Assembly: GCA_025059195.1 (NCBI GenBank)
Contig: JANXDU010000008.1
Coordinates: 1-54,221, forward strand
Direction: 5' to 3'
DNA length: 54,221 nucleotides
Origin: Candidatus Bathyarchaeota archaeon
Lineage (GTDB): Archaea > Thermoproteota > Bathyarchaeia > Bathyarchaeales > Bathycorpusculaceae
The notes beneath the pieces are model-generated. The model saw only the letters and a program-made list of their open reading frames with translations, was not told where the DNA came from and ran no database searches. The number at the start of each line of letters is the position of its first letter. Position 1 is the first letter of the stretch. This document shows positions 1-54,221 of the stretch, piece after piece. The position numbers were made by a program, and so were the translations under genes.

Positions 1-96
1 TCGCTCCGTGCTGGATTTTCAGCCTTAACTTAATATGATGGTTTGTGCGTAGAACAGAGCTACACATACCTGTTCAACAGTTCAACAGAACATCAA

Positions 97-114
97 GTTT
101 AAACATGTTTAAAC
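97..114. promoter_or_regulatory. Perfect 18-bp palindrome upstream of the ECF-like gene
   Basis: GTTTAAACATGTTTAAAC is a perfect palindrome. It lies about 14 bases upstream of a TATA-like stretch (128-137) and about 70 bases before the likely start at 186. A direct repeat of GTTCAACA sits just before it (72-87). The position suits a dimeric transcription factor site, but no regulator is identified. Confidence 0.4.
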
Positions 115-127
115 AATTCATAGGAAA

Positions 128-137
128 TTTTTATTTA
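128..137 (+). promoter_or_regulatory. TATA-like box for the transporter-CoA gene run
   Basis: TTTTTATTTA is centred near 132, predicting transcription from about 159. This leaves a leader of roughly 27 bases before the ATG at 186, with AGGA in it as a possible ribosome site. This placement argues against the longer reading frame that opens at 45. Confidence 0.4.
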
Positions 138-185
138 GAAAGAAGGCCTAACCCATACACAGAGATGGAAATAGGAAGCCTAAAT

Positions 186-932
186 ATGAAGCGGAAAGCC
201 TTAAGCGTTGCTATGGCGGGAATATGCGCAGCCCTCTACGCCCTCATAGGTCGCCTAACCGATTTGGGCATAACCTTCGGTGGCGTTGCCTTCTGGCCCG
301 CAGCCGTCATCCCAGCTGTTTTCGCTGTTCTTTTTGGGCCTTGGGTTGGCGGAACAGGCGCAGCCATAGGCATATTCATCCGCGATATGTTTTTCCACGG
401 AGATGCCTTGCTTAGCCTTTCTGCCGGCGTGACAGCCAATTTTGCAGGAGGCTTTTTGATAGGCTACTTCGCCCGCAAAAGCCCAGACTGGAGAAGGATA
501 GGCACAAGCATGTTTATAGGAAGCGTCACCATAGTGGCCGGCTTGCTTTTGCCAACGGTGCTTTTGCCGACCCAATCCGAGGTATTCACGGGTTTGCCCG
601 CCTACCTAAGCCTTGTGGTTTTCACGGTGGCTGTTGTGGCAAGCATAACCATCATGGCGGTTGTGGCGAAACGTTGGCCCGAATGGAGAAGCTACACCGT
701 CGGCTCCATCATAGGACTCGGCGTCGCCAGCCTAATAATTGCCTTAGTGGTTTGGGGCTACAGCCAAATATTCTTCTCCCCTCAAGGATATTTCAAAGCG
801 CCTCTTCCGCCAGAATTCATCCCGCTAATATTCGTTTGGACCTTCGCCACAGAAATCCCCTTCGTCCTACTCCTCGGACCGCCCATAATCAAGGCTTGCC
901 GAAACGCCTTTCCATCCCTCGCTAAAACTTGA
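186..932 (+). CDS. ECF-type transporter S-component-like membrane protein
   Basis: The protein has 248 residues in about six hydrophobic segments and begins with a short basic stretch followed by a helix, as in substrate-binding S components of energy-coupling-factor vitamin transporters. The frame is open from position 45, but the extra 47 residues are polar and unlike a membrane protein, and the TATA-like box at 128-137 favours the ATG at 186. It lies 14 bases upstream of pantoate kinase and then PPAT, so a CoA precursor such as pantothenate or pantoate is a reasonable guess for the substrate; this is context only. No ECF ATPase or T component is in the window. It could also be another small-solute membrane protein. 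Confidence 0.6.
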   Translation: MKRKALSVAMAGICAALYALIGRLTDLGITFGGVAFWPAAVIPAVFAVLFGPWVGGTGAAIGIFIRDMFFHGDALLSLSAGVTANFAGGFLIGYFARKSPDWRRIGTSMFIGSVTIVAGLLLPTVLLPTQSEVFTGLPAYLSLVVFTVAVVASITIMAVVAKRWPEWRSYTVGSIIGLGVASLIIALVVWGYSQIFFSPQGYFKAPLPPEFIPLIFVWTFATEIPFVLLLGPPIIKACRNAFPSLAKT

Positions 933-946
933 AAGGCGAATAACAA

Positions 947-1879
947 TTGAAAAAAGCAAAGGCATACAGCCCCGCCGGCATTTCAAGCTTTTTTGAGATA
1001 TGCGACATGCTGCCGGACGGGACGCCCATTGCGGACCTTGAAAGGGCCGGCGCAAGGGGCGGAGGTTTCGGAATCCAAAAAGGCGTAACCACCGAGGTCG
1101 CTGTTTCCTCGGATGAAAAAACCTGCATAAACATCTACATTAACGGGCGGCTTGCCCCCGAGGCGGAAACCACTCGAACCGTTGTAGAGGCGCTTTTGGA
1201 AAAGGCTGGCGGAAACCACCATGTGGAAGTTAAGCACTGGGTTGACGTTCCCATAGGAGCTGGTTTCGGCACAAGCGCTGGAGGCGCCTTAACAGCCGCC
1301 TTAGCCCTCGCAAAGGCTTTGGGTTTGAGGCTTACCCTAAACCAGCTTGGAAGAATAGCCCACAAAGCGGAAATTCGGTGCAAAACTGGGTTGGGCACCG
1401 TGGCGCCACTAACAATCGGCGGGGGCTGCGTCATAACCGTTGAGCCTGGCGCGCCCGGAATAGCCATTATAGACCGCATTCCAATATCGGCCGATTATGT
1501 GGTTGTTGTTGGAATCGTTGGTCCAATACCAACCAAGGAGGTTTTGTCCTCTCCTGAAAAACGTTTAGCCGTCAACAAGTGGGGGCGACAAACCCTAGAA
1601 AAGATTCTAGCTGAACCATCCATCGAAAATTTTTTGGCTTGCTGCCGCGAGTTCGCCGAGAAAACAGGATTCGCCACACAGCGAGTTCGCAAGTTGTTTA
1701 AAGCCGCCGATGAGGCCGGCGCCATAGGCGCGGCGCAGAACATGGTTGGTGAGGCTGTTCACGCCGTGGCAACGTCAGAAAAAGCCGAAAAAGTGGCTCA
1801 AGCTTTTAAGCGGGCCCTTCCAGAAAACAGCGTTCTCGTAGCCAATGTGGAGCTTTACGGGGCGAGGCTGCTGGGATAA
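947..1879 (+). CDS. Pantoate kinase (archaeal CoA biosynthesis, GHMP family)
   Basis: This GHMP-superfamily kinase of 310 residues resembles archaeal pantoate kinase (COG1829), which makes 4-phosphopantoate, the step that replaces bacterial pantothenate kinase. The N-terminal SPAGISSFFE stretch and the Gly/Ser-rich ATP loop around residues 103-113 (IGAGFGTSAGG) are typical, and GGGCV near residue 163 fits the family. The start is TTG at 947, shortly after the upstream stop. The next gene, PPAT, begins 2 bases after its stop, so the two are almost certainly co-transcribed. Homoserine or mevalonate kinase is less likely given the CoA neighbour and the overall sequence. Confidence 0.85.
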   Translation: MKKAKAYSPAGISSFFEICDMLPDGTPIADLERAGARGGGFGIQKGVTTEVAVSSDEKTCINIYINGRLAPEAETTRTVVEALLEKAGGNHHVEVKHWVDVPIGAGFGTSAGGALTAALALAKALGLRLTLNQLGRIAHKAEIRCKTGLGTVAPLTIGGGCVITVEPGAPGIAIIDRIPISADYVVVVGIVGPIPTKEVLSSPEKRLAVNKWGRQTLEKILAEPSIENFLACCREFAEKTGFATQRVRKLFKAADEAGAIGAAQNMVGEAVHAVATSEKAEKVAQAFKRALPENSVLVANVELYGARLLG

Positions 1880-1881
1880 AA

Positions 1882-2370
1882 TTGGCAGCTGAAAAGTTTA
1901 AGGTTGCAGCGGTTGGCGGAACCTTCGACGAACTCCATAAGGGGCATAGAGCCCTACTTTTGAAGGCTTTCGAGGTCGGCGAACGGGTTTTAATTGGCTT
2001 ATGCACCGACGAGTTCGTAGCCAAAATGAACAAGCCCCACCCAGTGGCTTCTTACAGCGAAAGACTAGTGGAACTGAAAAACTTTCTTAAGGCCCATGGA
2101 CTCTTGGAAAGGGCGAAAGTAATACCGCTAAATGATGCTTATGGCGTGACGCTGCAGAGAGGCTGCTTAGAGGCGCTTGTGGTCAGCCGCGAAACTGAAC
2201 CCACAGCCAAGAAGATAAATGAGGAAAGAGCAAAACGGGGGCTTGAACCATTACATATAGTTGTTATAGACATGGTTCCAGCGGAAAACCATAAACCAAT
2301 CTCCACAACAAGAATTCGAAGAGGCGAAATAGACCGGGAAGGACGCCTAATTAAAAGAGAAAGGGCTTAA
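1882..2370 (+). CDS. coaD: Phosphopantetheine adenylyltransferase, archaeal type
   Basis: This 162-residue nucleotidyltransferase transfers AMP from ATP to 4'-phosphopantetheine, giving dephospho-CoA. The N-terminal GGTFDELHKGH contains the HxGH motif (residues 19-22), and ISTTRIR near residue 148 is the C-terminal ATP-binding motif of the family. It starts with TTG 2 bases after pantoate kinase. The sequence is of the archaeal/eukaryotic PPAT type (COG1019) rather than bacterial CoaD. With the preceding gene it gives two of the archaeal CoA steps; the phosphopantothenate synthetase and Dfp genes are not in the window. Confidence 0.88.
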   Translation: MAAEKFKVAAVGGTFDELHKGHRALLLKAFEVGERVLIGLCTDEFVAKMNKPHPVASYSERLVELKNFLKAHGLLERAKVIPLNDAYGVTLQRGCLEALVVSRETEPTAKKINEERAKRGLEPLHIVVIDMVPAENHKPISTTRIRRGEIDREGRLIKRERA

Positions 2371-2424
2371 AATAGCTGTAACAGCCCATTTTTGAATTTT
2401 GCCAAAAACTAAAAGGGAGTAGCG

Positions 2425-2494
2425 TATTTGTGGCTGCGCCTCCAAGCACAAATATGACTCGGGTAAGGTAGAAATAAGGCTGAAACCACAAATA
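2425..2494. repeat. Inverted/direct CACAAATA repeats before the DUF763 gene
   Basis: TATTTGTGG (2425-2433) is the exact reverse complement of CCACAAATA (2486-2494), and a third copy, CACAAATAT, lies between them (2447-2455). The outer arms could pair around a 52-base loop, or the copies could be protein-binding sites. This fills the 145-base gap between PPAT and the next gene. Confidence 0.35.
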
Positions 2495-2515
2495 TTTTGA
2501 CGGGCGAAGGAGCGA

Positions 2516-3649
2516 ATGCAGAGAACAGGCATAGCAAAGCTTCCTCTCCATGATGGCAAGGCGCCAAGGTGGCTAGTTGTTCGCATGCGCAAACTCGCCA
2601 AGGAAATCGTAACCATAACAGTTGACGAATACGGCGCTGGCGAGTTTTTGAGGCGACTATCCGACCCGTTTTGGTTTCAGGCTTTGGGCTGTGTTTTAGG
2701 CTATGATTGGCACTCTTCAGGCGTGACAACGGTGGTTACGGGCGTTTTGAAGCAGGCTGTTGTTCCAGAAGAGCATGGTGTGGCGGTTTGCGGTGGAAAA
2801 GGTAAATTTTCAAGGCAGGCACCCCTTGAAATTGGCTCGGTAGGCAAGAAGTTCGGTTTTTCAGACGACAAAATAGGGGACCTCCAATATGCTAGCCGAA
2901 TGAGCGCCAAGGTTGATAACGTGGCTATTCAGGCTGGCTACCAGCTTTACCACCACACCTTCTTCGTGGACAGAGATGGCCGTTGGGCAGTCATCCAACA
3001 GGGAATGTGCCCCCAAGACCGCACAGCAAGACGCTACCATTGGTTTTCGGAGCATGTAAGCAGCTTCGTTGTCGAGCCGCACAATGCCATTGTGGGAGAC
3101 GCAAAACGTCAAATAGCCATGGACATGACTGCCAGAGAAAGCGAAGGCTGCCGCAAGGCTTCCGTGGACTTGGTCCGCGAACCACCAAAGAAGCTCATGC
3201 GCCTAATGATGTCTATCCGTCCAGCCTTCCAGAAATCCCTTGAAGACTGGCTTCCCGAAATGGCTAAAACGCCTTGGGCAGACTATCAATTGGATGTTTT
3301 ATCTATGCCAGCCAACATAAACTGGAAAGCCCTTCAAGAGGTTTACGAGTTTCAGCCCCGCAATTACGAGGAGCTTATTGGCTTCAAGGGAGTGGGCGCT
3401 GCGACAGTACGCGGCTTAGCCCTCATAGCCGAACTCATATACGGCGAGAAACCAAGCTGGAAAGATCCAGTGAAATATTCCTTTGCTTATGGCGGAAAAG
3501 ACGGTGTCCCTTATCCCGTGGACATAAAAGCCATGGACGAGTCTATCCAAATTTTAAGGGAGGCTGTTGAAAGGTTAAAGCTCGGCGACAAGGAAAAGCT
3601 GAACGCCTTAAACAGGCTTAGGGTTTTCATCCCATCCACCCGCCAATAG
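2516..3649 (+). CDS. DUF763 family protein (function unknown)
   Basis: The protein has 377 residues and opens with MQRTGIAKLPLHDGKAPRWL, the hallmark start of DUF763 (COG1415), common in archaea and some thermophilic bacteria. The middle holds conserved HHTFFVD and QQGM stretches, and the region near residues 275-310 resembles a helix-hairpin-helix segment (GFKGVGAATVRGLALIAE), which suggests nucleic-acid contact. The ATG at 2516 follows an AAGGAG ribosome site at good spacing. The family has no firmly established role that I can name. It stands alone on its strand between the CoA genes and the cation exchanger. Confidence 0.8.
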   Translation: MQRTGIAKLPLHDGKAPRWLVVRMRKLAKEIVTITVDEYGAGEFLRRLSDPFWFQALGCVLGYDWHSSGVTTVVTGVLKQAVVPEEHGVAVCGGKGKFSRQAPLEIGSVGKKFGFSDDKIGDLQYASRMSAKVDNVAIQAGYQLYHHTFFVDRDGRWAVIQQGMCPQDRTARRYHWFSEHVSSFVVEPHNAIVGDAKRQIAMDMTARESEGCRKASVDLVREPPKKLMRLMMSIRPAFQKSLEDWLPEMAKTPWADYQLDVLSMPANINWKALQEVYEFQPRNYEELIGFKGVGAATVRGLALIAELIYGEKPSWKDPVKYSFAYGGKDGVPYPVDIKAMDESIQILREAVERLKLGDKEKLNALNRLRVFIPSTRQ

Positions 3650-3737
3650 CCTTCACGCAACACCAGCATCATCGCTGACGCCACACTGCTGAATCAAGCC
3701 TAATCTATGATTGACACATCGCTTGTAATCCAGTTAA

Positions 3738-3746
3738 GTTTATATC
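3738..3746 (+). promoter_or_regulatory. TATA box for the cation exchanger gene
   Basis: GTTTATATC is centred near 3742, predicting transcription from about 3769. Candidate starts are TTG at 3789 and ATG at 3801. An ATG at 3773 with a GAGG just upstream is better placed but out of frame with the exchanger. Confidence 0.45.
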
Positions 3747-3788
3747 TGGCCTCTCAAAGTCTGTGAGGAAAAATGATAGCGGAAACAC

Positions 3789-4742
3789 TTGGGTTTACCT
3801 ATGACCTTACTGCTAAGCGTGGCAGCCTTCATAGTAAGCGTGCTGCTCCTATATGCCGGCTCAAAAAAGGTAGTAAACGCAGCCGCCCACCTAGCCTCAA
3901 GTCTAAATCTCCATAAAGTTGTTGTTGGAACCGTTTTTGTGGCAACAGTAACTTCTGCTCCGGAGTTTTTAAGCTCGGTAGCCGCCGCCTTCTACGGCTC
4001 TTCTAAGATGGCTCTGGGCAACATAATAGGCTCAAACATATACAATATCCCCCTAATCATAGGCATATGCGGGCTAATCGGCACGTTTAAAATCAAAAAC
4101 TCCACTATAAGCAAAGAATGCTTCTTCATGACAGGGCTTGCAACGTTACTCATGATCTTAACAGTTGCAACAGGCATGGTTATCCAGTGGATTGGGCTTA
4201 TCTTTTTGGCGCTCTATCCAGCCTTTGTGTATTACTCTATTCGAAAGGGAAACGGCAACAAGAACCCAGAAAACCCTAAACCCAAAAATTTGGCGCAGCC
4301 CCTCGTAATCCTAGTTTTAGGTGGCGCAGCCCTCGTGGCTGGAACTTTCCTCCTTGTTTACAGCGCCGTATCCATGTCGGAGATCTTCGGCTTAAGCCAA
4401 TTCTATGCTGGCCTCACCATAATGGCTTTGGGCTGCGTGGTTCCAGAAACCGCCGTTTCGGTGGCTGCCGCCCTCCGCGGCGAACAAGAAATCTCCATAG
4501 GCAACGTGATAGGCGACAACATAATAACCATGACTCTCGTGTTCGGAATAGTCGCCCTAATACGATCTTTCCCAGTTTCCATACTGGAAATTTTGACAAC
4601 AGTGCCTTTCGTAATCCTCGTAACGCTTGTTCTGTTCGTAATGAATAGGCGAAGCCACAAAATAACGAAGCCATGGAGCGTATTAATGCTGGCTATGGCC
4701 GCAGCAGCCTTCATCCTAGAAACATTAAACCACCTAACTTAG
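3789..4742 (+). CDS. Sodium/calcium exchanger family membrane protein
   Basis: This 317-residue protein has about ten hydrophobic segments and two internally similar halves, the alpha-repeats of the CaCA cation/Ca2+ antiporter superfamily. The first repeat contains TSAPEFLSS followed by GNIIGSNIYNI, and the second contains CVVPETAVS followed by GNVIGDNIITM; the Pro-Glu pairs and Asn/Asp residues form the ion site in this family. It probably exchanges Na+ or H+ for Ca2+ or another cation. The start is uncertain: TTG 3789 or ATG 3801. The gene is monocistronic by appearance, ending near a convergent ferredoxin. Confidence 0.82.
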   Translation: MGLPMTLLLSVAAFIVSVLLLYAGSKKVVNAAAHLASSLNLHKVVVGTVFVATVTSAPEFLSSVAAAFYGSSKMALGNIIGSNIYNIPLIIGICGLIGTFKIKNSTISKECFFMTGLATLLMILTVATGMVIQWIGLIFLALYPAFVYYSIRKGNGNKNPENPKPKNLAQPLVILVLGGAALVAGTFLLVYSAVSMSEIFGLSQFYAGLTIMALGCVVPETAVSVAAALRGEQEISIGNVIGDNIITMTLVFGIVALIRSFPVSILEILTTVPFVILVTLVLFVMNRRSHKITKPWSVLMLAMAAAAFILETLNHLT

Positions 4743-4791
4743 GCTTTTCATATAAAAGTATAAAAGGGTCAAGGAAACCTTTGGAGGATTT

Positions 4792-4995
4792 CTATTCTTC
4801 AACAGTTATTGCTTGTGTTGGACATGACGTTACACATGCCATGCACGTTATACAGTCGCCCTCTCGAACTGGGACAGACTTCGGCGTGTCCGGATATTCT
4901 GGAAGCTTTTGAAGTTCGAAGACGTTTACTGGGCATATCTCAACGCAGACGCCGTCGCCGTTGCATTTACTCCAATCAACCTTAACCTTTGGCAT
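4792..4995 (-). CDS. Ferredoxin, 2x[4Fe-4S] type with Asp in cluster I
   Basis: This 67-residue electron carrier has two cluster-binding motifs. Cluster II is canonical: C48, C51, C54 and C58 (CITCMACVTSCP). In cluster I the second Cys position is Asp: C11-NG-D14-GV-C17-VEI-C21-P. In the Pyrococcus furiosus ferredoxin the equivalent Asp is a ligand of a cluster convertible between 3Fe and 4Fe, so similar behaviour is likely. I prefer the ATG at 4995, about 7 bases after a GGG, over the TTG six bases upstream. It may serve the ferredoxin-dependent oxidoreductase encoded at 15.8-18.3 kb, but any partner would be a guess. Confidence 0.9.
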   Translation of the reverse strand: MPKVKVDWSKCNGDGVCVEICPVNVFELQKLPEYPDTPKSVPVREGDCITCMACVTSCPTQAITVEE

Positions 4996-5089
4996 AGACA
5001 AACCCTTGCTATAAGTCTGGGCGGTTCAAGCTTTTAATTCTTTTTATGCCTTTGAGAAGGCGAATGCTTTATCAACATGCCAGAATAGA

Positions 5090-5554
5090 ATGGGTTTGGA
5101 AAAGGGAATGCAGGATAAAACCGATGAAAAAGAGGCTGCAAGCACAAGCATAGAAGAGTTAAGCAGAAAACTGGACCTAATAATTAAGAGGCTGGAAGCC
5201 CTAGAAACAATATTGCTGAGCACTCCAGAATACGCTGAGCTAGCGCCTTACCTGCGGTTAAGCCGCTTCGGAGTAGGCTTGTATGGAGAACCATTAAAAC
5301 TGGCGGCTAGGCTGAAAACGGCTGAAAAACACTTGAAAAAGAACTGGGTGCGCAAAGATGAAATTTCAAGATGCATAGTCCAAGCCCTAGCCATAAACGA
5401 GAAATTAAACGTTTCAGCAATAACCCGACAAGTGCAACGGATGCGAGGAAAAGCCTCCAGACGCATAATCCGAGAAAGACTAAAACGCCTAGAAAAGGAA
5501 GGCATAGTCCAACGGACAAAAGGTTATGGAAACGTTTACCAGCTAGCCGAGTGA
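5090..5554 (+). CDS. Winged-helix DNA-binding protein with N-terminal coiled coil
   Basis: The protein has 154 residues. Residues about 15-45 form a heptad-like helix ([20 protein letters not shown]), likely a dimerisation coiled coil. The C-terminal half (about 85-150) reads as a winged helix: a helix pair with [20 protein letters not shown] as recognition segment, then [21 protein letters not shown] as the wing. It is probably a transcriptional regulator; the target is unknown. Alternative starts are ATG 5090 and ATG 5108. It is divergent from the ferredoxin gene and upstream of a group of small genes it might control. Confidence 0.65.
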
Positions 5555-5629
5555 CCACCCAGCTGACCACTTTTCTCCATAACAAATAACAAGGCTAGCC
5601 ATGCTATTGACTCCTATGGGGCGAAGTGA

Positions 5630-5713
5630 ATGGATAAAAACATAACGTTAGAATTCGAGGCTAAAAAGAGTCAAGCAATAGAACTGGTGCGTAGGCTTAT
5701 CCAAAACCGTTAA
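5630..5713 (+). CDS. Possible 27-residue small protein
   Basis: A short open frame begins at an ATG preceded by GGGGCGAAG and encodes a charged 27-residue peptide starting MDKNITLEFEAKK and ending VRRLIQNR. It sits in the gap between the winged-helix gene and the next small gene, whose own strong ribosome site starts about 20 bases later. It may be a leader peptide, a genuine small protein, or a gene remnant. Only composition and position support it. Confidence 0.3.
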   Translation: MDKNITLEFEAKKSQAIELVRRLIQNR

Positions 5714-5751
5714 TTGCCCCGCAAGACAAATGAAAAGGAGGTGGAAACAAG

Positions 5752-6174
5752 ATGGCTGAAAAAGAAAGGGAATGTTGTAGCGAAAAGAAAAAGGAAAAAG
5801 AGGAAAAGGAGGAAATCGAAGAGTTAAAAGAAGTTCTAAGCGTAGTTTCAAAGGAAGTGCCAGCCCTAATAAAGGGAATAATCGGCAGCGTGTTTTCGGA
5901 AGAGGCTGGAAGGGACATGGGACGTGCAGCTGCTGCCTTCTACAAGGAGCTTAAAGCGGCAGGTTTGCCCGAGGATGTAGCTGTAAAAATGACTGAAGGC
6001 TACATGTCCGCCTTCATGAGCTTAGGCGAAGTCCTTAAACAGGCTGTTGGTGGGAAAAAGGGAGTGGAAAGCAAAGAGTTGGAAAAGGAGATTTCAAGGC
6101 GGATTAGGGAGAAACTTGCCGAGAAGGGCTTAGCGGAGAAAGAAGAGGAAGAAAACGAGGAAGACGAAGATTAA
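5752..6174 (+). CDS. Small charged helical protein, unknown (pair member 1)
   Basis: I do not recognise this 140-residue protein. Residues 1-28 are a Lys/Glu-rich, coiled-coil-like stretch with a Cys-Cys pair at 8-9, the middle is helical, and the tail (about 127-140) is very acidic. Residues 62-80 carry a motif, AFYKELKAAGLPEDVAVKM, that recurs in the next gene. A strong AAAGGAGGTGG ribosome site precedes the ATG. The next gene begins 10 bases after its stop, so the two form an operon. It has no signal peptide or membrane segment and should be cytoplasmic; the partner has a membrane helix. Confidence 0.7.
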   Translation: MAEKERECCSEKKKEKEEKEEIEELKEVLSVVSKEVPALIKGIIGSVFSEEAGRDMGRAAAAFYKELKAAGLPEDVAVKMTEGYMSAFMSLGEVLKQAVGGKKGVESKELEKEISRRIREKLAEKGLAEKEEEENEEDED

Positions 6175-6184
6175 AGGTTAAGCG

Positions 6185-6421
6185 ATGAAACTTCGCAGTC
6201 TAGCCAGCATAGTTCTCCACACAACCCGCATGCTGCTAAGTTTGCTAGCTTTATGGTTGAGCTTAGGCTGGAAAGTGCGAAAGGCGAGAAAAGCCTTCGA
6301 AAAGGAACTCGTAAAAGCGGGAATAGCCAAGAAAGACGCCAAAAAACTAAGCCTATGGTTTTCAAAACTTAAAGATGACATCACACAAACCGTTAAGGCT
6401 TCCCTTTTTTCTTGGCGTTAA
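6185..6421 (+). CDS. Small membrane protein, unknown (pair member 2)
   Basis: This 78-residue protein has one clear hydrophobic helix at about residues 8-29, followed by a basic cytoplasmic-type segment. Residues 37-55 (AFEKELVKAGIAKKDAKKL) align with residues 62-80 of the preceding protein: both read A-F-x-K-E-L, then A-G-[LI], then A-x-K-[LM]. This suggests a membrane-bound and a soluble member of one family that may associate. The stop overlaps the stop of the convergent radical-SAM gene by 4 bases (TTAA at 6418-6421). No function can be assigned. Confidence 0.65.
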   Translation: MKLRSLASIVLHTTRMLLSLLALWLSLGWKVRKARKAFEKELVKAGIAKKDAKKLSLWFSKLKDDITQTVKASLFSWR

Positions 6422-7407
6422 GCCTTCAAAAAGTCCACGTATATTTGCGAACAACAATAGGGTGAAAAACCTACTTTGAAGCCTTGCTTCTCCGCAAATT
6501 TTATGGCTTCTTCGGATGGAAAGGCTATGGCATCCACACCAGCCTTAACGGCTAAAACGTCCGTTTCTGCTCTATGCTTGCCTTTTGGACGCATGCAGCC
6601 CAAAGCAATGGGGGCTTCTGGAAACATATTTCTTGCAACGGCTAGGACACGCGCTATGTCCAGAGGCTTTGGGGGCTCCACATGCATCATGGCTGTCCCA
6701 TGGATGGGCATGAAAGCGATAACAACAAGGGCTGAAGGCTTATAGCGGGAAATCATCTGCAACGCGTTAAACTCGCCCATAAGCCTTCCATAATGAAGTC
6801 CCACAATAACGTGGGGAACAAAGGGCAAACCAACTTGGCTTAGGGCTTTTAGGGCGTTTTCATAACTTTCAACGGTCAAGTTAAGATTGTAAATCTCCCT
6901 AATGGTTTCATCCGCCCCCAAAATGTCTATCAAGGCTACGTCTACACCCGCCTCTTTAAGCATCAAAGCTCTCTCAAAATCTACAACACCCACATGGGCG
7001 AAAACGGTCAGCCCAAAATCAGCCTTAACCCGTCTAATACCTTCTGTAAACCTATCCAGCGGAACAGAGCCATCTGGAAGGCAGCCGCCGCTAATTAAGC
7101 AGCCTAAAGCCCCCTCAGCTTTAAGCTTGCCGCATAAACGGTAAAGCTCTTCTGGAGTTTTAGCCGGATACATGGTTTCTAAAACCTTGCCGCCACAGTG
7201 CTTGCATTTCAAAGCGCAGCTTTTTCCAGTCACGGAGATGGTTGGAAAATCCTTTGCCGAAGAGCAGAAATAGGCTGTCTTGTAATACATGAAGCTTGGA
7301 GCGTAGAAACGTATCTTCTTAGGCTTAGAGTTTTCTAGGTTGGTGTTTAAAAAATGGAATAGCTCTTTGTCCGGCAGTTGCCAAACTATCTCTGGAGGCT
7401 CTGCCAT
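6418..7407 (-). CDS. Radical SAM protein, LipS-type lipoyl synthase subunit (probable)
   Basis: This 329-residue protein has the radical SAM cysteines C64, C68 and C71 (CALKCKHC) and C-terminal cysteines (YCCSQ) that could hold an auxiliary cluster. It belongs to the COG1856-like archaeal group. A biotin-synthase-like radical SAM gene lies 430 bases away, divergent, with a regulator between them. This pairing matches the bipartite archaeal lipoyl synthase LipS1/LipS2 known from Thermococcus, in which two radical SAM proteins together insert the two sulfurs into octanoyl groups. I do not assign which subunit this is. A lipoate ligase/octanoyltransferase-like gene at 25.2 kb supports lipoate metabolism. 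Alternative: an unrelated radical SAM enzyme. Confidence 0.65.
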   Translation of the reverse strand: MAEPPEIVWQLPDKELFHFLNTNLENSKPKKIRFYAPSFMYYKTAYFCSSAKDFPTISVTGKSCALKCKHCGGKVLETMYPAKTPEELYRLCGKLKAEGALGCLISGGCLPDGSVPLDRFTEGIRRVKADFGLTVFAHVGVVDFERALMLKEAGVDVALIDILGADETIREIYNLNLTVESYENALKALSQVGLPFVPHVIVGLHYGRLMGEFNALQMISRYKPSALVVIAFMPIHGTAMMHVEPPKPLDIARVLAVARNMFPEAPIALGCMRPKGKHRAETDVLAVKAGVDAIAFPSEEAIKFAEKQGFKVGFSPYCCSQIYVDFLKA

Positions 7408-7449
7408 TTCCCTCTCTAGTAAAGCTTACAGCGTGGCTAATAAATCTCT

Positions 7450-7797
7450 TTAAACCTCGTCCTTCAAACTTTCATCTTCGCTGTTGGTTATCACTGGTGT
7501 CGGCGCCGTTTCAACCTCTGCCGCCCTAATTGACTTTGCTATTTTGTCTAGGTATCTCTGGAAGCTTAGGGTTCTGAAAACCGCCAATCCCCTTTCTGTT
7601 ATGGCGTAAAGCCTCTTTCTGCCGCTAACCTTCTCTTGGACAAGCCCATGCCTTACAAGCGACTCTAAATACCGCTGGAGCAAAGTGCAGTCCATATTGG
7701 TTCTGTAGGCTACGCTGTCGACGGTTAACGGTCTCTTCGCCAACGCCGATAAAATAGCCTCATAGATTTCAAGCTTTGATCTTCTCAAGTCTAACAC
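7450..7797 (-). CDS. Winged-helix regulator between the lipS-type genes
   Basis: The 115-residue protein has an N-terminal winged-helix domain of the archaeal type: SKLEIYEAILSALAKRPLT, then a recognition segment (TNMDCTLLQRYLESLVRHG), then a wing (VQEKVSGRKRLYAITERG). The tail after about residue 92 is acidic and probably disordered. It starts with GTG at 7797 and lies 42 bases upstream of one radical SAM gene and divergent from the other. Repeats of TGAATCT at 7813-7851 overlap the divergent start and are a candidate operator, which would make it a local regulator of both lipoyl-synthase-type genes (inference). Confidence 0.7.
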   Translation of the reverse strand: MLDLRRSKLEIYEAILSALAKRPLTVDSVAYRTNMDCTLLQRYLESLVRHGLVQEKVSGRKRLYAITERGLAVFRTLSFQRYLDKIAKSIRAAEVETAPTPVITNSEDESLKDEV

Positions 7798-7812
7798 GCT
7801 CTGAAAAGGCTT

Positions 7813-7851
7813 AGATTCAATAATGATAAAATACTTATGAATCTTGAATCT
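7813..7851. promoter_or_regulatory. TGAATCT repeat cluster in the divergent lipS-type promoter
   Basis: AGATTCAA (7813-7820) faces TTGAATCT (7844-7851) as an exact 8-base inverted repeat. TGAATCT is also tandemly repeated head to tail at 7838-7844 and 7845-7851. The cluster lies between the regulator start (7797) and the first candidate start of the radical SAM gene (7837). It is a plausible binding site for the adjacent winged-helix protein. Confidence 0.4.
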
Positions 7852-8892
7852 TTACCAGAAAACTGCATCACCAGTATGCGCGGTGTGAAATTGAAAGGCA
7901 GTCTTCCAGAAAAAGTGCGGGTTTCCATCGGTTCTGCCATGACGATTGGCCTGCTTAGCGGGAAACTTGACTCCCAGCCTACGACTGCTTACCTAATGAC
8001 CTACCGAAAGGGTAAATGCACAGCAAACTGTGGATTCTGTCCTCAAGCCAGAAAAAGCCATAGTAGAGCCGACATGCTTTCAAGGGTTTCTTGGCCAGCC
8101 TTCCCAACGGAAAAGGTCCTCGAATCCTTAGCCGAAGCCGCTAGGAATGGTGGGATAAAGCGTATCTGCATCCAAGCCCTAAACTATCCAGAAGTTTTCG
8201 CAACCATCCAAGCCATCGTGGAGGCTTTAGCCCGCTGTGTAAAAGTTCCAATATCTGTTTCATGTCAGCCATTAAACCCAGAAAACATAAAGCGACTAGC
8301 CGAGGCCGGCGCCGAAAGGGTAGGCATACCCTTGGACGCAGCGACGGAAGAAATCTTCGACAAGGTTAAGGGGCTGTCAGCTGGGGGGCCCTATGAAATG
8401 AGGAAACAACTAGCTCTACTCGAAGAGGCTGTGAAAGTTTTCGGAAAGGGCAGGGTTGCCACCCACCTAATTGTGGGTTTGGGTGAAACAGAAAAGGAAA
8501 TGGTGCTCATGATTCAAAAATGTGTTGACATGGGGGTTCTGCCAGCCCTTTTCGCGTTCACCCCAGTCGCTGGAACAGCAATGGAAGACATGAAACAACC
8601 GTCTATCCAACAGTACAGGAGAATTCAACTGGCTCGTTATCTGATAGTTCATGGAATGGTAAGGGTTGAAAGCATGGCCTTTGACGGGAAGGGATGCATA
8701 ATCAGTTTTGGCACTGACAAACAAACCCTAAAGCGAGTTGTTAAATCAGGAGAACCTTTCCAAACATCTGGCTGTCCGAACTGCAACCGTCCATATTATA
8801 ACGAGAAGCCGAGCGGCCCCATATACAACTATCCAAGGCCTTTAGGCAAGGAAGAAATTATGAAGGTGGCTGAGGAATTAGCCATAATCTAG
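7837..8892 (+). CDS. Radical SAM protein, biotin-synthase-like LipS-type subunit (probable)
   Basis: The protein has 351 residues with radical SAM cysteines C61, C65 and C68 (CTANCGFC) and a BioB-like barrel. A C-terminal CPNCNRPYYNE stretch offers two more cysteines for an auxiliary cluster. Such archaeal genes are often annotated biotin synthase, but no other biotin genes are here, and the pairing with the COG1856-like gene points to the second half of a LipS1/LipS2 lipoyl synthase. ATG 7837 lies inside the TGAATCT repeats; ATG 7876 is an alternative start that would leave the repeats as promoter DNA. The stop overlaps that of the convergent gene (CTAG at 8889-8892). Confidence 0.65.
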   Translation: MNLESLPENCITSMRGVKLKGSLPEKVRVSIGSAMTIGLLSGKLDSQPTTAYLMTYRKGKCTANCGFCPQARKSHSRADMLSRVSWPAFPTEKVLESLAEAARNGGIKRICIQALNYPEVFATIQAIVEALARCVKVPISVSCQPLNPENIKRLAEAGAERVGIPLDAATEEIFDKVKGLSAGGPYEMRKQLALLEEAVKVFGKGRVATHLIVGLGETEKEMVLMIQKCVDMGVLPALFAFTPVAGTAMEDMKQPSIQQYRRIQLARYLIVHGMVRVESMAFDGKGCIISFGTDKQTLKRVVKSGEPFQTSGCPNCNRPYYNEKPSGPIYNYPRPLGKEEIMKVAEELAII

Positions 8893-10214
8893 GGTTCCTT
8901 AACCTCCAACGTCGACGGAATTTTAGGTTTTTGTCTAGTCACCTGCTCCACTATTTGCCAGAATTCCTCTTCTGTTAGACCTTTTCGCAGCTCTTTCATC
9001 AGCTTTTTAATCTGGTAGAAAGTCATTTGAGTCCCACCCTTGTCTAGGCTCTCTTGGACGCTTCGAATTCTTCTAACTATTTCGTCTATCTGCCATGGCA
9101 TGGCTTTTATTCCAGCGGCTTCAAGACGTTTTTGAACGAGTTGCCTTCCACCGCTTCGGCTAATGTAAAATTGGGCCTCCCTTTCAATCATTTCCGGCGG
9201 GAAGGGCACATATATCAGCGGGTGAGCCAGCATTCCCTCCACATGCTCGTCAACCTCGTAGGCGAAAACGTTTTCGCCTACGATGGGCTTATGAAACTGG
9301 ATTGGTAATGCAAAACTTTTTTCCGCTTGTTGTGCAAGCCTGTAAAGCTTTTTCATGTCTACCCCTGTGTCTATGTTGTATAAAATTTCTAGGGCGGAGA
9401 CAACCTCCTCCAAGGGAGCGACTCCGGCTCTTTCACCGAAGCCTGCAATGCATGTGTGCAAATGGGCGACTCCCTCCTCCACGGCTGCTAACGTGTTTGC
9501 GGTTGCTAAGCCGAAATCGTTGTGGCAGTGGACGGAGAGCGGGGGCTCTTTCTTTAAGGATTGCTGCAGTCCATCCCTAATGTGGGCGATTAAATAGCGC
9601 ATCGATAATGGCCTGAGGAAGCCCACTGTGTCAGCGATTACAAGCCTATCTGCTCCAGCCTTGATGGCAGCTTCAAATATTTGTAAAATTTCCGGTAATG
9701 GTGTTCTTGAAGCATCTTCTAAAACAAAGTCGACGGTGACTCCGTGTTTTTTTGCGTATTCTATGCATTCAACAGCGTTCTTAAGAACGTGCTCTTTTGA
9801 CGTTTTAAGTCTATACTGGAGGTTTAGTCCGTTAAAAGGTGTGGAAATTAAAATCTCCTTTACACCACAGTCAAGGCACGCTTCTATTTCGCTCCTTGAG
9901 GCGTGTGCTGAAGCGGCTATGCTGGCTTGCTGAAATCCTTCATTGGCTATCCTTTTAACAGAGTTTTTTTCCTCTTCGGAAAGAGCTGGGAAACCCACGT
10001 TTATAACGGATACTCCAGCCTCGTCCAGCAACTTGGCCAGCTTAACCCTTTCCACATAGGTTAAAAAGACTGTGGGGGTTTGAACGCCTTCCCTTAGGGT
10101 TTCATCCCACACAAAAACCCTTTCGGGAAGCTTCGGGGGAAGATTCTTTCTCAAACGGTTGTAATTGGCGATTAATCCTTGCGCTTCAAGCTTTTTAAAT
10201 ATTGTTTTTCGCAT
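8889..10214 (-). CDS. LeuA/homocitrate synthase/HMG-CoA lyase superfamily enzyme
   Basis: This 441-residue DRE-TIM metallolyase has a catalytic start reading WDETLREGVQ (usually DTTLRDGEQ), the metal-binding HCHNDFGLATANTLAA near residue 235, and the TCIAGFGERAGVAPLEEV motif. These fit enzymes that condense acetyl-CoA with a 2-oxo acid, such as isopropylmalate, citramalate, homocitrate or Re-citrate synthase. It lacks the C-terminal LeuA regulatory domain and instead has about 90 helical residues. I cannot choose the substrate; the length would suit a Re-citrate or homocitrate synthase. Its own TATA-like box lies near 10250-10260 on this strand. Confidence 0.72.
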   Translation of the reverse strand: MRKTIFKKLEAQGLIANYNRLRKNLPPKLPERVFVWDETLREGVQTPTVFLTYVERVKLAKLLDEAGVSVINVGFPALSEEEKNSVKRIANEGFQQASIAASAHASRSEIEACLDCGVKEILISTPFNGLNLQYRLKTSKEHVLKNAVECIEYAKKHGVTVDFVLEDASRTPLPEILQIFEAAIKAGADRLVIADTVGFLRPLSMRYLIAHIRDGLQQSLKKEPPLSVHCHNDFGLATANTLAAVEEGVAHLHTCIAGFGERAGVAPLEEVVSALEILYNIDTGVDMKKLYRLAQQAEKSFALPIQFHKPIVGENVFAYEVDEHVEGMLAHPLIYVPFPPEMIEREAQFYISRSGGRQLVQKRLEAAGIKAMPWQIDEIVRRIRSVQESLDKGGTQMTFYQIKKLMKELRKGLTEEEFWQIVEQVTRQKPKIPSTLEVKEP

Positions 10215-10267
10215 ACCATCACATTCCCTTCAATAAGCAAGATTAACCCATTTTATTTAACAAGGCA

Positions 10268-10277
10268 CTTATATAAG
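10268..10277 (+). promoter_or_regulatory. Palindromic TATA box near the nitroreductase gene
   Basis: CTTATATAAG is a perfect palindrome in the divergent gap. Read forward it predicts transcription from about 10300 and a leader of about 27 bases before the ATG at 10327. A second AT-rich box on the other strand (10250-10260) is better placed for the divergent LeuA-like gene. Confidence 0.45.
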
Positions 10278-10326
10278 AATTGAGCACTTAAAAGCATATA
10301 ACCTAAAAATTACTTGGTGCGGAACC

Positions 10327-10872
10327 ATGGATCTGTTTGAAGTTATAGAGAAAAGGAGAAGTATAAGAAAGTTTAAGCCCGATCCAATACCCCCTGATGA
10401 CTTGAAAAAGATCCTTGAAGCTGGAAGGCTGGCACCTTCAGGCGGAAACCGTCAGCCATGGAAGTTTATAGTTGTGAGAAACGCGGAAACCAAGAAGGCC
10501 TTGGCTATAACAGCCAACAATCAAATGTTTATTGCCGACGCTGACACGGTCATTGTGGCTTTGGGGGATCCAAAGGCGTTGTCCATGAAACCACCATACA
10601 CGCTTTCGGCAACCCGCGTTCCCCATAAACAAGACCCGATGATTGCTGTTGAGCACATGGTTTTGGCGGCCACCGCCTTGGGTTATGGAACATGCTGGAT
10701 TGGAGCCTTCAAAGAGGAGGATGTTAAGAAAATCCTCAACATTCCGGAGGATTTGACAGTTGTAGCCCTCCTTCCGGTGGGTGTTCCAGCAGAGAATCCG
10801 CCTCCCAAACCCAGAAAGACGTTCAGCGAAATCTTCTTCCAAGAATCCTATGGCACTCCCCTAGCGCTTTAG
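10327..10872 (+). CDS. Nitroreductase-family FMN oxidoreductase
   Basis: The protein has 181 residues, the usual length for a compact nitroreductase fold. The N-terminal RRSIRKF and APSGGNRQPWKF motifs bind the FMN phosphate and ring, and GYGTCWIGAF near residue 121 is the conserved C-terminal flavin segment. Such proteins reduce nitro compounds, quinones or flavins with NAD(P)H; some act as FMN-dependent dehydrogenases. The substrate cannot be read from the sequence. It is first in a long one-direction run of CoA-metabolism genes but has its own promoter, and another TATA box follows before the next gene. Confidence 0.88.
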   Translation: MDLFEVIEKRRSIRKFKPDPIPPDDLKKILEAGRLAPSGGNRQPWKFIVVRNAETKKALAITANNQMFIADADTVIVALGDPKALSMKPPYTLSATRVPHKQDPMIAVEHMVLAATALGYGTCWIGAFKEEDVKKILNIPEDLTVVALLPVGVPAENPPPKPRKTFSEIFFQESYGTPLAL

Positions 10873-10885
10873 CTGTACCATTGAA

Positions 10886-10894
10886 AATTTATAT
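10886..10894 (+). promoter_or_regulatory. TATA box for the CoA-transferase genes
   Basis: AATTTATAT is centred at about 10890, predicting transcription near 10917. GGTGG at 10919-10923 would be the ribosome site for the TTG at 10931. Confidence 0.5.
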
Positions 10895-10930
10895 CGAAAA
10901 CTTTGATAATGCGTATTTGGGTGGCCCTCT

Positions 10931-11842
10931 TTGGTTGAAGCGCCAGTGGAAGATAAACGAATAACCCTCAAAGAGGCAGCTAGGCTAATTCCAGATGGGG
11001 CGCATATTTTTTGGGGCGGTTTTGGCTTTCAGAGGCCTCCCATGGCTTTCGCCCATGAACTTGTTAGGCAGAAAAAGCGGAATTTAACAATTTACACATG
11101 CGGCTCAGAGATGGATATAGATATCCTTGCCGGAGCCTACGTGGTTTCCCGTTTTGAACTAGCCTTTTTCGCAATAGAGGGTATAGGTTTGGCTCCGAAT
11201 ATCCAGCGGAGAATCCGTGAAGGCGCCATCCAAATAGAGGATTATACGAACCTTGCGATGGCGCTGCGTTTCCTAGGCGGCGCGTTAGGTGTTCCGTTTA
11301 TGCCTTTAAAAAGCATGCTTGGAACGGACTTGTTGGCGAAAACAAGGTTCCGACAGAAGAAAGCTGAAGTTGTGACTTGTCCGTTTACGGGCGAGAAGGT
11401 TGTGCTTGTGCCTTCGGTGCATCCAGATTTCAGCATAGTGCACGCTTCTCGTGTTGATAGGGAGGGAAACGCCCAGATAGATGGCATTAAGGGCGAAGAT
11501 GTGGAGGGCGCCAGAGCTGGCAAAAAGGTGATCGTTCTCGCTGAGGAAATCGTGGACACGGAGTTTATCCGATCTCAGCCAGATCAAACCGCAATTCCCA
11601 ACATTTACGTGGATTACGTGGTGGAATGTCCATGGGGCGCTTACCCAATGATGGTTTACAACTACTATGACTATGATCTGGAGCATATACGCATGTACTA
11701 CCAGCAATGTAAGACAGAGGAAGGGTGGCAGAAATACTGTGAAGAATACATAACGAGCGTTGAGAACCACATGGAGTTTCTCAAAAAAATCGGTTTTGAA
11801 CGTCTCCTAAAGCTTAGGGCTAAAAGGCCTTTTCCATACTAG
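10931..11842 (+). CDS. CoA-transferase family I, subunit A (GctA/IpdA-like)
   Basis: This 303-residue protein resembles the alpha subunit of glutaconate CoA-transferase and related class I enzymes (COG1788). It shows the FWGGFGFQR glycine stretch near residue 28, a conserved IEGIGLAPNIQRRIREG segment and PFMPLKSMLGTDLL. The family includes CoA transferases for dicarboxylic or aromatic acids and IpdAB-type CoA hydrolases that open rings. TTG 10931 is the only workable start given the TATA box and GGTGG. The beta-subunit gene follows 4 bases after its stop, so the two should form a heteromer. The substrate is unknown. Confidence 0.82.
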   Translation: MVEAPVEDKRITLKEAARLIPDGAHIFWGGFGFQRPPMAFAHELVRQKKRNLTIYTCGSEMDIDILAGAYVVSRFELAFFAIEGIGLAPNIQRRIREGAIQIEDYTNLAMALRFLGGALGVPFMPLKSMLGTDLLAKTRFRQKKAEVVTCPFTGEKVVLVPSVHPDFSIVHASRVDREGNAQIDGIKGEDVEGARAGKKVIVLAEEIVDTEFIRSQPDQTAIPNIYVDYVVECPWGAYPMMVYNYYDYDLEHIRMYYQQCKTEEGWQKYCEEYITSVENHMEFLKKIGFERLLKLRAKRPFPY

Positions 11843-11846
11843 GAGA

Positions 11847-12653
11847 GTGATGGGAATGGGGAAGAATTATGCGAAACTCGGCGAGTATAACACCCTTGAG
11901 CTTATGGCTGTCTGCGGAGCCAGAGCCATAAAAAACGGTGAAGTAGTCTTTGTTGGAACTGGTTTGCCCATGATTGCCGCTATGCTGGCCAAGCGAACGC
12001 ACGCGCCCAGAGCTAAAATAGTCTATGAGGCTGGTTTTATTGATTCAAACGCCATAGACATAGCCCTATCCATAGCGGATTCAAGGCTGGGTTACAGAGC
12101 GTCGGCAGCTATAGGCCTCATCGAGGCGCTTGGACTGTTGCTCCAAGGCGGACACGTTGATGTGGGCTTTGTGGGAGCCGCCCAAATAGACGAATATGGA
12201 AACATAAACACCACTTATATAGGCGATTTCGAAAACCCCACGGTGAGGCTTCCGGGAAGCGGAGGCGGAAACGACATAGTCTCCTCCGCCAAACGCATCG
12301 TCATCATAATGACTCATGAAAGGCGGAAAATGGTAAAAAAACTTGACTACTTGACAAGTCCAGGCTTTCTGACCGGCCCGGGAGCAAGAGAAAAAGCGGG
12401 CTTACTGGGCGGCGGCCCATCCCTTGTAGTTACAAACCTCTGCCAGATGGACTTTGACCCGGCGACGAAGAGGATTAGACTGGCGACACTTCATCCCGGC
12501 GTGACGCTACAGCAAATTATGGAGAACACCGGTTTTGACCTAATCATACCGGAGCATTTGCCCTTAACTGAACCGCCTACGTATGAGGAACTCGCCATTT
12601 TAAGGGCTATAGACCCTCAGGGAATCTACATACCAAGGTCAACCCAAACATAG
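11847..12653 (+). CDS. CoA-transferase family I, subunit B (GctB/IpdB-like)
   Basis: The 268-residue beta-subunit partner (COG2057) carries VYEAGFID near residue 55, where the Glu matches the residue that forms the glutamyl-CoA intermediate in glutaconate CoA-transferase, so a transferase reaction is favoured. Later conserved stretches include FVGAAQIDEYGNINTT and LPGSGGGNDIVSS. Candidate starts GTG 11847, ATG 11850 and ATG 11856 lie just after AGGAG; the last has the best spacing. It is tightly coupled to subunit A and followed, after a new TATA box, by acyl-CoA dehydrogenase. Confidence 0.85.
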   Translation: MMGMGKNYAKLGEYNTLELMAVCGARAIKNGEVVFVGTGLPMIAAMLAKRTHAPRAKIVYEAGFIDSNAIDIALSIADSRLGYRASAAIGLIEALGLLLQGGHVDVGFVGAAQIDEYGNINTTYIGDFENPTVRLPGSGGGNDIVSSAKRIVIIMTHERRKMVKKLDYLTSPGFLTGPGAREKAGLLGGGPSLVVTNLCQMDFDPATKRIRLATLHPGVTLQQIMENTGFDLIIPEHLPLTEPPTYEELAILRAIDPQGIYIPRSTQT

Positions 12654-12707
12654 CAAAACATTAAACTTCATTTGTACTGCCTGTTTTAGGTTTTCAGCCA
12701 AGAAAGT

Positions 12708-12716
12708 GTTTTATAG
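12708..12716 (+). promoter_or_regulatory. TATA box for acyl-CoA dehydrogenase
   Basis: GTTTTATAG is centred at about 12713 and predicts transcription near 12740, only a few bases before the GTG at 12743 and the ATG at 12752. The mRNA is therefore probably leaderless or nearly so. Confidence 0.5.
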
Positions 12717-12742
12717 AGTTTGCTTGAAAAGTTAAACCGGTT

Positions 12743-13918
12743 GTGGCCAGCATGGATTTTGAGTTGACACCAGAACAGAAAATGATAGTTGAAACAGCCG
12801 CTGAAATCGCCCGCGACTACGGCCCAGAATATTGGCGGGAAAGGGACCGCAAACACGAGTTTCCCGAAGACTTTTGGCGAAGCCTAGTAGAGGCCGGCTT
12901 TCCGGGCATAGTGGTTCCAGAAAAATATGGTGGAAGCGGCATGGGCATGTTTGAAATGCTGTTAGCCATGGAAACACTTGTTTCTGAAGGCTGCGGACTG
13001 GCTGGAGAATGGTTCTTGTGTTTATCTGCGGTGTTCGGCGGTTTATCAATAGTTAAACACGGCAACGAAGCCCAAAAAGAAAAGTATCTCCCAAAAATCG
13101 CCAAAGGAATGGAATTTTGCCTAGCGTTAACCGAGCCCGATGCTGGAACAAACACTTTAAACATTAAAACTATGGCTGTTAAAAAAGGCGACGAATACAT
13201 AATTAACGGACAGAAAATCTTCATTTCGGGCGCAGACAGAGCAAAAGGAATGCTTCTAGTAACGCGGACAACTTCCGTGGACCAGGCTCCCAAAAGAACT
13301 CTAGGATTGACGCTGTTCCTTGTGGATTTGCCGAACCCTGCTATAGAGATAATTCCAATTGAGAAGCATGGCATAAACTATTCAAAAACCTTTGAGGTTT
13401 ACATAAGCGGTCTACGAGTTCCCCAAGAAAATGTTTTAGGTGAACCGGAGAAAGGATGGTATCTGCTTTTGGACACGCTTAACCCGGAGCGCATGTCTTT
13501 TTCCGCGGCGGCATGCGGCTTAGGCCTTTTAGCTATTAAAAAGGCCGTGGAATACGCCAAGGAAAGGAGGGTTTTTGGCGTCCCCATAGGGGCGCATCAA
13601 GCCATACAGTTCCCGTTGGCGGAGGCCAAAGCCAAAATTGAGGCTGCGAGGCTGCTGAATTATAGGGCTGCTTGGCTTTACGACCGTGGACAAGAGTGCG
13701 GGGCGGAAGCCAACATGGCGAAAGTGGCAGCTGTGGATGCGGGTATTCAAGCGGTTTACCATGCCATGCAAACCTTTGGCGGATATGGCTATGCGGTGGA
13801 ATACGACGTGGAAAGGTGGTGGCGGGAAATAAACCTCATACGATTGGCACCGGTCACCCATCAAATGGCTTTAGCCTTTATAGGGCAGCACGTGCTAGGC
13901 TTGCCAAAGTCCTATTAG
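12743..13918 (+). CDS. Acyl-CoA dehydrogenase
   Basis: This 391-residue flavoenzyme oxidises acyl-CoA to 2-enoyl-CoA. Family marks include FCLALTEPDAGTN near residue 127, the flavin-contact segment INGQKIFISGA, GVPIGAHQAIQFPLAE, and the C-terminal QTFGGYGYAVEYDVERWWRE. The common YEGT catalytic-Glu motif near the C-terminus is replaced by LAPVTHQM, so the base may sit elsewhere, as in isovaleryl-CoA dehydrogenases, or the substrate may be unusual. It precedes hydroxyacyl-CoA dehydrogenase and enoyl-CoA hydratase, completing three beta-oxidation-type steps. The start could be GTG 12743 or ATG 12752. Confidence 0.9.
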   Translation: MASMDFELTPEQKMIVETAAEIARDYGPEYWRERDRKHEFPEDFWRSLVEAGFPGIVVPEKYGGSGMGMFEMLLAMETLVSEGCGLAGEWFLCLSAVFGGLSIVKHGNEAQKEKYLPKIAKGMEFCLALTEPDAGTNTLNIKTMAVKKGDEYIINGQKIFISGADRAKGMLLVTRTTSVDQAPKRTLGLTLFLVDLPNPAIEIIPIEKHGINYSKTFEVYISGLRVPQENVLGEPEKGWYLLLDTLNPERMSFSAAACGLGLLAIKKAVEYAKERRVFGVPIGAHQAIQFPLAEAKAKIEAARLLNYRAAWLYDRGQECGAEANMAKVAAVDAGIQAVYHAMQTFGGYGYAVEYDVERWWREINLIRLAPVTHQMALAFIGQHVLGLPKSY

Positions 13919-13942
13919 CTTTCCCTTTTTGGAAAGCCTTTT
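13918..13942 (+). terminator. Hairpin plus T-rich tail after acyl-CoA dehydrogenase
   Basis: GCTTTCC (13918-13924) and GGAAAGC (13931-13937) form a perfect 7-bp stem with a 6-base loop, followed by CTTTT. The stem begins at the last base of the stop codon. Archaeal termination usually relies on T-rich tracts, so the hairpin may be supportive rather than essential; the TTTTAT that follows may also serve as the next promoter. Confidence 0.4.
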
Positions 13943-13997
13943 ATCAACTATGGGGGCAAATTAGTCTTTCTAAACCGAAGTGAAATTGGTGGGGTGT

Positions 13998-14861
13998 ATG
14001 GAAGTTAAAACCGTCGCGGTTTTAGGTGCGGGTCTAATGGGCCACGGCATCGCACAAGTGGCAGCACAAGTTGGCAAATACGAGGTTTATTTGCGGGATG
14101 TGGCGCAACGTTTCCTCGAAAATGGCATGGACATGATTCGCAACAGTTTGCAAAAATTCTTGAGTAAGGGACAGATAACTGAGGCGGAGTTTAACGAAAC
14201 CTTGGCGAGGATTCATCCAACCACGGATTTGAAGGAAGCTGTTTCCAAAGCCGACTTGATTATTGAAGCAATACCGGAAAACGTGGATTTGAAAAAGGCA
14301 GTTTTCCGCGAAGTTGATGCGTTGGCTCCTCCCCACACAGTAATAGCCTCTAACACTTCGTCCATAAGCATAACAGAACTCGCCTCGGCTACCAACCGCC
14401 CAGAACGGGTTTGCGGAATGCACTTCTTTAATCCCCCCCAGCTTATGAAGCTTGTTGAAGTCATAAAGGGCGCAAAAACCTCGGATGAAACAATCCAAAC
14501 AGTTTTGGAAGTCGCCCGTAGAATGCAGAAGGAAACAGTCTTAGTTAAGAAGGATTGTCCAGGCTTTATTGTAAACCGCATATTGATACCGGCATTAAAC
14601 GAGGCTGTAGCCCTCTATTGGGAGGGAGTAGCCGACAGGGACAACATAGATAAGGCCATAAAACTCGGGCTGAACTGGCCTATGGGGCCGCTCATGCTTT
14701 TGGACTTCATCGGAGCTGACACAACGCTGGCAATAGCCGAAGTTCTCCAGAGGGAGCTTAACCAAAAGTTTCAACCTCATCCAGGCCTAAAAATGATGGT
14801 TAAAGCTAACCTTCTCGGGAGGAAAACTGGAAAAGGCTTCTATGACTGGACACAAAAATAG
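13998..14861 (+). CDS. 3-hydroxyacyl-CoA dehydrogenase (HbdA/PaaH-like)
   Basis: The protein has 287 residues from the ATG at 13998, typical of single-domain 3-hydroxybutyryl-CoA dehydrogenases. VLGAGLMGHGIAQVAA is the NAD(P)-binding loop, MHFFNPPQLMKLVEVI holds the catalytic His, and CPGFIVNRILIPALNEA starts the C-terminal dimer domain. It interconverts 3-hydroxyacyl-CoA and 3-oxoacyl-CoA. A GTG at 13980 is in frame, but the GGTGGGG ribosome site lies between it and the ATG. Enoyl-CoA hydratase follows immediately, so the pair is translated together. Confidence 0.92.
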   Translation: MEVKTVAVLGAGLMGHGIAQVAAQVGKYEVYLRDVAQRFLENGMDMIRNSLQKFLSKGQITEAEFNETLARIHPTTDLKEAVSKADLIIEAIPENVDLKKAVFREVDALAPPHTVIASNTSSISITELASATNRPERVCGMHFFNPPQLMKLVEVIKGAKTSDETIQTVLEVARRMQKETVLVKKDCPGFIVNRILIPALNEAVALYWEGVADRDNIDKAIKLGLNWPMGPLMLLDFIGADTTLAIAEVLQRELNQKFQPHPGLKMMVKANLLGRKTGKGFYDWTQK

Positions 14862-14875
14862 GGGTGCAGCAAGTC

Positions 14876-15658
14876 ATGGAATTTAAGTATATCATCTACG
14901 AGAAGGACGAAGGAATAGCTACAATGATCATCAACAGGCCGGAGGCTCTCAACGCTTTCAGCGCCGACGTTATACAGGAGATTCTCCAAGCTATTGAAGA
15001 TGTAAAGGCCGACGAAAACGTGCGGGTTGTCGTTTTAACCGGTGCTGGTGAAAAGGCGTTTTCCGCTGGAGCCGACATCAAAGCCATGAAGGGGATGAAC
15101 GCCTTAAAAGCGCGGGAACTCTCCCATATGGGTGAAAGGCTTTGCAGCGCCCTTGAAAACCTTGAAAAGCCCGTTATAGCGGCTATAAACGGCTACGCGT
15201 TGGGCGGAGGCTTAGAGGTGGCTATGGCATGCGACATCCGCATCGCGTCAGAAAACGCCAGAATGGGGCAAACAGAAGTAAACATTGGGTTGATTCCGGG
15301 TTGGGGTGGAACCCAAAGGCTTACTCGTTTGATAGGCATGACCAAGGCTAAAGAGCTCATTTTCACTGGAAAAATGATTGACGCAAAAACGGCGGAACAA
15401 CTTGGCTTGGTAAACATGGTTGTTCCCCAAGACAAGTTTAGAGAGGCTGTGCGCCAATTTGCCTTAGAGCTTGCACAAAAAGCTCCTATAGCGCTCAAAG
15501 TTGCGAAAACCCTAATTAACAAGGGTGCCGAGATAAGCCTCAACGCCGCTTTAGCTCTGGAAAGGGAAGGTTTCGGAGTGGTGGCCTCTACGGAAGACCT
15601 TCAAGAGGGCGTTTCAGCCTTTATTGAAAAGCGGAAACCAGTGTTCAAGGGAAGATAA
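14876..15658 (+). CDS. Enoyl-CoA hydratase/crotonase
   Basis: The protein has 260 residues from the ATG at 14876. It shows the crotonase oxyanion-hole stretch AFSAGADIKAM, then GGGLEVAMACDIRIAS and GQTEVNIGLIPGWGGTQ, which retain both catalytic Glu positions of classical enoyl-CoA hydratases. It hydrates 2-enoyl-CoA to 3-hydroxyacyl-CoA, linking the acyl-CoA dehydrogenase and hydroxyacyl-CoA dehydrogenase upstream. GTG 14864 is in frame but overlaps the GGGGTG ribosome site, so the ATG is preferred. No thiolase is present in the window, so the pathway's last step must be encoded elsewhere. Confidence 0.92.
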   Translation: MEFKYIIYEKDEGIATMIINRPEALNAFSADVIQEILQAIEDVKADENVRVVVLTGAGEKAFSAGADIKAMKGMNALKARELSHMGERLCSALENLEKPVIAAINGYALGGGLEVAMACDIRIASENARMGQTEVNIGLIPGWGGTQRLTRLIGMTKAKELIFTGKMIDAKTAEQLGLVNMVVPQDKFREAVRQFALELAQKAPIALKVAKTLINKGAEISLNAALALEREGFGVVASTEDLQEGVSAFIEKRKPVFKGR

Positions 15659-15736
15659 CGAGTAAATCTTCACGCTCCATTTAGCCCTCCTTTTGTTTGC
15701 TTTTTGGATACATGCAACGAGTTTCATTAAACCAAA

Positions 15737-15745
15737 AGTTATATC
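15737..15745 (+). promoter_or_regulatory. TATA box for the iorAB genes
   Basis: AAGTTATAT is centred near 15742, predicting transcription at about 15768. This is downstream of the GTG at 15752 and fits the ATG at 15794, which has GGAGAAGG in front of it. Confidence 0.5.
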
Positions 15746-15793
15746 TTAGGCGTGGACGAAAAGCTCTCTTCTCAAGGTTTGGAGAAGGCTCTA

Positions 15794-17689
15794 ATGCCGG
15801 ATCCCAAAGTGCTATTAGAAGATAAGCCGGGAAAACGTGTGTTGCTTCTTGGCAACGAGGCGATTGCCCGCGGCGCTTTAGAAGCAGGAATAAGTGTTGT
15901 AACAACTTACCCTGGCACGCCGGCCTCCGAAATCGGCGACACCGTTTCCGCTATTGCCCCTAAGGCTGGCGTTTACATGGAGTATTCCGTCAACGAGATT
16001 GTGGCTGTGGAGGTGGCTGGCGGAGCCGCTAACTGTGGGGTTAGGGCGCTTTCAGCCATGAAGCATGTGGGTTTAAACGTGGCTGCAGACGCGTTAATGA
16101 CGCTGGCTTATACGGGCGTTAGGGGCGGAATGGTTGTTGTGGCAGCCGACGACCCTGAATGTTATAGTTCCCAAAACGAGCAAGATAGTAGGCTTTACGC
16201 TTTGCTTTCAAACTTGCCCTGCCTTGAGCCTTCAAATCCCCAAGAAGCCAAAGACATGGTGGTTTCTTCCGTGGAAATTTCCGAAAAACTTGAGCTGCCT
16301 GTCATACTGCGGACAACAACGAGGGTGAGCCACGTAAGGGCACCGGTCGCCTTTGGAAAGCTTGTCAAGCCAAACCTGCGGGGTGAGTTTGTTCGGGACG
16401 CTAAACGTTTAGTTATGGTTCCAGCCAATTCGAGGCCTAGGCATGACGTTCTCTTGCAACGCGTGGAGAAAGCGAAAGAAATAGCCGAGGCTTCGCCATA
16501 TAACCGAATAACCCGCAAGGGCAGAGATAAAGCCTACGGCGTGATATCGTCAAGCTCAGCCTACAACTATGCGGTGGAAGCCTTGAAGCTTTTAAGCTTA
16601 GATGTTGACGTTTTAAAGCTTGGCATGACTCATCCGCTGCCGGAGGAAATGATTGGACGGTTTTTGAGGGAACATGATAAGGTGATTGTTGTCGAGGAGC
16701 TTGAACCCTACTTGGAGTTTCATGTCAGGGCGTTAGCCAAAGACCAAGCGCCGAAAACGGAAATTTATGGCAAGATTGGGCGGCCATATTTTCCAAGGTC
16801 CGGCGAGCTTACGCCACGCCTTGTCCTGAAAGGGCTATCCACCATAACTGGAAGGAAGACGCCTGCAAGTTTTGAGGACTTGGATAGGCAGTATGCCGAA
16901 GTTGTTAGGGAGTTGCCTCCAAGGCCGCCCATATTATGCGCCGGGTGCCCCCACAGAGCCTCCTTTTACATCCTTAGGAAAGTTGCGGGCGATAAAGCCA
17001 TCTATCCCACTGATATTGGCTGTTATGCCTTAGGCTTTGCTCCTCCATTAAGGGTTGGCGACATTCTTGTTTGCATGGGTTCCGGTGTGGGTGTAGCCCA
17101 AGGCGTAAGTAAAACAACGGGAGCCCCTACAATTGCCATAATCGGAGATTCCACGTTTTTCCATGCTGGGGTGCCGAGGCTGTTAAACGCTGTCTACAAT
17201 AAACATCGAATAGTGGTCGCAGTTCTAGACAACCTCACAACGGCCATGACTGGACATCAACCTCACCCGGGCACGGGCATGACTGGCATGCAAACAGCCA
17301 CCGATAAAATCGCTGTCGAGAAAGTGGCTGAAGGTTGCGGTGTAAAACTGGTTAAAGTTGTAAACCCCTTCGATTTTAGAGAGGCCGAGAAAACCCTAAA
17401 AGAAGCTTTAGCTTTTCCAGAAACATCTTTGATTGTTTTCAGGGCGCCTTGTGCCCTGCTGCTTTTAAGGGAGAAGAAACAGAAAGGCTTGGAGATTATG
17501 CCCTTCAAGGTCAATGAAAAATGCACAAACTGTTTAGCATGCATCAGACTTCTAGGGTGTCCAGCCATAACCCTGACGGAGAATAAAGCTGTTTTCATAA
17601 ATGAAGGCTTATGCGCTGGCTGCGGGCTCTGCGCCTATGTTTGCCCGTACAGAGCCATAGAACTGGCAAAGCCAAGCCACGGGAGGTAA
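15794..17689 (+). CDS. iorA: Indolepyruvate:ferredoxin oxidoreductase, alpha subunit
   Basis: The protein has 631 residues from the ATG at 15794, chosen because GGAGAAGG precedes it and the TATA box at 15737-15745 would place the longer GTG start upstream of the transcript. It converts aryl pyruvates from aromatic amino acids to aryl-acetyl-CoA, reducing ferredoxin. The N-terminal part holds the pyrimidine-type domain (TTYPGTPASEIGD), CAGCPHR opens the thiamine-diphosphate half, and GDSTFFHAGVPRLLNAVYN is the TPP/Mg motif. The C-terminus carries two iron-sulfur motifs, CTNCLACIRLLGCP and CAGCGLCAYVCP. The first has a longer third spacing, as in IorA proteins. The beta subunit follows after 4 bases. 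Confidence 0.92.
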   Translation: MPDPKVLLEDKPGKRVLLLGNEAIARGALEAGISVVTTYPGTPASEIGDTVSAIAPKAGVYMEYSVNEIVAVEVAGGAANCGVRALSAMKHVGLNVAADALMTLAYTGVRGGMVVVAADDPECYSSQNEQDSRLYALLSNLPCLEPSNPQEAKDMVVSSVEISEKLELPVILRTTTRVSHVRAPVAFGKLVKPNLRGEFVRDAKRLVMVPANSRPRHDVLLQRVEKAKEIAEASPYNRITRKGRDKAYGVISSSSAYNYAVEALKLLSLDVDVLKLGMTHPLPEEMIGRFLREHDKVIVVEELEPYLEFHVRALAKDQAPKTEIYGKIGRPYFPRSGELTPRLVLKGLSTITGRKTPASFEDLDRQYAEVVRELPPRPPILCAGCPHRASFYILRKVAGDKAIYPTDIGCYALGFAPPLRVGDILVCMGSGVGVAQGVSKTTGAPTIAIIGDSTFFHAGVPRLLNAVYNKHRIVVAVLDNLTTAMTGHQPHPGTGMTGMQTATDKIAVEKVAEGCGVKLVKVVNPFDFREAEKTLKEALAFPETSLIVFRAPCALLLLREKKQKGLEIMPFKVNEKCTNCLACIRLLGCPAITLTENKAVFINEGLCAGCGLCAYVCPYRAIELAKPSHGR

Positions 17690-17693
17690 GCAA

Positions 17694-18287
17694 ATGGAAG
17701 AGTTTAACGTAGTTTTGGCTGGTGTAGGCGGGCAGGGCATACTTTTAGCCGCTGAGGTTTTAGGAACAGCCGCCCTCAAGGAGGCCTTAGATGTCCGTAT
17801 AAGCGAAATTCACGGCATGGCTCAGCGGGGTGGCGCCGTGATTTCCACAGTCAGAATAGGCGAAAACATTTTTTCTCCATTAATCTTGGAGGGAAACGCT
17901 GACGTCATTTTAGGATTCGAGCCATTAGAAACTCTGAGGAGCACTAAATACGCTTCGGAAAAAACCCTGATAATAATGGGGGATGAAGTGATTCCGCCTC
18001 CAGCGCTCACTTTGAAGGGCGAAACCTACCCCAGCATGGATGAAATCGTTGAAAAGCTTAAACGTTTTTCCAAAAACATTATCGTCGTTGAGACTTTAAG
18101 GCTTGCCGAAAAAGCCGGAAGCCTTGTGGTGCAAAACGCCGTTTTACTTGGGGCCTTGGCTGCGACGGGAAAAGTTCCAGTTAAAAAGGAAAGCTTTGTG
18201 GAAGCTTTAAAAGAGCTTGTCCCAGCAGAGTATGTGGACATGAATGTCAAGGCTTTCGAGCTTGGCTACAGCTATGTAAAGAGCTGA
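17694..18287 (+). CDS. iorB: Indolepyruvate:ferredoxin oxidoreductase, beta subunit
   Basis: The 197-residue gamma-domain subunit of 2-oxoacid:ferredoxin oxidoreductases begins VVLAGVGGQGILLAAEVLG, the conserved glycine-rich motif, followed by EIHGMAQRGGAVISTVRIG. It completes the IorAB complex with the gene just upstream. With the upstream acyl-CoA enzymes it suggests catabolism of aromatic or branched amino acids with ferredoxin as electron sink. The gene ends 4 bases before the stop of the convergent small gene. Confidence 0.92.
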   Translation: MEEFNVVLAGVGGQGILLAAEVLGTAALKEALDVRISEIHGMAQRGGAVISTVRIGENIFSPLILEGNADVILGFEPLETLRSTKYASEKTLIIMGDEVIPPPALTLKGETYPSMDEIVEKLKRFSKNIIVVETLRLAEKAGSLVVQNAVLLGALAATGKVPVKKESFVEALKELVPAEYVDMNVKAFELGYSYVKS

Positions 18288-18291
18288 AGTT

Positions 18292-18642
18292 TTAGCTTTG
18301 CTTTTCCTCTTTTTCCGCGTTCTCCTTTATTGCCTCCAAAAGGTTCTTGAAAATTCTCATGTCTGAAACATTCACTATTGGAATTTGGAGGCTTTTGTCC
18401 ACCTCGTATATTTTCTCGTATTTTGGAAACGTTGTGTAGCAGATTTGGCTTATGGGAAACTCGCGGTTCTTCAACTCATGTTCAAAGGATTTCTCGTAAA
18501 CTTCTAAACATAGCAAATAGCCGTCTATCCAATAAAGCCTGTTCACGCCGTAGGTGGTGGCGCACCATGCGATGTCGCCTACATTACGCTTGTCTAAACC
18601 TAACACTGTAACCTTTTTTGTCGGGGAAATTTCCACTTCCAT
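18292..18642 (-). CDS. Conserved-looking hypothetical protein, 116 residues
   Basis: I do not recognise a family. The protein is soluble, with alternating strands and helices: an N-terminal VTVLGLDKRNVGDIAWCATTYGVNRLYWIDGYLL, a middle with several aromatic residues, and an acidic Lys/Glu-rich helix at the end (about 98-116). It follows the XPF nuclease gene by 7 bases on the same strand, so a role linked to DNA repair or simply co-transcription is possible. The ATG at 18642 is the only sensible start. Confidence 0.6.
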   Translation of the reverse strand: MEVEISPTKKVTVLGLDKRNVGDIAWCATTYGVNRLYWIDGYLLCLEVYEKSFEHELKNREFPISQICYTTFPKYEKIYEVDKSLQIPIVNVSDMRIFKNLLEAIKENAEKEEKQS

Positions 18643-18649
18643 GCGGTTT

Positions 18650-19363
18650 TCACCCCTTAAACGGTGTGTTTAACACTTCCCTAACTTTGCTGCTTATTTT
18701 TGGGCCAAGTCCGTAAACGGTTTTAGGCCACTCGTCAACGTTTAGGAAAGCGTTCAAAGGGGTTTGATAGGATTTAAGGATTGCTATGGCTTTTTCCCTT
18801 CCAATGTTGGGAAGACTTGCCACAAAAAAGATTTGGGCATCCTCTAATGTTTCGCATTTTTTGACGGGATGCACCGTGGGCACACGTTTTTCAACAATCT
18901 GTTCTTGGCGAGCCGCAATATATAGAAAGTCCACGGTTTCCTTGTGGGAAGTGGTGTTCACTATGGCTATGCCATTTTTCGCTAAATTAAACAGGGCGCC
19001 CCAGACGGCTTCGGGCTTTATTCTGCTGAACCTATAAATGATGGGCATGTAGCCCTCAAGAAGGATTAACGCCTTCGGGTAAGCCTCTTTAAGCTTGAAA
19101 AGTTGTTCAAAAAGATGGCGATGAGTAAGCGTGTAAACGAAATCTTGAACCCTCTTTCGTTCCACGGCGCACACGTCGGATAAAATGTAGTCTCCTTTCT
19201 CCAAGGGTTCAATTTTCACGTTTACGCCTCGCTCTCTAAGCCCCTTAACGATTTTTTCGGCGCTGCCAGCCTCGCGGCTGTCCACAATAATCGTGGGTTC
19301 TTGCTCGTTGCCCTTCTTCTCCTTTAAATATGGCAGTAGGGTTTCAGCTCCAGACAATGGCAT
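18650..19363 (-). CDS. xpf: XPF/ERCC4-family structure-specific endonuclease
   Basis: This 237-residue protein is the short, helicase-free form found in Thermoproteota. Residues about 25-155 form the nuclease domain: TIIVDSREAGS, then GDYILSDVCAVERKRVQDF with the catalytic V-E-R-K-x3-D motif. Residues about 175-237 contain tandem helix-hairpin-helix segments (LPNIGREKAIAIL and GLGPKISSKV). Such enzymes cut branched and flap DNA near 3'-flap or Y junctions and usually work with PCNA; no clear PCNA-binding tail is seen. The ATG at 19363 is chosen over the TTG one codon upstream. Confidence 0.88.
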   Translation of the reverse strand: MPLSGAETLLPYLKEKKGNEQEPTIIVDSREAGSAEKIVKGLRERGVNVKIEPLEKGDYILSDVCAVERKRVQDFVYTLTHRHLFEQLFKLKEAYPKALILLEGYMPIIYRFSRIKPEAVWGALFNLAKNGIAIVNTTSHKETVDFLYIAARQEQIVEKRVPTVHPVKKCETLEDAQIFFVASLPNIGREKAIAILKSYQTPLNAFLNVDEWPKTVYGLGPKISSKVREVLNTPFKG

Positions 19364-19492
19364 CAACTCTAACTTTTATGCTAAATGGTGGAGACTATTT
19401 TCTCTTGCGGTTAATACAGCGCCCTCAAGCCTTTTATGCAAATATGTTAAAACAATAAAAGCGAATAACTGAGAAGGCAAGGAGAAAAATTT

Positions 19493-19669
19493 ATGCGGAA
19501 AGGCGTGCTCTTCACGGTTATTTTTATGCTTTTATGTGTTTTAATGGTTCCATTAACTGCCTTTTATCTTGGAGGGTGGATTGCCTACTGGAGCCATGCG
19601 CTGGTGGCTATAGCTTTCGCCGTGGCCGTGGTTCTGTTGAAGACAAGGTGGTTCTGGGAGGAAGAATGA
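19493..19669 (+). CDS. 58-residue two-helix membrane protein, symporter partner
   Basis: A short frame from ATG 19493 with a GGAG site 8 bases ahead encodes 58 residues with two hydrophobic helices (about 5-27 and 33-49) and the end KTRWFWEEE. Its TGA stop at 19667-19669 abuts the TTG start of the symporter at 19670, implying translational coupling. A TATA-like TTTTAT near 19431-19438 fits. Tiny membrane proteins (for example DUF3311 or YhdT/DUF997) commonly precede sodium:solute symporters of this family, so it is probably a stability or assembly partner; sequence identity to those families is not established here. Confidence 0.7.
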   Translation: MRKGVLFTVIFMLLCVLMVPLTAFYLGGWIAYWSHALVAIAFAVAVVLLKTRWFWEEE

Positions 19670-21229
19670 TTGGCCGACGCTTCCCCAGAGATAACTCCCG
19701 CCCTTGTTTTCGGCGTTATAACGGCCGTCGCAGCCTTTTTAGCCATAAGTATCCTTTTAGGCCTTTTAACGAGGAGAAAAACAAGGACTTTTGAAGAGTG
19801 GCTTATAGGCCACAGAGACATAGGCCCCGTCGTAACTGGTTTTGCGTTGATTGCGACCTACCTAAGCGGTTGGGCAATGTATGGAAACGCGGGTTTAGGC
19901 TACACTTTCGGCTGGGCTGGAAGCTGGCTCATAGGCACCGTTTGCATTATGGGCATCGCCCTATGCCTTGTTATGGGTTATAGAGTGAGAAGGTATGTCC
20001 AGCTTGGCGCCCGCACAGTGCCTGAAATGCTAAGGGTAAGGTTTGAAAGCAAAACGCTTCAAGCGCTGGCCGGCTTGTCCATGGTAGTTCTCCTTATTGT
20101 TTACTCTGTTGGGCAATACAAGGCCATGGCAACCGTTTGGACAATAACGACAGCAACACCCTTCCAATGGAGCCTCGTGATAACAGCAGCGATGGTTTTG
20201 GTTTACGTAGCCGCCGGCGGCTACATCGGAACCCAGTGGGTTTCCTGCTTTCAGGGAATCTTGCTCACCGTAGCCGGGTGGACTTTAGGTGTGACATCTC
20301 TCCTATGGGCTGGTGGCCCAGCAAAGATTGAGGAGATGCTTAAAACTCAGAGTTTTACAACCCCCGGCGGAGACTCAACGGGCATACCTTTAAGCAGCTA
20401 CATTATTCCGCCTTCAACGCCCAAAGATATGGCGTATCCGTGGGTTGACTGGGTTGGCGTAACCGCCTCAATCTTTATGTTTCTATTTATGGCGACGGGT
20501 TTCCCTCACAACGTTGCAAGATTTCTCGGAACGCGGAAAATCTCTAAAAAAGAGTATTGGACCATGCTTTTCATAGCGATAATAGGAGGCTTAACCCCCC
20601 TCTGGATAGGCGTAGTGGGGTTTGCTGGCAGAGCTGTTTTTGGAGGGGTTCTGTTAACCAGTCAGTATAAGCCCATATATGGAGACGCTGTAGGCGCCCT
20701 CGTCAGCATAAGTGCAGGCGGGGTTCCTCTGGCAGCTTTGTTCACTGCCAGCGTCTTCGCCGCCTCGGTGTCCACCTTGGCAGGTATGGCTCTAATCATG
20801 GCTACAAATATAACTCGAGATCTGCTCCATAACGCGAACCCCAATCTGTCCCCTAAAGGGCTTTTGTGGCTTACGCGGATAATGCTAATCCCTTTTATAG
20901 CCATCCCCTTATGGTGGACCATGACCGCCACGCCGCCAGTCCTTTCTGTTTTCATGGCTGGGTCAGCCGTAGCCCAAGCGGGAATCTTCTTCTTTGTTGT
21001 GGGGGTTTCCATGTACTGGCGGAGAGCCACTAAATGGGGTGCTGCCTCCTCCATAGTTTATGGCATGTTCCTAACAGTTTTGCACCCTCAAGCCTATGGA
21101 CGGCATGTGGGGCTTTATCATTGGGGTTGCTGGGCCCTTCTGCTTATTTTCGGCTCCGCCTCTGCATACTTCCTCGTAAGCCTTCTAACAAAGCCTCTTC
21201 CCAAAGAAAAGCTCGAAAAACTTTTCTAA
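19670..21229 (+). CDS. Sodium:solute symporter (SSS family)
   Basis: The protein has 519 residues and about 13 transmembrane segments. The first contains a conserved polar start (EEWLIGHRDIGPVVTGFALIATYLSGWAMYGNAG), and QGILLTVAGW and FPHNVARFLGTR are typical SSS landmarks near the sodium sites and loop 8-9. The family imports solutes such as organic acids, pantothenate, sugars or amino acids with Na+; the substrate is not evident. Translation is coupled to the 58-residue protein upstream (TTG directly after its stop). It ends 30 bases from the convergent EF-1A gene. Confidence 0.85.
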   Translation: MADASPEITPALVFGVITAVAAFLAISILLGLLTRRKTRTFEEWLIGHRDIGPVVTGFALIATYLSGWAMYGNAGLGYTFGWAGSWLIGTVCIMGIALCLVMGYRVRRYVQLGARTVPEMLRVRFESKTLQALAGLSMVVLLIVYSVGQYKAMATVWTITTATPFQWSLVITAAMVLVYVAAGGYIGTQWVSCFQGILLTVAGWTLGVTSLLWAGGPAKIEEMLKTQSFTTPGGDSTGIPLSSYIIPPSTPKDMAYPWVDWVGVTASIFMFLFMATGFPHNVARFLGTRKISKKEYWTMLFIAIIGGLTPLWIGVVGFAGRAVFGGVLLTSQYKPIYGDAVGALVSISAGGVPLAALFTASVFAASVSTLAGMALIMATNITRDLLHNANPNLSPKGLLWLTRIMLIPFIAIPLWWTMTATPPVLSVFMAGSAVAQAGIFFFVVGVSMYWRRATKWGAASSIVYGMFLTVLHPQAYGRHVGLYHWGCWALLLIFGSASAYFLVSLLTKPLPKEKLEKLF

Positions 21230-21259
21230 AGAGTCTTTTGAAATAAAAAGGAGGGGTGT

Positions 21260-22567
21260 TTATTGAAGGCCTTTCTTGGTTATCTCTTTCACTATGCCAG
21301 CGGCGATGGTGGTGCCCATGTCTCTAACAGCGAACCTTCCAAGCTCCGGGAACTCAGCGTAAGTTTCAATAGATATTGGACGTAGAGGCTCCATCCTCAC
21401 CAATGCAGCGTCTCCAGTTTTAAGGAAGGATGGTTTTTCTTCCACAACTTGTCCAGAGCGGGGATCTATTTTCCTAATTAGCTCTGTGAATCGGCAAGCC
21501 ATCTGTCCAGTGTGATAATGCAGCACTGGCGTGTAGCCGGCGGCTATGGCTGTTGGGTGGTATATGACGATTATTTGGCCAATAAATTCCCTCGCTACAG
21601 TTGGCGGGTTGCTAACGTGGCCGCAGACGTCTCCGCGGCGTATGTCTGTTTTGGCTACGCCTCTGACGTTGAAGCCTATGTTATCGCCGGGCTCAGCCCT
21701 GGGGATTCTGGTGTGGTGCATCTCTATGGACTTGACTTCGCCTTGCTTGTTGGCGGGCATGAAAATAACCATGTCGCCTTCTTTAAGAACACCCGTTTCA
21801 ACTCTGCCTACAGGCACGGTGCCCACACCAGTTATGCTGTAAACATCTTGGATTGGGATCCGCAACGGTTTGTCTAATGGTTTGGGCGGAAGCTCAAAAG
21901 TGTCCAAAGCCTCTAATAGGGTTGGACCCTTGTACCATGGCATTTTGTCGCTCGGCTTAACAAGGTTGTCGCCTGTCCACCCGGATACTGGGACGAATGG
22001 GATTTTTTCCACCTTGTAGCCGACCATCCTCAGCATTCGGCTGACCTCGTTTTTGATCTCGTTATACCTTTCTTGGCTCCAGTTGACCGACGGGTCATCC
22101 ATTTTGTTTACGGCTACCACAAGCTGGTTAACGCCTAAAGTGAAAGCTAGGAAAGCGTGTTCGCGGGTTTGTCCGCCTGCGCCTATGCCTGCCTCGAATT
22201 CGCCTCTTTTGGCTGAGACGAAAAGTATGGCGCCGTCCGCTTGGCTTGCGCCTGTAATCATGTTTTTAACGAAGTCCCTGTGGCCCGGGGCGTCAATAAT
22301 TGTGAAGTAGTATTTTTTGGTTTCAAACTTTAGGAATCGTAAGTCTATTGTTAAGCCTCTCTCCCGCTCTTCTTTTAGGTTATCGAGAATCCATGCAAAT
22401 TTGAAGGTTTCCTTGCCAATTTTTCTCGCCTCTTCCTCGTATTGCTTCACTGTTCTTTCGTCGACAACTCCGGCTAAGTAAAGCATGTGTCCCGTTGTCG
22501 TTGACTTTCCATGGTCCACATGGCCCATAATCACTAAGTTTAAGTGAGGTTTCTCTGGCCTGCTCAT
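21260..22567 (-). CDS. tuf: Translation elongation factor EF-1A
   Basis: The 435-residue GTPase delivers aminoacyl-tRNA to the ribosome. G1 is GHVDHGKST (residues 15-23), G3 is DAPGH and G4 is NKMD, followed by the two beta-barrel domains ([19 protein letters not shown] and the C-terminal [20 protein letters not shown]). It is of the archaeal/eukaryotic type. A GAGGGAG ribosome site lies just before the ATG. It is separated from its usual uS12-uS7 neighbours by a GTPase gene on the opposite strand, and the uS10 gene that often follows EF-1A in archaea is absent here. Confidence 0.98.
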
Positions 22568-22638
22568 TTTTCTCCCTCATATTTTCAAACTTTAAAGTTC
22601 CCTTATTTTTAGTGAATTCGTTTACACAACTGTTCATT

Positions 22639-22652
22639 CAATTATATAATTG
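22639..22652 (-). promoter_or_regulatory. Palindromic TATA element upstream of EF-1A
   Basis: CAATTATATAATTG is a perfect 14-bp palindrome. Read on the minus strand it predicts transcription near 22618, giving EF-1A a leader of about 50 bases. The symmetry would allow either direction, but it is too far from the GTPase start at 22785 to be its main promoter; GATATTAAT near 22738 is a better candidate for that gene. Confidence 0.45.
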
Positions 22653-22784
22653 TTTTGTGGTTGGTTAAAGGTTGTGTTAGTTGAGTTTGGTGGTTTTTGA
22701 TGTTGTTTTAAGGTTATGTTTTGGTTTGTTCGAAATGGATATTAATGTATGTCCTTTAGGATAATTTTGGGACGAGTACGGTTT

Positions 22785-23960
22785 ATGCCGACCAATTTGC
22801 CGGCGGAAGCCAAGCGCAAGTGGGCTGAAGTTTCGGCGGCAAGGAACCCCGTAGAAAAGCTTAGGCTTATGGAGGAGTTTCTAAGCCTTGTCCCCAAACA
22901 TAAGGGAACCGCCAAACTCTGCGCGCAGGTTAAGAAGCAGATGGCGGTTTTGCGGAGAGAAATCCAAGAAGGAAAGCGTAGAAAAACGGGAAAGGGCGGC
23001 CCAAAATTCTTCATTGAGAAAGAGGGAGCCGCCCAAGTTGTGATTTTAGGCGAAACAAATGTTGGAAAGAGCAGCCTTCTCACAGCTGCAACAAACGCAA
23101 AAGTTGAGGTTTCCTCGGCGCCTTACACCACGAAAGAGCCTGTTCCGGGCATGCTTCCCTACGAGGATATCCAGTTTCAGCTGGTTGAGGCTCCAGCCCT
23201 TATGGAGGGGGCAGCGGAGGGAAAAGCTTGGGGTCTTCAAAGTTTAGCTTTAGCCAGAAACGCAGACGGCTTAATCCTCATGGTGGATCTAACAAGAAAC
23301 CCCGTTAAACAATTGTCCACTATCCTCGGAGAGCTGGAGAAGACGCGGATACTGGTTAGCAAGCCAAAGGCGCGGGTGGAGATTGAAAGAAAGTTTATGG
23401 GCGCTGGCCTCCGCATAATAGTTCTCGGTAAATTGGTGGACTGCACTTTTAGAGATGTAGAGGAACTTCTCAAAAGTTATCGAGTTACGGATGCCGTTGT
23501 AAAAATCTACGGAGAAGCCACTTTGGATGAGGTAGAAGACGCCATTTTTGAAAGCACAACTTACAAGCCAGCCATAATAGTGGCAAACAAGAGTGATTTG
23601 GAAAACGCGGAGGCAAATTTGAAACTTTTAGAAGATTACGTGGGCGGGCAGCTTCCGGTGATTGCTGTTTCATGTCGAACCGGACAAGGTTTAGAAAAGA
23701 TTGGAGCCGCCCTCTTCAACTCTTTAGATTTAATTCGTGTTTACACAAAAGAGCCCAGCGAAAGAAACCCTTCGCCGAAGCCTTTCGTTTTGAGGAAAGG
23801 TTCAACGGTTCACGATTTGGCAAGAAACATTCACAGCGATTTCAGCGAAAACTTTGCCTATGCAAGGATTTGGGCTAAACGCCTAGTTTTCAGCCCCCAG
23901 AAAGTTGGAGCCACCTTTGTTTTGGAAGACGGCGACGTTGTTGAAATTCACACGAAATAA
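22785..23960 (+). CDS. DRG/OBG-family GTPase with C-terminal TGS domain
   Basis: The protein has 391 residues from ATG 22785. Its opening MPTNLPAEAKRKW matches the usual start of archaeal DRG-like proteins, and the in-frame ATG at 22749 would add a hydrophobic extension not typical of them. G1 is GETNVGKSSLL, the switch region contains PYTTKEPVPGMLPYEDIQFQLVEAP, and G4 is NKSDL. The last 70 residues form a TGS domain (FVLRKGSTVHDLARNIHSDF), an RNA/ribosome-contact module. Relatives associate with translating ribosomes. Its place between EF-1A and uS7 genes fits a translation role. Confidence 0.88.
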   Translation: MPTNLPAEAKRKWAEVSAARNPVEKLRLMEEFLSLVPKHKGTAKLCAQVKKQMAVLRREIQEGKRRKTGKGGPKFFIEKEGAAQVVILGETNVGKSSLLTAATNAKVEVSSAPYTTKEPVPGMLPYEDIQFQLVEAPALMEGAAEGKAWGLQSLALARNADGLILMVDLTRNPVKQLSTILGELEKTRILVSKPKARVEIERKFMGAGLRIIVLGKLVDCTFRDVEELLKSYRVTDAVVKIYGEATLDEVEDAIFESTTYKPAIIVANKSDLENAEANLKLLEDYVGGQLPVIAVSCRTGQGLEKIGAALFNSLDLIRVYTKEPSERNPSPKPFVLRKGSTVHDLARNIHSDFSENFAYARIWAKRLVFSPQKVGATFVLEDGDVVEIHTK

Positions 23961-23969
23961 GTTCGCAAG

Positions 23970-24575
23970 CTATCTTGAAGCCATAGCAATTCTTTCCAGT
24001 TCATGGCGTTTTGAAACCGCGTAGCTTTTCAAGTCGTTGTTTGCCGCCAAAATCAACTCTTCCGCTAAGCACTCTTCAATGGAGCGGGGGTTATGCATCG
24101 CTGCTTGTCTAGCGCCTTCGCATATATTCCGTAAAGCAAGGTCAACCCTTCTCTGGGGTGAAATGTCCACAGATAAGTGGTAAACTATTCCACCGTAGGC
24201 TATCCGCGTGGTGTCTTCGCAAGGCGCAGAGTTTTCAACAGCCCTAACCAAAACCTCTATGGGGTTCCTTCCGGTGCGTAAATGAATGATTTCGAAGGCA
24301 TGTTTAACTACGTTTATGGCTTTAGCCTTTTTGCCCGCGTTTTTCCCGGGACGCATCAGATTATTTACAAGTCTTTCCACAATGTTTACTTCAGCCTTCC
24401 CGAAACGTTTGTGTTCGTGGCGTCCCATGCTATGAGGAATCACAAGAGGTTTAAGGCATATGTAACGCTTCAGTCCCGGGTCCCTAACTTCGACATCTTT
24501 GAAGCTCCATTTTCCGAAAAGCCTGATCTCTTTGGCTTCTTCCTCTTTTTTCTGTTCTTTGCTCAAGGCTTTCAC
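23970..24575 (-). CDS. rps7: Ribosomal protein uS7
   Basis: The 201-residue small-subunit protein nucleates assembly of the 16S rRNA 3' domain. The N-terminal extension is charged and variable. The core from about residue 55 ([25 protein letters not shown]) through the conserved [29 protein letters not shown] and the C-terminal [15 protein letters not shown] is of the archaeal type. Its GTG start overlaps the uS12 stop (GTGA), so the two are translationally coupled. Confidence 0.97.
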
Positions 24576-25012
24576 CGCATTGGCTTCTGTTTTCTACCAA
24601 GCACAAGCTCTTTGAGGGAAACACCATTAACCATTATGACTTTCCACCTTACGCCCGGAATGTCGCCCATACTCCTCCCACGAGAACCGCCAATCCCCTC
24701 AACAATAACCTCGTCGTGTTCGTCCACAACGTTTAAGGCGCCGTCCCCGGGCAAGAAAGCTGTGATAACCTTCCCATTCTTGATGAGTTGAACTCTCACG
24801 CATTTTCGGATGGCGCTGTTAGGCTGCTTGCTTTCAACGCCAACCTTCTCCAGAACTATGCCCCTAGCCATGGGTGCCCCTTCAAGCGGGTCGGCTTTAA
24901 CGTCTAATCCCAACATGCGCCTTTTATAATACATGCTACTCCAACGGAACTTTTGTCGTTTCAACGCCAACTTTCTAGCGGCGAATTCACCTCTAGGAGA
25001 CTTTGAACCCAT
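24572..25012 (-). CDS. rps12: Ribosomal protein uS12
   Basis: The 146-residue decoding-site protein carries the conserved [19 protein letters not shown] and [25 protein letters not shown]...[15 protein letters not shown] stretches of archaeal uS12. A TATA-like element on this strand near 25052-25063 predicts transcription from about 25031, with a short leader to the ATG at 25012. It is the first gene of a two-gene uS12-uS7 unit. The RNA polymerase and NusA genes often found upstream in archaea are not here. Confidence 0.97.
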
Positions 25013-25051
25013 AGCCCCAGTTATCCTCTCGCTACCGTCTAATCACACATC

Positions 25052-25063
25052 TAATATTTAAAC
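25052..25063 (-). promoter_or_regulatory. TATA box for the uS12-uS7 operon
   Basis: Read on the minus strand, GTTTAAATATTA is centred near 25058 and predicts a start of transcription about 27 bases downstream, roughly 18 bases before the uS12 ATG. Confidence 0.45.
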
Positions 25064-25196
25064 TGAACGAAGCGTCCTCACACAAAAACTAGGGAGGAGA
25101 TAGCCTATTGGCTTGAAAATGCTCCAAACCAACATGGTTTTCAGAAAAACACAAAAAGCTAAACGTTAAGTTAAATTTGAGAGGAAGCCTTTTCCG

Positions 25197-25985
25197 ATGG
25201 TTGGTTGGAGACTGCTAAAATTTGAAACCCGCAACGCTTACATGAATATGGCCATAGACGAAGCTGTTCTAACCGCCAGAATAAAAGGGCTCGCGCCAAA
25301 CACTGTGCGCTTTTACCGCTGGAACCCCTCGGCAGTGTCCATTGGAAAGTTTCAAAATGCAGGGAACGAGGTCTATTTGGAAAACTGCCTCCGGTATGGC
25401 GTGGATGTTGTTAGGCGTATAAGTGGCGGAGGGGCTGTCTATCACGATTCTGAAGGCGAAATAACATACAGCGTAGTCGCAGACAAGGCGAGTTTAAACG
25501 TCAAAGACATAACAGAGGCTTACGCTAAGGTTTACGCCGGCGTTGTTGAAGCCCTAAAAACTTTGGGTTTAAAGGCAGACTTCAACGAAGGCAACCCAAA
25601 AGCATGCCCAAACCTAACAATAAACGGCAAAAAAATCTCGGGAAGCGCCCAATGCCATAAAGCTGGCATAGTTCTACAACACGGCACGATGCTGGTTGAC
25701 GTTGACTTAGAGAGAATGTTCACCTTTCTAAAAGTTCCATGGGCGAAAACGTGCATGGAAGTCATATGCATAGCCAAAGAGAAAATAACCTCGCTTAGGG
25801 CCGAGCTTGGCAAGAAAATCCCACTTGAAACTGTACATCAAGCCCTAATTGAGGGTTTCCAGAAAACATTAAAGACGTTGCTTAAACCAGAAGATCTAAC
25901 GCAGTATGAGAAGGAGTTAGTTGAAAAGCTTTACCGGGAGAAGTATTCTACCGCTAACTGGAACATTCACGGAAAGGAGAGTTAG
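25197..25985 (+). CDS. Lipoate-protein ligase A / octanoyltransferase family protein
   Basis: The protein has 262 residues with the BPL/LplA fold marks: [22 protein letters not shown] near residue 65, and the lysine motif [21 protein letters not shown] near 145, which binds the acyl-adenylate. It attaches lipoate or octanoate to lipoyl domains. The C-terminal tail ([14 protein letters not shown]) is common in LplA/LipM proteins. No small LplB subunit lies beside it, so it is either a LipM-like octanoyltransferase feeding the LipS-type pair at 6.4-8.9 kb or a ligase whose second subunit is elsewhere. Its stop overlaps the convergent CysRS stop (TTAG at 25982-25985). Confidence 0.85.
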
Positions 25986-27421
25986 CTTTTCACTCGTCGC
26001 CATCTCACGCCTTGCGGTGTATCCTCGATTATTATGCCCATGGCACGCAACTGCTCCCTAATCTTGTCGGCGGTCGCCCAGTCTTTGGTTTTTCTGGCTT
26101 CCTCCCTCTTCCGGATAAGCTCCTCGACTTCCGGTGGTAACTTCTCCTCTCGCTGCATGCTTCTCGCCAAGTCCAATGCAAAAACCTTGTCAAACTCCAT
26201 GAGCAACTCATACTTTTCATGGTCAGTCAAAGCCTTCTCTTCTCTGACTAAAGTCCATGTTAGGGCTAAAGCCTTGGGCATGTTTAAGTCGTCATTTATT
26301 GCCTCAAGAAACCTCTCATAATATTCCCCAAACTTCGGGCTTTTGTCGTCTTTCTTCTCCAAATTCTCGGCTAAACTTCTAACATGTTCCCTCAACGTGA
26401 ACAACGCGTTTTGAGCCGACTGTAAGCTTTCCCATGTGAAGACAAGCTCCGACCGGTAATGGGCGGTCAAACACAAGTACCTAAAAGCCAGCGGATCGAA
26501 ACCTTCATCCACTAAAGTTTGAACCGTGATTATTTCTCCAGCAGACTTCGCCATCTTTATTGATTTGCCAAACACGAGAAAAGCTCCATGGATCCAATAA
26601 TTCGCTAGGGGCTTTCCGGTTAAGGCTTCAGCCTGCGCAATCTCGTTCGTATGGTGGATTGATATGTGGTCTATGCCGCCGCAGTGAATGTCAAAATGCT
26701 CACCCAAATACTTCATTCCCATAACGGTGCATTCTATGTGCCAGCCGGGAAAACCCACACCCCAAGGAGAATTCCACTCCATCTGTCTTTTCCGGTCTTT
26801 CGGGGAAAAACGCCAAAGGCAAAAGTCTGTAAGGTGCTTTTTGTTTGGGTTAAATTCAACTCTCGCACCAGCTTTGAGACTTTCGTTCAACCTTTCAAAA
26901 TCCATGCCCGTGAGCTTCCCGTAATCCTTCAACTTCGAGGTGTCGAAGTAAACACCGTCATCAATTACGTACGTGTAGCCCTTCCCTTCAAGTCTGCGGA
27001 TATACTCAATCATATCCGCAATGTGATCTGTTGCTCGGCAAACGATCGTAGGTTTAAGGATATTGAGCCTTTCAGCCTCCTCAAAAAACTTTCTAGTGTA
27101 GAAATCTGCTATCTCCCAAACGGTTTTCCGCTCCCTTTGGGCGCCAACCTCCATCTTATCTTCGCCAGTATCTGCATCAGAAGTTAAATGTCCAACATCA
27201 GTAATATTCATCACGTGTCTTACTTCGAAGCCGTTGAATTCCAAAACCCGTCGCAGTACATCCTCAAAAATGTATGTTCTAAAATTTCCGATGTGGGCAT
27301 ACCAGTAAACTGTTGGGCCGCAGCAATACATCCGCACTTTTCCTTTCTCTATAGGAACAAAGAGCTCCTTTCTTCTCGTTAAAGTGTTGAATAGGTAGAT
27401 TTCACCCTTGGAGTTTCCCAT
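25982..27421 (-). CDS. cysS: Cysteinyl-tRNA synthetase
   Basis: The protein has 479 residues from ATG 27421 (GGAG about 9 bases ahead), preferred over a TTG five codons upstream. This class I synthetase charges tRNA-Cys. [19 protein letters not shown] contains the HIGN form of HIGH, and the zinc/Cys-binding [13 protein letters not shown] and [16 protein letters not shown] segments are present. The second signature reads KMAKSAGE instead of KMSKS. The C-terminal helical region ends with a DALSON-like helix pair. It is monocistronic or follows the small frameshifted gene at 27486-27766. Confidence 0.95.
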
Positions 27422-27485
27422 GCCAAGAGTCTCCAACTGAATAATTGCAGAAAACCTTAAAGCCTTTACTTACACGAACCTTTAA

Positions 27486-27766
27486 TCAATCGTATCGTCT
27501 AAACCTCAACATCTTCCTAAAACTTTTAAGATCCTGCGCAACAAGCCTCAAAAACTGAAGCTCCTCTATAGCCACCGTAAATTTAGAGAACTCTTCATAA
27601 AATCTCTCTGGGATTTTCCTATTCTCCGCCACAAAGACACCATAAAAACTTTCTTGGGCTCTCATTGTTTTTTGGCTGGCCAGGCGGCCATTTCCGTCAT
27701 CGAGGAGAAAGGAGAAGGCTTCGAAAACGGAAAACCCGAAACTGGCCGCTCCTGATCAGCCTTCAA
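27486..27766 (-). pseudogene. Small gene in two frames joined at a GGGTTTT sequence
   Basis: Two short frames on this strand appear to be one gene. The first opens at TTG 27766 (KADQERPVSGF...), and the second, in the -1 frame, is open from 27755 to the stop at 27486 and encodes a charged helical peptide including FLLDDGNGRLASQKTMRAQE and ERFYEEFSKFTVAIEELQFL. The second frame has no usable start before ATG 27665, which alone would give 59 residues. The frames meet at GGGTTTT (27731-27737), which in the first frame reads G-GGT-TTT, the pattern for a -1 slip; the joined product would have 93 residues. A TATA-like box at 27793-27805 fits the TTG. It could be a recoded gene, a decaying gene or a sequencing indel. 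Function unknown. Confidence 0.45.
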
Positions 27767-27852
27767 CCTCAAACCCCCATTACGTCGTAAGACTTAATAT
27801 TTAACGGAGTATAAAAGGATTACTGAATAACACGAATACACACGCTAAAAAC

Positions 27853-28413
27853 CTAACCCACAGCCAAAATGCCTTCAAGGATCCTTTCTTCGGGGACATT
27901 CAACTGCTTAGAAAGCCAACTCTTTAGAAGGGCTGTTTGCTTCGGAAGTTCTCCGCTATAAGTTATTATCTGGTTATTCTTTAAGGCGTCTACTTGGAAG
28001 GCTTTTTCAGCCTCCTTGTAAAGGAACGAGAGGGTATGCGCCTGGCAGGCTAATGTTTTAAAATCTTCCCAATACTTGCAACGTAAAATAACAGGCGGAC
28101 CTCGCAATTCAACCGCCACGGCTTGAGCTTTTTGCAACGGTGGCGCAGCAGTAGCTATTTTGGGGGTTTCGGAGGAGACCTGTGAAGTTGACAGATAAGA
28201 GATTAGGTTGGATATCTCACTTTGAAGGTTTGTAAGCCTACCTTCAACACTTTCTATTTTGCCGCTTAATTCACCAGCTTCGCCTAACTTCTCAGTGATT
28301 TTACCCAACTCATTTATTAAGCGGTCTAAATCCTTCTCATGTTCCCTTAAAACATTAATAATAAAGTCTAAGGCTTCCAACGCATCATCCTTTGATGGGG
28401 GCTTCTTTGACAC
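27853..28413 (-). CDS. Coiled-coil protein with C-terminal helical domain, unknown
   Basis: The protein has 186 residues from the GTG at 28413, chosen because GGGAGGA lies 7 bases ahead and a TATA box (28455-28464) predicts transcription near 28433, downstream of the longer TTG frame at 28446. Residues about 8-80 are a long coiled coil (LREHEKDLDRLINELGKITEKLGEAGEL). After a Pro/Ala linker, the C-terminal part (about 105-186) is compact and contains CKYWEDFKTLACQAHTLSFLYKEAEKAF. I do not recognise a family. It is divergent from the cobamide transport operon but has no evident link to it. Confidence 0.65.
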   Translation of the reverse strand: MSKKPPSKDDALEALDFIINVLREHEKDLDRLINELGKITEKLGEAGELSGKIESVEGRLTNLQSEISNLISYLSTSQVSSETPKIATAAPPLQKAQAVAVELRGPPVILRCKYWEDFKTLACQAHTLSFLYKEAEKAFQVDALKNNQIITYSGELPKQTALLKSWLSKQLNVPEERILEGILAVG

Positions 28414-28454
28414 AACGACTTCCTCCCGTTTTGTCACTCTATTCAATGCCCCTC

Positions 28455-28464
28455 TTTATAAATA
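28455..28464 (-). promoter_or_regulatory. TATA box for the coiled-coil protein gene
   Basis: The near-symmetrical TTTATAAAT stretch read on the minus strand predicts transcription near 28433, matching the GTG at 28413 with GGGAGGA between. The gap to the divergent operon (28465-28624) shows no gene I can support. Confidence 0.45.
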
Positions 28465-28624
28465 AAGGTAGCGAATCCTCAAAATGTATCTATGTAAATG
28501 GCCAAACATACGTATTAACAATAAAAACTCATGTGCCAAAACACGGTTTTCAACATCGAGTGATTTCGCAAGTTGAAAACGGAGCTTTCTAGATAAACCA
28601 CGTCGCCTTCTTTAACCCTTATTT

Positions 28625-28694
28625 GGATGGTTTATCTATCCAGTTTTTAAAGAGTGAATGGTAAATTTTATATAATTGGTCGGATAATCCATCC
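28625..28694. promoter_or_regulatory. Paired inverted operator-like element flanking the btuF promoter
   Basis: GGATGGTTTATC (28625-28636) and GGATAATCCATCC (28682-28694) are inverted copies: the reverse complement of the second begins GGATGGATTATC, matching 11 of 12 bases. They flank the TATA box at 28667-28675. The downstream copy lies between TATA and the predicted transcription start, a classic repressor position in archaea. Regulation by corrinoid supply is a natural guess, but no regulator is identified. Confidence 0.5.
28667..28675 (+). promoter_or_regulatory. TATA box of the cobamide uptake operon
   Basis: TTTTATATAA is centred near 28671, predicting transcription at about 28698. The mRNA would begin right at the first GTG (28700), or place GGTGG as a very short leader for the GTG at 28709. 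Confidence 0.55.
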
Positions 28695-28699
28695 AAAAG

Positions 28700-30172
28700 G
28701 TGGTGCAAGTGCAAAAAAACGCTTTAGCATATATAACCTTGATCGTAACCGTTGGAATATTTGGGCTAATCGTTGCCGATAGGGCTGGGGCATCTTTCCC
28801 AGTGACGTTGACTGACGATATTGGCCGGACGGTAACCATTACAAGTCCTCCGCAGAGAATAGTGTGCATAACCCCTTCCACAACGGAAATCGCTTACGCT
28901 TTAGGCCTAGGTAACAAAATCGTTGGGGTCGACGTATATTCTGATTACCCACTTGAGGCTGTCTCTAAGCAGCGAATAAGTAACATTTATACTCCCAATC
29001 CCGAGGAAGTTGCAGCCTTAAACCCCGACCTTGTGCTCATGTACTCCTTTTGGGGTCAAGGAGACCCCTACGTGGACGCGATTGCAGGATTAGGCGTTAA
29101 TGTTATTGCCATAAAACCAAGAAGTTTGAATGATATAATAAACAACATAAGGCTTATAGGCAGAGCTACCGGCAAAATTGAAGAGGCAGAGACGCTGGCT
29201 TCACAGCTTAATAGCACAATAAACCAAATTAGAAATAGAACAGGCAACTTAGCCGATAAGCCAAGAGTTTACATAGAGTTTTGGTACCCGCCGCCGTGGA
29301 CTTTTGGTCCAAATACTTGGGGCGACGAAATAATAAGGGTCGCTGGGGGGGTCAATGTTTTTGGAGATGCTTTGAAAGATTACGTCCAGACAACTGATGA
29401 AGAGGTTATAAGCAGAAATCCGGAAATTATTATAAGCCTTTACGGCGCGCAACACGTACATTTTGCAACCTTGGAAGAAATAAGAAAAAGGCCTGGGTGG
29501 ACGTCGATAAAGGCTGTGCAGGATGGCAAGGTTTACTTGCTTGATGAGAACCTTTTGACCAGACCTGGACCCAGAATAGTTTTAGGCCTTGAGGCCGTTG
29601 CCCGACTTTTGCATCCAGAACTGTTCGGCGAATCAAACATACTAGCCCTGAACACTACTATCTTACGAACCTCCACGCAAACGTTGAGTGTTTCTGGTCT
29701 TGTTAAGGCGGACGTAACGGTTTTCAAGGCGGCTGGCAATGGAACCCTTATAGTGACCGCCACTACCGATGGGCCGCCGCCTCCCACGGGACTTACGCTT
29801 GTTGGAAAATACCTCAAAATCGAGTGCAGCACTCCCGAGGGTTTAGTTTTTGCTTTAAAAATCCGTTATAGTGAAAGCGAGTTGGCAAACCTTAGGGTTG
29901 ACGAGGACACGTTAAAAATCTATTATTGGGATAAAAAAACTGGAAAGTGGCTTCCATTAATTAGCTTAGTGAACAGCGATGCAAACTACGTTGAAGCTTT
30001 TGTTCCCCATCTGTCAAGCTTTGCTCTTATGGGCGAAAGTCTACCATCAGTGTGGCAATCTCCCGTTGAACTTTGGCTGGTGCTCGTAACCGTAATTGTT
30101 ATAACATTGGTTACCATAAGCTTGACCTATTCGGTCTGCAAAAAACGTTTAAAGAAGGATACGGCAAAATGA
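28700..30172 (+). CDS. BtuF-like cobamide-binding protein, membrane anchored (copy 1)
   Basis: The protein has 490 residues. A signal/anchor helix (about 8-28) is followed by a periplasmic-binding-protein fold of the BtuF/FepB type: DIGRTVTITSPPQRIVCITPSTTEIAYALGLG, YSDYPLEAVSKQRISN and NPEEVAALNPDLV are diagnostic. Residues about 325-450 form an extra beta-rich domain (DTLKIYYWDKKTGKWLPL), and a C-terminal helix (about 460-482) with a basic tail anchors it outside the membrane. It should capture corrinoids for the BtuCD-like proteins downstream. Starts GTG 28700, 28703 and 28709 are possible. The end overlaps copy 2 (ATGA at 30169-30172). Confidence 0.82.
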   Translation: MVQVQKNALAYITLIVTVGIFGLIVADRAGASFPVTLTDDIGRTVTITSPPQRIVCITPSTTEIAYALGLGNKIVGVDVYSDYPLEAVSKQRISNIYTPNPEEVAALNPDLVLMYSFWGQGDPYVDAIAGLGVNVIAIKPRSLNDIINNIRLIGRATGKIEEAETLASQLNSTINQIRNRTGNLADKPRVYIEFWYPPPWTFGPNTWGDEIIRVAGGVNVFGDALKDYVQTTDEEVISRNPEIIISLYGAQHVHFATLEEIRKRPGWTSIKAVQDGKVYLLDENLLTRPGPRIVLGLEAVARLLHPELFGESNILALNTTILRTSTQTLSVSGLVKADVTVFKAAGNGTLIVTATTDGPPPPTGLTLVGKYLKIECSTPEGLVFALKIRYSESELANLRVDEDTLKIYYWDKKTGKWLPLISLVNSDANYVEAFVPHLSSFALMGESLPSVWQSPVELWLVLVTVIVITLVTISLTYSVCKKRLKKDTAK

Positions 30173-31650
30173 AATCCTTCGACACCAAAGTAACAAATCT
30201 AATTAAAAAATTAAGATTAAGCATTTTGATAGGCTTAATCGTGCTTGCTGGCCTCACGGTATTTAAGGTTGAACACGTTGATGCTGATTTTCCTGTCACG
30301 GTGGTAGATGACTTTGGTAGGGCAGTCACTATACCAAATGCTCCTGCAAGGATAGTTTGCATATCGCCAAGCGTTACAGAAATGGTTTATGCCCTAGGCT
30401 TAGGTGACAAGGTTGTGGGCGTTGACATATACTCTGACTATCCGACAGAAGCCATCCATAAGCGGAGGATAAGCAACATTTACAATCCGGACCCCGAAGA
30501 AGTAGCTGCTTTAAAGCCTGACCTTATAATCATGTATTCATTCTATGGTTTAGGCGATCCAAATGTAGAGAACCTTGAAAGGCTTGGAATTCCACTCATA
30601 GTGACCCTCCCAACAACATTCGATGATGTATTCAGAGATTTATTACTGATAGGTAATGCGACAGGCAGATCCTCCGAAGCTGAAGCCCTAACCAAAGTTC
30701 TTAAAGAAAGAGTGAAACGCATAACTGATTTAACGTATAATGCAACCCATAAGCCTAAAGTATACTTTGAAGTTTGGTATCCCCCAATCTACACCGTGGG
30801 ACCAGGGTCATGGCCTCATCACCTTATTGAGATCGCAGGTGGAGTGAACATTTTTGGTGATGCCCCAACATCATGGGTAAACCCCACTGATGAAGAAGTC
30901 ATCGGGAAAAATCCCGACATAATAATAAGTGTTCGAGGTATGCCTGGTTACTATGAAACGCTGGAAACCATGAGAAATAGGGGATCCGGCTGGGAAGAAG
31001 TTTCAGCAATAAAAAATGGCAAGGTTTACTTTATCGACGAGTCCTTAATCGGAAGGCCTGGACCAAGACTGGTGAACGGCCTGGAGGTCGTAGCCGGCAT
31101 TTTACATCCCGAATTATTTAATGTGACAAACACGCTGACCTTTGACTTAAATACAGCGGAGTTAAGGTTTTCGACTCAAACACTAACTTTGCAGTCCTTA
31201 GTAAGAGCGGATATTGAAATATTAAAAGCAGCGAATAACGGCAGTTTGATCGTTTCAGCATTACTTGACGGGCCAGAAGTGCCCAGAAATCTGAAACTCG
31301 TAGGAAACTATCTTAAGATTGAATGTGGTGCTCCCCAAGGCTTAATGTTTATCCTAAAAGTATACTACCAAAAAAGTGAACTGGAAGCTCTTGGGGTTGA
31401 TGAAAACTCGTTGAAAATTTATCACTGGGATGAAGAAAAGCAAAAGTGGTCCCCGCTGGAAAGCGTTGTGAATAAGAATGAGGGTTACGTTAAGGCTATA
31501 GTCGATCATCTAACCTATTTCGCTTTAATCGGCGAGCCTAAACCAGATGTCTGGGGAACTCCCATTCCTTTATGGGCAGTTTTAGTGGTAGCAGCGGTGA
31601 TTTTATCGCTCACTTGCACTGCATCTTACATGATTTCAAGAAAGCGTTAA
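30169..31650 (+). CDS. BtuF-like cobamide-binding protein, membrane anchored (copy 2)
   Basis: The protein has 493 residues and is a tandem duplicate of the preceding gene with the same order of parts: N-terminal helix (about 17-38), BtuF-like fold (DFGRAVTIPNAPARIVCISPSVTEMVYALGLG, YSDYPTEAIHKRRISN), beta-rich domain (ENSLKIYHWDEEKQKWSPL) and C-terminal helix with basic tail. ATG 30169 overlaps the previous stop; the frame is open further upstream but that part is the shadow of copy 1. The two copies have diverged clearly, so different corrinoids or affinities are plausible. The permease gene follows directly. Confidence 0.82.
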   Translation: MKSFDTKVTNLIKKLRLSILIGLIVLAGLTVFKVEHVDADFPVTVVDDFGRAVTIPNAPARIVCISPSVTEMVYALGLGDKVVGVDIYSDYPTEAIHKRRISNIYNPDPEEVAALKPDLIIMYSFYGLGDPNVENLERLGIPLIVTLPTTFDDVFRDLLLIGNATGRSSEAEALTKVLKERVKRITDLTYNATHKPKVYFEVWYPPIYTVGPGSWPHHLIEIAGGVNIFGDAPTSWVNPTDEEVIGKNPDIIISVRGMPGYYETLETMRNRGSGWEEVSAIKNGKVYFIDESLIGRPGPRLVNGLEVVAGILHPELFNVTNTLTFDLNTAELRFSTQTLTLQSLVRADIEILKAANNGSLIVSALLDGPEVPRNLKLVGNYLKIECGAPQGLMFILKVYYQKSELEALGVDENSLKIYHWDEEKQKWSPLESVVNKNEGYVKAIVDHLTYFALIGEPKPDVWGTPIPLWAVLVVAAVILSLTCTASYMISRKR

Positions 31651-31667
31651 GCGGCGTGTCCGATAAC

Positions 31668-32741
31668 ATGGAAAGTTCAAGTGTGGAAGTAAACTATCTG
31701 AAAAAATTTGCTAAGTGGTCGCTTATTTTAGTTTCTTTATCCGCAATTTTACTTTTCTCTATGAGTGTTGCAACGGCTATAGGTCCTATGGCTATACCTT
31801 TCGATAAAGCTTTGAAAATAATTTTGCATCAAATCCCTTTCATGGACAACTTTATACCCGTCCAATGGGAAGGCTTGGAGGAATCAGTTATCGTGCAGTT
31901 GAGGCTCCCAAGAGTTCTTTCAGCAGTGGTGGTGGGTGTGGCATTGTCAATAGCTGGCGTAGCTTTCCAATGCCTATTCAGGAATCCTATGGCGGACCCG
32001 TATGTGCTTGGCGTAGCCTCTGGAGCTGGTTTTGGAGCAGCCTTAGCCATGGTTCTAAGGCTTGGCTTCAGCTTTTTTGGGGCGGTTTACGCAATTCCGC
32101 TTATGGCTTCTATAGGCGCGATATCCACGGTTTTCCTCGTTTATGGCATAGCTAAAACTGGAACTGAACTACCTATTCTTAGGCTTTTGCTTGCGGGTAT
32201 AGCTGTAAGCAGCTTTTTCTCAGCCCTAATTTCGGTGATGATGACTTTCGCCGGGGAAGACTTACACGCCGTTTACATGTGGCTCCTTGGAGGATTTTCG
32301 CTAAGCAAATGGGAATACATATACATAGCTACTCCCACGGTTATTATTGGCTTCATCATTCTATACGCATTCGCTAGAGACTTTAACATAATATTGTTAG
32401 GTGAGGAGCAAGCCAAACAGTTAGGGGTCGAAGTTGAAAAGGTAAAGAAAACAGTCCTAATGGTCGCCTCCATAGTCACGGCCGTCGCGGTTTCAATCAG
32501 CGGAATAATAGGCTTTATAGGCTTAATAGTCCCTCATATAATGCGAATTTTAGTGGGACCGGACCATAGAATCCTTTTACCGTCCTCAGCTTTAACCGGG
32601 GCATCCATTTTAGTGCTCTGTGATACGGTGGCGAGAAACATAATTAGACCTTTAACCCTCCCCACGGGAATAATTACAACAATGCTGGGTTGCCCGTTCT
32701 TCATCTACTTGCTTAAGAAAACTGGAAAAATTAGGATTTAG
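31668..32741 (+). CDS. btuC: Cobamide ABC transporter permease (BtuC-like)
   Basis: The protein has 357 residues with about ten hydrophobic helices, of the FecCD/BtuC family. Landmarks are the early LRLPRVLSAVVVGVALSIAGVAFQCLFRNPMADPYVLGV, the coupling segment GEEQAKQLGVEVEKVKK, and GIIGFIGLIVPHIMRILVGPDHR. It forms the membrane channel taking corrinoid from the BtuF-like proteins. The start is probably ATG 31668, with GTG 31656 possible; the longer open frame overlaps the upstream gene and is not convincing. The ATPase gene follows 11 bases later. Confidence 0.9.
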   Translation: MESSSVEVNYLKKFAKWSLILVSLSAILLFSMSVATAIGPMAIPFDKALKIILHQIPFMDNFIPVQWEGLEESVIVQLRLPRVLSAVVVGVALSIAGVAFQCLFRNPMADPYVLGVASGAGFGAALAMVLRLGFSFFGAVYAIPLMASIGAISTVFLVYGIAKTGTELPILRLLLAGIAVSSFFSALISVMMTFAGEDLHAVYMWLLGGFSLSKWEYIYIATPTVIIGFIILYAFARDFNIILLGEEQAKQLGVEVEKVKKTVLMVASIVTAVAVSISGIIGFIGLIVPHIMRILVGPDHRILLPSSALTGASILVLCDTVARNIIRPLTLPTGIITTMLGCPFFIYLLKKTGKIRI

Positions 32742-32752
32742 GCGGAAAAAGC

Positions 32753-34033
32753 ATGGTTATTTTAAAGGTTTGTGGTGTAGACTGTTATTATGGCTCTGTG
32801 AAGGTTCTGGAAGACGTTAGCTTTTCTGTCGATTCCGGGGAACTCGTAGGGTTATTGGGTCCTAACGGCTCTGGGAAAACGACTCTTTTGAGAGCTATAA
32901 GCCGGACTCTAAAGCCGAAAGTTGGAACCGTACTTTTAAATGAAGCAGATATTTTTAACATGAAAAGCTCTGATGTAGCCAAAAACTTGGCGGTTGTTCC
33001 CCAAAGCTCAAGCTTAGAATTTGATTTTACAGCTTTAGATCTTGTTTTGATGGGTAGACATCCTCACATGCGCAGATTTGAAAGAGAAGATCAAACGGAT
33101 TTAGAAATCGCTAAAGAAGCCATGCTGCTTACAAATACGTGGCATTTAGCTGAAAAACCCATAAATGAGCTGAGTGGTGGTGAAAGGCAACTTGTTATGA
33201 TAGCAAGAGCCCTTGCACAGAAGCCTAAAGTGTTGCTTCTCGACGAGCCAACATCTCACTTAGATATAAACAACCAAATTGGAATAATGGATTTGCTAAA
33301 GAAAATATGCTTGGAAAAGGGCATAGCTACACTGGCGGTGTTCCACGACTTCAACTTAGCCTCAAGATACTGCGACTCGGCTATTTTGCTTCATAAAGGC
33401 AAGATTTTCGCCATGGGAAGAGTTGACGAAATTTTAACAGAGGAGAATATAAGGAAAGTCTTCAACGTGGAGGTGATGGTGAGAAGACATTCAATAACAA
33501 ACTCCCTCTATGTAGTTCCCCTTTCCTCGCTTCAAACTCCACTACAAGAAACCCCATCATCAAGGAACCTTAAAATCCATGTAATATGCGGTGGTGGAAC
33601 GGGGATTCCATTGATCAAACTGTTGTATAGAAATGGCTACTACCTCACTGCGGGAGTCTTAAACCTCCTAGACAGCGATTACGAAGAATGTCAGATGCTC
33701 AAAATCCCAACAGTAAGTGAGGCTCCATTCTCGCCCATCACGAATGAGAACCATGAAAGAAACCTAAACATGATAGATCAAGCGGACGTCGTAATACTGA
33801 GCAACGTATGCTTTGGAAACGGCAACCTAAAAAACTTAGATGCGGCGCTCTACGCCGTTGAAAAAGGTAAAAAAGTCGTGGTTGTGGATGAAACCCCCAT
33901 TCAGCAAAGAGACTTCACAAAGGGGAAAGCTGAAAAACTCTATGGAAAGCTGAAAAATGGCGCAATAATAGTGAGAAACAGTTATGAAACCCTGTCGGTG
34001 TTAAAAATTTTAGAAAATGAACTTCGACCTTGA
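32753..34033 (+). CDS. btuD: Cobamide ABC transporter ATPase with C-terminal extra domain
   Basis: The protein has 426 residues, versus about 250 for an ordinary BtuD. Residues 1-255 are a complete ABC ATPase: Walker A GPNGSGKTT (about 36-44), Q-loop in VVPQSS, signature LSGGERQ, Walker B VLLLDEPTSHLD and the switch His in FHDF. After a linker, residues about 272-426 form a second domain starting IHVICGGGTGIPLIKLLYRNG, with a Gly-rich Rossmann-like loop and ADVVILSNVCFGNGNLKNLDAAL. Its ligand is unknown; the loop suggests nucleotide or corrinoid-related binding (inference). Its TGA overlaps the TTG start of CobT. Confidence 0.88.
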   Translation: MVILKVCGVDCYYGSVKVLEDVSFSVDSGELVGLLGPNGSGKTTLLRAISRTLKPKVGTVLLNEADIFNMKSSDVAKNLAVVPQSSSLEFDFTALDLVLMGRHPHMRRFEREDQTDLEIAKEAMLLTNTWHLAEKPINELSGGERQLVMIARALAQKPKVLLLDEPTSHLDINNQIGIMDLLKKICLEKGIATLAVFHDFNLASRYCDSAILLHKGKIFAMGRVDEILTEENIRKVFNVEVMVRRHSITNSLYVVPLSSLQTPLQETPSSRNLKIHVICGGGTGIPLIKLLYRNGYYLTAGVLNLLDSDYEECQMLKIPTVSEAPFSPITNENHERNLNMIDQADVVILSNVCFGNGNLKNLDAALYAVEKGKKVVVVDETPIQQRDFTKGKAEKLYGKLKNGAIIVRNSYETLSVLKILENELRP

Positions 34034-35157
34034 CAGCAAAGTCTGGAGGAACCCTAATTTTGGATGAAATAGTCTTTGCATATGACAAGGAAAAGGGAGA
34101 AGCCTTCCTTAAGAGACTGTTGGGCAGAAAACCACTATTTACCTGCGTGATTGGAACAACGGAAACTGCGAAAATTCCGGGAATATCTGCCGCTGGGAAA
34201 AATCCGGAAATAACACATTACACGCCTCCAGCGGATGTGGAGCTTTTGCTTCTCGGAAGATGTGAATGCATACCAAGTGTTCCGGTAACACCGGAGGGCA
34301 TACCAACCCCAGCCCTTATCACAAGGGTAGCGCTTAAACTTGCCGAAATACCGGCTATCGTTGTAAGCGGGGGGTTAAAAGTTAGGCCCCAAGTGCCTTT
34401 CATAGAGCTCGGCGGCAGCCCCGGCAAGGATATAAGAACGGGGAATGCTGTGGATAACGCTGGAAAAGTCATGGAAAAAGCTATCATTGTAGGGGAAAAC
34501 TTGGCTAAAACTGTTGACTATCTTGTCGTTGGTGAAAGTGTTCCGGGAGGAACAACAACGGCTTTAGGGGTTTTACTAGCCATGGGTGTAGCCGCAGAGG
34601 GGAAAGTCAGCAGTAGCATGCCAAGCAACCCCCATAAACTTAAAATTGAAACAGTTAAGGCGGGTCTGGAGGCCTCAAACATAAAATTTGGAGCTTTAGC
34701 CAATAACCCGTTGAAGGCCATTTCATGTGTTGGAGACCCCGTGATGCCAGCCTTTGCAGGATTGGTGATGGGTGCGGCCGGCGAAGTTCCAGTCTTGATG
34801 GCTGGCGGCACTCAAATGAGCGCCATACTCGCCATCATTAAAGCGTTGAAACCTGAGGTCCTTGATAATTTAGCGATAGGCACAACAAGGTGGATTATTT
34901 CAGATAAAAAGGCAGACATTGTTAGTTTAGTCAAACAAATTGCCCCCGTCCCAGTCTTAGCCGTAAACTTAGACTTCAGTTCGTCAAAATTTGAAGGCTT
35001 AAAAGCCTATGAGGCCGGAGCCGTAAAAGAGGGCGTCGGCGCTGGAGGTGCATGCATAGCTGCAATCCTAAAGTCAATGGGCGCGATTTCCACGGGCGAA
35101 ATTTTCGTGGAAATTGAGAAAGCGTACAGCCAGCTTATACACAGTGACCTTCGATGA
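34030..35157 (+). CDS. cobT: Nicotinate-nucleotide-dimethylbenzimidazole phosphoribosyltransferase, archaeal CobT
   Basis: The 375-residue archaeal CobT-type enzyme activates the lower-ligand base of cobamides by making an alpha-ribotide. Typical segments are PEGIPTPALITRVAL, ELGGSPGKDIRTGNAVDNA, GESVPGGTTTALGVLLA and the C-terminal EGVGAGGACIAA near the catalytic Glu. TTG 34030 overlaps the stop of the ATPase (TTGA), and the end overlaps CobS (ATGA), so translation is coupled across three genes. The base used cannot be told from sequence. Confidence 0.92.
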   Translation: MTAKSGGTLILDEIVFAYDKEKGEAFLKRLLGRKPLFTCVIGTTETAKIPGISAAGKNPEITHYTPPADVELLLLGRCECIPSVPVTPEGIPTPALITRVALKLAEIPAIVVSGGLKVRPQVPFIELGGSPGKDIRTGNAVDNAGKVMEKAIIVGENLAKTVDYLVVGESVPGGTTTALGVLLAMGVAAEGKVSSSMPSNPHKLKIETVKAGLEASNIKFGALANNPLKAISCVGDPVMPAFAGLVMGAAGEVPVLMAGGTQMSAILAIIKALKPEVLDNLAIGTTRWIISDKKADIVSLVKQIAPVPVLAVNLDFSSSKFEGLKAYEAGAVKEGVGAGGACIAAILKSMGAISTGEIFVEIEKAYSQLIHSDLR

Positions 35158-35912
35158 TTAAGAAGATTAAAAACCTAATATCTTTTCTAACAATTTTTCC
35201 CGTAGGCATGACCGATGATTGCCTCGTGGACGCTTCAAACCTTATGTACCTTTTCCCCGTTGTGGGAGCCTTAATCGGCTTTATAGCTGGACTGTTTGCC
35301 TTTGCCTTAACGTATATTTTACCAACCATGATGGTCGGCGTAATGGTTTGCGGTTTAATTCTTTTGCTCACAAGGCTTCATCATATGGACGGGTTGTTGG
35401 ATTTTGGAGATGGTTTAATGTGCCAAGGTCCACCGGAGAAAAAAATCGAAGTAATGCATGATAAACAAACCGGAACAGGTGGCTTCATGTTAGGTGTGGT
35501 GACGTTTTTGGTGACCGCACTATGTATTTCTCACTTCAAGCCTTACATGGTTCTTCAAAGTTTAATAGCATCGGAGACTTTCGCTAAATTTTCCATGGTT
35601 ATTTTGGCTTGGTCCGGTACATCCGCCCATGAGGGAATGAACACCTATTTCATCAATGCTATGCATGGGCACCACAGAAATCTTCGTCTAGGCGCATCTT
35701 TGGCAATTTCGCTCGCAATAGCCTTTCTTACCCTCAGAATTGTCGGCTTAATTGCTCTTGTTGCAAGTATAATCGCGGCACTTGTTATACTTTTAATTTC
35801 GAACAATCATTTCGGAGGAGTTACAGGCGATGTTATGGGAGCATCAAACGAGTTAACTCGTATGGCTTCGTTGCTTTCCATTTTGGCGTTAGCCTCAACA
35901 AGCTACGTTTAG
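35154..35912 (+). CDS. cobS: Adenosylcobinamide-GDP ribazoletransferase (canonical CobS)
   Basis: The 252-residue membrane enzyme joins activated cobinamide (GDP form) to the alpha-ribazole product of CobT. It retains all family motifs: HHMDGLLDFGDG with D79, D83 and D86, then MHDKQTGTGG (residues 101-110), and the C-terminal GGVTGDVMGASNELTR. About six hydrophobic helices are visible. It starts at ATG 35154 in a 4-base overlap with CobT. A second, diverged CobS lies at 41432-42229; this copy is the one expected to be catalytically normal. Confidence 0.92.
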   Translation: MIKKIKNLISFLTIFPVGMTDDCLVDASNLMYLFPVVGALIGFIAGLFAFALTYILPTMMVGVMVCGLILLLTRLHHMDGLLDFGDGLMCQGPPEKKIEVMHDKQTGTGGFMLGVVTFLVTALCISHFKPYMVLQSLIASETFAKFSMVILAWSGTSAHEGMNTYFINAMHGHHRNLRLGASLAISLAIAFLTLRIVGLIALVASIIAALVILLISNNHFGGVTGDVMGASNELTRMASLLSILALASTSYV

Positions 35913-35925
35913 AGGAGACACAAAC

Positions 35926-36585
35926 ATGAGCGCGGCGGTTTCTTGGAGCGGTGGAAAGGAAAGCTGTTTAGCTCTGCACAAAGTTCTCCAAAGGGGAGTT
36001 AAAGTTTCTCATCTTCTAACGTTTGTGTCAAATGGTAGATGCATATCTCACGGTCTCCGTTCAGAACTTATCCTCGCCCAGTCCAAGGCTGTTGATATAC
36101 CGCTGATCCAAAAGGAAGTAACATGGGATACGTATGGGGAAGGCTTTAGAGAAGCACTCGACGAGCTCAAGAAAGCCGGGGTTGATAAACTGGTCTTAGG
36201 TGATATTCTAGAAATACCCGCGCATGAGGGTTGGGTTGACAATGTTTGCAAGGAAATGAACGTGCAGCCAATAAAACCCCTTTGGCACTTGGACCCTTTA
36301 AAAATACTTAACGAGTTTGTCGCTAGAGGGTTCAAGGCTATTGTTGTTAAGGCAAGGGCCAACCTGCTCAACGAAAAATGGATCGGCCGCGAGGTCGACC
36401 AGGCATTCATAACGGAAATAGGGCAGCTTAAGAATATTAATCCATGCGGAGAGCTGGGTGAATATCACACCTTCGTTTACGACGGCCCCCTTTTCAAAAA
36501 GCCTATAAAAATAAAGGGTTTCGAAAAAAGACTCATCGATAATTACTGGTTTTTGGACATAAGCCTTTTTCTTTTTGACAAGTGA
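35926..36585 (+). CDS. Dph6-like PP-loop ATP pyrophosphatase (COG2102)
   Basis: The protein has 219 residues. The N-terminal VSWSGGKESCLAL is the PP-loop that binds ATP, and NPCGELGEYHTFVYDGPLF near the C-terminus is the hallmark of the diphthine-ammonia ligase group. That enzyme performs the last amidation of diphthamide on EF-2. Its position 13 bases after CobS, at the end of the cobamide operon, raises the alternative that it amidates or adenylates something in corrinoid metabolism. Family membership is clear; the substrate is not. Confidence 0.78.
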   Translation: MSAAVSWSGGKESCLALHKVLQRGVKVSHLLTFVSNGRCISHGLRSELILAQSKAVDIPLIQKEVTWDTYGEGFREALDELKKAGVDKLVLGDILEIPAHEGWVDNVCKEMNVQPIKPLWHLDPLKILNEFVARGFKAIVVKARANLLNEKWIGREVDQAFITEIGQLKNINPCGELGEYHTFVYDGPLFKKPIKIKGFEKRLIDNYWFLDISLFLFDK

Positions 36586-36589
36586 TAAG

Positions 36590-36598
36590 CTTTATAAT
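36590..36598 (+). promoter_or_regulatory. TATA box for the glycosyltransferase gene
   Basis: CTTTATAAT is centred near 36594 and predicts transcription at about 36620, right at an in-frame GTG (36621) and 10 bases before ATG 36630. It lies just past the end of the Dph6-like gene and suggests that the cobamide operon ends there. Confidence 0.5.
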
Positions 36599-36629
36599 TA
36601 GCGAGTGTAGAATTCGCGTAGTGCGCAAG

Positions 36630-37784
36630 ATGAAGTCTGCGAAAGTATGCGTTGTGTCGCATCTTTTTTTGCCCCATGTGGGCGGTATAGAGAGGGTTGT
36701 ATATGAACAGAGTAAACGTCTAATTCCAATGGGGTTTAAACCAATAATCGTCACAAGCGACGTGGCTGGAAGGAAAAAATACGTTTTTGATGGGATAGAA
36801 GCCTATTGTTACTCAGCTTTAAAGATTGGTTTCGGACGGGGAATACCCTACGTTGTTCCTAAACCAAGCGGCTACAAAACTTTTTTAAAATGCATCAAAA
36901 ACAGCGACTTAGTGCACGTGCATGGGCACCCTTACCCTTCATCTTATCTTGCCGTAAAAGTGGCGAAAAAATGCTCAAAACCTGTGGTGCTCACTCAACA
37001 CAACACGTTCATAAAATACGGAGTTTTTTGGGATTTCGCCGAAAAACTAAACGACCTCTTAATCGGCAAAAGGGTGTTATTAAACTCTGACAAGGTGATC
37101 GTCGTCAGCAGAGCCACATTAAACTATGTTTTAGAGTTGGGTGCAGATCCAAGTAAAACTGAGATTCTCTACAATGGAGTCGACGTGGACCGCTTCAAAC
37201 CATTAGCATCCAAAGTGGAAGCTAGAAGGCTTCTGGGTCTTCCAGAAAATTCCTTCATTGTTTTAACTGTTAGACGCCTAGTATACAAGAACGGAATAGA
37301 CCTCCTTTTAGAAAGCGCGAAAATCGCTGTGGCCAAAAATCCAAAGCTGCTTTTTCTGGTGGCGGGAAGCGGTCCAGACTTCGAAAAAATCAACTTAAAG
37401 GTAAAGGAGCTTAAGCTTGAAAAAAACTTTAAACTGCTGGGCTTTGTTCCAGATCACAATCTTCCCCTTTATTACAACGCCTCAAACATATTCGTTCTGC
37501 CTTCAAAATCTGGGGAAGGCATGCCCTTAGTTTTGCTTGAAGCTATGGCTTGCGGCCTTCCCGTAGTAGCAACTAACGTTGGAGGCGTACCAGAAATCGT
37601 TGATAAAAACTGCGGGAAAGTGGTGCCGCCGGACGACGCCGCGGCCCTAGCTAGGGAAATATTAGATTTTTCCTATTGCAATTTTTCCGATAGGGGCAAA
37701 GAAGTTAGAGAGATTGTGGAGCGAAAATACAGCTGGGATATAAACGTCAAAAGGCTTATTGAAATATACGAAGAATTTATTTAG
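36630..37784 (+). CDS. Glycosyltransferase family 4
   Basis: The 384-residue GT-B enzyme has an N-terminal acceptor domain with SHLFLPHVGGIERVVYEQSKRL, and a C-terminal nucleotide-sugar domain with NGVDVDRFKP, LLGFVPDHNLPLYYNAS and the E-x7-E region SGEGMPLVLLEAMACGLPVVATNVGGVPEI. It builds glycans for lipids or surface glycoproteins; the sugar cannot be read. I prefer ATG 36630 (or GTG 36621) over the GTG at 36582, which overlaps the upstream stop but precedes the predicted transcription start. Confidence 0.88.
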   Translation: MKSAKVCVVSHLFLPHVGGIERVVYEQSKRLIPMGFKPIIVTSDVAGRKKYVFDGIEAYCYSALKIGFGRGIPYVVPKPSGYKTFLKCIKNSDLVHVHGHPYPSSYLAVKVAKKCSKPVVLTQHNTFIKYGVFWDFAEKLNDLLIGKRVLLNSDKVIVVSRATLNYVLELGADPSKTEILYNGVDVDRFKPLASKVEARRLLGLPENSFIVLTVRRLVYKNGIDLLLESAKIAVAKNPKLLFLVAGSGPDFEKINLKVKELKLEKNFKLLGFVPDHNLPLYYNASNIFVLPSKSGEGMPLVLLEAMACGLPVVATNVGGVPEIVDKNCGKVVPPDDAAALAREILDFSYCNFSDRGKEVREIVERKYSWDINVKRLIEIYEEFI

Positions 37785-37830
37785 TAGTCGCCTTGAAACT
37801 GTAATTTGTCCTTGTAGCGAGCACTAGCCT

Positions 37831-38514
37831 ATGTCGAAGGTAAACATGGTCTCGTTTGTAATTCCGACGTTAAACGAAGCCGGCACCATAGCGCACATTA
37901 TAGAAACTATAAGAAGGGAGGTAAAATATCCGCATGAAATAATTGTGGTTGACGGCAACTCTACCGATGAAACACAAGATGTTGTTAGGAAATTGAATTG
38001 TTGCCGACTAATAATAGAGCCTAAGCGTGGATACGGCGTTGCCCTTAACACTGGAATAAAACACGCAAGAGGCGACGTGGTTGTAATTGTTGATGGAGAT
38101 GGCACCTACGAGATAAGAGACGTCAATCTCCTTGTGGACTCTCTACTCAAAGAAAACGCAGAGCTCTGTTTAGGTGCAAGAATGAATGGGTTATATGAAA
38201 AATCTATGGACATTACAAACTACATAGGAAACAAACTCATAACGTTCGTCTTCAACCTTTTGTATAAACAAAAACTTGTCGACAGCCAATCTGGGTTCAG
38301 AGCTATAAAACGTTCAGCCTTGGAAGAAGTTAAACTGTCTGAAGAGGATATGGCTTTTGCAACGGAGATGCTTATTAAATTTGCAAAGAGGGGCTTCAAG
38401 ATAATTGAAGTCTCTACAACTTATAAACCGAGAATATACGGCAAATCTAAACTTAAGAGGGTAAGAGCTGGACTAGAAATATTCAAGGTTCTCATCAGAG
38501 GAATAAAAGATTGA
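37831..38514 (+). CDS. Glycosyltransferase family 2, dolichyl-phosphate sugar synthase-like
   Basis: The 227-residue GT-A enzyme opens SFVIPTLNEAGTIAHIIETI, with EIIVVDGNSTDETQD and the metal-binding VIVDGDGTY (DxD-type). The later DSQSGFRAIKR and YKPRIYGKSKLK are typical of dolichol-phosphate mannose/glucose synthases. It would load a sugar onto a polyprenyl phosphate on the cytoplasmic face. It lacks added membrane helices. The DUF1616-like gene overlaps its stop (TTGA), so the two are coupled. Confidence 0.85.
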   Translation: MSKVNMVSFVIPTLNEAGTIAHIIETIRREVKYPHEIIVVDGNSTDETQDVVRKLNCCRLIIEPKRGYGVALNTGIKHARGDVVVIVDGDGTYEIRDVNLLVDSLLKENAELCLGARMNGLYEKSMDITNYIGNKLITFVFNLLYKQKLVDSQSGFRAIKRSALEEVKLSEEDMAFATEMLIKFAKRGFKIIEVSTTYKPRIYGKSKLKRVRAGLEIFKVLIRGIKD

Positions 38515-39029
38515 AGCGTGACTTCCTAAAAAGGGTGAAAAGATTCTACGAAAAAGATAGTTATTTCACCTCAATAACTATTGCTCTAATTATTGCATTC
38601 CTTCTCCTAATACATAGTTATATTGTCTACATGAAGCCGAAGGATTTTGTCTCCTTCTCTATACTTGACCATCAAAAAGAAGCTAAAAATTACCCTGAAC
38701 TTTTAATAATTGGCAAAAATAACACGTGCTGCTTATGGATTGTTGTTGAAAACCACATGGAAAAGAATGTAGCTTTCAAGGTTCTGCTTAAAATAACCAG
38801 TGAACCCCTTCACTCCATTCCCCTTCAAGTGGAGTGTTATGGAAGCTATAGCTCAGCGTCTGGGTCACTGAACAAGGGAGAAAAGTGGGAGAAGCAAGTA
38901 GAAATATCTTTAGACGAAGCTGGCGATTTCTCCTTAGTCTTTGAGCTGTGGATACACAACGAAAAAACGGGTGATTTCGAGTTTTCCGGCAATTTCTGCG
39001 TTCTGCCCCTAAAAGTTAGGGAAGCTTAG
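38511..39029 (+). CDS. DUF1616-like membrane-anchored protein
   Basis: The protein has 172 residues: a basic N-terminus, one hydrophobic helix (about 22-41), then an extracellular beta-rich domain. The stretch YPELLIIGKNNTCCLWIVVENHM resembles the DUF1616 repeat (Pro, Gly, Asn/His spacing), and later strands end with DFSLVFELWIHNEKTGDFEF. Such proteins accompany glycosyltransferases in archaeal surface-glycan clusters. It starts at TTG 38511 over the stop of the upstream gene. It overlaps the convergent Tes-like gene by 14 bases. Confidence 0.65.
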   Translation: MKRDFLKRVKRFYEKDSYFTSITIALIIAFLLLIHSYIVYMKPKDFVSFSILDHQKEAKNYPELLIIGKNNTCCLWIVVENHMEKNVAFKVLLKITSEPLHSIPLQVECYGSYSSASGSLNKGEKWEKQVEISLDEAGDFSLVFELWIHNEKTGDFEFSGNFCVLPLKVREA

Positions 39030-40497
39030 CCTTTGCTTTAACAGCCTTTTTTGGATGCTCTGCTTCTATAGTGGTTCTGTAGATGTTGTTGTATGTGCAG
39101 AAGGGAATTCTTTTCAAATCCGGCGTTACATAGTGGATTACGCATCTTTTAACGCGGTTTATGTCAAAGTTGTATCTATCCATAAAAGCCATGCATCCCA
39201 GCAGAAACATCCTTCTCCTAATACTGCCGAGTGACCTATATGTCGGCGACACGTGAACCCTCAAAACCGTTTTGAAAAACGTGATTATGCCAACCTCTCT
39301 TTGGACAACCCCCCAGTTTAGAGACCGCACCGCCGCAAACAGCAAAGTTAACAGTATCTGGGCTTTTCCTTTTGAGTCAATGGTCTTAGACAACTTTAAC
39401 AATGTGCCAAAGAATTTTTCGAAATTAAGAAGCTTGTTTAAGGGTATTAGGCGGCCATTTTTCGAAACGTAAATCCAATTCACAACGCCGCAGTGGGGGC
39501 TGCACGAAAAGAGCGGCCATGGTTTTTTCATAAACTTTCTCATAACCGTTATGGGCGGCGCCATTATTGAAACTGGGAAAAAGTCTTCGGCCCTTATCTC
39601 GTTTAAAGTTTGCTTTTCCACTTCCTCAGCAAAGGCGGAGTCTGTCCACGCATTTATGAGGTGACTGTTTGCAGCCTTTCCGGTGAAGGCTATAGGTTGG
39701 AACACAAGCCCCCTCACAATATGAGAGTTTTCGGCGGCAAACCTTATAATGTCCCCGATTTCACCGTTGTTTATTCCATTTATTAGAGTGGGAACCAATA
39801 TAACTTCGATGTCGTATTGGCGGCATACCTCGATAACCTTCAGTTTCTCCTTTAAAAGGGCTCTTCCTCTCAATTCTTTGTAGACTTCATCTTTTAAGCT
39901 GTCAAATTGAAGGTATACAATATTTAACCCGCTTTCCTTCAGCTTAGCCGCTAAACTTGGGCTTTTCGCTATTCTTAGCCCGTTTGTTGCGAGAATTGTC
40001 AGAAAGCCCAGTTTATGTGCAAAACGTATTATTTCAGCTAAATCCTCCCTGAGGAGAGGCTCTCCTCCAGAAAAGAGAACAGCCGGGGGTTTGGGGTTGA
40101 GGTGGCTTAAAAATTCCAACATCTTTAAGATTTCATTTTTGCTAGGCTCGTATTCGGTTTCATGTTCAGGAAAACTAGCAAAGCATACTGAACAGTCTAG
40201 GTCACACCTTTTTGTCAAGTCTATAACCGCAATCACCGTTTGGGACAAGTGGTTGTTGCAGAGGCCGCATGAAAATGGACATTTGGAGTTCTCTATCGGG
40301 TCTGCGTTTTTAGCGTAATGCTTAAAGTAGTCAAATTTTTCTACGTAGTTGAAGATTTTTGCGCTTTGCCAATGCGGAATTGAAAAAAATCCATGTTCTT
40401 TACATTTTTTCTCTATTACAATTTTGTCTTCTTCTTGCCTGATTTCCGCTTCAACTTTCTCCAGACATTTTGGGCATATGCTCTCGGTTTTGTTCAT
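39016..40497 (-). CDS. Radical SAM protein of the tetraether synthase (Tes) group
   Basis: The protein has 493 residues. Radical SAM cysteines are C98, C102 and C105 (CDLDCSVC). The N-terminal part has extra cysteines: C8 and C11, C32, and a CPFSCGLCNNH motif (C73, C77, C80), the arrangement of MJ0619-like proteins, shown to couple two archaeol chains into tetraether lipids. SGGEPLLREDL follows as the SAM-binding GGEP motif. The gene overlaps DGGGP synthase by ATGA (40494-40497), which strongly supports a lipid role. Alternative: a pterin-methylating relative, the older annotation for this family. Confidence 0.78.
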   Translation of the reverse strand: MNKTESICPKCLEKVEAEIRQEEDKIVIEKKCKEHGFFSIPHWQSAKIFNYVEKFDYFKHYAKNADPIENSKCPFSCGLCNNHLSQTVIAVIDLTKRCDLDCSVCFASFPEHETEYEPSKNEILKMLEFLSHLNPKPPAVLFSGGEPLLREDLAEIIRFAHKLGFLTILATNGLRIAKSPSLAAKLKESGLNIVYLQFDSLKDEVYKELRGRALLKEKLKVIEVCRQYDIEVILVPTLINGINNGEIGDIIRFAAENSHIVRGLVFQPIAFTGKAANSHLINAWTDSAFAEEVEKQTLNEIRAEDFFPVSIMAPPITVMRKFMKKPWPLFSCSPHCGVVNWIYVSKNGRLIPLNKLLNFEKFFGTLLKLSKTIDSKGKAQILLTLLFAAVRSLNWGVVQREVGIITFFKTVLRVHVSPTYRSLGSIRRRMFLLGCMAFMDRYNFDINRVKRCVIHYVTPDLKRIPFCTYNNIYRTTIEAEHPKKAVKAKAKLP

Positions 40498-41351
40498 GTT
40501 ACTGCCTCAATTATTAGGGCCAAAGGCAGAAGAATCATCGACATGGTGGCTATCCGCTCATTTTTCTTCACAGCGTCCAATGAGATAGAGGGCTTCAATA
40601 GTCGGGCAGAACAGCAAAGGAGCAATATGCTCCAAATTAACATAAGCACCAAGTATTTTTCACTGAAAACCTGGAGCAAGTACGGAAGCGGTGCGAACAA
40701 TGCGCAGCCGATAAAGAATAAGGCGGCTGTTTTAGCTGACTTTTCAACACCAATCTTTTGCGGCAGAGTTGGATATCCCACTTTGCTGTCACCTTCTAGG
40801 CTTATTATGTCCCTCAAAATGTTTCCGCCGATGCTGCCGAGGCAGAGTGGATACATGGCTAAAGAGGCTGTGGTTATTGTTCCAAAGCCTGAGGCTTCAC
40901 CGTGGAGAAAAGTTGTTCCTATTAGGCCTCCAACCAGAATGTTTGCGATGAAGCCGGATTTCCGCTTTATAAATGCGGAATAAACTATTAACAAAACAGA
41001 GTCTATTAATACAATTAGAAAGCACAGCCAGTTAATGAGAAACGCTTGAAGTAATCCTAAAGAGAAAAATGCTGCCGAAATGTGAACGGCTATCTTTGGA
41101 GAGATTTCCCCGGCTGGAATTGGTCTGTTGGGCTTGACCAATGCATCCCCATCCCTGTCAAAGAAATCGTTTATCGCAAATCCAGCTGAGCCTATAAAAG
41201 CCATTGAGAAAAATGTTAGTAACGCTGTGCTAGCGTTTAACGTTTCTGGCTTTAGAGCCAAAAGGGTTAGTAGTGCTGTTCCTCCAGTCATAGGCCAATA
41301 TGGGAGCCTTAAAAGTTTCAAAATTCCTCTGACTGTTTTTGCGAAGGGCAT
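40494..41351 (-). CDS. Digeranylgeranylglyceryl phosphate synthase (UbiA family)
   Basis: The 285-residue prenyltransferase has about eight membrane helices. The first Asp-rich motif is NDFFDRDGDALVKPNRPIP (near residue 62), and the second is RDIISLEGDSKVGYPTLP (near residue 180), both characteristic of archaeal DGGGP synthase. It adds the second geranylgeranyl chain to make the core archaeal diether. It is first in a two-gene unit with the Tes-like gene, so the operon covers making the diether and probably joining diethers into tetraethers. An AGGGAG ribosome site precedes the ATG at 41351. Confidence 0.88.
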   Translation of the reverse strand: MPFAKTVRGILKLLRLPYWPMTGGTALLTLLALKPETLNASTALLTFFSMAFIGSAGFAINDFFDRDGDALVKPNRPIPAGEISPKIAVHISAAFFSLGLLQAFLINWLCFLIVLIDSVLLIVYSAFIKRKSGFIANILVGGLIGTTFLHGEASGFGTITTASLAMYPLCLGSIGGNILRDIISLEGDSKVGYPTLPQKIGVEKSAKTAALFFIGCALFAPLPYLLQVFSEKYLVLMLIWSILLLCCSARLLKPSISLDAVKKNERIATMSMILLPLALIIEAVT

Positions 41352-41401
41352 ACGACATCTCCCTAACGCTTTAATGCAGATTTTCTACAGCAACGCACAT
41401 A

Positions 41402-41410
41402 TTTTTATTT
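41402..41410 (+). promoter_or_regulatory. TATA box for the second cobS-cobY operon
   Basis: TTTTTATTT is centred near 41406 and predicts transcription right at the ATG at 41432, suggesting a leaderless mRNA. The site lies in an 80-base gap shared with the divergent DGGGP synthase gene. Confidence 0.45.
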
Positions 41411-41431
41411 CGGTAAGTTTAATGATGTGCT

Positions 41432-42229
41432 ATGAAGGCCTTGAAGATTTTTAAAGATTTGGTAGCCTTCCTCACAATAATTCCATTAACAAAAGAGGAA
41501 AGCTTCATTGAAACTTCCGCAAGGTATATGTTCTTATTTCCAATCTTTGGAGGGATCATCGGCCTCCTTGCAGCAACCTACTTTCAACTCTGCACAGGAC
41601 TGCTATCCTTTTTTGCGCCTTTTTTGCAGAGGTTTTTAGGAATTATAGGTGACCTATTTGTGAGGGGCTTTCCGTCGGCGGCGACAGTTTCCTTTTTGCT
41701 TGCTTTGACAGGGCTTCAACATTTCGATGGACTTGTCGATTTAGGTAACGCTTTAGGATTTAAAAACCTCGAAGAAAGAAGGTTTATGGCTCATGCTTGG
41801 ACCATAACCCATAGGGGAGCTTTCCTGGCAATTTTTGTGGAATTTTTGGCGTTTCTCGGAATCTTTTTGACAAAATCCAGTGTAGTGTTTAAAGCTTTGA
41901 TTTGCGCTGAAGTTTCGGCGAAGCTGGCGATGGTTACGTTAACGTTTTTCGGGAAACCCGCTTATGGAGGACTTGGCGCACTGTTTGTTAAGCTTAACAA
42001 GAGAAACAAATCCATCATCCTATCATACGCCATTTCTTTCCTCATAGTCTTTCCACTTTTCGGGCTGTTAGGCTTAATCTTTTTGTTTGTAAGCTTCGCT
42101 GCGGGCTTTTTAATGGAAAAGCTTTCGGAGAAAACTTTCGGCGGCACTTCAGGCGATGTTCTCGGCGCAACCAACGAGCTTGTTAGGGCTTTATGCTTGC
42201 TTATGACAGCTTTAGAGGTTGCATCATGA
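41432..42229 (+). CDS. CobS paralogue with altered active-site motifs
   Basis: The 265-residue membrane protein of the CobS family keeps the overall helix pattern and the C-terminal GGTSGDVLGATNELVRA. Key catalytic stretches differ from the canonical copy at 35154: the acidic motif reads QHFDGLVDLGNALG (D99 and D103 kept, third Asp replaced by N106, Gly by Ala), and the usual M-[KRH]-D-x3-G-x2-G motif is replaced by AHAWTITHRGAF. It could be inactive, regulatory, or act on another head group. It is co-transcribed with CobY (ATGA overlap), then a SPASM radical SAM gene and DUF362. Confidence 0.8.
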   Translation: MKALKIFKDLVAFLTIIPLTKEESFIETSARYMFLFPIFGGIIGLLAATYFQLCTGLLSFFAPFLQRFLGIIGDLFVRGFPSAATVSFLLALTGLQHFDGLVDLGNALGFKNLEERRFMAHAWTITHRGAFLAIFVEFLAFLGIFLTKSSVVFKALICAEVSAKLAMVTLTFFGKPAYGGLGALFVKLNKRNKSIILSYAISFLIVFPLFGLLGLIFLFVSFAAGFLMEKLSEKTFGGTSGDVLGATNELVRALCLLMTALEVAS

Positions 42230-42855
42230 AACTTCCTGCGCTTATTATGGCTGGTGGGAAGGGTAAAAGATTCTGTTCAAACGTTGAAAAACCTTTAGCC
42301 CCTTTTATGGGTAAGCCTCTAATAGACTGGGTTGTTAAGGCGATTCAGTCCGCAAGTAAAATTTCAGATTTCTACATCGTGACGAGCCCGGACACGCCGA
42401 AAACTGAGGAGAAATGTCTCCGTGAAAGTTTAAAGGTTATTCACACCGATGGAAGAGGCTACCATGACGATTTGAAACAAGCTATAATAAAAGGCAAGCT
42501 ATTCCACCCAGTTCTAACGGTTTCTTCAGATCTTCCCGCCCTAACCGGAAGCTTCATTGATAAAATAGTCTCAATTTACGAACATTGCGGGAAACCGGCC
42601 CTAACAGTTTTAGTTCCCGTGGAAAAGTTTAGGAGAGTTGGGCTTTCCACCCCTTCCCTTTACAATTATGGGGGCTTATGCTACGCGGTTTCCGGCGTCA
42701 ACGTCATTGATGGCTCTAAAATATCCGAGGGAGAAATGGATCAAGAAGTCCTCATTCTGGAGGACGTTGAAGCCGTCATAAACGTAAATAGTTATGAAGA
42801 CCTTAAAAAGGCTGAACACTTCCTCTCAACCATTTCGAGAACAGAAACATTTTAA
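42226..42855 (+). CDS. cobY: Adenosylcobinamide-phosphate guanylyltransferase, archaeal CobY
   Basis: The 209-residue nucleotidyltransferase begins PALIMAGGKGKRF, the G-G-x-G-x-R GTP-binding loop, with EKPLAPFMGKPLIDWVV next and VSSDLPALTG as the metal-binding Asp segment. CobY replaces bacterial CobU for guanylylation in archaea and makes adenosylcobinamide-GDP for CobS. ATG 42226 overlaps the stop of the CobS paralogue. A related MobA-like molybdopterin role is less likely because of the neighbours. Confidence 0.88.
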   Translation: MKLPALIMAGGKGKRFCSNVEKPLAPFMGKPLIDWVVKAIQSASKISDFYIVTSPDTPKTEEKCLRESLKVIHTDGRGYHDDLKQAIIKGKLFHPVLTVSSDLPALTGSFIDKIVSIYEHCGKPALTVLVPVEKFRRVGLSTPSLYNYGGLCYAVSGVNVIDGSKISEGEMDQEVLILEDVEAVINVNSYEDLKKAEHFLSTISRTETF

Positions 42856-42903
42856 CCATAGCGCTTAACCAATTAAATCAACATCGACGAAAAAGGGAGC
42901 ATC

Positions 42904-44313
42904 TTGAACCTCTTAAAACACAGCAACTTCTGGAACGCTGTGATGACTTCCCCGTTTGTCAAGAGGATGTTAGCGCTTTCCATAAGACGGTGTGATGGTT
43001 GTGGTGGGCAAGTGCTGGACATAGCCCTCGATAAATATGTCGGTTCGGACACGCAAAAGTGCAAAAAATGTAGTTTTCCGGCGCGTGTGATAATTTTTTG
43101 GGTTGAGTTCCTAAGGAGAAGCCTAGCCATTGAAAGGCAAAAGGTTGAGAAAATTTTAGCTGACCCCTACGCGAGAAGGGGAATAAAAAGTGTTGTTAAA
43201 ACATTCCTTTATTTTGGCGTCAAGAAGCCCTTAACAGTTTATGCGCCCTTTCTTGTCGTTTGGGACTATACGTACAAGTGTAATTTACGCTGTAGGCATT
43301 GCTACTCAAACGCTGGTGCATCAGCGATGAAAGAGCTGAACACGGAGGAGGCCCTAAACGTTGTAGACCAACTTGCAGATTTCGGTGTTGTTTCCCTAGC
43401 GTTTTCAGGCGGAGAACCATTAATGCGGAAGGACTTCTTTGAAGTCGCAAAGCACGCCGTCGATTCCGGCCTATATGTTTCATTGGCCACTAATGGGACT
43501 TTGCTGAACAAGCAAACAGCTCAAAAATTGAAGAAAACGGGAATCCATTACGTTGAAATCAGCGTTGACGGAAGTGATGCGAAACTCCACGACGAGTTTA
43601 GAGGAGTTCCAGGCGCCTTTGAATTGGCAATAACGGGGTTAAAAAATTGTGTTGGGCAAGGCCTCTGCGCTTCGGTTGCCGTAACGGCCACCAAGAAAAA
43701 CTTCAAGGACATACCAAAAATATTGGAGCTATCGGAAAAAATTGGCGCCAAAAGGTTTGTGTTGTTTAACTTTGTCCCTACGGGAAGGGGGGTTGACGTG
43801 GTTTCTCAAGATCTTTCACCTAAAGAAAGGGAGGAAGTGATGCTTTTCTTGCTCGATAGGTTGTTATCGGGTTCTAAGGTGGCGATTTTGACCACAACTC
43901 CACAGCTAGCTAGAGTTGCTGTGTCCCATCAAAGAGGGGTCTCCGACGAAGTTTTCCTTCCAATGGCGCATATGCAAACAAGCAAGGTGAGCAAAAAAGC
44001 CGTCGCTTTGGCTGATTTCATCGGCGGATGCGGGGCTGGAAGGCTTTATTGCTCAATTTCTCCGGAGGGAGACGTTCATCCATGCGTTTTTCTTCCAATA
44101 AAGATAGGCAACTTGAAAACTGACAACTTTGGAGAACTGTGGCTTCACTCTGAGATGTTCCAAGCTTTAAGGAACAGAGAAAACCTCAAGGGATCTTGTG
44201 GAACCTGCTCTTTCAAGTATATTTGTGGTGGGTGTAGAGCAAGAGCCTATGCATACACCCGTGATTTTCTCGCCCCCGATCCTGGATGCATACTTGTCGA
44301 AGAGTGCACTTAG
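42904..44313 (+). CDS. SPASM-type radical SAM protein with N-terminal Cys4 module, unknown
   Basis: The protein has 469 residues. Residues about 25-60 hold two Cys pairs (C30/C33, C53/C56), probably a zinc site. The radical SAM motif is CNLRCRHC (C126, C130, C133), followed by FSGGEPLMRKDFF. The C-terminus carries a SPASM/twitch-like set (GGCGAGRLYCSISPEGDVHPCVFLP, then CGTCSFKYICGGCRARAYAY and a final Cys near residue 462), suggesting one or two auxiliary clusters. Relatives modify peptides or tetrapyrroles. GGGAG lies 4 bases before the TTG start. No peptide substrate gene is visible nearby; DUF362 follows with no gap. Confidence 0.75.
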   Translation: MNLLKHSNFWNAVMTSPFVKRMLALSIRRCDGCGGQVLDIALDKYVGSDTQKCKKCSFPARVIIFWVEFLRRSLAIERQKVEKILADPYARRGIKSVVKTFLYFGVKKPLTVYAPFLVVWDYTYKCNLRCRHCYSNAGASAMKELNTEEALNVVDQLADFGVVSLAFSGGEPLMRKDFFEVAKHAVDSGLYVSLATNGTLLNKQTAQKLKKTGIHYVEISVDGSDAKLHDEFRGVPGAFELAITGLKNCVGQGLCASVAVTATKKNFKDIPKILELSEKIGAKRFVLFNFVPTGRGVDVVSQDLSPKEREEVMLFLLDRLLSGSKVAILTTTPQLARVAVSHQRGVSDEVFLPMAHMQTSKVSKKAVALADFIGGCGAGRLYCSISPEGDVHPCVFLPIKIGNLKTDNFGELWLHSEMFQALRNRENLKGSCGTCSFKYICGGCRARAYAYTRDFLAPDPGCILVEECT

Positions 44314-45279
44314 ATGAAAAAAACAGAAGGAAAAAAAGTTGTTTTAATAACTGAAGTTAAAAGTGAAAGTCTCGAGAAAAAGTTAGATGAAATCCTTCGA
44401 AAGGTTGGTTTCAAAGCTAAGGGCAAAGTGCTTGTAAAACCAAACATGTGCATGCCGGGATACGTTCCCGGCGCAGTGACAAGCCCTAAAGTCATTTATT
44501 ATATTGTAAGACTGCTTAGGAAAACATCTGAGGAAGTTATAGTTGGAGAATCGGACGGCTACAACTACTCATGTGATTTAGCCTTTGAAAAGACCGGGAT
44601 CAAAGATGCTGCCGAAAAAGCTGGCGGCAAAACGATAAACCTTTCAAGGGACAAGTTGGTTCAAGTAAGTTTCAAAGATAAAGAATTCAAAATTAAACGG
44701 CTGTTTCTTCCTAAAACATTGTTTGAAGTGGACTCGGTGGTTAATGTACCTATAATGAAGACCCATGAATTCACAGTTTACAGCGGAGCCTTAAAGAACC
44801 TTTTCGGGTTAATCCCTGACAGAAAAAGGATTTTCCTACATCCCCACCTCAACGAGGTTTTGTTCACGTTGTACGAGCTAACCAAGCCAATGACAGTGAT
44901 GGACGCCTTAACAGCCATGGAAAAGAACGGGCCAACTAGGGGAACGCCGGTGGAAATGAACCTCGTCTTAGCAAGCAAATGTCCACTTGCCTTAGACGTG
45001 GTTGCAACGGAAATCATGGGGCTGGATTGGGAGAAAATCAGCCATTTAAGTTATATTGCTCAGAAAACCAAATTTGATAGACAAAACGTGAAAGTTGTAG
45101 GGGATAGCGCGAGATATTCTCGGAAATTCGCCACTCCCGTGGTGGATTTACCGGTGGAAATGCAGTTAAAAATATACCAACATGCTTTGTTGACAAAGAT
45201 GTTTTTCTCAAATCCAAATTTTGTTAAGATCCTTCAGAAATTCGTCTCACTTTACAGAAGTTTAAGAGGATCTACTTAG
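44314..45279 (+). CDS. DUF362 family protein
   Basis: The protein has 321 residues and lies directly after the stop of the SPASM radical SAM gene. Conserved features include VLVKPNMCMPGYVPGAVTSPKVI, VVGESDG, VVNVPIMKTHEFTVYSGALKNLFG and DRKRIFLHPHLNEVLFTL, all DUF362 marks. No ferredoxin domain is fused at the end, unlike many family members. The family is poorly understood; its repeated link with radical SAM and iron-sulfur proteins suggests redox or assembly work. The stop overlaps that of the convergent glycosyltransferase by 8 bases. Confidence 0.8.
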   Translation: MKKTEGKKVVLITEVKSESLEKKLDEILRKVGFKAKGKVLVKPNMCMPGYVPGAVTSPKVIYYIVRLLRKTSEEVIVGESDGYNYSCDLAFEKTGIKDAAEKAGGKTINLSRDKLVQVSFKDKEFKIKRLFLPKTLFEVDSVVNVPIMKTHEFTVYSGALKNLFGLIPDRKRIFLHPHLNEVLFTLYELTKPMTVMDALTAMEKNGPTRGTPVEMNLVLASKCPLALDVVATEIMGLDWEKISHLSYIAQKTKFDRQNVKVVGDSARYSRKFATPVVDLPVEMQLKIYQHALLTKMFFSNPNFVKILQKFVSLYRSLRGST

Positions 45280-46471
45280 CCAAAACCTCGTTGTAGACTT
45301 CTAGAACTTGTCTAGCCACTTTTTGCCAGCTGAAATTCTTTTCAACAGTTTTTCTGCCCGAAAGTCCCATTTCGTGTGCAAAATCGGGATTTTCCAGAAG
45401 ATAAAGAATTCCTTCAACTAAGCCTTGAAGGTCTTGAGATTTTACCAAAAGGCCGTTTTCGCCGTGGTTAACGACTTCTGGGATACCTCCAACGTTGGTG
45501 GCTACTACTGGTAAGCCGCTTGCCAAAGCTTCTAACAGCGTGAAAGGCATGCCCTCATAAACTGATGGAAGCACAAAAACCTCAGCTGCTTGATAAAGTT
45601 TAGGCAACTTATCATCCGGAGTATATCCTAGGAAAAAGACGTTTTTTTCAACTTTCAGTTTGCTAGCCAACACCCTCAATTCCTTCTCTTCGTTGCGAAA
45701 GCCTTTCCCAGAAATTACAAACTTTACGTCTTTGATTTTCCGCAGAATAAAAGGAACGGCCTTCAAAAGTGTCCGTAAGCCTTTTCTGCGGTATAAACGG
45801 CCCACATAAAGCACAACCTTGTCATCGACGAATCCCATCTCTCTTTTGACCTTGTCTTTTTCATCCGTTGGCTTAAACTTGTTAATGTCAACTCCGTTGT
45901 ATATCACATGCACCTTGTTTGCGCTCACATCGTAGTGTTCTAGAAGTTCCATTTTTGTATGAGTGCTTACTGCGATTATTTTGTCTGAACGTTCAAGCAG
46001 TTTATGTTCAAAAAACCTTAAGAGGCTGTTGAAGCTTCTAACGATCTTTTCGTTTCCATTAAGCCCAAGGAAGGGTTCATGTTTAAGCGCGTCACCCTCA
46101 CTTTTCCATGTAGTGTGAACTGTTGTAACTAACGCTTCCCCCAAGTTTTTGGGAACTGCAAAACTCGGGACTAATGGAAGATTAACGTGCACAACTTCTA
46201 TCGGAAACTTTCCACTAACCTCCATTAGCTTTTTAGAGGAGTGCACATAAAAAAGAGCAGACTCCAACAGCGGAATTTTAATGGTTTTAATTCGTAAAAC
46301 TTTAACTTTCCCGCTAGGCTGTTCACCCTTCACGTTTTCTTGACTGTTCTTAGTAATAACATATACAAGGTTTTCAAGGCGAGCAAGGTTTCTCGCTAGA
46401 TAGTAAACATACGATCCCGTTCCACCTATTAGGGGAAGATACTCTGGAGTTAAGAAACATACGTTAACCAA
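45272..46471 (-). CDS. Glycosyltransferase family 4
   Basis: The 399-residue GT-B enzyme has an N-terminus with FLTPEYLPLIGGTGSYVYYLARNLAR, and a donor domain with VIYNGVDINKFKP, VLYVGRLYRRKGLRTLL, FFLGYTPDDKLPKLYQAAEVF and the E-x7-E segment YEGMPFTLLEALASGLPVVATNVGG. It starts at TTG 46471 and overlaps the upstream family 2 gene by 22 bases, making three coupled glycosyltransferases on this strand. Likely role: surface or lipid-linked glycan assembly; donor and acceptor unknown. Confidence 0.88.
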   Translation of the reverse strand: MVNVCFLTPEYLPLIGGTGSYVYYLARNLARLENLVYVITKNSQENVKGEQPSGKVKVLRIKTIKIPLLESALFYVHSSKKLMEVSGKFPIEVVHVNLPLVPSFAVPKNLGEALVTTVHTTWKSEGDALKHEPFLGLNGNEKIVRSFNSLLRFFEHKLLERSDKIIAVSTHTKMELLEHYDVSANKVHVIYNGVDINKFKPTDEKDKVKREMGFVDDKVVLYVGRLYRRKGLRTLLKAVPFILRKIKDVKFVISGKGFRNEEKELRVLASKLKVEKNVFFLGYTPDDKLPKLYQAAEVFVLPSVYEGMPFTLLEALASGLPVVATNVGGIPEVVNHGENGLLVKSQDLQGLVEGILYLLENPDFAHEMGLSGRKTVEKNFSWQKVARQVLEVYNEVLAK

Positions 46472-47496
46472 TTCTGGTCCTTTCCCCTATCAGCCTTTAA
46501 GGCTTTTAAAACTGTGATGGTGCCTCCCAACGTCCAAGCCATTGCCCTAACGAAATAAACAATAACAAGCAACATGGCTGCGGGATCTCTAAAATACAGC
46601 GAAATCCTCATTGCGTAAATAACGTAATAAGTTAACAAAAAAACTAAAGTAAAAGCCGCTATGCACAGCATAACTCTTGCTTTTTCCAATGTTAATCCCA
46701 AAATTACCGATACAAAAATAAAAGCCAACAGAACGGGTTGAAGGTTCATTCCAAAATCTGTGATCTTGTCACCCCTCACGAGTTTCGGCCTTTTAAAGTA
46801 AAGCTTTAGGGTGTTTTTGCCGTATTGCAGTTGTTGTTTAAAGTATTCGAGCCATGTTGGCCTGTTGAAGTGGTAACATTTTGCTTCAGGCTCAAAAACC
46901 AATTTGTATCCTTTGTCTGTTACCTTGTATCCGAAGTCCGTATCGTATTGTGTAGGAAGACTTTCATCGAAGCCTCCGACTTCCTCTATGACGCATCGTT
47001 TAACAAGCAGATTCATCGTTGCCAAGCGTTTGGCATCACTGCTTTTCCGAAGTCTGTCATACCTATATTTAATGTCGTATCCGATGCATCTAGGTAATGC
47101 GTGTTGTGGGTTCCACGTTTCAACTCCCCCACCGACTCCTCCCACCTGCGGGTCTTTCAAATGTTTTACAAGTGTGCGTAACCAATTTTTTTCAACTTTT
47201 ACGTCTGCATCCACTATCGCGATTAATTCTCCTTTTGCGATTTTTACCGCGTAATTGTAAGCGGACGGCGCGTTTGATGGTCTTACAATAACCTTTGCTG
47301 GATATTTTTCGGCTATCTTCACCGTAGAGTCCTTTGATCCTCCATCTACGATTATTACCTCAAGAAGGTTTTTCGGGTAATCCAATTCAAAAATCGATCT
47401 TAAACACTCGCCGATGGTTCGTTCATTGTTAAAGGTTGTAATAATAAGTGATACTTTGGGAAAGTTCTCCCATGGTTCCATATCAAACGCCAACAT
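46450..47496 (-). CDS. Glycosyltransferase family 2 with C-terminal membrane helices
   Basis: The 348-residue protein has a GT-A domain: VSLIITTFNNERTIGECLRSIF, VIIVDGGSKDSTV, and the metal motif IVDADVKVEK, then FDESLPTQYDTDFGYKV. After about residue 240 there are three hydrophobic segments, so the enzyme is held at the membrane and could act on a lipid-linked acceptor. ATG 47496 overlaps the upstream gene by 14 bases; an internal ATG at 47481 would avoid overlap and is nearly as likely. Confidence 0.85.
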   Translation of the reverse strand: MLAFDMEPWENFPKVSLIITTFNNERTIGECLRSIFELDYPKNLLEVIIVDGGSKDSTVKIAEKYPAKVIVRPSNAPSAYNYAVKIAKGELIAIVDADVKVEKNWLRTLVKHLKDPQVGGVGGGVETWNPQHALPRCIGYDIKYRYDRLRKSSDAKRLATMNLLVKRCVIEEVGGFDESLPTQYDTDFGYKVTDKGYKLVFEPEAKCYHFNRPTWLEYFKQQLQYGKNTLKLYFKRPKLVRGDKITDFGMNLQPVLLAFIFVSVILGLTLEKARVMLCIAAFTLVFLLTYYVIYAMRISLYFRDPAAMLLVIVYFVRAMAWTLGGTITVLKALKADRGKDQNWLTYVS

Positions 47497-48184
47497 ACGC
47501 TGTCAAAATAGATATGAAGATTCTAATGCCGTCCTTGAGGGGAGTCAGCTTAGATTTTCCATAAGTCCTCTGCTCAAACCTTATTGAGACCTCCTTAGAT
47601 TTTAAGCCAATCTTTAAAGCTTTTACCAACATTTCAGACTCGATTTCATACCCATTAGACTTTAGACGCATTTTCCTTAAGATGGCTGATTTAAATGCAC
47701 GATAACCTGACTGAGAATCCGTAGTAGCTTTCCCGGTGAGCACTCTAATTAAGAAGTTGAACAATTGGACTCCAATCTTGTTCAGCCTGTTGGAGAAAAC
47801 ATTTTCCTTGCATAAAAAGCGGGATCCAACGACGAGGTCTACCTCATTCTTTAATACAGGCTCTAAAACCTTTGGAAGTTCCTCCGGTTTATGCGAGCCA
47901 TCTGAGTCCAAGGTTACAATTATTTCGCCCTTCGCCTTTTTGAACCCCAGCCTAAGTGCGTAGCCTTTTCCCATATGCCTTTTAAGGCGATAAACCTCAA
48001 CCTTCTTGCTTTTCGAAATTTCTAGAGAATTGTCTGTGGAGCAGTCGTCGATGACCAGTATTTCGTAGGGTAGACACATTTTTTCAACGGCGGCTTTAAC
48101 CCCTTCAATTACATTGCCCACTGTGGGCTCTTCATTAAAGACTGGAATGACTATGGAGATTAACGGTTTTTCGCGCATCACCAT
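47483..48184 (-). CDS. Glycosyltransferase family 2, polyprenyl-phosphate sugar synthase-like
   Basis: The 233-residue GT-A enzyme shows SIVIPVFNEEPTVGNVIEGV, ILVIDDCSTDNSLE, the DxD-type VTLDSDGSHKPEEL, then TDSQSGYRAFK and YGKSKLTPLKDG, as in dolichyl-phosphate mannose synthases. It is a paralogue of the enzyme at 37831-38514. It begins the three-gene unit on this strand; starts at 48184 and 48178 are both possible. GCATATAAT read on the minus strand (48221-48229) would place its transcription start about 14 bases upstream. Confidence 0.86.
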   Translation of the reverse strand: MVMREKPLISIVIPVFNEEPTVGNVIEGVKAAVEKMCLPYEILVIDDCSTDNSLEISKSKKVEVYRLKRHMGKGYALRLGFKKAKGEIIVTLDSDGSHKPEELPKVLEPVLKNEVDLVVGSRFLCKENVFSNRLNKIGVQLFNFLIRVLTGKATTDSQSGYRAFKSAILRKMRLKSNGYEIESEMLVKALKIGLKSKEVSIRFEQRTYGKSKLTPLKDGIRIFISILTAYVGV

Positions 48185-48202
48185 GTCTTTAGAGGAAGAT
48201 GC

Positions 48203-48229
48203 TTATAAATCATGTCAAACATTATATGC
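48203..48229. promoter_or_regulatory. Divergent promoter with two TATA boxes
   Basis: CTTATAAATC at about 48202-48211 read forward predicts transcription near 48232, two bases before ATG 48234. GCATATAAT read in reverse (48221-48229) predicts transcription near 48198 for the glycosyltransferase at 48184. The boxes are interleaved, so only one direction may fire at a time. Confidence 0.5.
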
Positions 48230-48233
48230 AGGG

Positions 48234-48791
48234 ATGGAAAACGGTGAGATTATAGGCAGAATTAAGGAAAACGTTCTTAGAAGGGTTAACACTGACAAAA
48301 TTATGTGGTTTTCTATGTGGTTTCTTGTTTCAATAACAACTTTTGGGTTAGCTTTATTTCCAATGATTTATCAATTAATTGAAAGAAGAAATAGACATTT
48401 TCATCGTCAAAAGGAACTGGAGACTTTTGCCATTTCCGTCCTAAAGAGAAAAGGGATAAACATTGAAGTTGAACCAGAAAAGCTTCGTGAACGAAACTCC
48501 TTCTTGTGGACGCTGTCCATAGTTTTGATTGTTCCAATTTTTGCTGTAGCCTTTTTCCTTTCTAAAGATCTGCTTTTACATGAACGGAGACAAGTCTCTT
48601 TATTTAAGAAGATTCTCCCAGACGAGGACGTTGCAGAACAAAAAATTGATTTGAAATTTTACGTAGCGATAACTCTGGCAACGCTGGGGGTGGGAATAAT
48701 CTACTGGCTCTACAGGGTTTTCAACGACTATAACAACCATTTTAAGGAACAATGGAAAATTGAGGATAGGATGGTTGAACTGCTTGGATGA
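48234..48791 (+). CDS. Three-helix membrane protein, unknown
   Basis: The protein has 185 residues from ATG 48234, the start predicted by the TATA box for a leaderless mRNA; the in-frame ATG at 48183 lies upstream of that promoter. Hydrophobic segments occur at about residues 22-43, 89-108 and 143-162, separated by charged loops with many Arg, Lys and Glu. A polar loop (RRNRHFHRQKELETFAISVLKRKG) suggests a cytoplasmic helix pair. I do not recognise a family. It precedes and slightly overlaps the CobD-like gene. Confidence 0.65.
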   Translation: MENGEIIGRIKENVLRRVNTDKIMWFSMWFLVSITTFGLALFPMIYQLIERRNRHFHRQKELETFAISVLKRKGINIEVEPEKLRERNSFLWTLSIVLIVPIFAVAFFLSKDLLLHERRQVSLFKKILPDEDVAEQKIDLKFYVAITLATLGVGIIYWLYRVFNDYNNHFKEQWKIEDRMVELLG

Positions 48792-49914
48792 GAAAATTCA
48801 ACCCAGACAACACGGCGGCGACGTGTGGGCTTTAACGCGAAAATACGGCATACCCCTTGAAAAAATTGTCGATTTCAGCGCTCCTATAAATTTCCTTGGG
48901 CCGTCTCCAAGGGCGATAGAAGCTGTAAAACGGTTTGCAGAGCTCATTAAGTTCTATCCCGATCAAAATCCGTCGGATCTCAAGAAAGACTTGTGTGACT
49001 ACGTTGGAAGGATAAATCCAGAGAACGTCGTGCTTGGAAATGGGTCTATGGAACTGATATATCGGTTTGCCGAAACCCTCATTCGTGGAACGGAAGCTTT
49101 AATTCCGGTTCCATCCTTTACAGAATATGAAAGAGTTAGCTTGCTGGTTTCTGCGAAGCCTAAGCTGGTGGACATGCTTCCAGAGTTCACCTTAAACGTT
49201 GACGTAATTAAAGGATTAATTAATAGTAATAAAAACACCCGTTTATTGTTTATTTGTAACCCTCACAGCCCATCTGGGAGACTCTTCAATCGCAGTCTGA
49301 TTTTAGACTTGGTTGAGTTTTGCCTTGAAAGGGGAGTTTATGTTGTTTTAGACGAAAACTACATAGACTTCGTTGAACCCGTTGAAAAATACACGCTAGC
49401 TCATTATGTGGATAAATATGAAAACATCTTTGTGGTTAGGTCGTTCTCAAAGTTTTTTGGAATGCCGGGCATAAGGATAGGCTATGGAATAGGCTGCAGG
49501 AAAATTGTCCAAAAACTGGAAGTGGCTAAGCAACCTTGGTGTATAAATTCCTTGGCCATAGTGGCGGCTCGTGAAGCGTTAAAAGACAGCGAGTATATTA
49601 AAAAGACAAAAGTGCAAATTAGAGAAGAGCGGAAAAAGCTGGCCGATCTACTGAACGGAACAGGCGTTTTAAGAGTTTATCCCTCTGAAACAAACTTTTT
49701 GCTTGTTAAAATTCTTAAAGATGGTTTTACTGCGAGGGATTTAAAGGAAAGGCTTGAGGAGAGAGGGATTCTCATAAGAGACTGCGGAGATTTCCACGGT
49801 TTAAACGAAAGTTACTTCAGGGTAACCGTCAGATGCCTAGAGGAAAACTTAATGCTTGTAAACATGATTAAAGGGCTTCTTTTAAACGGGAAATCGCAAA
49901 AAATTAGTGCTTAA
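48784..49914 (+). CDS. cobD: L-threonine-O-3-phosphate decarboxylase-like PLP enzyme (CobD)
   Basis: The protein has 376 residues from TTG 48784, which fits the family's habit of starting about ten residues before HGGDVWALTRKYG. This fold-type I PLP enzyme has DFSAPINFLGPSP, LGNGSMELIYRFAE, DENYIDFVEP and the PLP-lysine region VVRSFSKFFGMPGIRIGYG. CobD makes aminopropanol phosphate for the nucleotide-loop linker; histidinol-phosphate aminotransferase is the main alternative, but CbiB next door favours CobD. TTG 48760 and 48775 are other possible starts. It overlaps convergent CbiB by 33 bases. Confidence 0.82.
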   Translation: MDEKIQPRQHGGDVWALTRKYGIPLEKIVDFSAPINFLGPSPRAIEAVKRFAELIKFYPDQNPSDLKKDLCDYVGRINPENVVLGNGSMELIYRFAETLIRGTEALIPVPSFTEYERVSLLVSAKPKLVDMLPEFTLNVDVIKGLINSNKNTRLLFICNPHSPSGRLFNRSLILDLVEFCLERGVYVVLDENYIDFVEPVEKYTLAHYVDKYENIFVVRSFSKFFGMPGIRIGYGIGCRKIVQKLEVAKQPWCINSLAIVAAREALKDSEYIKKTKVQIREERKKLADLLNGTGVLRVYPSETNFLLVKILKDGFTARDLKERLEERGILIRDCGDFHGLNESYFRVTVRCLEENLMLVNMIKGLLLNGKSQKISA

Positions 49915-50853
49915 AAATAATATGGGCAACTCTATTAAAAATGTGAACAAAACTATCGTCATGTTCCTAATTTTCAAGGCTTTTTTAATGTGCGCGGGGG
50001 TCAACGCTTCTCTCTCTTCCCCTATGACGTAATATCCGGGCTTTTCAAGCTGCACGCCTAATGCTCCAGCCATGGCGGCCATGGGCCATCCATGGTTTAT
50101 GCTTGGAACTTTCTTGTAGTCCCTCATCATGATTTTCCAAGCGTTTTTGTAGTCCATTCCAGCGAAAAAGGCGGCCAACACTATTAGTAGTGAGGTTAGC
50201 CTTGATAAGAGAAAGTTTGCCACGGTATCCGCCATGGCTGAAAACCATCCGACGTTTATGTGTTTTTCGTCTTTAAATCCAACGGTGCCATCCAGTATGT
50301 TGATTGTTTTGAAAGCAACGGCTCCGAGCACTCCGAAGAAGGCGTAATAAAACATTGGTGAAAGCTTGAAGTCCGCCAGATTCTCAGCCATAGACTCAAT
50401 AACCGCTGAGGCTACTTGTCTTCCGTTAAGGGTGCTTGGTTCTCTTCTTGAGAACATAGAGGCTATTTCTCTGCCCTTCTCAACATTTTTGTTCTCAATA
50501 CACTCCGCTGCTTCAACAGCCATTTTGGTTTCAAGCTTTATACAAATCGTAAATTTAAGCATTAGAGCTGCCATAATAATGTATAACGGGAAAAACAACA
50601 AACGAAACGCGTAGAGAATCGCATAGGCTATTGCAGTTGTCCCTAAAACCGTGACGATTACCAAAAAAACTCCATTCAATCTTTCAATCTTTGAGTTTCT
50701 GCTTTTAAAAAGCGGCAAAACTCTCACTACAAACTTGTTCACTACCACAGTTGGGTGGAGAGCGATGGGCCACCGCCAAAACGGTTCTCCAAATGTTAGA
50801 TCTATGAGGAGAGCTAAGCCCAGCACAGCCAGCATGGTTAAGAAAAGTTCCAT
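49882..50853 (-). CDS. cbiB: Adenosylcobinamide-phosphate synthase CbiB
   Basis: The 323-residue membrane enzyme attaches the aminopropanol (or its phosphate) to adenosylcobyric acid. Family marks are LIDLTFGEPFWRWPIALHPTVVVNK near the N-terminus, REPSTLNGRQVASAVIESMAENLADFKLSP in the middle and INHGWPMAAMAGALGVQLEKPGYYVIG near the C-terminus. About five hydrophobic segments are seen. With the convergent CobD-like gene it supplies the side arm that CobY and CobS then extend. Cobyric acid synthesis genes themselves are absent from the window. Confidence 0.92.
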   Translation of the reverse strand: MELFLTMLAVLGLALLIDLTFGEPFWRWPIALHPTVVVNKFVVRVLPLFKSRNSKIERLNGVFLVIVTVLGTTAIAYAILYAFRLLFFPLYIIMAALMLKFTICIKLETKMAVEAAECIENKNVEKGREIASMFSRREPSTLNGRQVASAVIESMAENLADFKLSPMFYYAFFGVLGAVAFKTINILDGTVGFKDEKHINVGWFSAMADTVANFLLSRLTSLLIVLAAFFAGMDYKNAWKIMMRDYKKVPSINHGWPMAAMAGALGVQLEKPGYYVIGEEREALTPAHIKKALKIRNMTIVLFTFLIELPILFLSTNFLRFPV

Positions 50854-50894
50854 TCCCGCTCCCTAAAATGAAATAGAAAAAATTTGGGGGTTTG

Positions 50895-53800
50895 TTATTT
50901 TTTGCGTTTAACTATATAGACGGCTATAGCTATTACAACCACGATTAGAAGTATTGTTGCTATTATGTATTCTGTAGGTATGGTTGAACCCGTTGTTAGC
51001 TGCGGCTGTGTTAGGGGCGGTATTATTTCAAACCAGTAGTCTTCGGTGCAGAAGGCATTGTATGTCAGTGCTGGTTTTGTTTCGCCGTCATACCAAGCCA
51101 CCCAGCATGTCCATCCGGCGACGTCGGGGGTGTAGGTTACTTCGAAGAATCCGTATTTGTCTGTTTTTGCAGTCAAGTTGAGTATGCGCATGTCAGGCTT
51201 TATTATCGAAACATGGACAACAGCGTTTGGAATGCCTGGGCGAAGGCTGCTTTGCACAGGCACATAGGTTCCCTTTTGCGAGTCCCACACGTGTTCTTCA
51301 GGGATGGCGAAAAGGCGGCCCCTTATCTTAACTGTTTCATTAAGCTTTACCTTCATTCCTTTAACAAACTCGCTGCTTATACTTACAGTTACTCTTGGAG
51401 AATCGTCGAAACAGTAAATTTTCCCGTTCACCGAGCCGATGTAAACTTTTCCATCCCATATGGCTGGAGAGGAGGGCACGTTTCCCGGCGTTGTGAAGGA
51501 GGATAACGATTTTCCGTTTGCAGCGTTAAGCACTGTTACGCTGCCCACATCGCAGCCCACATAGACTTTGGGTCCTCGTATGTCATCTGCGTAGGCAACT
51601 GAGGATGAGATTTGGTAGCCCAACCACTGACCCCATGTGCGGTTGCCGGCTCTGCGGGCTCCGTAAGCCGCTCCGAAATCTGCAACCCTATATGGTCCGG
51701 AGTTTGGATGAGTAGCGTTCATACATGTCACTTGCCCAAACTCTGAAATGTACAGCCTACGAGCCCAGTAGACGGGAACCCAAACGGGCTGCGTGTTTCC
51801 AGCCAGCGTCTGATTCCAGATGCTTGCTCCCGTGGTTGCGTTGAAGGCAAAGAATCTAATTGCGCCTCCCCACGCTCCGGCTGGAACACTGTGGGGGTAG
51901 TAGTCAACTCCTGGGAGGGCTGTTCCATACATAACTCCTCCTCCAATGAACACTCTGCCGTCGGCTACTGTTGGCGTGCCAATGTTGAAGAGGACGCTTC
52001 TATCGGGTACGCCTATGTTCATGTTGAGTGGGAAGCTTCGCCACACCATGCTGCCCGTGGTTGCATTCAAGGCGTAGAGGTATCTGTCCGTTGAAGTGAT
52101 GTATATCATTCCCTTATAGTAGGCTGGCGACCCGAATATCGGACCGCCAGTTTGATACGTCCATAATACTGTTCCATCCTCTGCTCTGAGGCAGTAAACC
52201 TTACCGTCTAAGTGGCCAACGTATACTCGGTTGCCCACCACTGTTGGAGACGAGCGCACCTGGAACTCCAATGGTTCCAGCAAGTGTAAGAAGGCCCCAT
52301 CCGTAGTACGTTTCCATATCAGCTTGCCAGTTGTGGCGTTTAGGCAATAGAAAGTGCCGTCATCAGCTCCCGTGAACATCCTTCCATCCACTACGGCGGC
52401 TGAAGATCTAACTGGAGCTCCGATGGTGTAGTTCCAGATTTTTGCTCCAGTATAAGCGTCCAAGCAATACCAGTTTTTGTCGTGGGAGCCGACGTACACT
52501 CTGCCCTTTACGACGGCGGGAGAGCTGCTTACGTCGCCGCCTGTCTGGAATTCCCACCGGACTCTGAGAACCTCGGGTGCTGATTGGCCTACCGCCACTC
52601 TTGGATTTTCAACGTTTCCGATGAACCCGTGGGTCCAGTCTCTCGGCGCGTCAGTGATGGCGTACACAGCGCCGCCGTAAATGCCATAGAGGTTTCCATA
52701 AGCCACCGTCGGATGGGCAAAGCTTATGCCCGGTATCCTCCAGAGCAGTGTCCCCGTAAATGCGTCGAAACATGCAAAGGTGTATCCGGGCATTGTTATT
52801 CCAGCCACCACTGATCCAGCAGCCCAGTCGCATATGCTTGTGTATACTTTTCCATCTGCTACGGCTATTGTGGTGTATGAAATGTAGAAGTACGCGGGCT
52901 GTTTCCATATTAATTCTCCTGTTTCAGCATCCCATGCTCTGACGTGGCCATGGGGGTCAACCTCAATGGTGGTGTCAAAGATCATGCCATAGGCTGCGGC
53001 GCCTTTATAAGCTGAAAAGGCCCTTCCACCTTTTTCGTATTGCCATAGAATCTTGCCAGTTTCCCCGTCAAAGCATGTTAACTGGGTGGTTGTGGCCGAA
53101 GTGTAAAGTTTGCCGTTGTAGTATATTGCTGATTGCTGAACTAACCCGCCTCTTGTATGCGTTTCCCAAAGGCGTTGTCCAGTGCTACCGTTTAATGCAT
53201 AAACGGTGCCCTCTGTGGTTCCAAGGAAAACTTTGCCGCCGCCGCACGCAATAACTTCGCTTGGACTGTAAGCTACGTATTGCCAAGCTATTTTTGGCTG
53301 TGATGGAGTTGCTAAACTGATTCCGAGGATTAGGCTTTCGCGAGTAGTAACATTAAAGGCTGGCACATACGCCATTTTGAGTTTACTTGAATATGCACCC
53401 CAGAAGTATTGTCCGCTTCCCGGATGGGCCATGTAATGCCTAATATGAAGGTCGGCTACGATTTCCCCTGTTGCAATCTTAAGAATTACTGGGCCGCTAC
53501 AAAAAACCATGAGGTGTTCAGCGTCTACTTTAACCACGTAGGCTGTGCCAAACCCTGAGGGGGCTCTCGGCAAGCTTCGGGTCCAAACAACTGAGCCTGT
53601 GAAGGCGTCAAGGGCGTATAAGGTGCTGCCGGCGATGACAAACACTTTGCCGCTGAAAACTATTGGTTGACCACCTACACCGGCTACCGTTGTTCTCCAA
53701 AGTACATTGGGCTTGTTGGGCGCTGGTCCGGGACCAAAGCCGCTTTGCCCTTCCTCGCATCCATACTGGGGCCACTCGTATTGCATTATGTCGCCGTAGG

Positions 53801-53954
53801 GCTGCCCAGTCCACGGGTCGACGCGTTGAGTTAGCTGTGTCAGAGCATTTACGGGGATAAGTGTGTTTGGAAGGAGTATGGTAAGGGATGATGCTAACAG
53901 CAGAGCCATAGTCACGATGATTAAAATCTTTAAAAATTTCTCCCCTTTTTTCAT
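50895..53954 (-). CDS. Secreted PQQ-type beta-propeller surface protein, membrane anchored
   Basis: The protein has 1019 residues from ATG 53954 (GGAG 8 bases ahead; the GTG at 53963 overlaps that site). It has a signal peptide at about 8-36, then a long series of repeats ending in patterns such as LYALDAFTGSVVW, VYALNGSTGQRLW, WYCLDAYTGAKIW, FYCLNATTGKLIW and VYCLRAEDGTVLW, the blades of PQQ/YVTN-like propellers. Many N-x-T/S sites follow. Residues about 865-965 form an Ig/carboxypeptidase-regulatory-like domain, and the C-terminus has PTEY, a membrane helix and KRKK. It is probably an extracellular binding or surface scaffold protein; no PQQ-binding chemistry is implied. Confidence 0.85.
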   Translation of the reverse strand: MKKGEKFLKILIIVTMALLLASSLTILLPNTLIPVNALTQLTQRVDPWTGQPYGDIMQYEWPQYGCEEGQSGFGPGPAPNKPNVLWRTTVAGVGGQPIVFSGKVFVIAGSTLYALDAFTGSVVWTRSLPRAPSGFGTAYVVKVDAEHLMVFCSGPVILKIATGEIVADLHIRHYMAHPGSGQYFWGAYSSKLKMAYVPAFNVTTRESLILGISLATPSQPKIAWQYVAYSPSEVIACGGGKVFLGTTEGTVYALNGSTGQRLWETHTRGGLVQQSAIYYNGKLYTSATTTQLTCFDGETGKILWQYEKGGRAFSAYKGAAAYGMIFDTTIEVDPHGHVRAWDAETGELIWKQPAYFYISYTTIAVADGKVYTSICDWAAGSVVAGITMPGYTFACFDAFTGTLLWRIPGISFAHPTVAYGNLYGIYGGAVYAITDAPRDWTHGFIGNVENPRVAVGQSAPEVLRVRWEFQTGGDVSSSPAVVKGRVYVGSHDKNWYCLDAYTGAKIWNYTIGAPVRSSAAVVDGRMFTGADDGTFYCLNATTGKLIWKRTTDGAFLHLLEPLEFQVRSSPTVVGNRVYVGHLDGKVYCLRAEDGTVLWTYQTGGPIFGSPAYYKGMIYITSTDRYLYALNATTGSMVWRSFPLNMNIGVPDRSVLFNIGTPTVADGRVFIGGGVMYGTALPGVDYYPHSVPAGAWGGAIRFFAFNATTGASIWNQTLAGNTQPVWVPVYWARRLYISEFGQVTCMNATHPNSGPYRVADFGAAYGARRAGNRTWGQWLGYQISSSVAYADDIRGPKVYVGCDVGSVTVLNAANGKSLSSFTTPGNVPSSPAIWDGKVYIGSVNGKIYCFDDSPRVTVSISSEFVKGMKVKLNETVKIRGRLFAIPEEHVWDSQKGTYVPVQSSLRPGIPNAVVHVSIIKPDMRILNLTAKTDKYGFFEVTYTPDVAGWTCWVAWYDGETKPALTYNAFCTEDYWFEIIPPLTQPQLTTGSTIPTEYIIATILLIVVVIAIAVYIVKRKK

Positions 53955-53990
53955 TTTGGTCACTCCATTGTACGTTTAAATGAATTGGAT

Positions 53991-54000
53991 TTATAAAATT
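53991..54000 (-). promoter_or_regulatory. TATA box for the propeller protein gene
   Basis: Read on the minus strand, AATTTTATAA is centred near 53995 and predicts transcription about 27 bases downstream (near 53968), giving a short leader that contains GGAG before ATG 53954. Confidence 0.5.
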
Positions 54001-54099
54001 TGTTATTAGATGGGATTTGTGGGACATGAAAAATAAACTGTTGAGTTTCAAAATGCCTGCAAAAAGAGGGGCGAGAAAAAGGGGTGTGGGCGGAGTAAT

Positions 54100-54221
54100 T
54101 TATTTTTTCCGTTTAGTGATTATGTAAAGGGCTACGGCTATTATCACTACGATTGCTATTGCGATGGCTGCGATGTGTTCTGTTGGTATGGCTGGGCTTG
54201 GTTGTTGCGGCTGCTCGGTTA
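54100..54221 (-). CDS. C-terminus of a second membrane-anchored surface protein (partial)
   Basis: The last 40 codons of a gene that enters from beyond the window's right edge are visible. They encode a Gln/Pro-rich linker, then PTEHIAAIAIAI, a membrane helix and the end ITKRKK before the TAA. This tail closely matches the end of the propeller protein next to it (PTEYIIATILLIVVV and VKRKK), so the two are neighbours with the same anchor and probably paralogues. The N-terminal part and domain content are outside the window. Confidence 0.75.
   Translation of the reverse strand, partial: TEQPQQPSPAIPTEHIAAIAIAIVVIIAVALYIITKRKK

Follow-up and report, generated by a model that had tools for sequence, protein, structure and literature searches.

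A second, altered set of B12-finishing genes beside membrane-spanning-lipid genes in a Bathyarchaeial genome suggests reuse of B12 chemistry for a lipid or cofactor conjugate

The window, a 54,221-nucleotide stretch of a Candidatus Bathyarchaeota genome, holds two CobS genes, and the genome as a whole has exactly these two copies. The first, canonical cobamide synthase CobS1 (35154..35912, plus strand; assigned by profiles and tree), serves here as the comparison copy, adjoins CobT (34030-35157), and scores 149.2 bits with PF02654 and 177.2 bits with TIGR00317. The second, cobS2 (41432..42229, plus strand), encodes a diverged membrane transferase of the CobS family, as judged from profiles, motifs, a tree, and an AlphaFold model, and lies above the PF02654 cut-off (95.9 bits, cut-off 23.2) and marginally above that of the TIGR00317 equivalog (113.6 bits, cut-off 110). 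A first-pass annotation had drawn attention to the two copies and their differing motifs, and the ORFs, coordinates, and motif changes were all verified. From CobS1 to CobS2, DFGDG becomes DLGNA and MHDKQTGTGG becomes AHAWTITHRG, with the C-terminal SGDVLGATNEL retained. Here, the first motif of CobS2 reads H97-x-D99-x3-D103-x2-N106, Asn standing in place of the third Asp of HxDxxxDxxD (D106N) in all 34 orthologues compared. The M-x-D-x3-G-x2-G motif at the end of loop 2 is absent and AHxW is found instead, with M120A in 34/34 orthologues and D122 lost (Asp is retained in 1/34), and the GxxGDxxG of loop 6 is intact (G238, G241, D242, and G245). In Salmonella CobS, D82, D86, and D89 are each essential, though these were tested as D to A, while CobS2 has D to N (PMC8092220); D89 is the equivalent of the Asp lost in CobS2. 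The AlphaFold model of CobS2 has a complete and confident all-helical fold (pLDDT 91.8), and a search for structural relatives of CobS2 gave no PDB match at E < 0.001 and no sequence match. In all, CobS2 resembles CobS (PF02654, TIGR00317) in family, in being a helical membrane protein, in HxDxxxD and GxxGDxxG, and in its coupling to CobY, but differs in the Asn for the third Asp, in the replaced MxDxxxGxxG, in having no adjoining CobT, in coexisting with a canonical copy, and in its linkage to tetraether genes.

Orthologues of CobS2 are present in 35 of 101 related genomes (43-75% identity), and CobS1 and CobS2 form separate clades with a split support of 100/100. Among 398 genomes of the phylum, none was found outside its order of Bathyarchaeia, and, among the matches listed for that search, the lowest CobS2 had 334 bits versus 167 for the next best CobS. 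As the motif changes are common to all 34 orthologues compared, they are not the product of chance or decay. Moreover, the dN/dS of CobS2 (0.08-0.12) is similar to that of CobS1 and denotes purifying selection. The first-pass annotation had allowed for a duplicate in decay next to the genuine CobY; decay is ruled out by the conserved, syntenic, and uniformly altered orthologues together with this dN/dS. Taken together with its variant, a catalytically dead subunit, this explanation would fit the absence of residues that Salmonella CobS cannot do without, yet the dN/dS of about 0.1, the conserved alternative residues, and the confident complete fold make it highly improbable.

The cobS2 gene sits in a tetraether-lipid locus. 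Transcribed divergently from it is the gene for a second UbiA prenyltransferase, similar to GGGP geranylgeranyltransferase (40494..41351, minus strand), which overlaps by 4 bases with that for the tetraether lipid synthase Tes (39016..40497, minus strand). Like the known Tes (Zeng et al. 2022, PMC8941075), the window protein lies above the NF045702 equivalog cut-off (484.7 bits, cut-off 450), though a neighbourhood of tes with CobS2 and CobY is not described in the literature searched. Of 34 loci, 33 have UbiA and Tes next to CobS2, and the remaining one is a contig end. Conserved on the Tes side are a DUF1616 protein directly beside it (38511..39029) and the glycosyltransferases GT2a (37831..38514) and GT4a (36582..37784), all on the plus strand. 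Beyond cobS2, a conserved block joins the glycosyltransferases GT4b (45272..46471), GT2b (46450..47496), and GT2c (47483..48184), all on the minus strand, with a Gms-family gene, a DUF362 gene, and CobD2, and a small membrane protein with a weak DUF6693/DUF4234 match is kept beside cobD2 (48114..48791, plus strand; the start is probably further downstream). The ubiA gene at 40494..41351 was considered as the sole GGGP geranylgeranyltransferase and rejected, as the other UbiA (G000:C7) outscores it on those models.

This neighbourhood bears on whether CobS2 is simply a second cobamide synthase with relaxed motifs, its lipid neighbours owed to inherited synteny only. Such redundancy would fit the narrowly passed TIGR00317 cut-off and the ordinary cobamide genes that also occur in the wider region. 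It is distinctly improbable, however: across 34 orthologues, the Asn in place of an essential Asp and the AHxW motif show little or no variation, canonical CobS1 coexists with CobS2 in the adequately sampled genomes (except for fragmented G025), and the order of the lipid genes is retained in two families, at CobS2 identities of 41-43%. The conservation of gene order, which the first-pass annotation had proposed as a check, was borne out, with the order kept in dozens of genomes.

Continuing from cobY, a gap of 48 bases leads to the gene of a radical SAM/SPASM protein (42904..44313, plus strand), and directly 3' of it, with no intergenic distance, follows a DUF362 gene (44314..45279, plus strand). 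The cysteines of the radical SAM protein comprise an N-terminal Cys4 (C30, C33, C53, and C56), a CX3CX2C (C126, C130, and C133), and those of SPASM. While this Cys4-SPASM architecture and the gapless DUF362 agree with what had been noted before, the term 'uncharacterised' holds only in part, as by sequence the protein is a member of the archaeal GMGT-synthase (Gms) family. Using a methanococcal homologue with published residues as the reference in place of Methanothermococcus okinawensis Gms, we found 41% identity over 468 columns, E 2.7e-131, and a length of 469 aa, against published values for Gms homologues of E < 1e-50, > 30% identity, and > 420 aa (PMC11186832). Full-length likeness and domain order are shared with Gms (Li et al. 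2024, PMC11186832). Of the M. okinawensis cluster ligands C123, C127, C370, C372, and C438, all but C372 have equivalents; C372 (AuxI) corresponds to Ala378 in the window protein, with C383 five residues on. In addition, the N-terminal Cys4 is extra, and the protein falls in its own Bathyarchaeial clade of the family.

Two further diverged second copies, of CobD and CbiB, lie at 48.8-50.9 kb. CobD2 (48760..49914, plus strand) is a threonine-phosphate decarboxylase-like PLP enzyme in which the Asn of the NPTG motif is Ser in 20/20 sequences (N170S). CbiB2 (49882..50853, minus strand) is a diverged adenosylcobinamide-phosphate synthase, above the PF03186 cut-off (247.6 bits, cut-off 34.4), with the uniform changes G162F, S189G, A254H, and M296R. 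Its motifs shift from ENxxDG to ENLxDF, from NTLDS to N[TIV]LDG, and from NAGW to NHGW; CbiB2 has DF in 16/16 and DG in 16/16, while CbiB1 and five references have DG and DS at these positions. In trees, CbiB1/CbiB2 and CobD1/CobD2 are each split with 100/100 support. CbiB2 is found in 17 of 18 CobS2 genomes versus 0 of 43 others (17/1/0/43, Fisher p 3e-14, with no correction for shared ancestry), the one CobS2 genome lacking it (G011) being 75% complete. CbiB1 follows CbiC, of corrin-ring synthesis, and not CobS2 (CbiB1 with CbiC 10/1/1/49, Fisher p 1e-9, likewise uncorrected for shared ancestry), and six genomes have CobS2 and CbiB2 without CbiC. CobD2 also co-occurs with CobS2, and five such genomes keep a separate CobD1 beside CbiB1. 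Compared with the CobD-CbiB-CobY/CobU-CobS assembly of cobamides, the same four enzyme families are present in the same genomes, but CobD2, CbiB2, and CobS2 form separate clades with uniform motif changes, and this second set persists without CbiC and sits in a lipid cluster.

Our preferred reading, to which we give close to an even chance, is that CobS2 completes a second, diverged line of the nucleotide-loop type (CobD2-CbiB2-CobY-CobS2) working with the tetraether-lipid genes. Its basis is family membership, conservation, co-inheritance, uniform motif changes, and synteny with the Tes, UbiA, Gms-family, and glycosyltransferase genes, and from this gene evidence we infer the chemical steps, the acid R, and the acceptor. 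CobD2 would decarboxylate an amino-acid phosphate to an aminoalcohol phosphate, the amine of which CbiB2 would join to a carboxylic acid R-COOH; CobY would then cap the phosphate with GMP from GTP, and in the membrane CobS2 would let an acceptor hydroxyl displace GMP to give R-CO-NH-aminoalcohol-phosphate-acceptor. The acceptor would probably be a tetraether lipid or its glycan. Because the set is still found where CbiC is missing, a corrin ring of the cell's own making is an unlikely identity for R, and one candidate is a uronic-acid headgroup; Bathyarchaeota have been correlated with hexose-glucuronic acid archaeol (PMC6586073). The bolder form, in which the whole late B12 branch (CobD, CbiB, CobY, and CobS) serves a non-corrin acid and CobS2 joins GDP-activated aminoalcohol-phosphate amides to tetraether lipids, we regard as rather unlikely, though if true it would mean a lipid-conjugate class and a headgroup route not described so far. 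The GDP-activated lipid or cofactor pathway reusing CobY-CobS logic that was first put forward gains from context and conservation, short of proof. Counting against the preferred reading are the passing of the TIGR00317 cut-off by CobS2 and the presence of CobS2 without CbiB2 in G011.

CobY (42226..42855, plus strand), an NTP transferase of a type 2 clade and the sole CobY of this genome, overlaps cobS2 by ATGA, which upholds the translational coupling claimed earlier; by itself, this coupling is ordinary, as a haloarchaeal cobamide operon shows a similar overlap. Similarity to Methanocaldococcus jannaschii CobY (3RSB, 2MZB) is full-length (E 1.7e-25, residues 4-200), with scores below the cut-offs of NF045495 (113.4, cut-off 250) and TIGR00454 (145.6, cut-off 174.7), the latter being passed by no genome among 101 relatives, CobY beside CobS1 included. 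No uniform motif changes comparable to those of CobS2, CbiB2, and CobD2 are seen in CobY. In one genus, the CobY types of CobS1 and CobS2 have been exchanged, and several near-complete genomes (one of them single-contig) have a single CobY that must act for both CobS copies. This suggests a common donor, perhaps therefore a corrinoid, and counts against the preferred reading. These observations favour CobS2 as a specialised corrinoid enzyme, using the AdoCbi-GDP donor of CobS1 with another acceptor (another lower-ligand nucleoside, or a lipid anchoring the corrinoid in the membrane), with CobD2 and CbiB2 rebuilding AdoCbi-P from imported cobyric acid. It would also suit G013, where CobT-CobS1-CobY is followed by CbiB2, the three B12-binding radical SAM genes between CobD2 and CbiB2 in G029, and the occurrence of BtuFCD, CobT, CobS1, CobD2, and CbiB2 within one 25-kb part of the window; the G013 order and the shared region of BtuFCD, CobT, and CobS1 likewise count against the preferred reading. 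However, CbiB and CobD are absent from most CobS1 genomes without CobS2, where CobS1-type salvage therefore needs neither, other lower ligands would not call for a new CobD or CbiB, and CbiB2 is altered at positions conserved from bacteria to haloarchaea, which points to a changed acid. Altogether, we consider this corrinoid role rather unlikely.

Kennedy-type and archaeal IPCT-DIPPS logic combines a nucleotidyltransferase with a membrane phosphotransferase, and the proposed line is similar in having nucleotide activation followed by transfer in the membrane, but by sequence CobS is not a CDP-alcohol phosphotransferase (PF01066), and GTP rather than CTP would be expected. A three-step route of this kind, with CobD2 giving aminopropanol or ethanolamine phosphate, CobY turning this into its GDP derivative, CobS2 passing the phospho-aminoalcohol straight on to the lipid, and CbiB2 left to cobinamide salvage, would accord with CobD2 being part of the conserved lipid block and with PF02666 being found in 0/61 genomes, whereby the usual ethanolamine-lipid route is missing. 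Against it, CbiB2 is co-inherited with CobS2 and has uniform changes of its own, PF02666 is also absent from genomes without CobS2, and CDP-alcohol phosphotransferases occur in nearly all genomes, so we deem it quite unlikely. Two related ideas were ruled out, namely that CobS2 replaces CDP-alcohol phosphotransferases (PF01066 is in 96/101 genomes) and that a missing phosphatidylserine decarboxylase marks CobS2 genomes (PF02666 is absent in all 61).

In the literature searched, no CobS or CbiB paralogue is reported to act in lipid synthesis. It has been described as an unanswered question why every producer carries out the late B12 steps in the membrane (PMC8092220). What CobS chemistry can do beyond cobamides could be asked directly of a naturally occurring set of paralogues linked to genes for membrane lipids. 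Moreover, Bathyarchaeia are abundant, and a defined gene set renders their headgroup biosynthesis testable. CobS2, CbiB2, and CobD2 are at present read as cobamide genes, which risks false B12 predictions. The first-pass annotation did not include the tes and ubiA genes that diverge from cobS2, the cobD2-cbiB2 pair at 48.8-50.9 kb, or the assignment of the radical SAM protein to the Gms family.

In the window, the gene positions of the first-pass annotation are borne out, as are the ATGA overlap that couples the diverged CobS (CobS2, 265 residues; 41432-42229) to CobY and the placement of DUF362 directly after the radical SAM gene (gap of 0). Between CobY and the radical SAM gene, which starts at a TTG codon, lie 48 bases. 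On its other side, cobS2 is divergent, across 80 bases, from genes for a UbiA prenyltransferase and a tetraether lipid synthase (Tes), which overlap one another by 4 bases. Here, Tes scores above its NCBIfam cut-off (484.7 versus 450). The genome itself is archaeal, 1.37 Mb in size and 92% complete, and gene absences reported throughout are based on family searches in draft genomes. A relative of the same order, G093, corresponds to Candidatus Bathyarchaeum bin115 (CP070820), which places the window in that order of Bathyarchaeia.

We found UbiA and Tes next to CobS2 in 33 of 34 loci, the remaining one being at a contig end, and in many relatives UbiA and CobS2 are separated by a gene for a sugar-nucleotide epimerase/dehydratase. 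A second conserved block, consisting of a radical SAM protein like the GMGT synthase Gms, DUF362, three glycosyltransferases, a small membrane protein, and a diverged CobD (CobD2), directly follows the first, is inverted in some genomes, and lies elsewhere in G035, G004, and G015. The proposed co-occurrence of CobS2 with the radical SAM and DUF362 genes thus recurs among relatives, and since the second block can be inverted or relocated, the two blocks are separable yet both retained. Even in the second family, whose CobS2 is 41-43% identical to that of the window, the genes are clustered all the same. The CobS2 neighbourhood is a lipid locus. Separately, a second UbiA in this genome (G000:C7:117006-117746; L254 1438-2310) outscores the cluster UbiA on prenyltransferase model NF009523 and is likely the housekeeping enzyme. 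The phosphatidylserine decarboxylase family PF02666 occurs in 0 of 61 related genomes and is present in M. jannaschii, H. volcanii, and M. acetivorans.

Orthologues of CobS2 (43-75% identity) occur in 35 of 101 relatives, accompanied by the canonical CobS (CobS1; 35154-35912 in the window), to which CobS2 is about 35% identical. Across the 34 orthologues compared, Asn invariably replaces the third Asp of HxDxxxDxxD and Ala the Met of MxDxxxGxxG, with the Asp of the latter motif retained in only one, while GxxGDxxG, the other key motif of Salmonella CobS (PMC8092220), is kept. In the Salmonella enzyme, Ala at any one of the three Asp residues abolishes function (PMC8092220). A branch with 100/100 support splits CobS1 from CobS2, and pairwise dN/dS is 0.08-0.12 for CobS2 versus 0.05-0.14 for CobS1, rough values because dS is near saturation. 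Given its uniform motif changes, spread among relatives, and low dN/dS, CobS2 is not the decaying duplicate suggested earlier as an alternative. Across 398 genomes of the phylum, CobS2 was seen only in two families of the window's order, scoring 334-412 bits among the matches listed (next CobS, 167). No similar solved structure was found by sequence or by fold.

Like CobS, each of CobD, CbiB, and CobY comes in two kinds, with CobD1 adjoining CbiB1 and CobD2 lying within the lipid block. CbiB1 scores 284-307 bits against PF03186 and CbiB2 244-263. In a set of 61 genomes, 17 of the 18 with CobS2 also carry CbiB2 (the exception is 75% complete), against none of the 43 that lack CobS2 (Fisher p = 3e-14, ignoring shared ancestry); five genomes having CobS1 without CobS2 likewise lack CbiB2. 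CbiB1 instead pairs with CbiC, which marks corrin-ring synthesis (10/1/1/49, p = 1e-9, likewise ignoring shared ancestry), and six genomes, the window's among them, have CobS2 and CbiB2 but no CbiC. The second set therefore tracks CobS2, not corrin synthesis.

Compared with CbiB1 and five bacterial and haloarchaeal CbiB proteins, CbiB2 is altered at conserved positions (DG to DF, DS to DG, and His replacing a small residue of NAGW). Moreover, the Asn of the CobD2 NPTG motif, which usually contacts PLP in the CobD enzyme fold, is Ser in 20 of 20 sequences. CobY displays mild differences only; the enzymes preceding and following it are specialised. CobY forms two clades, of which type 1 adjoins CobS2 in three genomes of one genus (G039, G054, and G013; L060, L063, and L068), while in G013 (L180) type 2 adjoins CobS1, the types having exchanged places. 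Because of such swaps, and because several near-complete genomes have one CobY for both CobS copies, CobY is shared or exchangeable. The same two observations, together with the adjacency of CbiB2 to CobT-CobS1-CobY in G013, favour the main rival reading, in which the CobS2 donor is still AdoCbi-GDP and the acceptor alone differs.

Our preferred reading is a second nucleotide-loop-type assembly line working with the tetraether-lipid genes. If the enzymes act in the way known for their families, CobD2 would supply an aminoalcohol phosphate, CbiB2 would join it to an acid as an amide, CobY would convert the product to its GDP-activated form, and CobS2 would transfer it onto a hydroxyl in the membrane. 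An unchanged CobY fits this scheme, as it need recognise the phosphate end only. The CbiB2 alterations suggest a different acid and those of CobS2 a different acid or acceptor, and the nearby lipid genes point to a lipid as the acceptor. The acid may be a uronic acid, as a lead rather than evidence of identity; in the Black Sea, a correlation was reported between Bathyarchaeota and hexose-glucuronic acid archaeol (r = 0.51; PMC6586073).

For the window radical SAM protein, the top NCBIfam models are heme-type enzymes, with scores far under cut-off. A methanococcal homologue (L105; 41% identity over 468 columns) has Cys at 123, 127, 370, 372, and 438, plus Phe326, Ser334, and Asn351, which are residues published for Methanothermococcus okinawensis Gms, from which L105 differs at residue 346 (PMC11186832). 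By the definition of the Gms authors, the window protein counts as a homologue (PMC11186832), and in the tree it falls in a Bathyarchaeial clade of a broad archaeal group, apart from Ahb-type proteins. It differs from Gms in that the AuxI ligand C372 is replaced by Ala378, though C383 is close by. On these sequence features, it is a Gms-family member. The same genome encodes a second Gms-family paralogue of another clade (G000:C7:79844-81295; L077 7815-9341; 508 residues, about 40% identical).

CbiB2 often has another radical SAM protein nearby, sharing about 33% identity with that of the window (L187 9375-12356 in G006; L198, L199, L194, L208, and L184), and an Amidohydro_3 amidohydrolase is next to CbiB2 in G006 and G029. 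In G029 (L185 1637-6108), CobD2 and CbiB2 are separated by three genes for B12-binding radical SAM proteins, which may modify lipids. G005, G026, G076, and G036 have CobS1 and CobY1 without CbiB or CobD (CobT is alongside in the first three); in these genomes, salvage of cobinamide must depend on an unknown kinase or some other route. In G058 (90% complete), CbiC was found and CobS was not. In the window, a BtuD-like ATPase (32753-34033) has a C-terminal extension (about 170 residues) that matches no Pfam family, and two tandem BtuF-like genes lie upstream of it.
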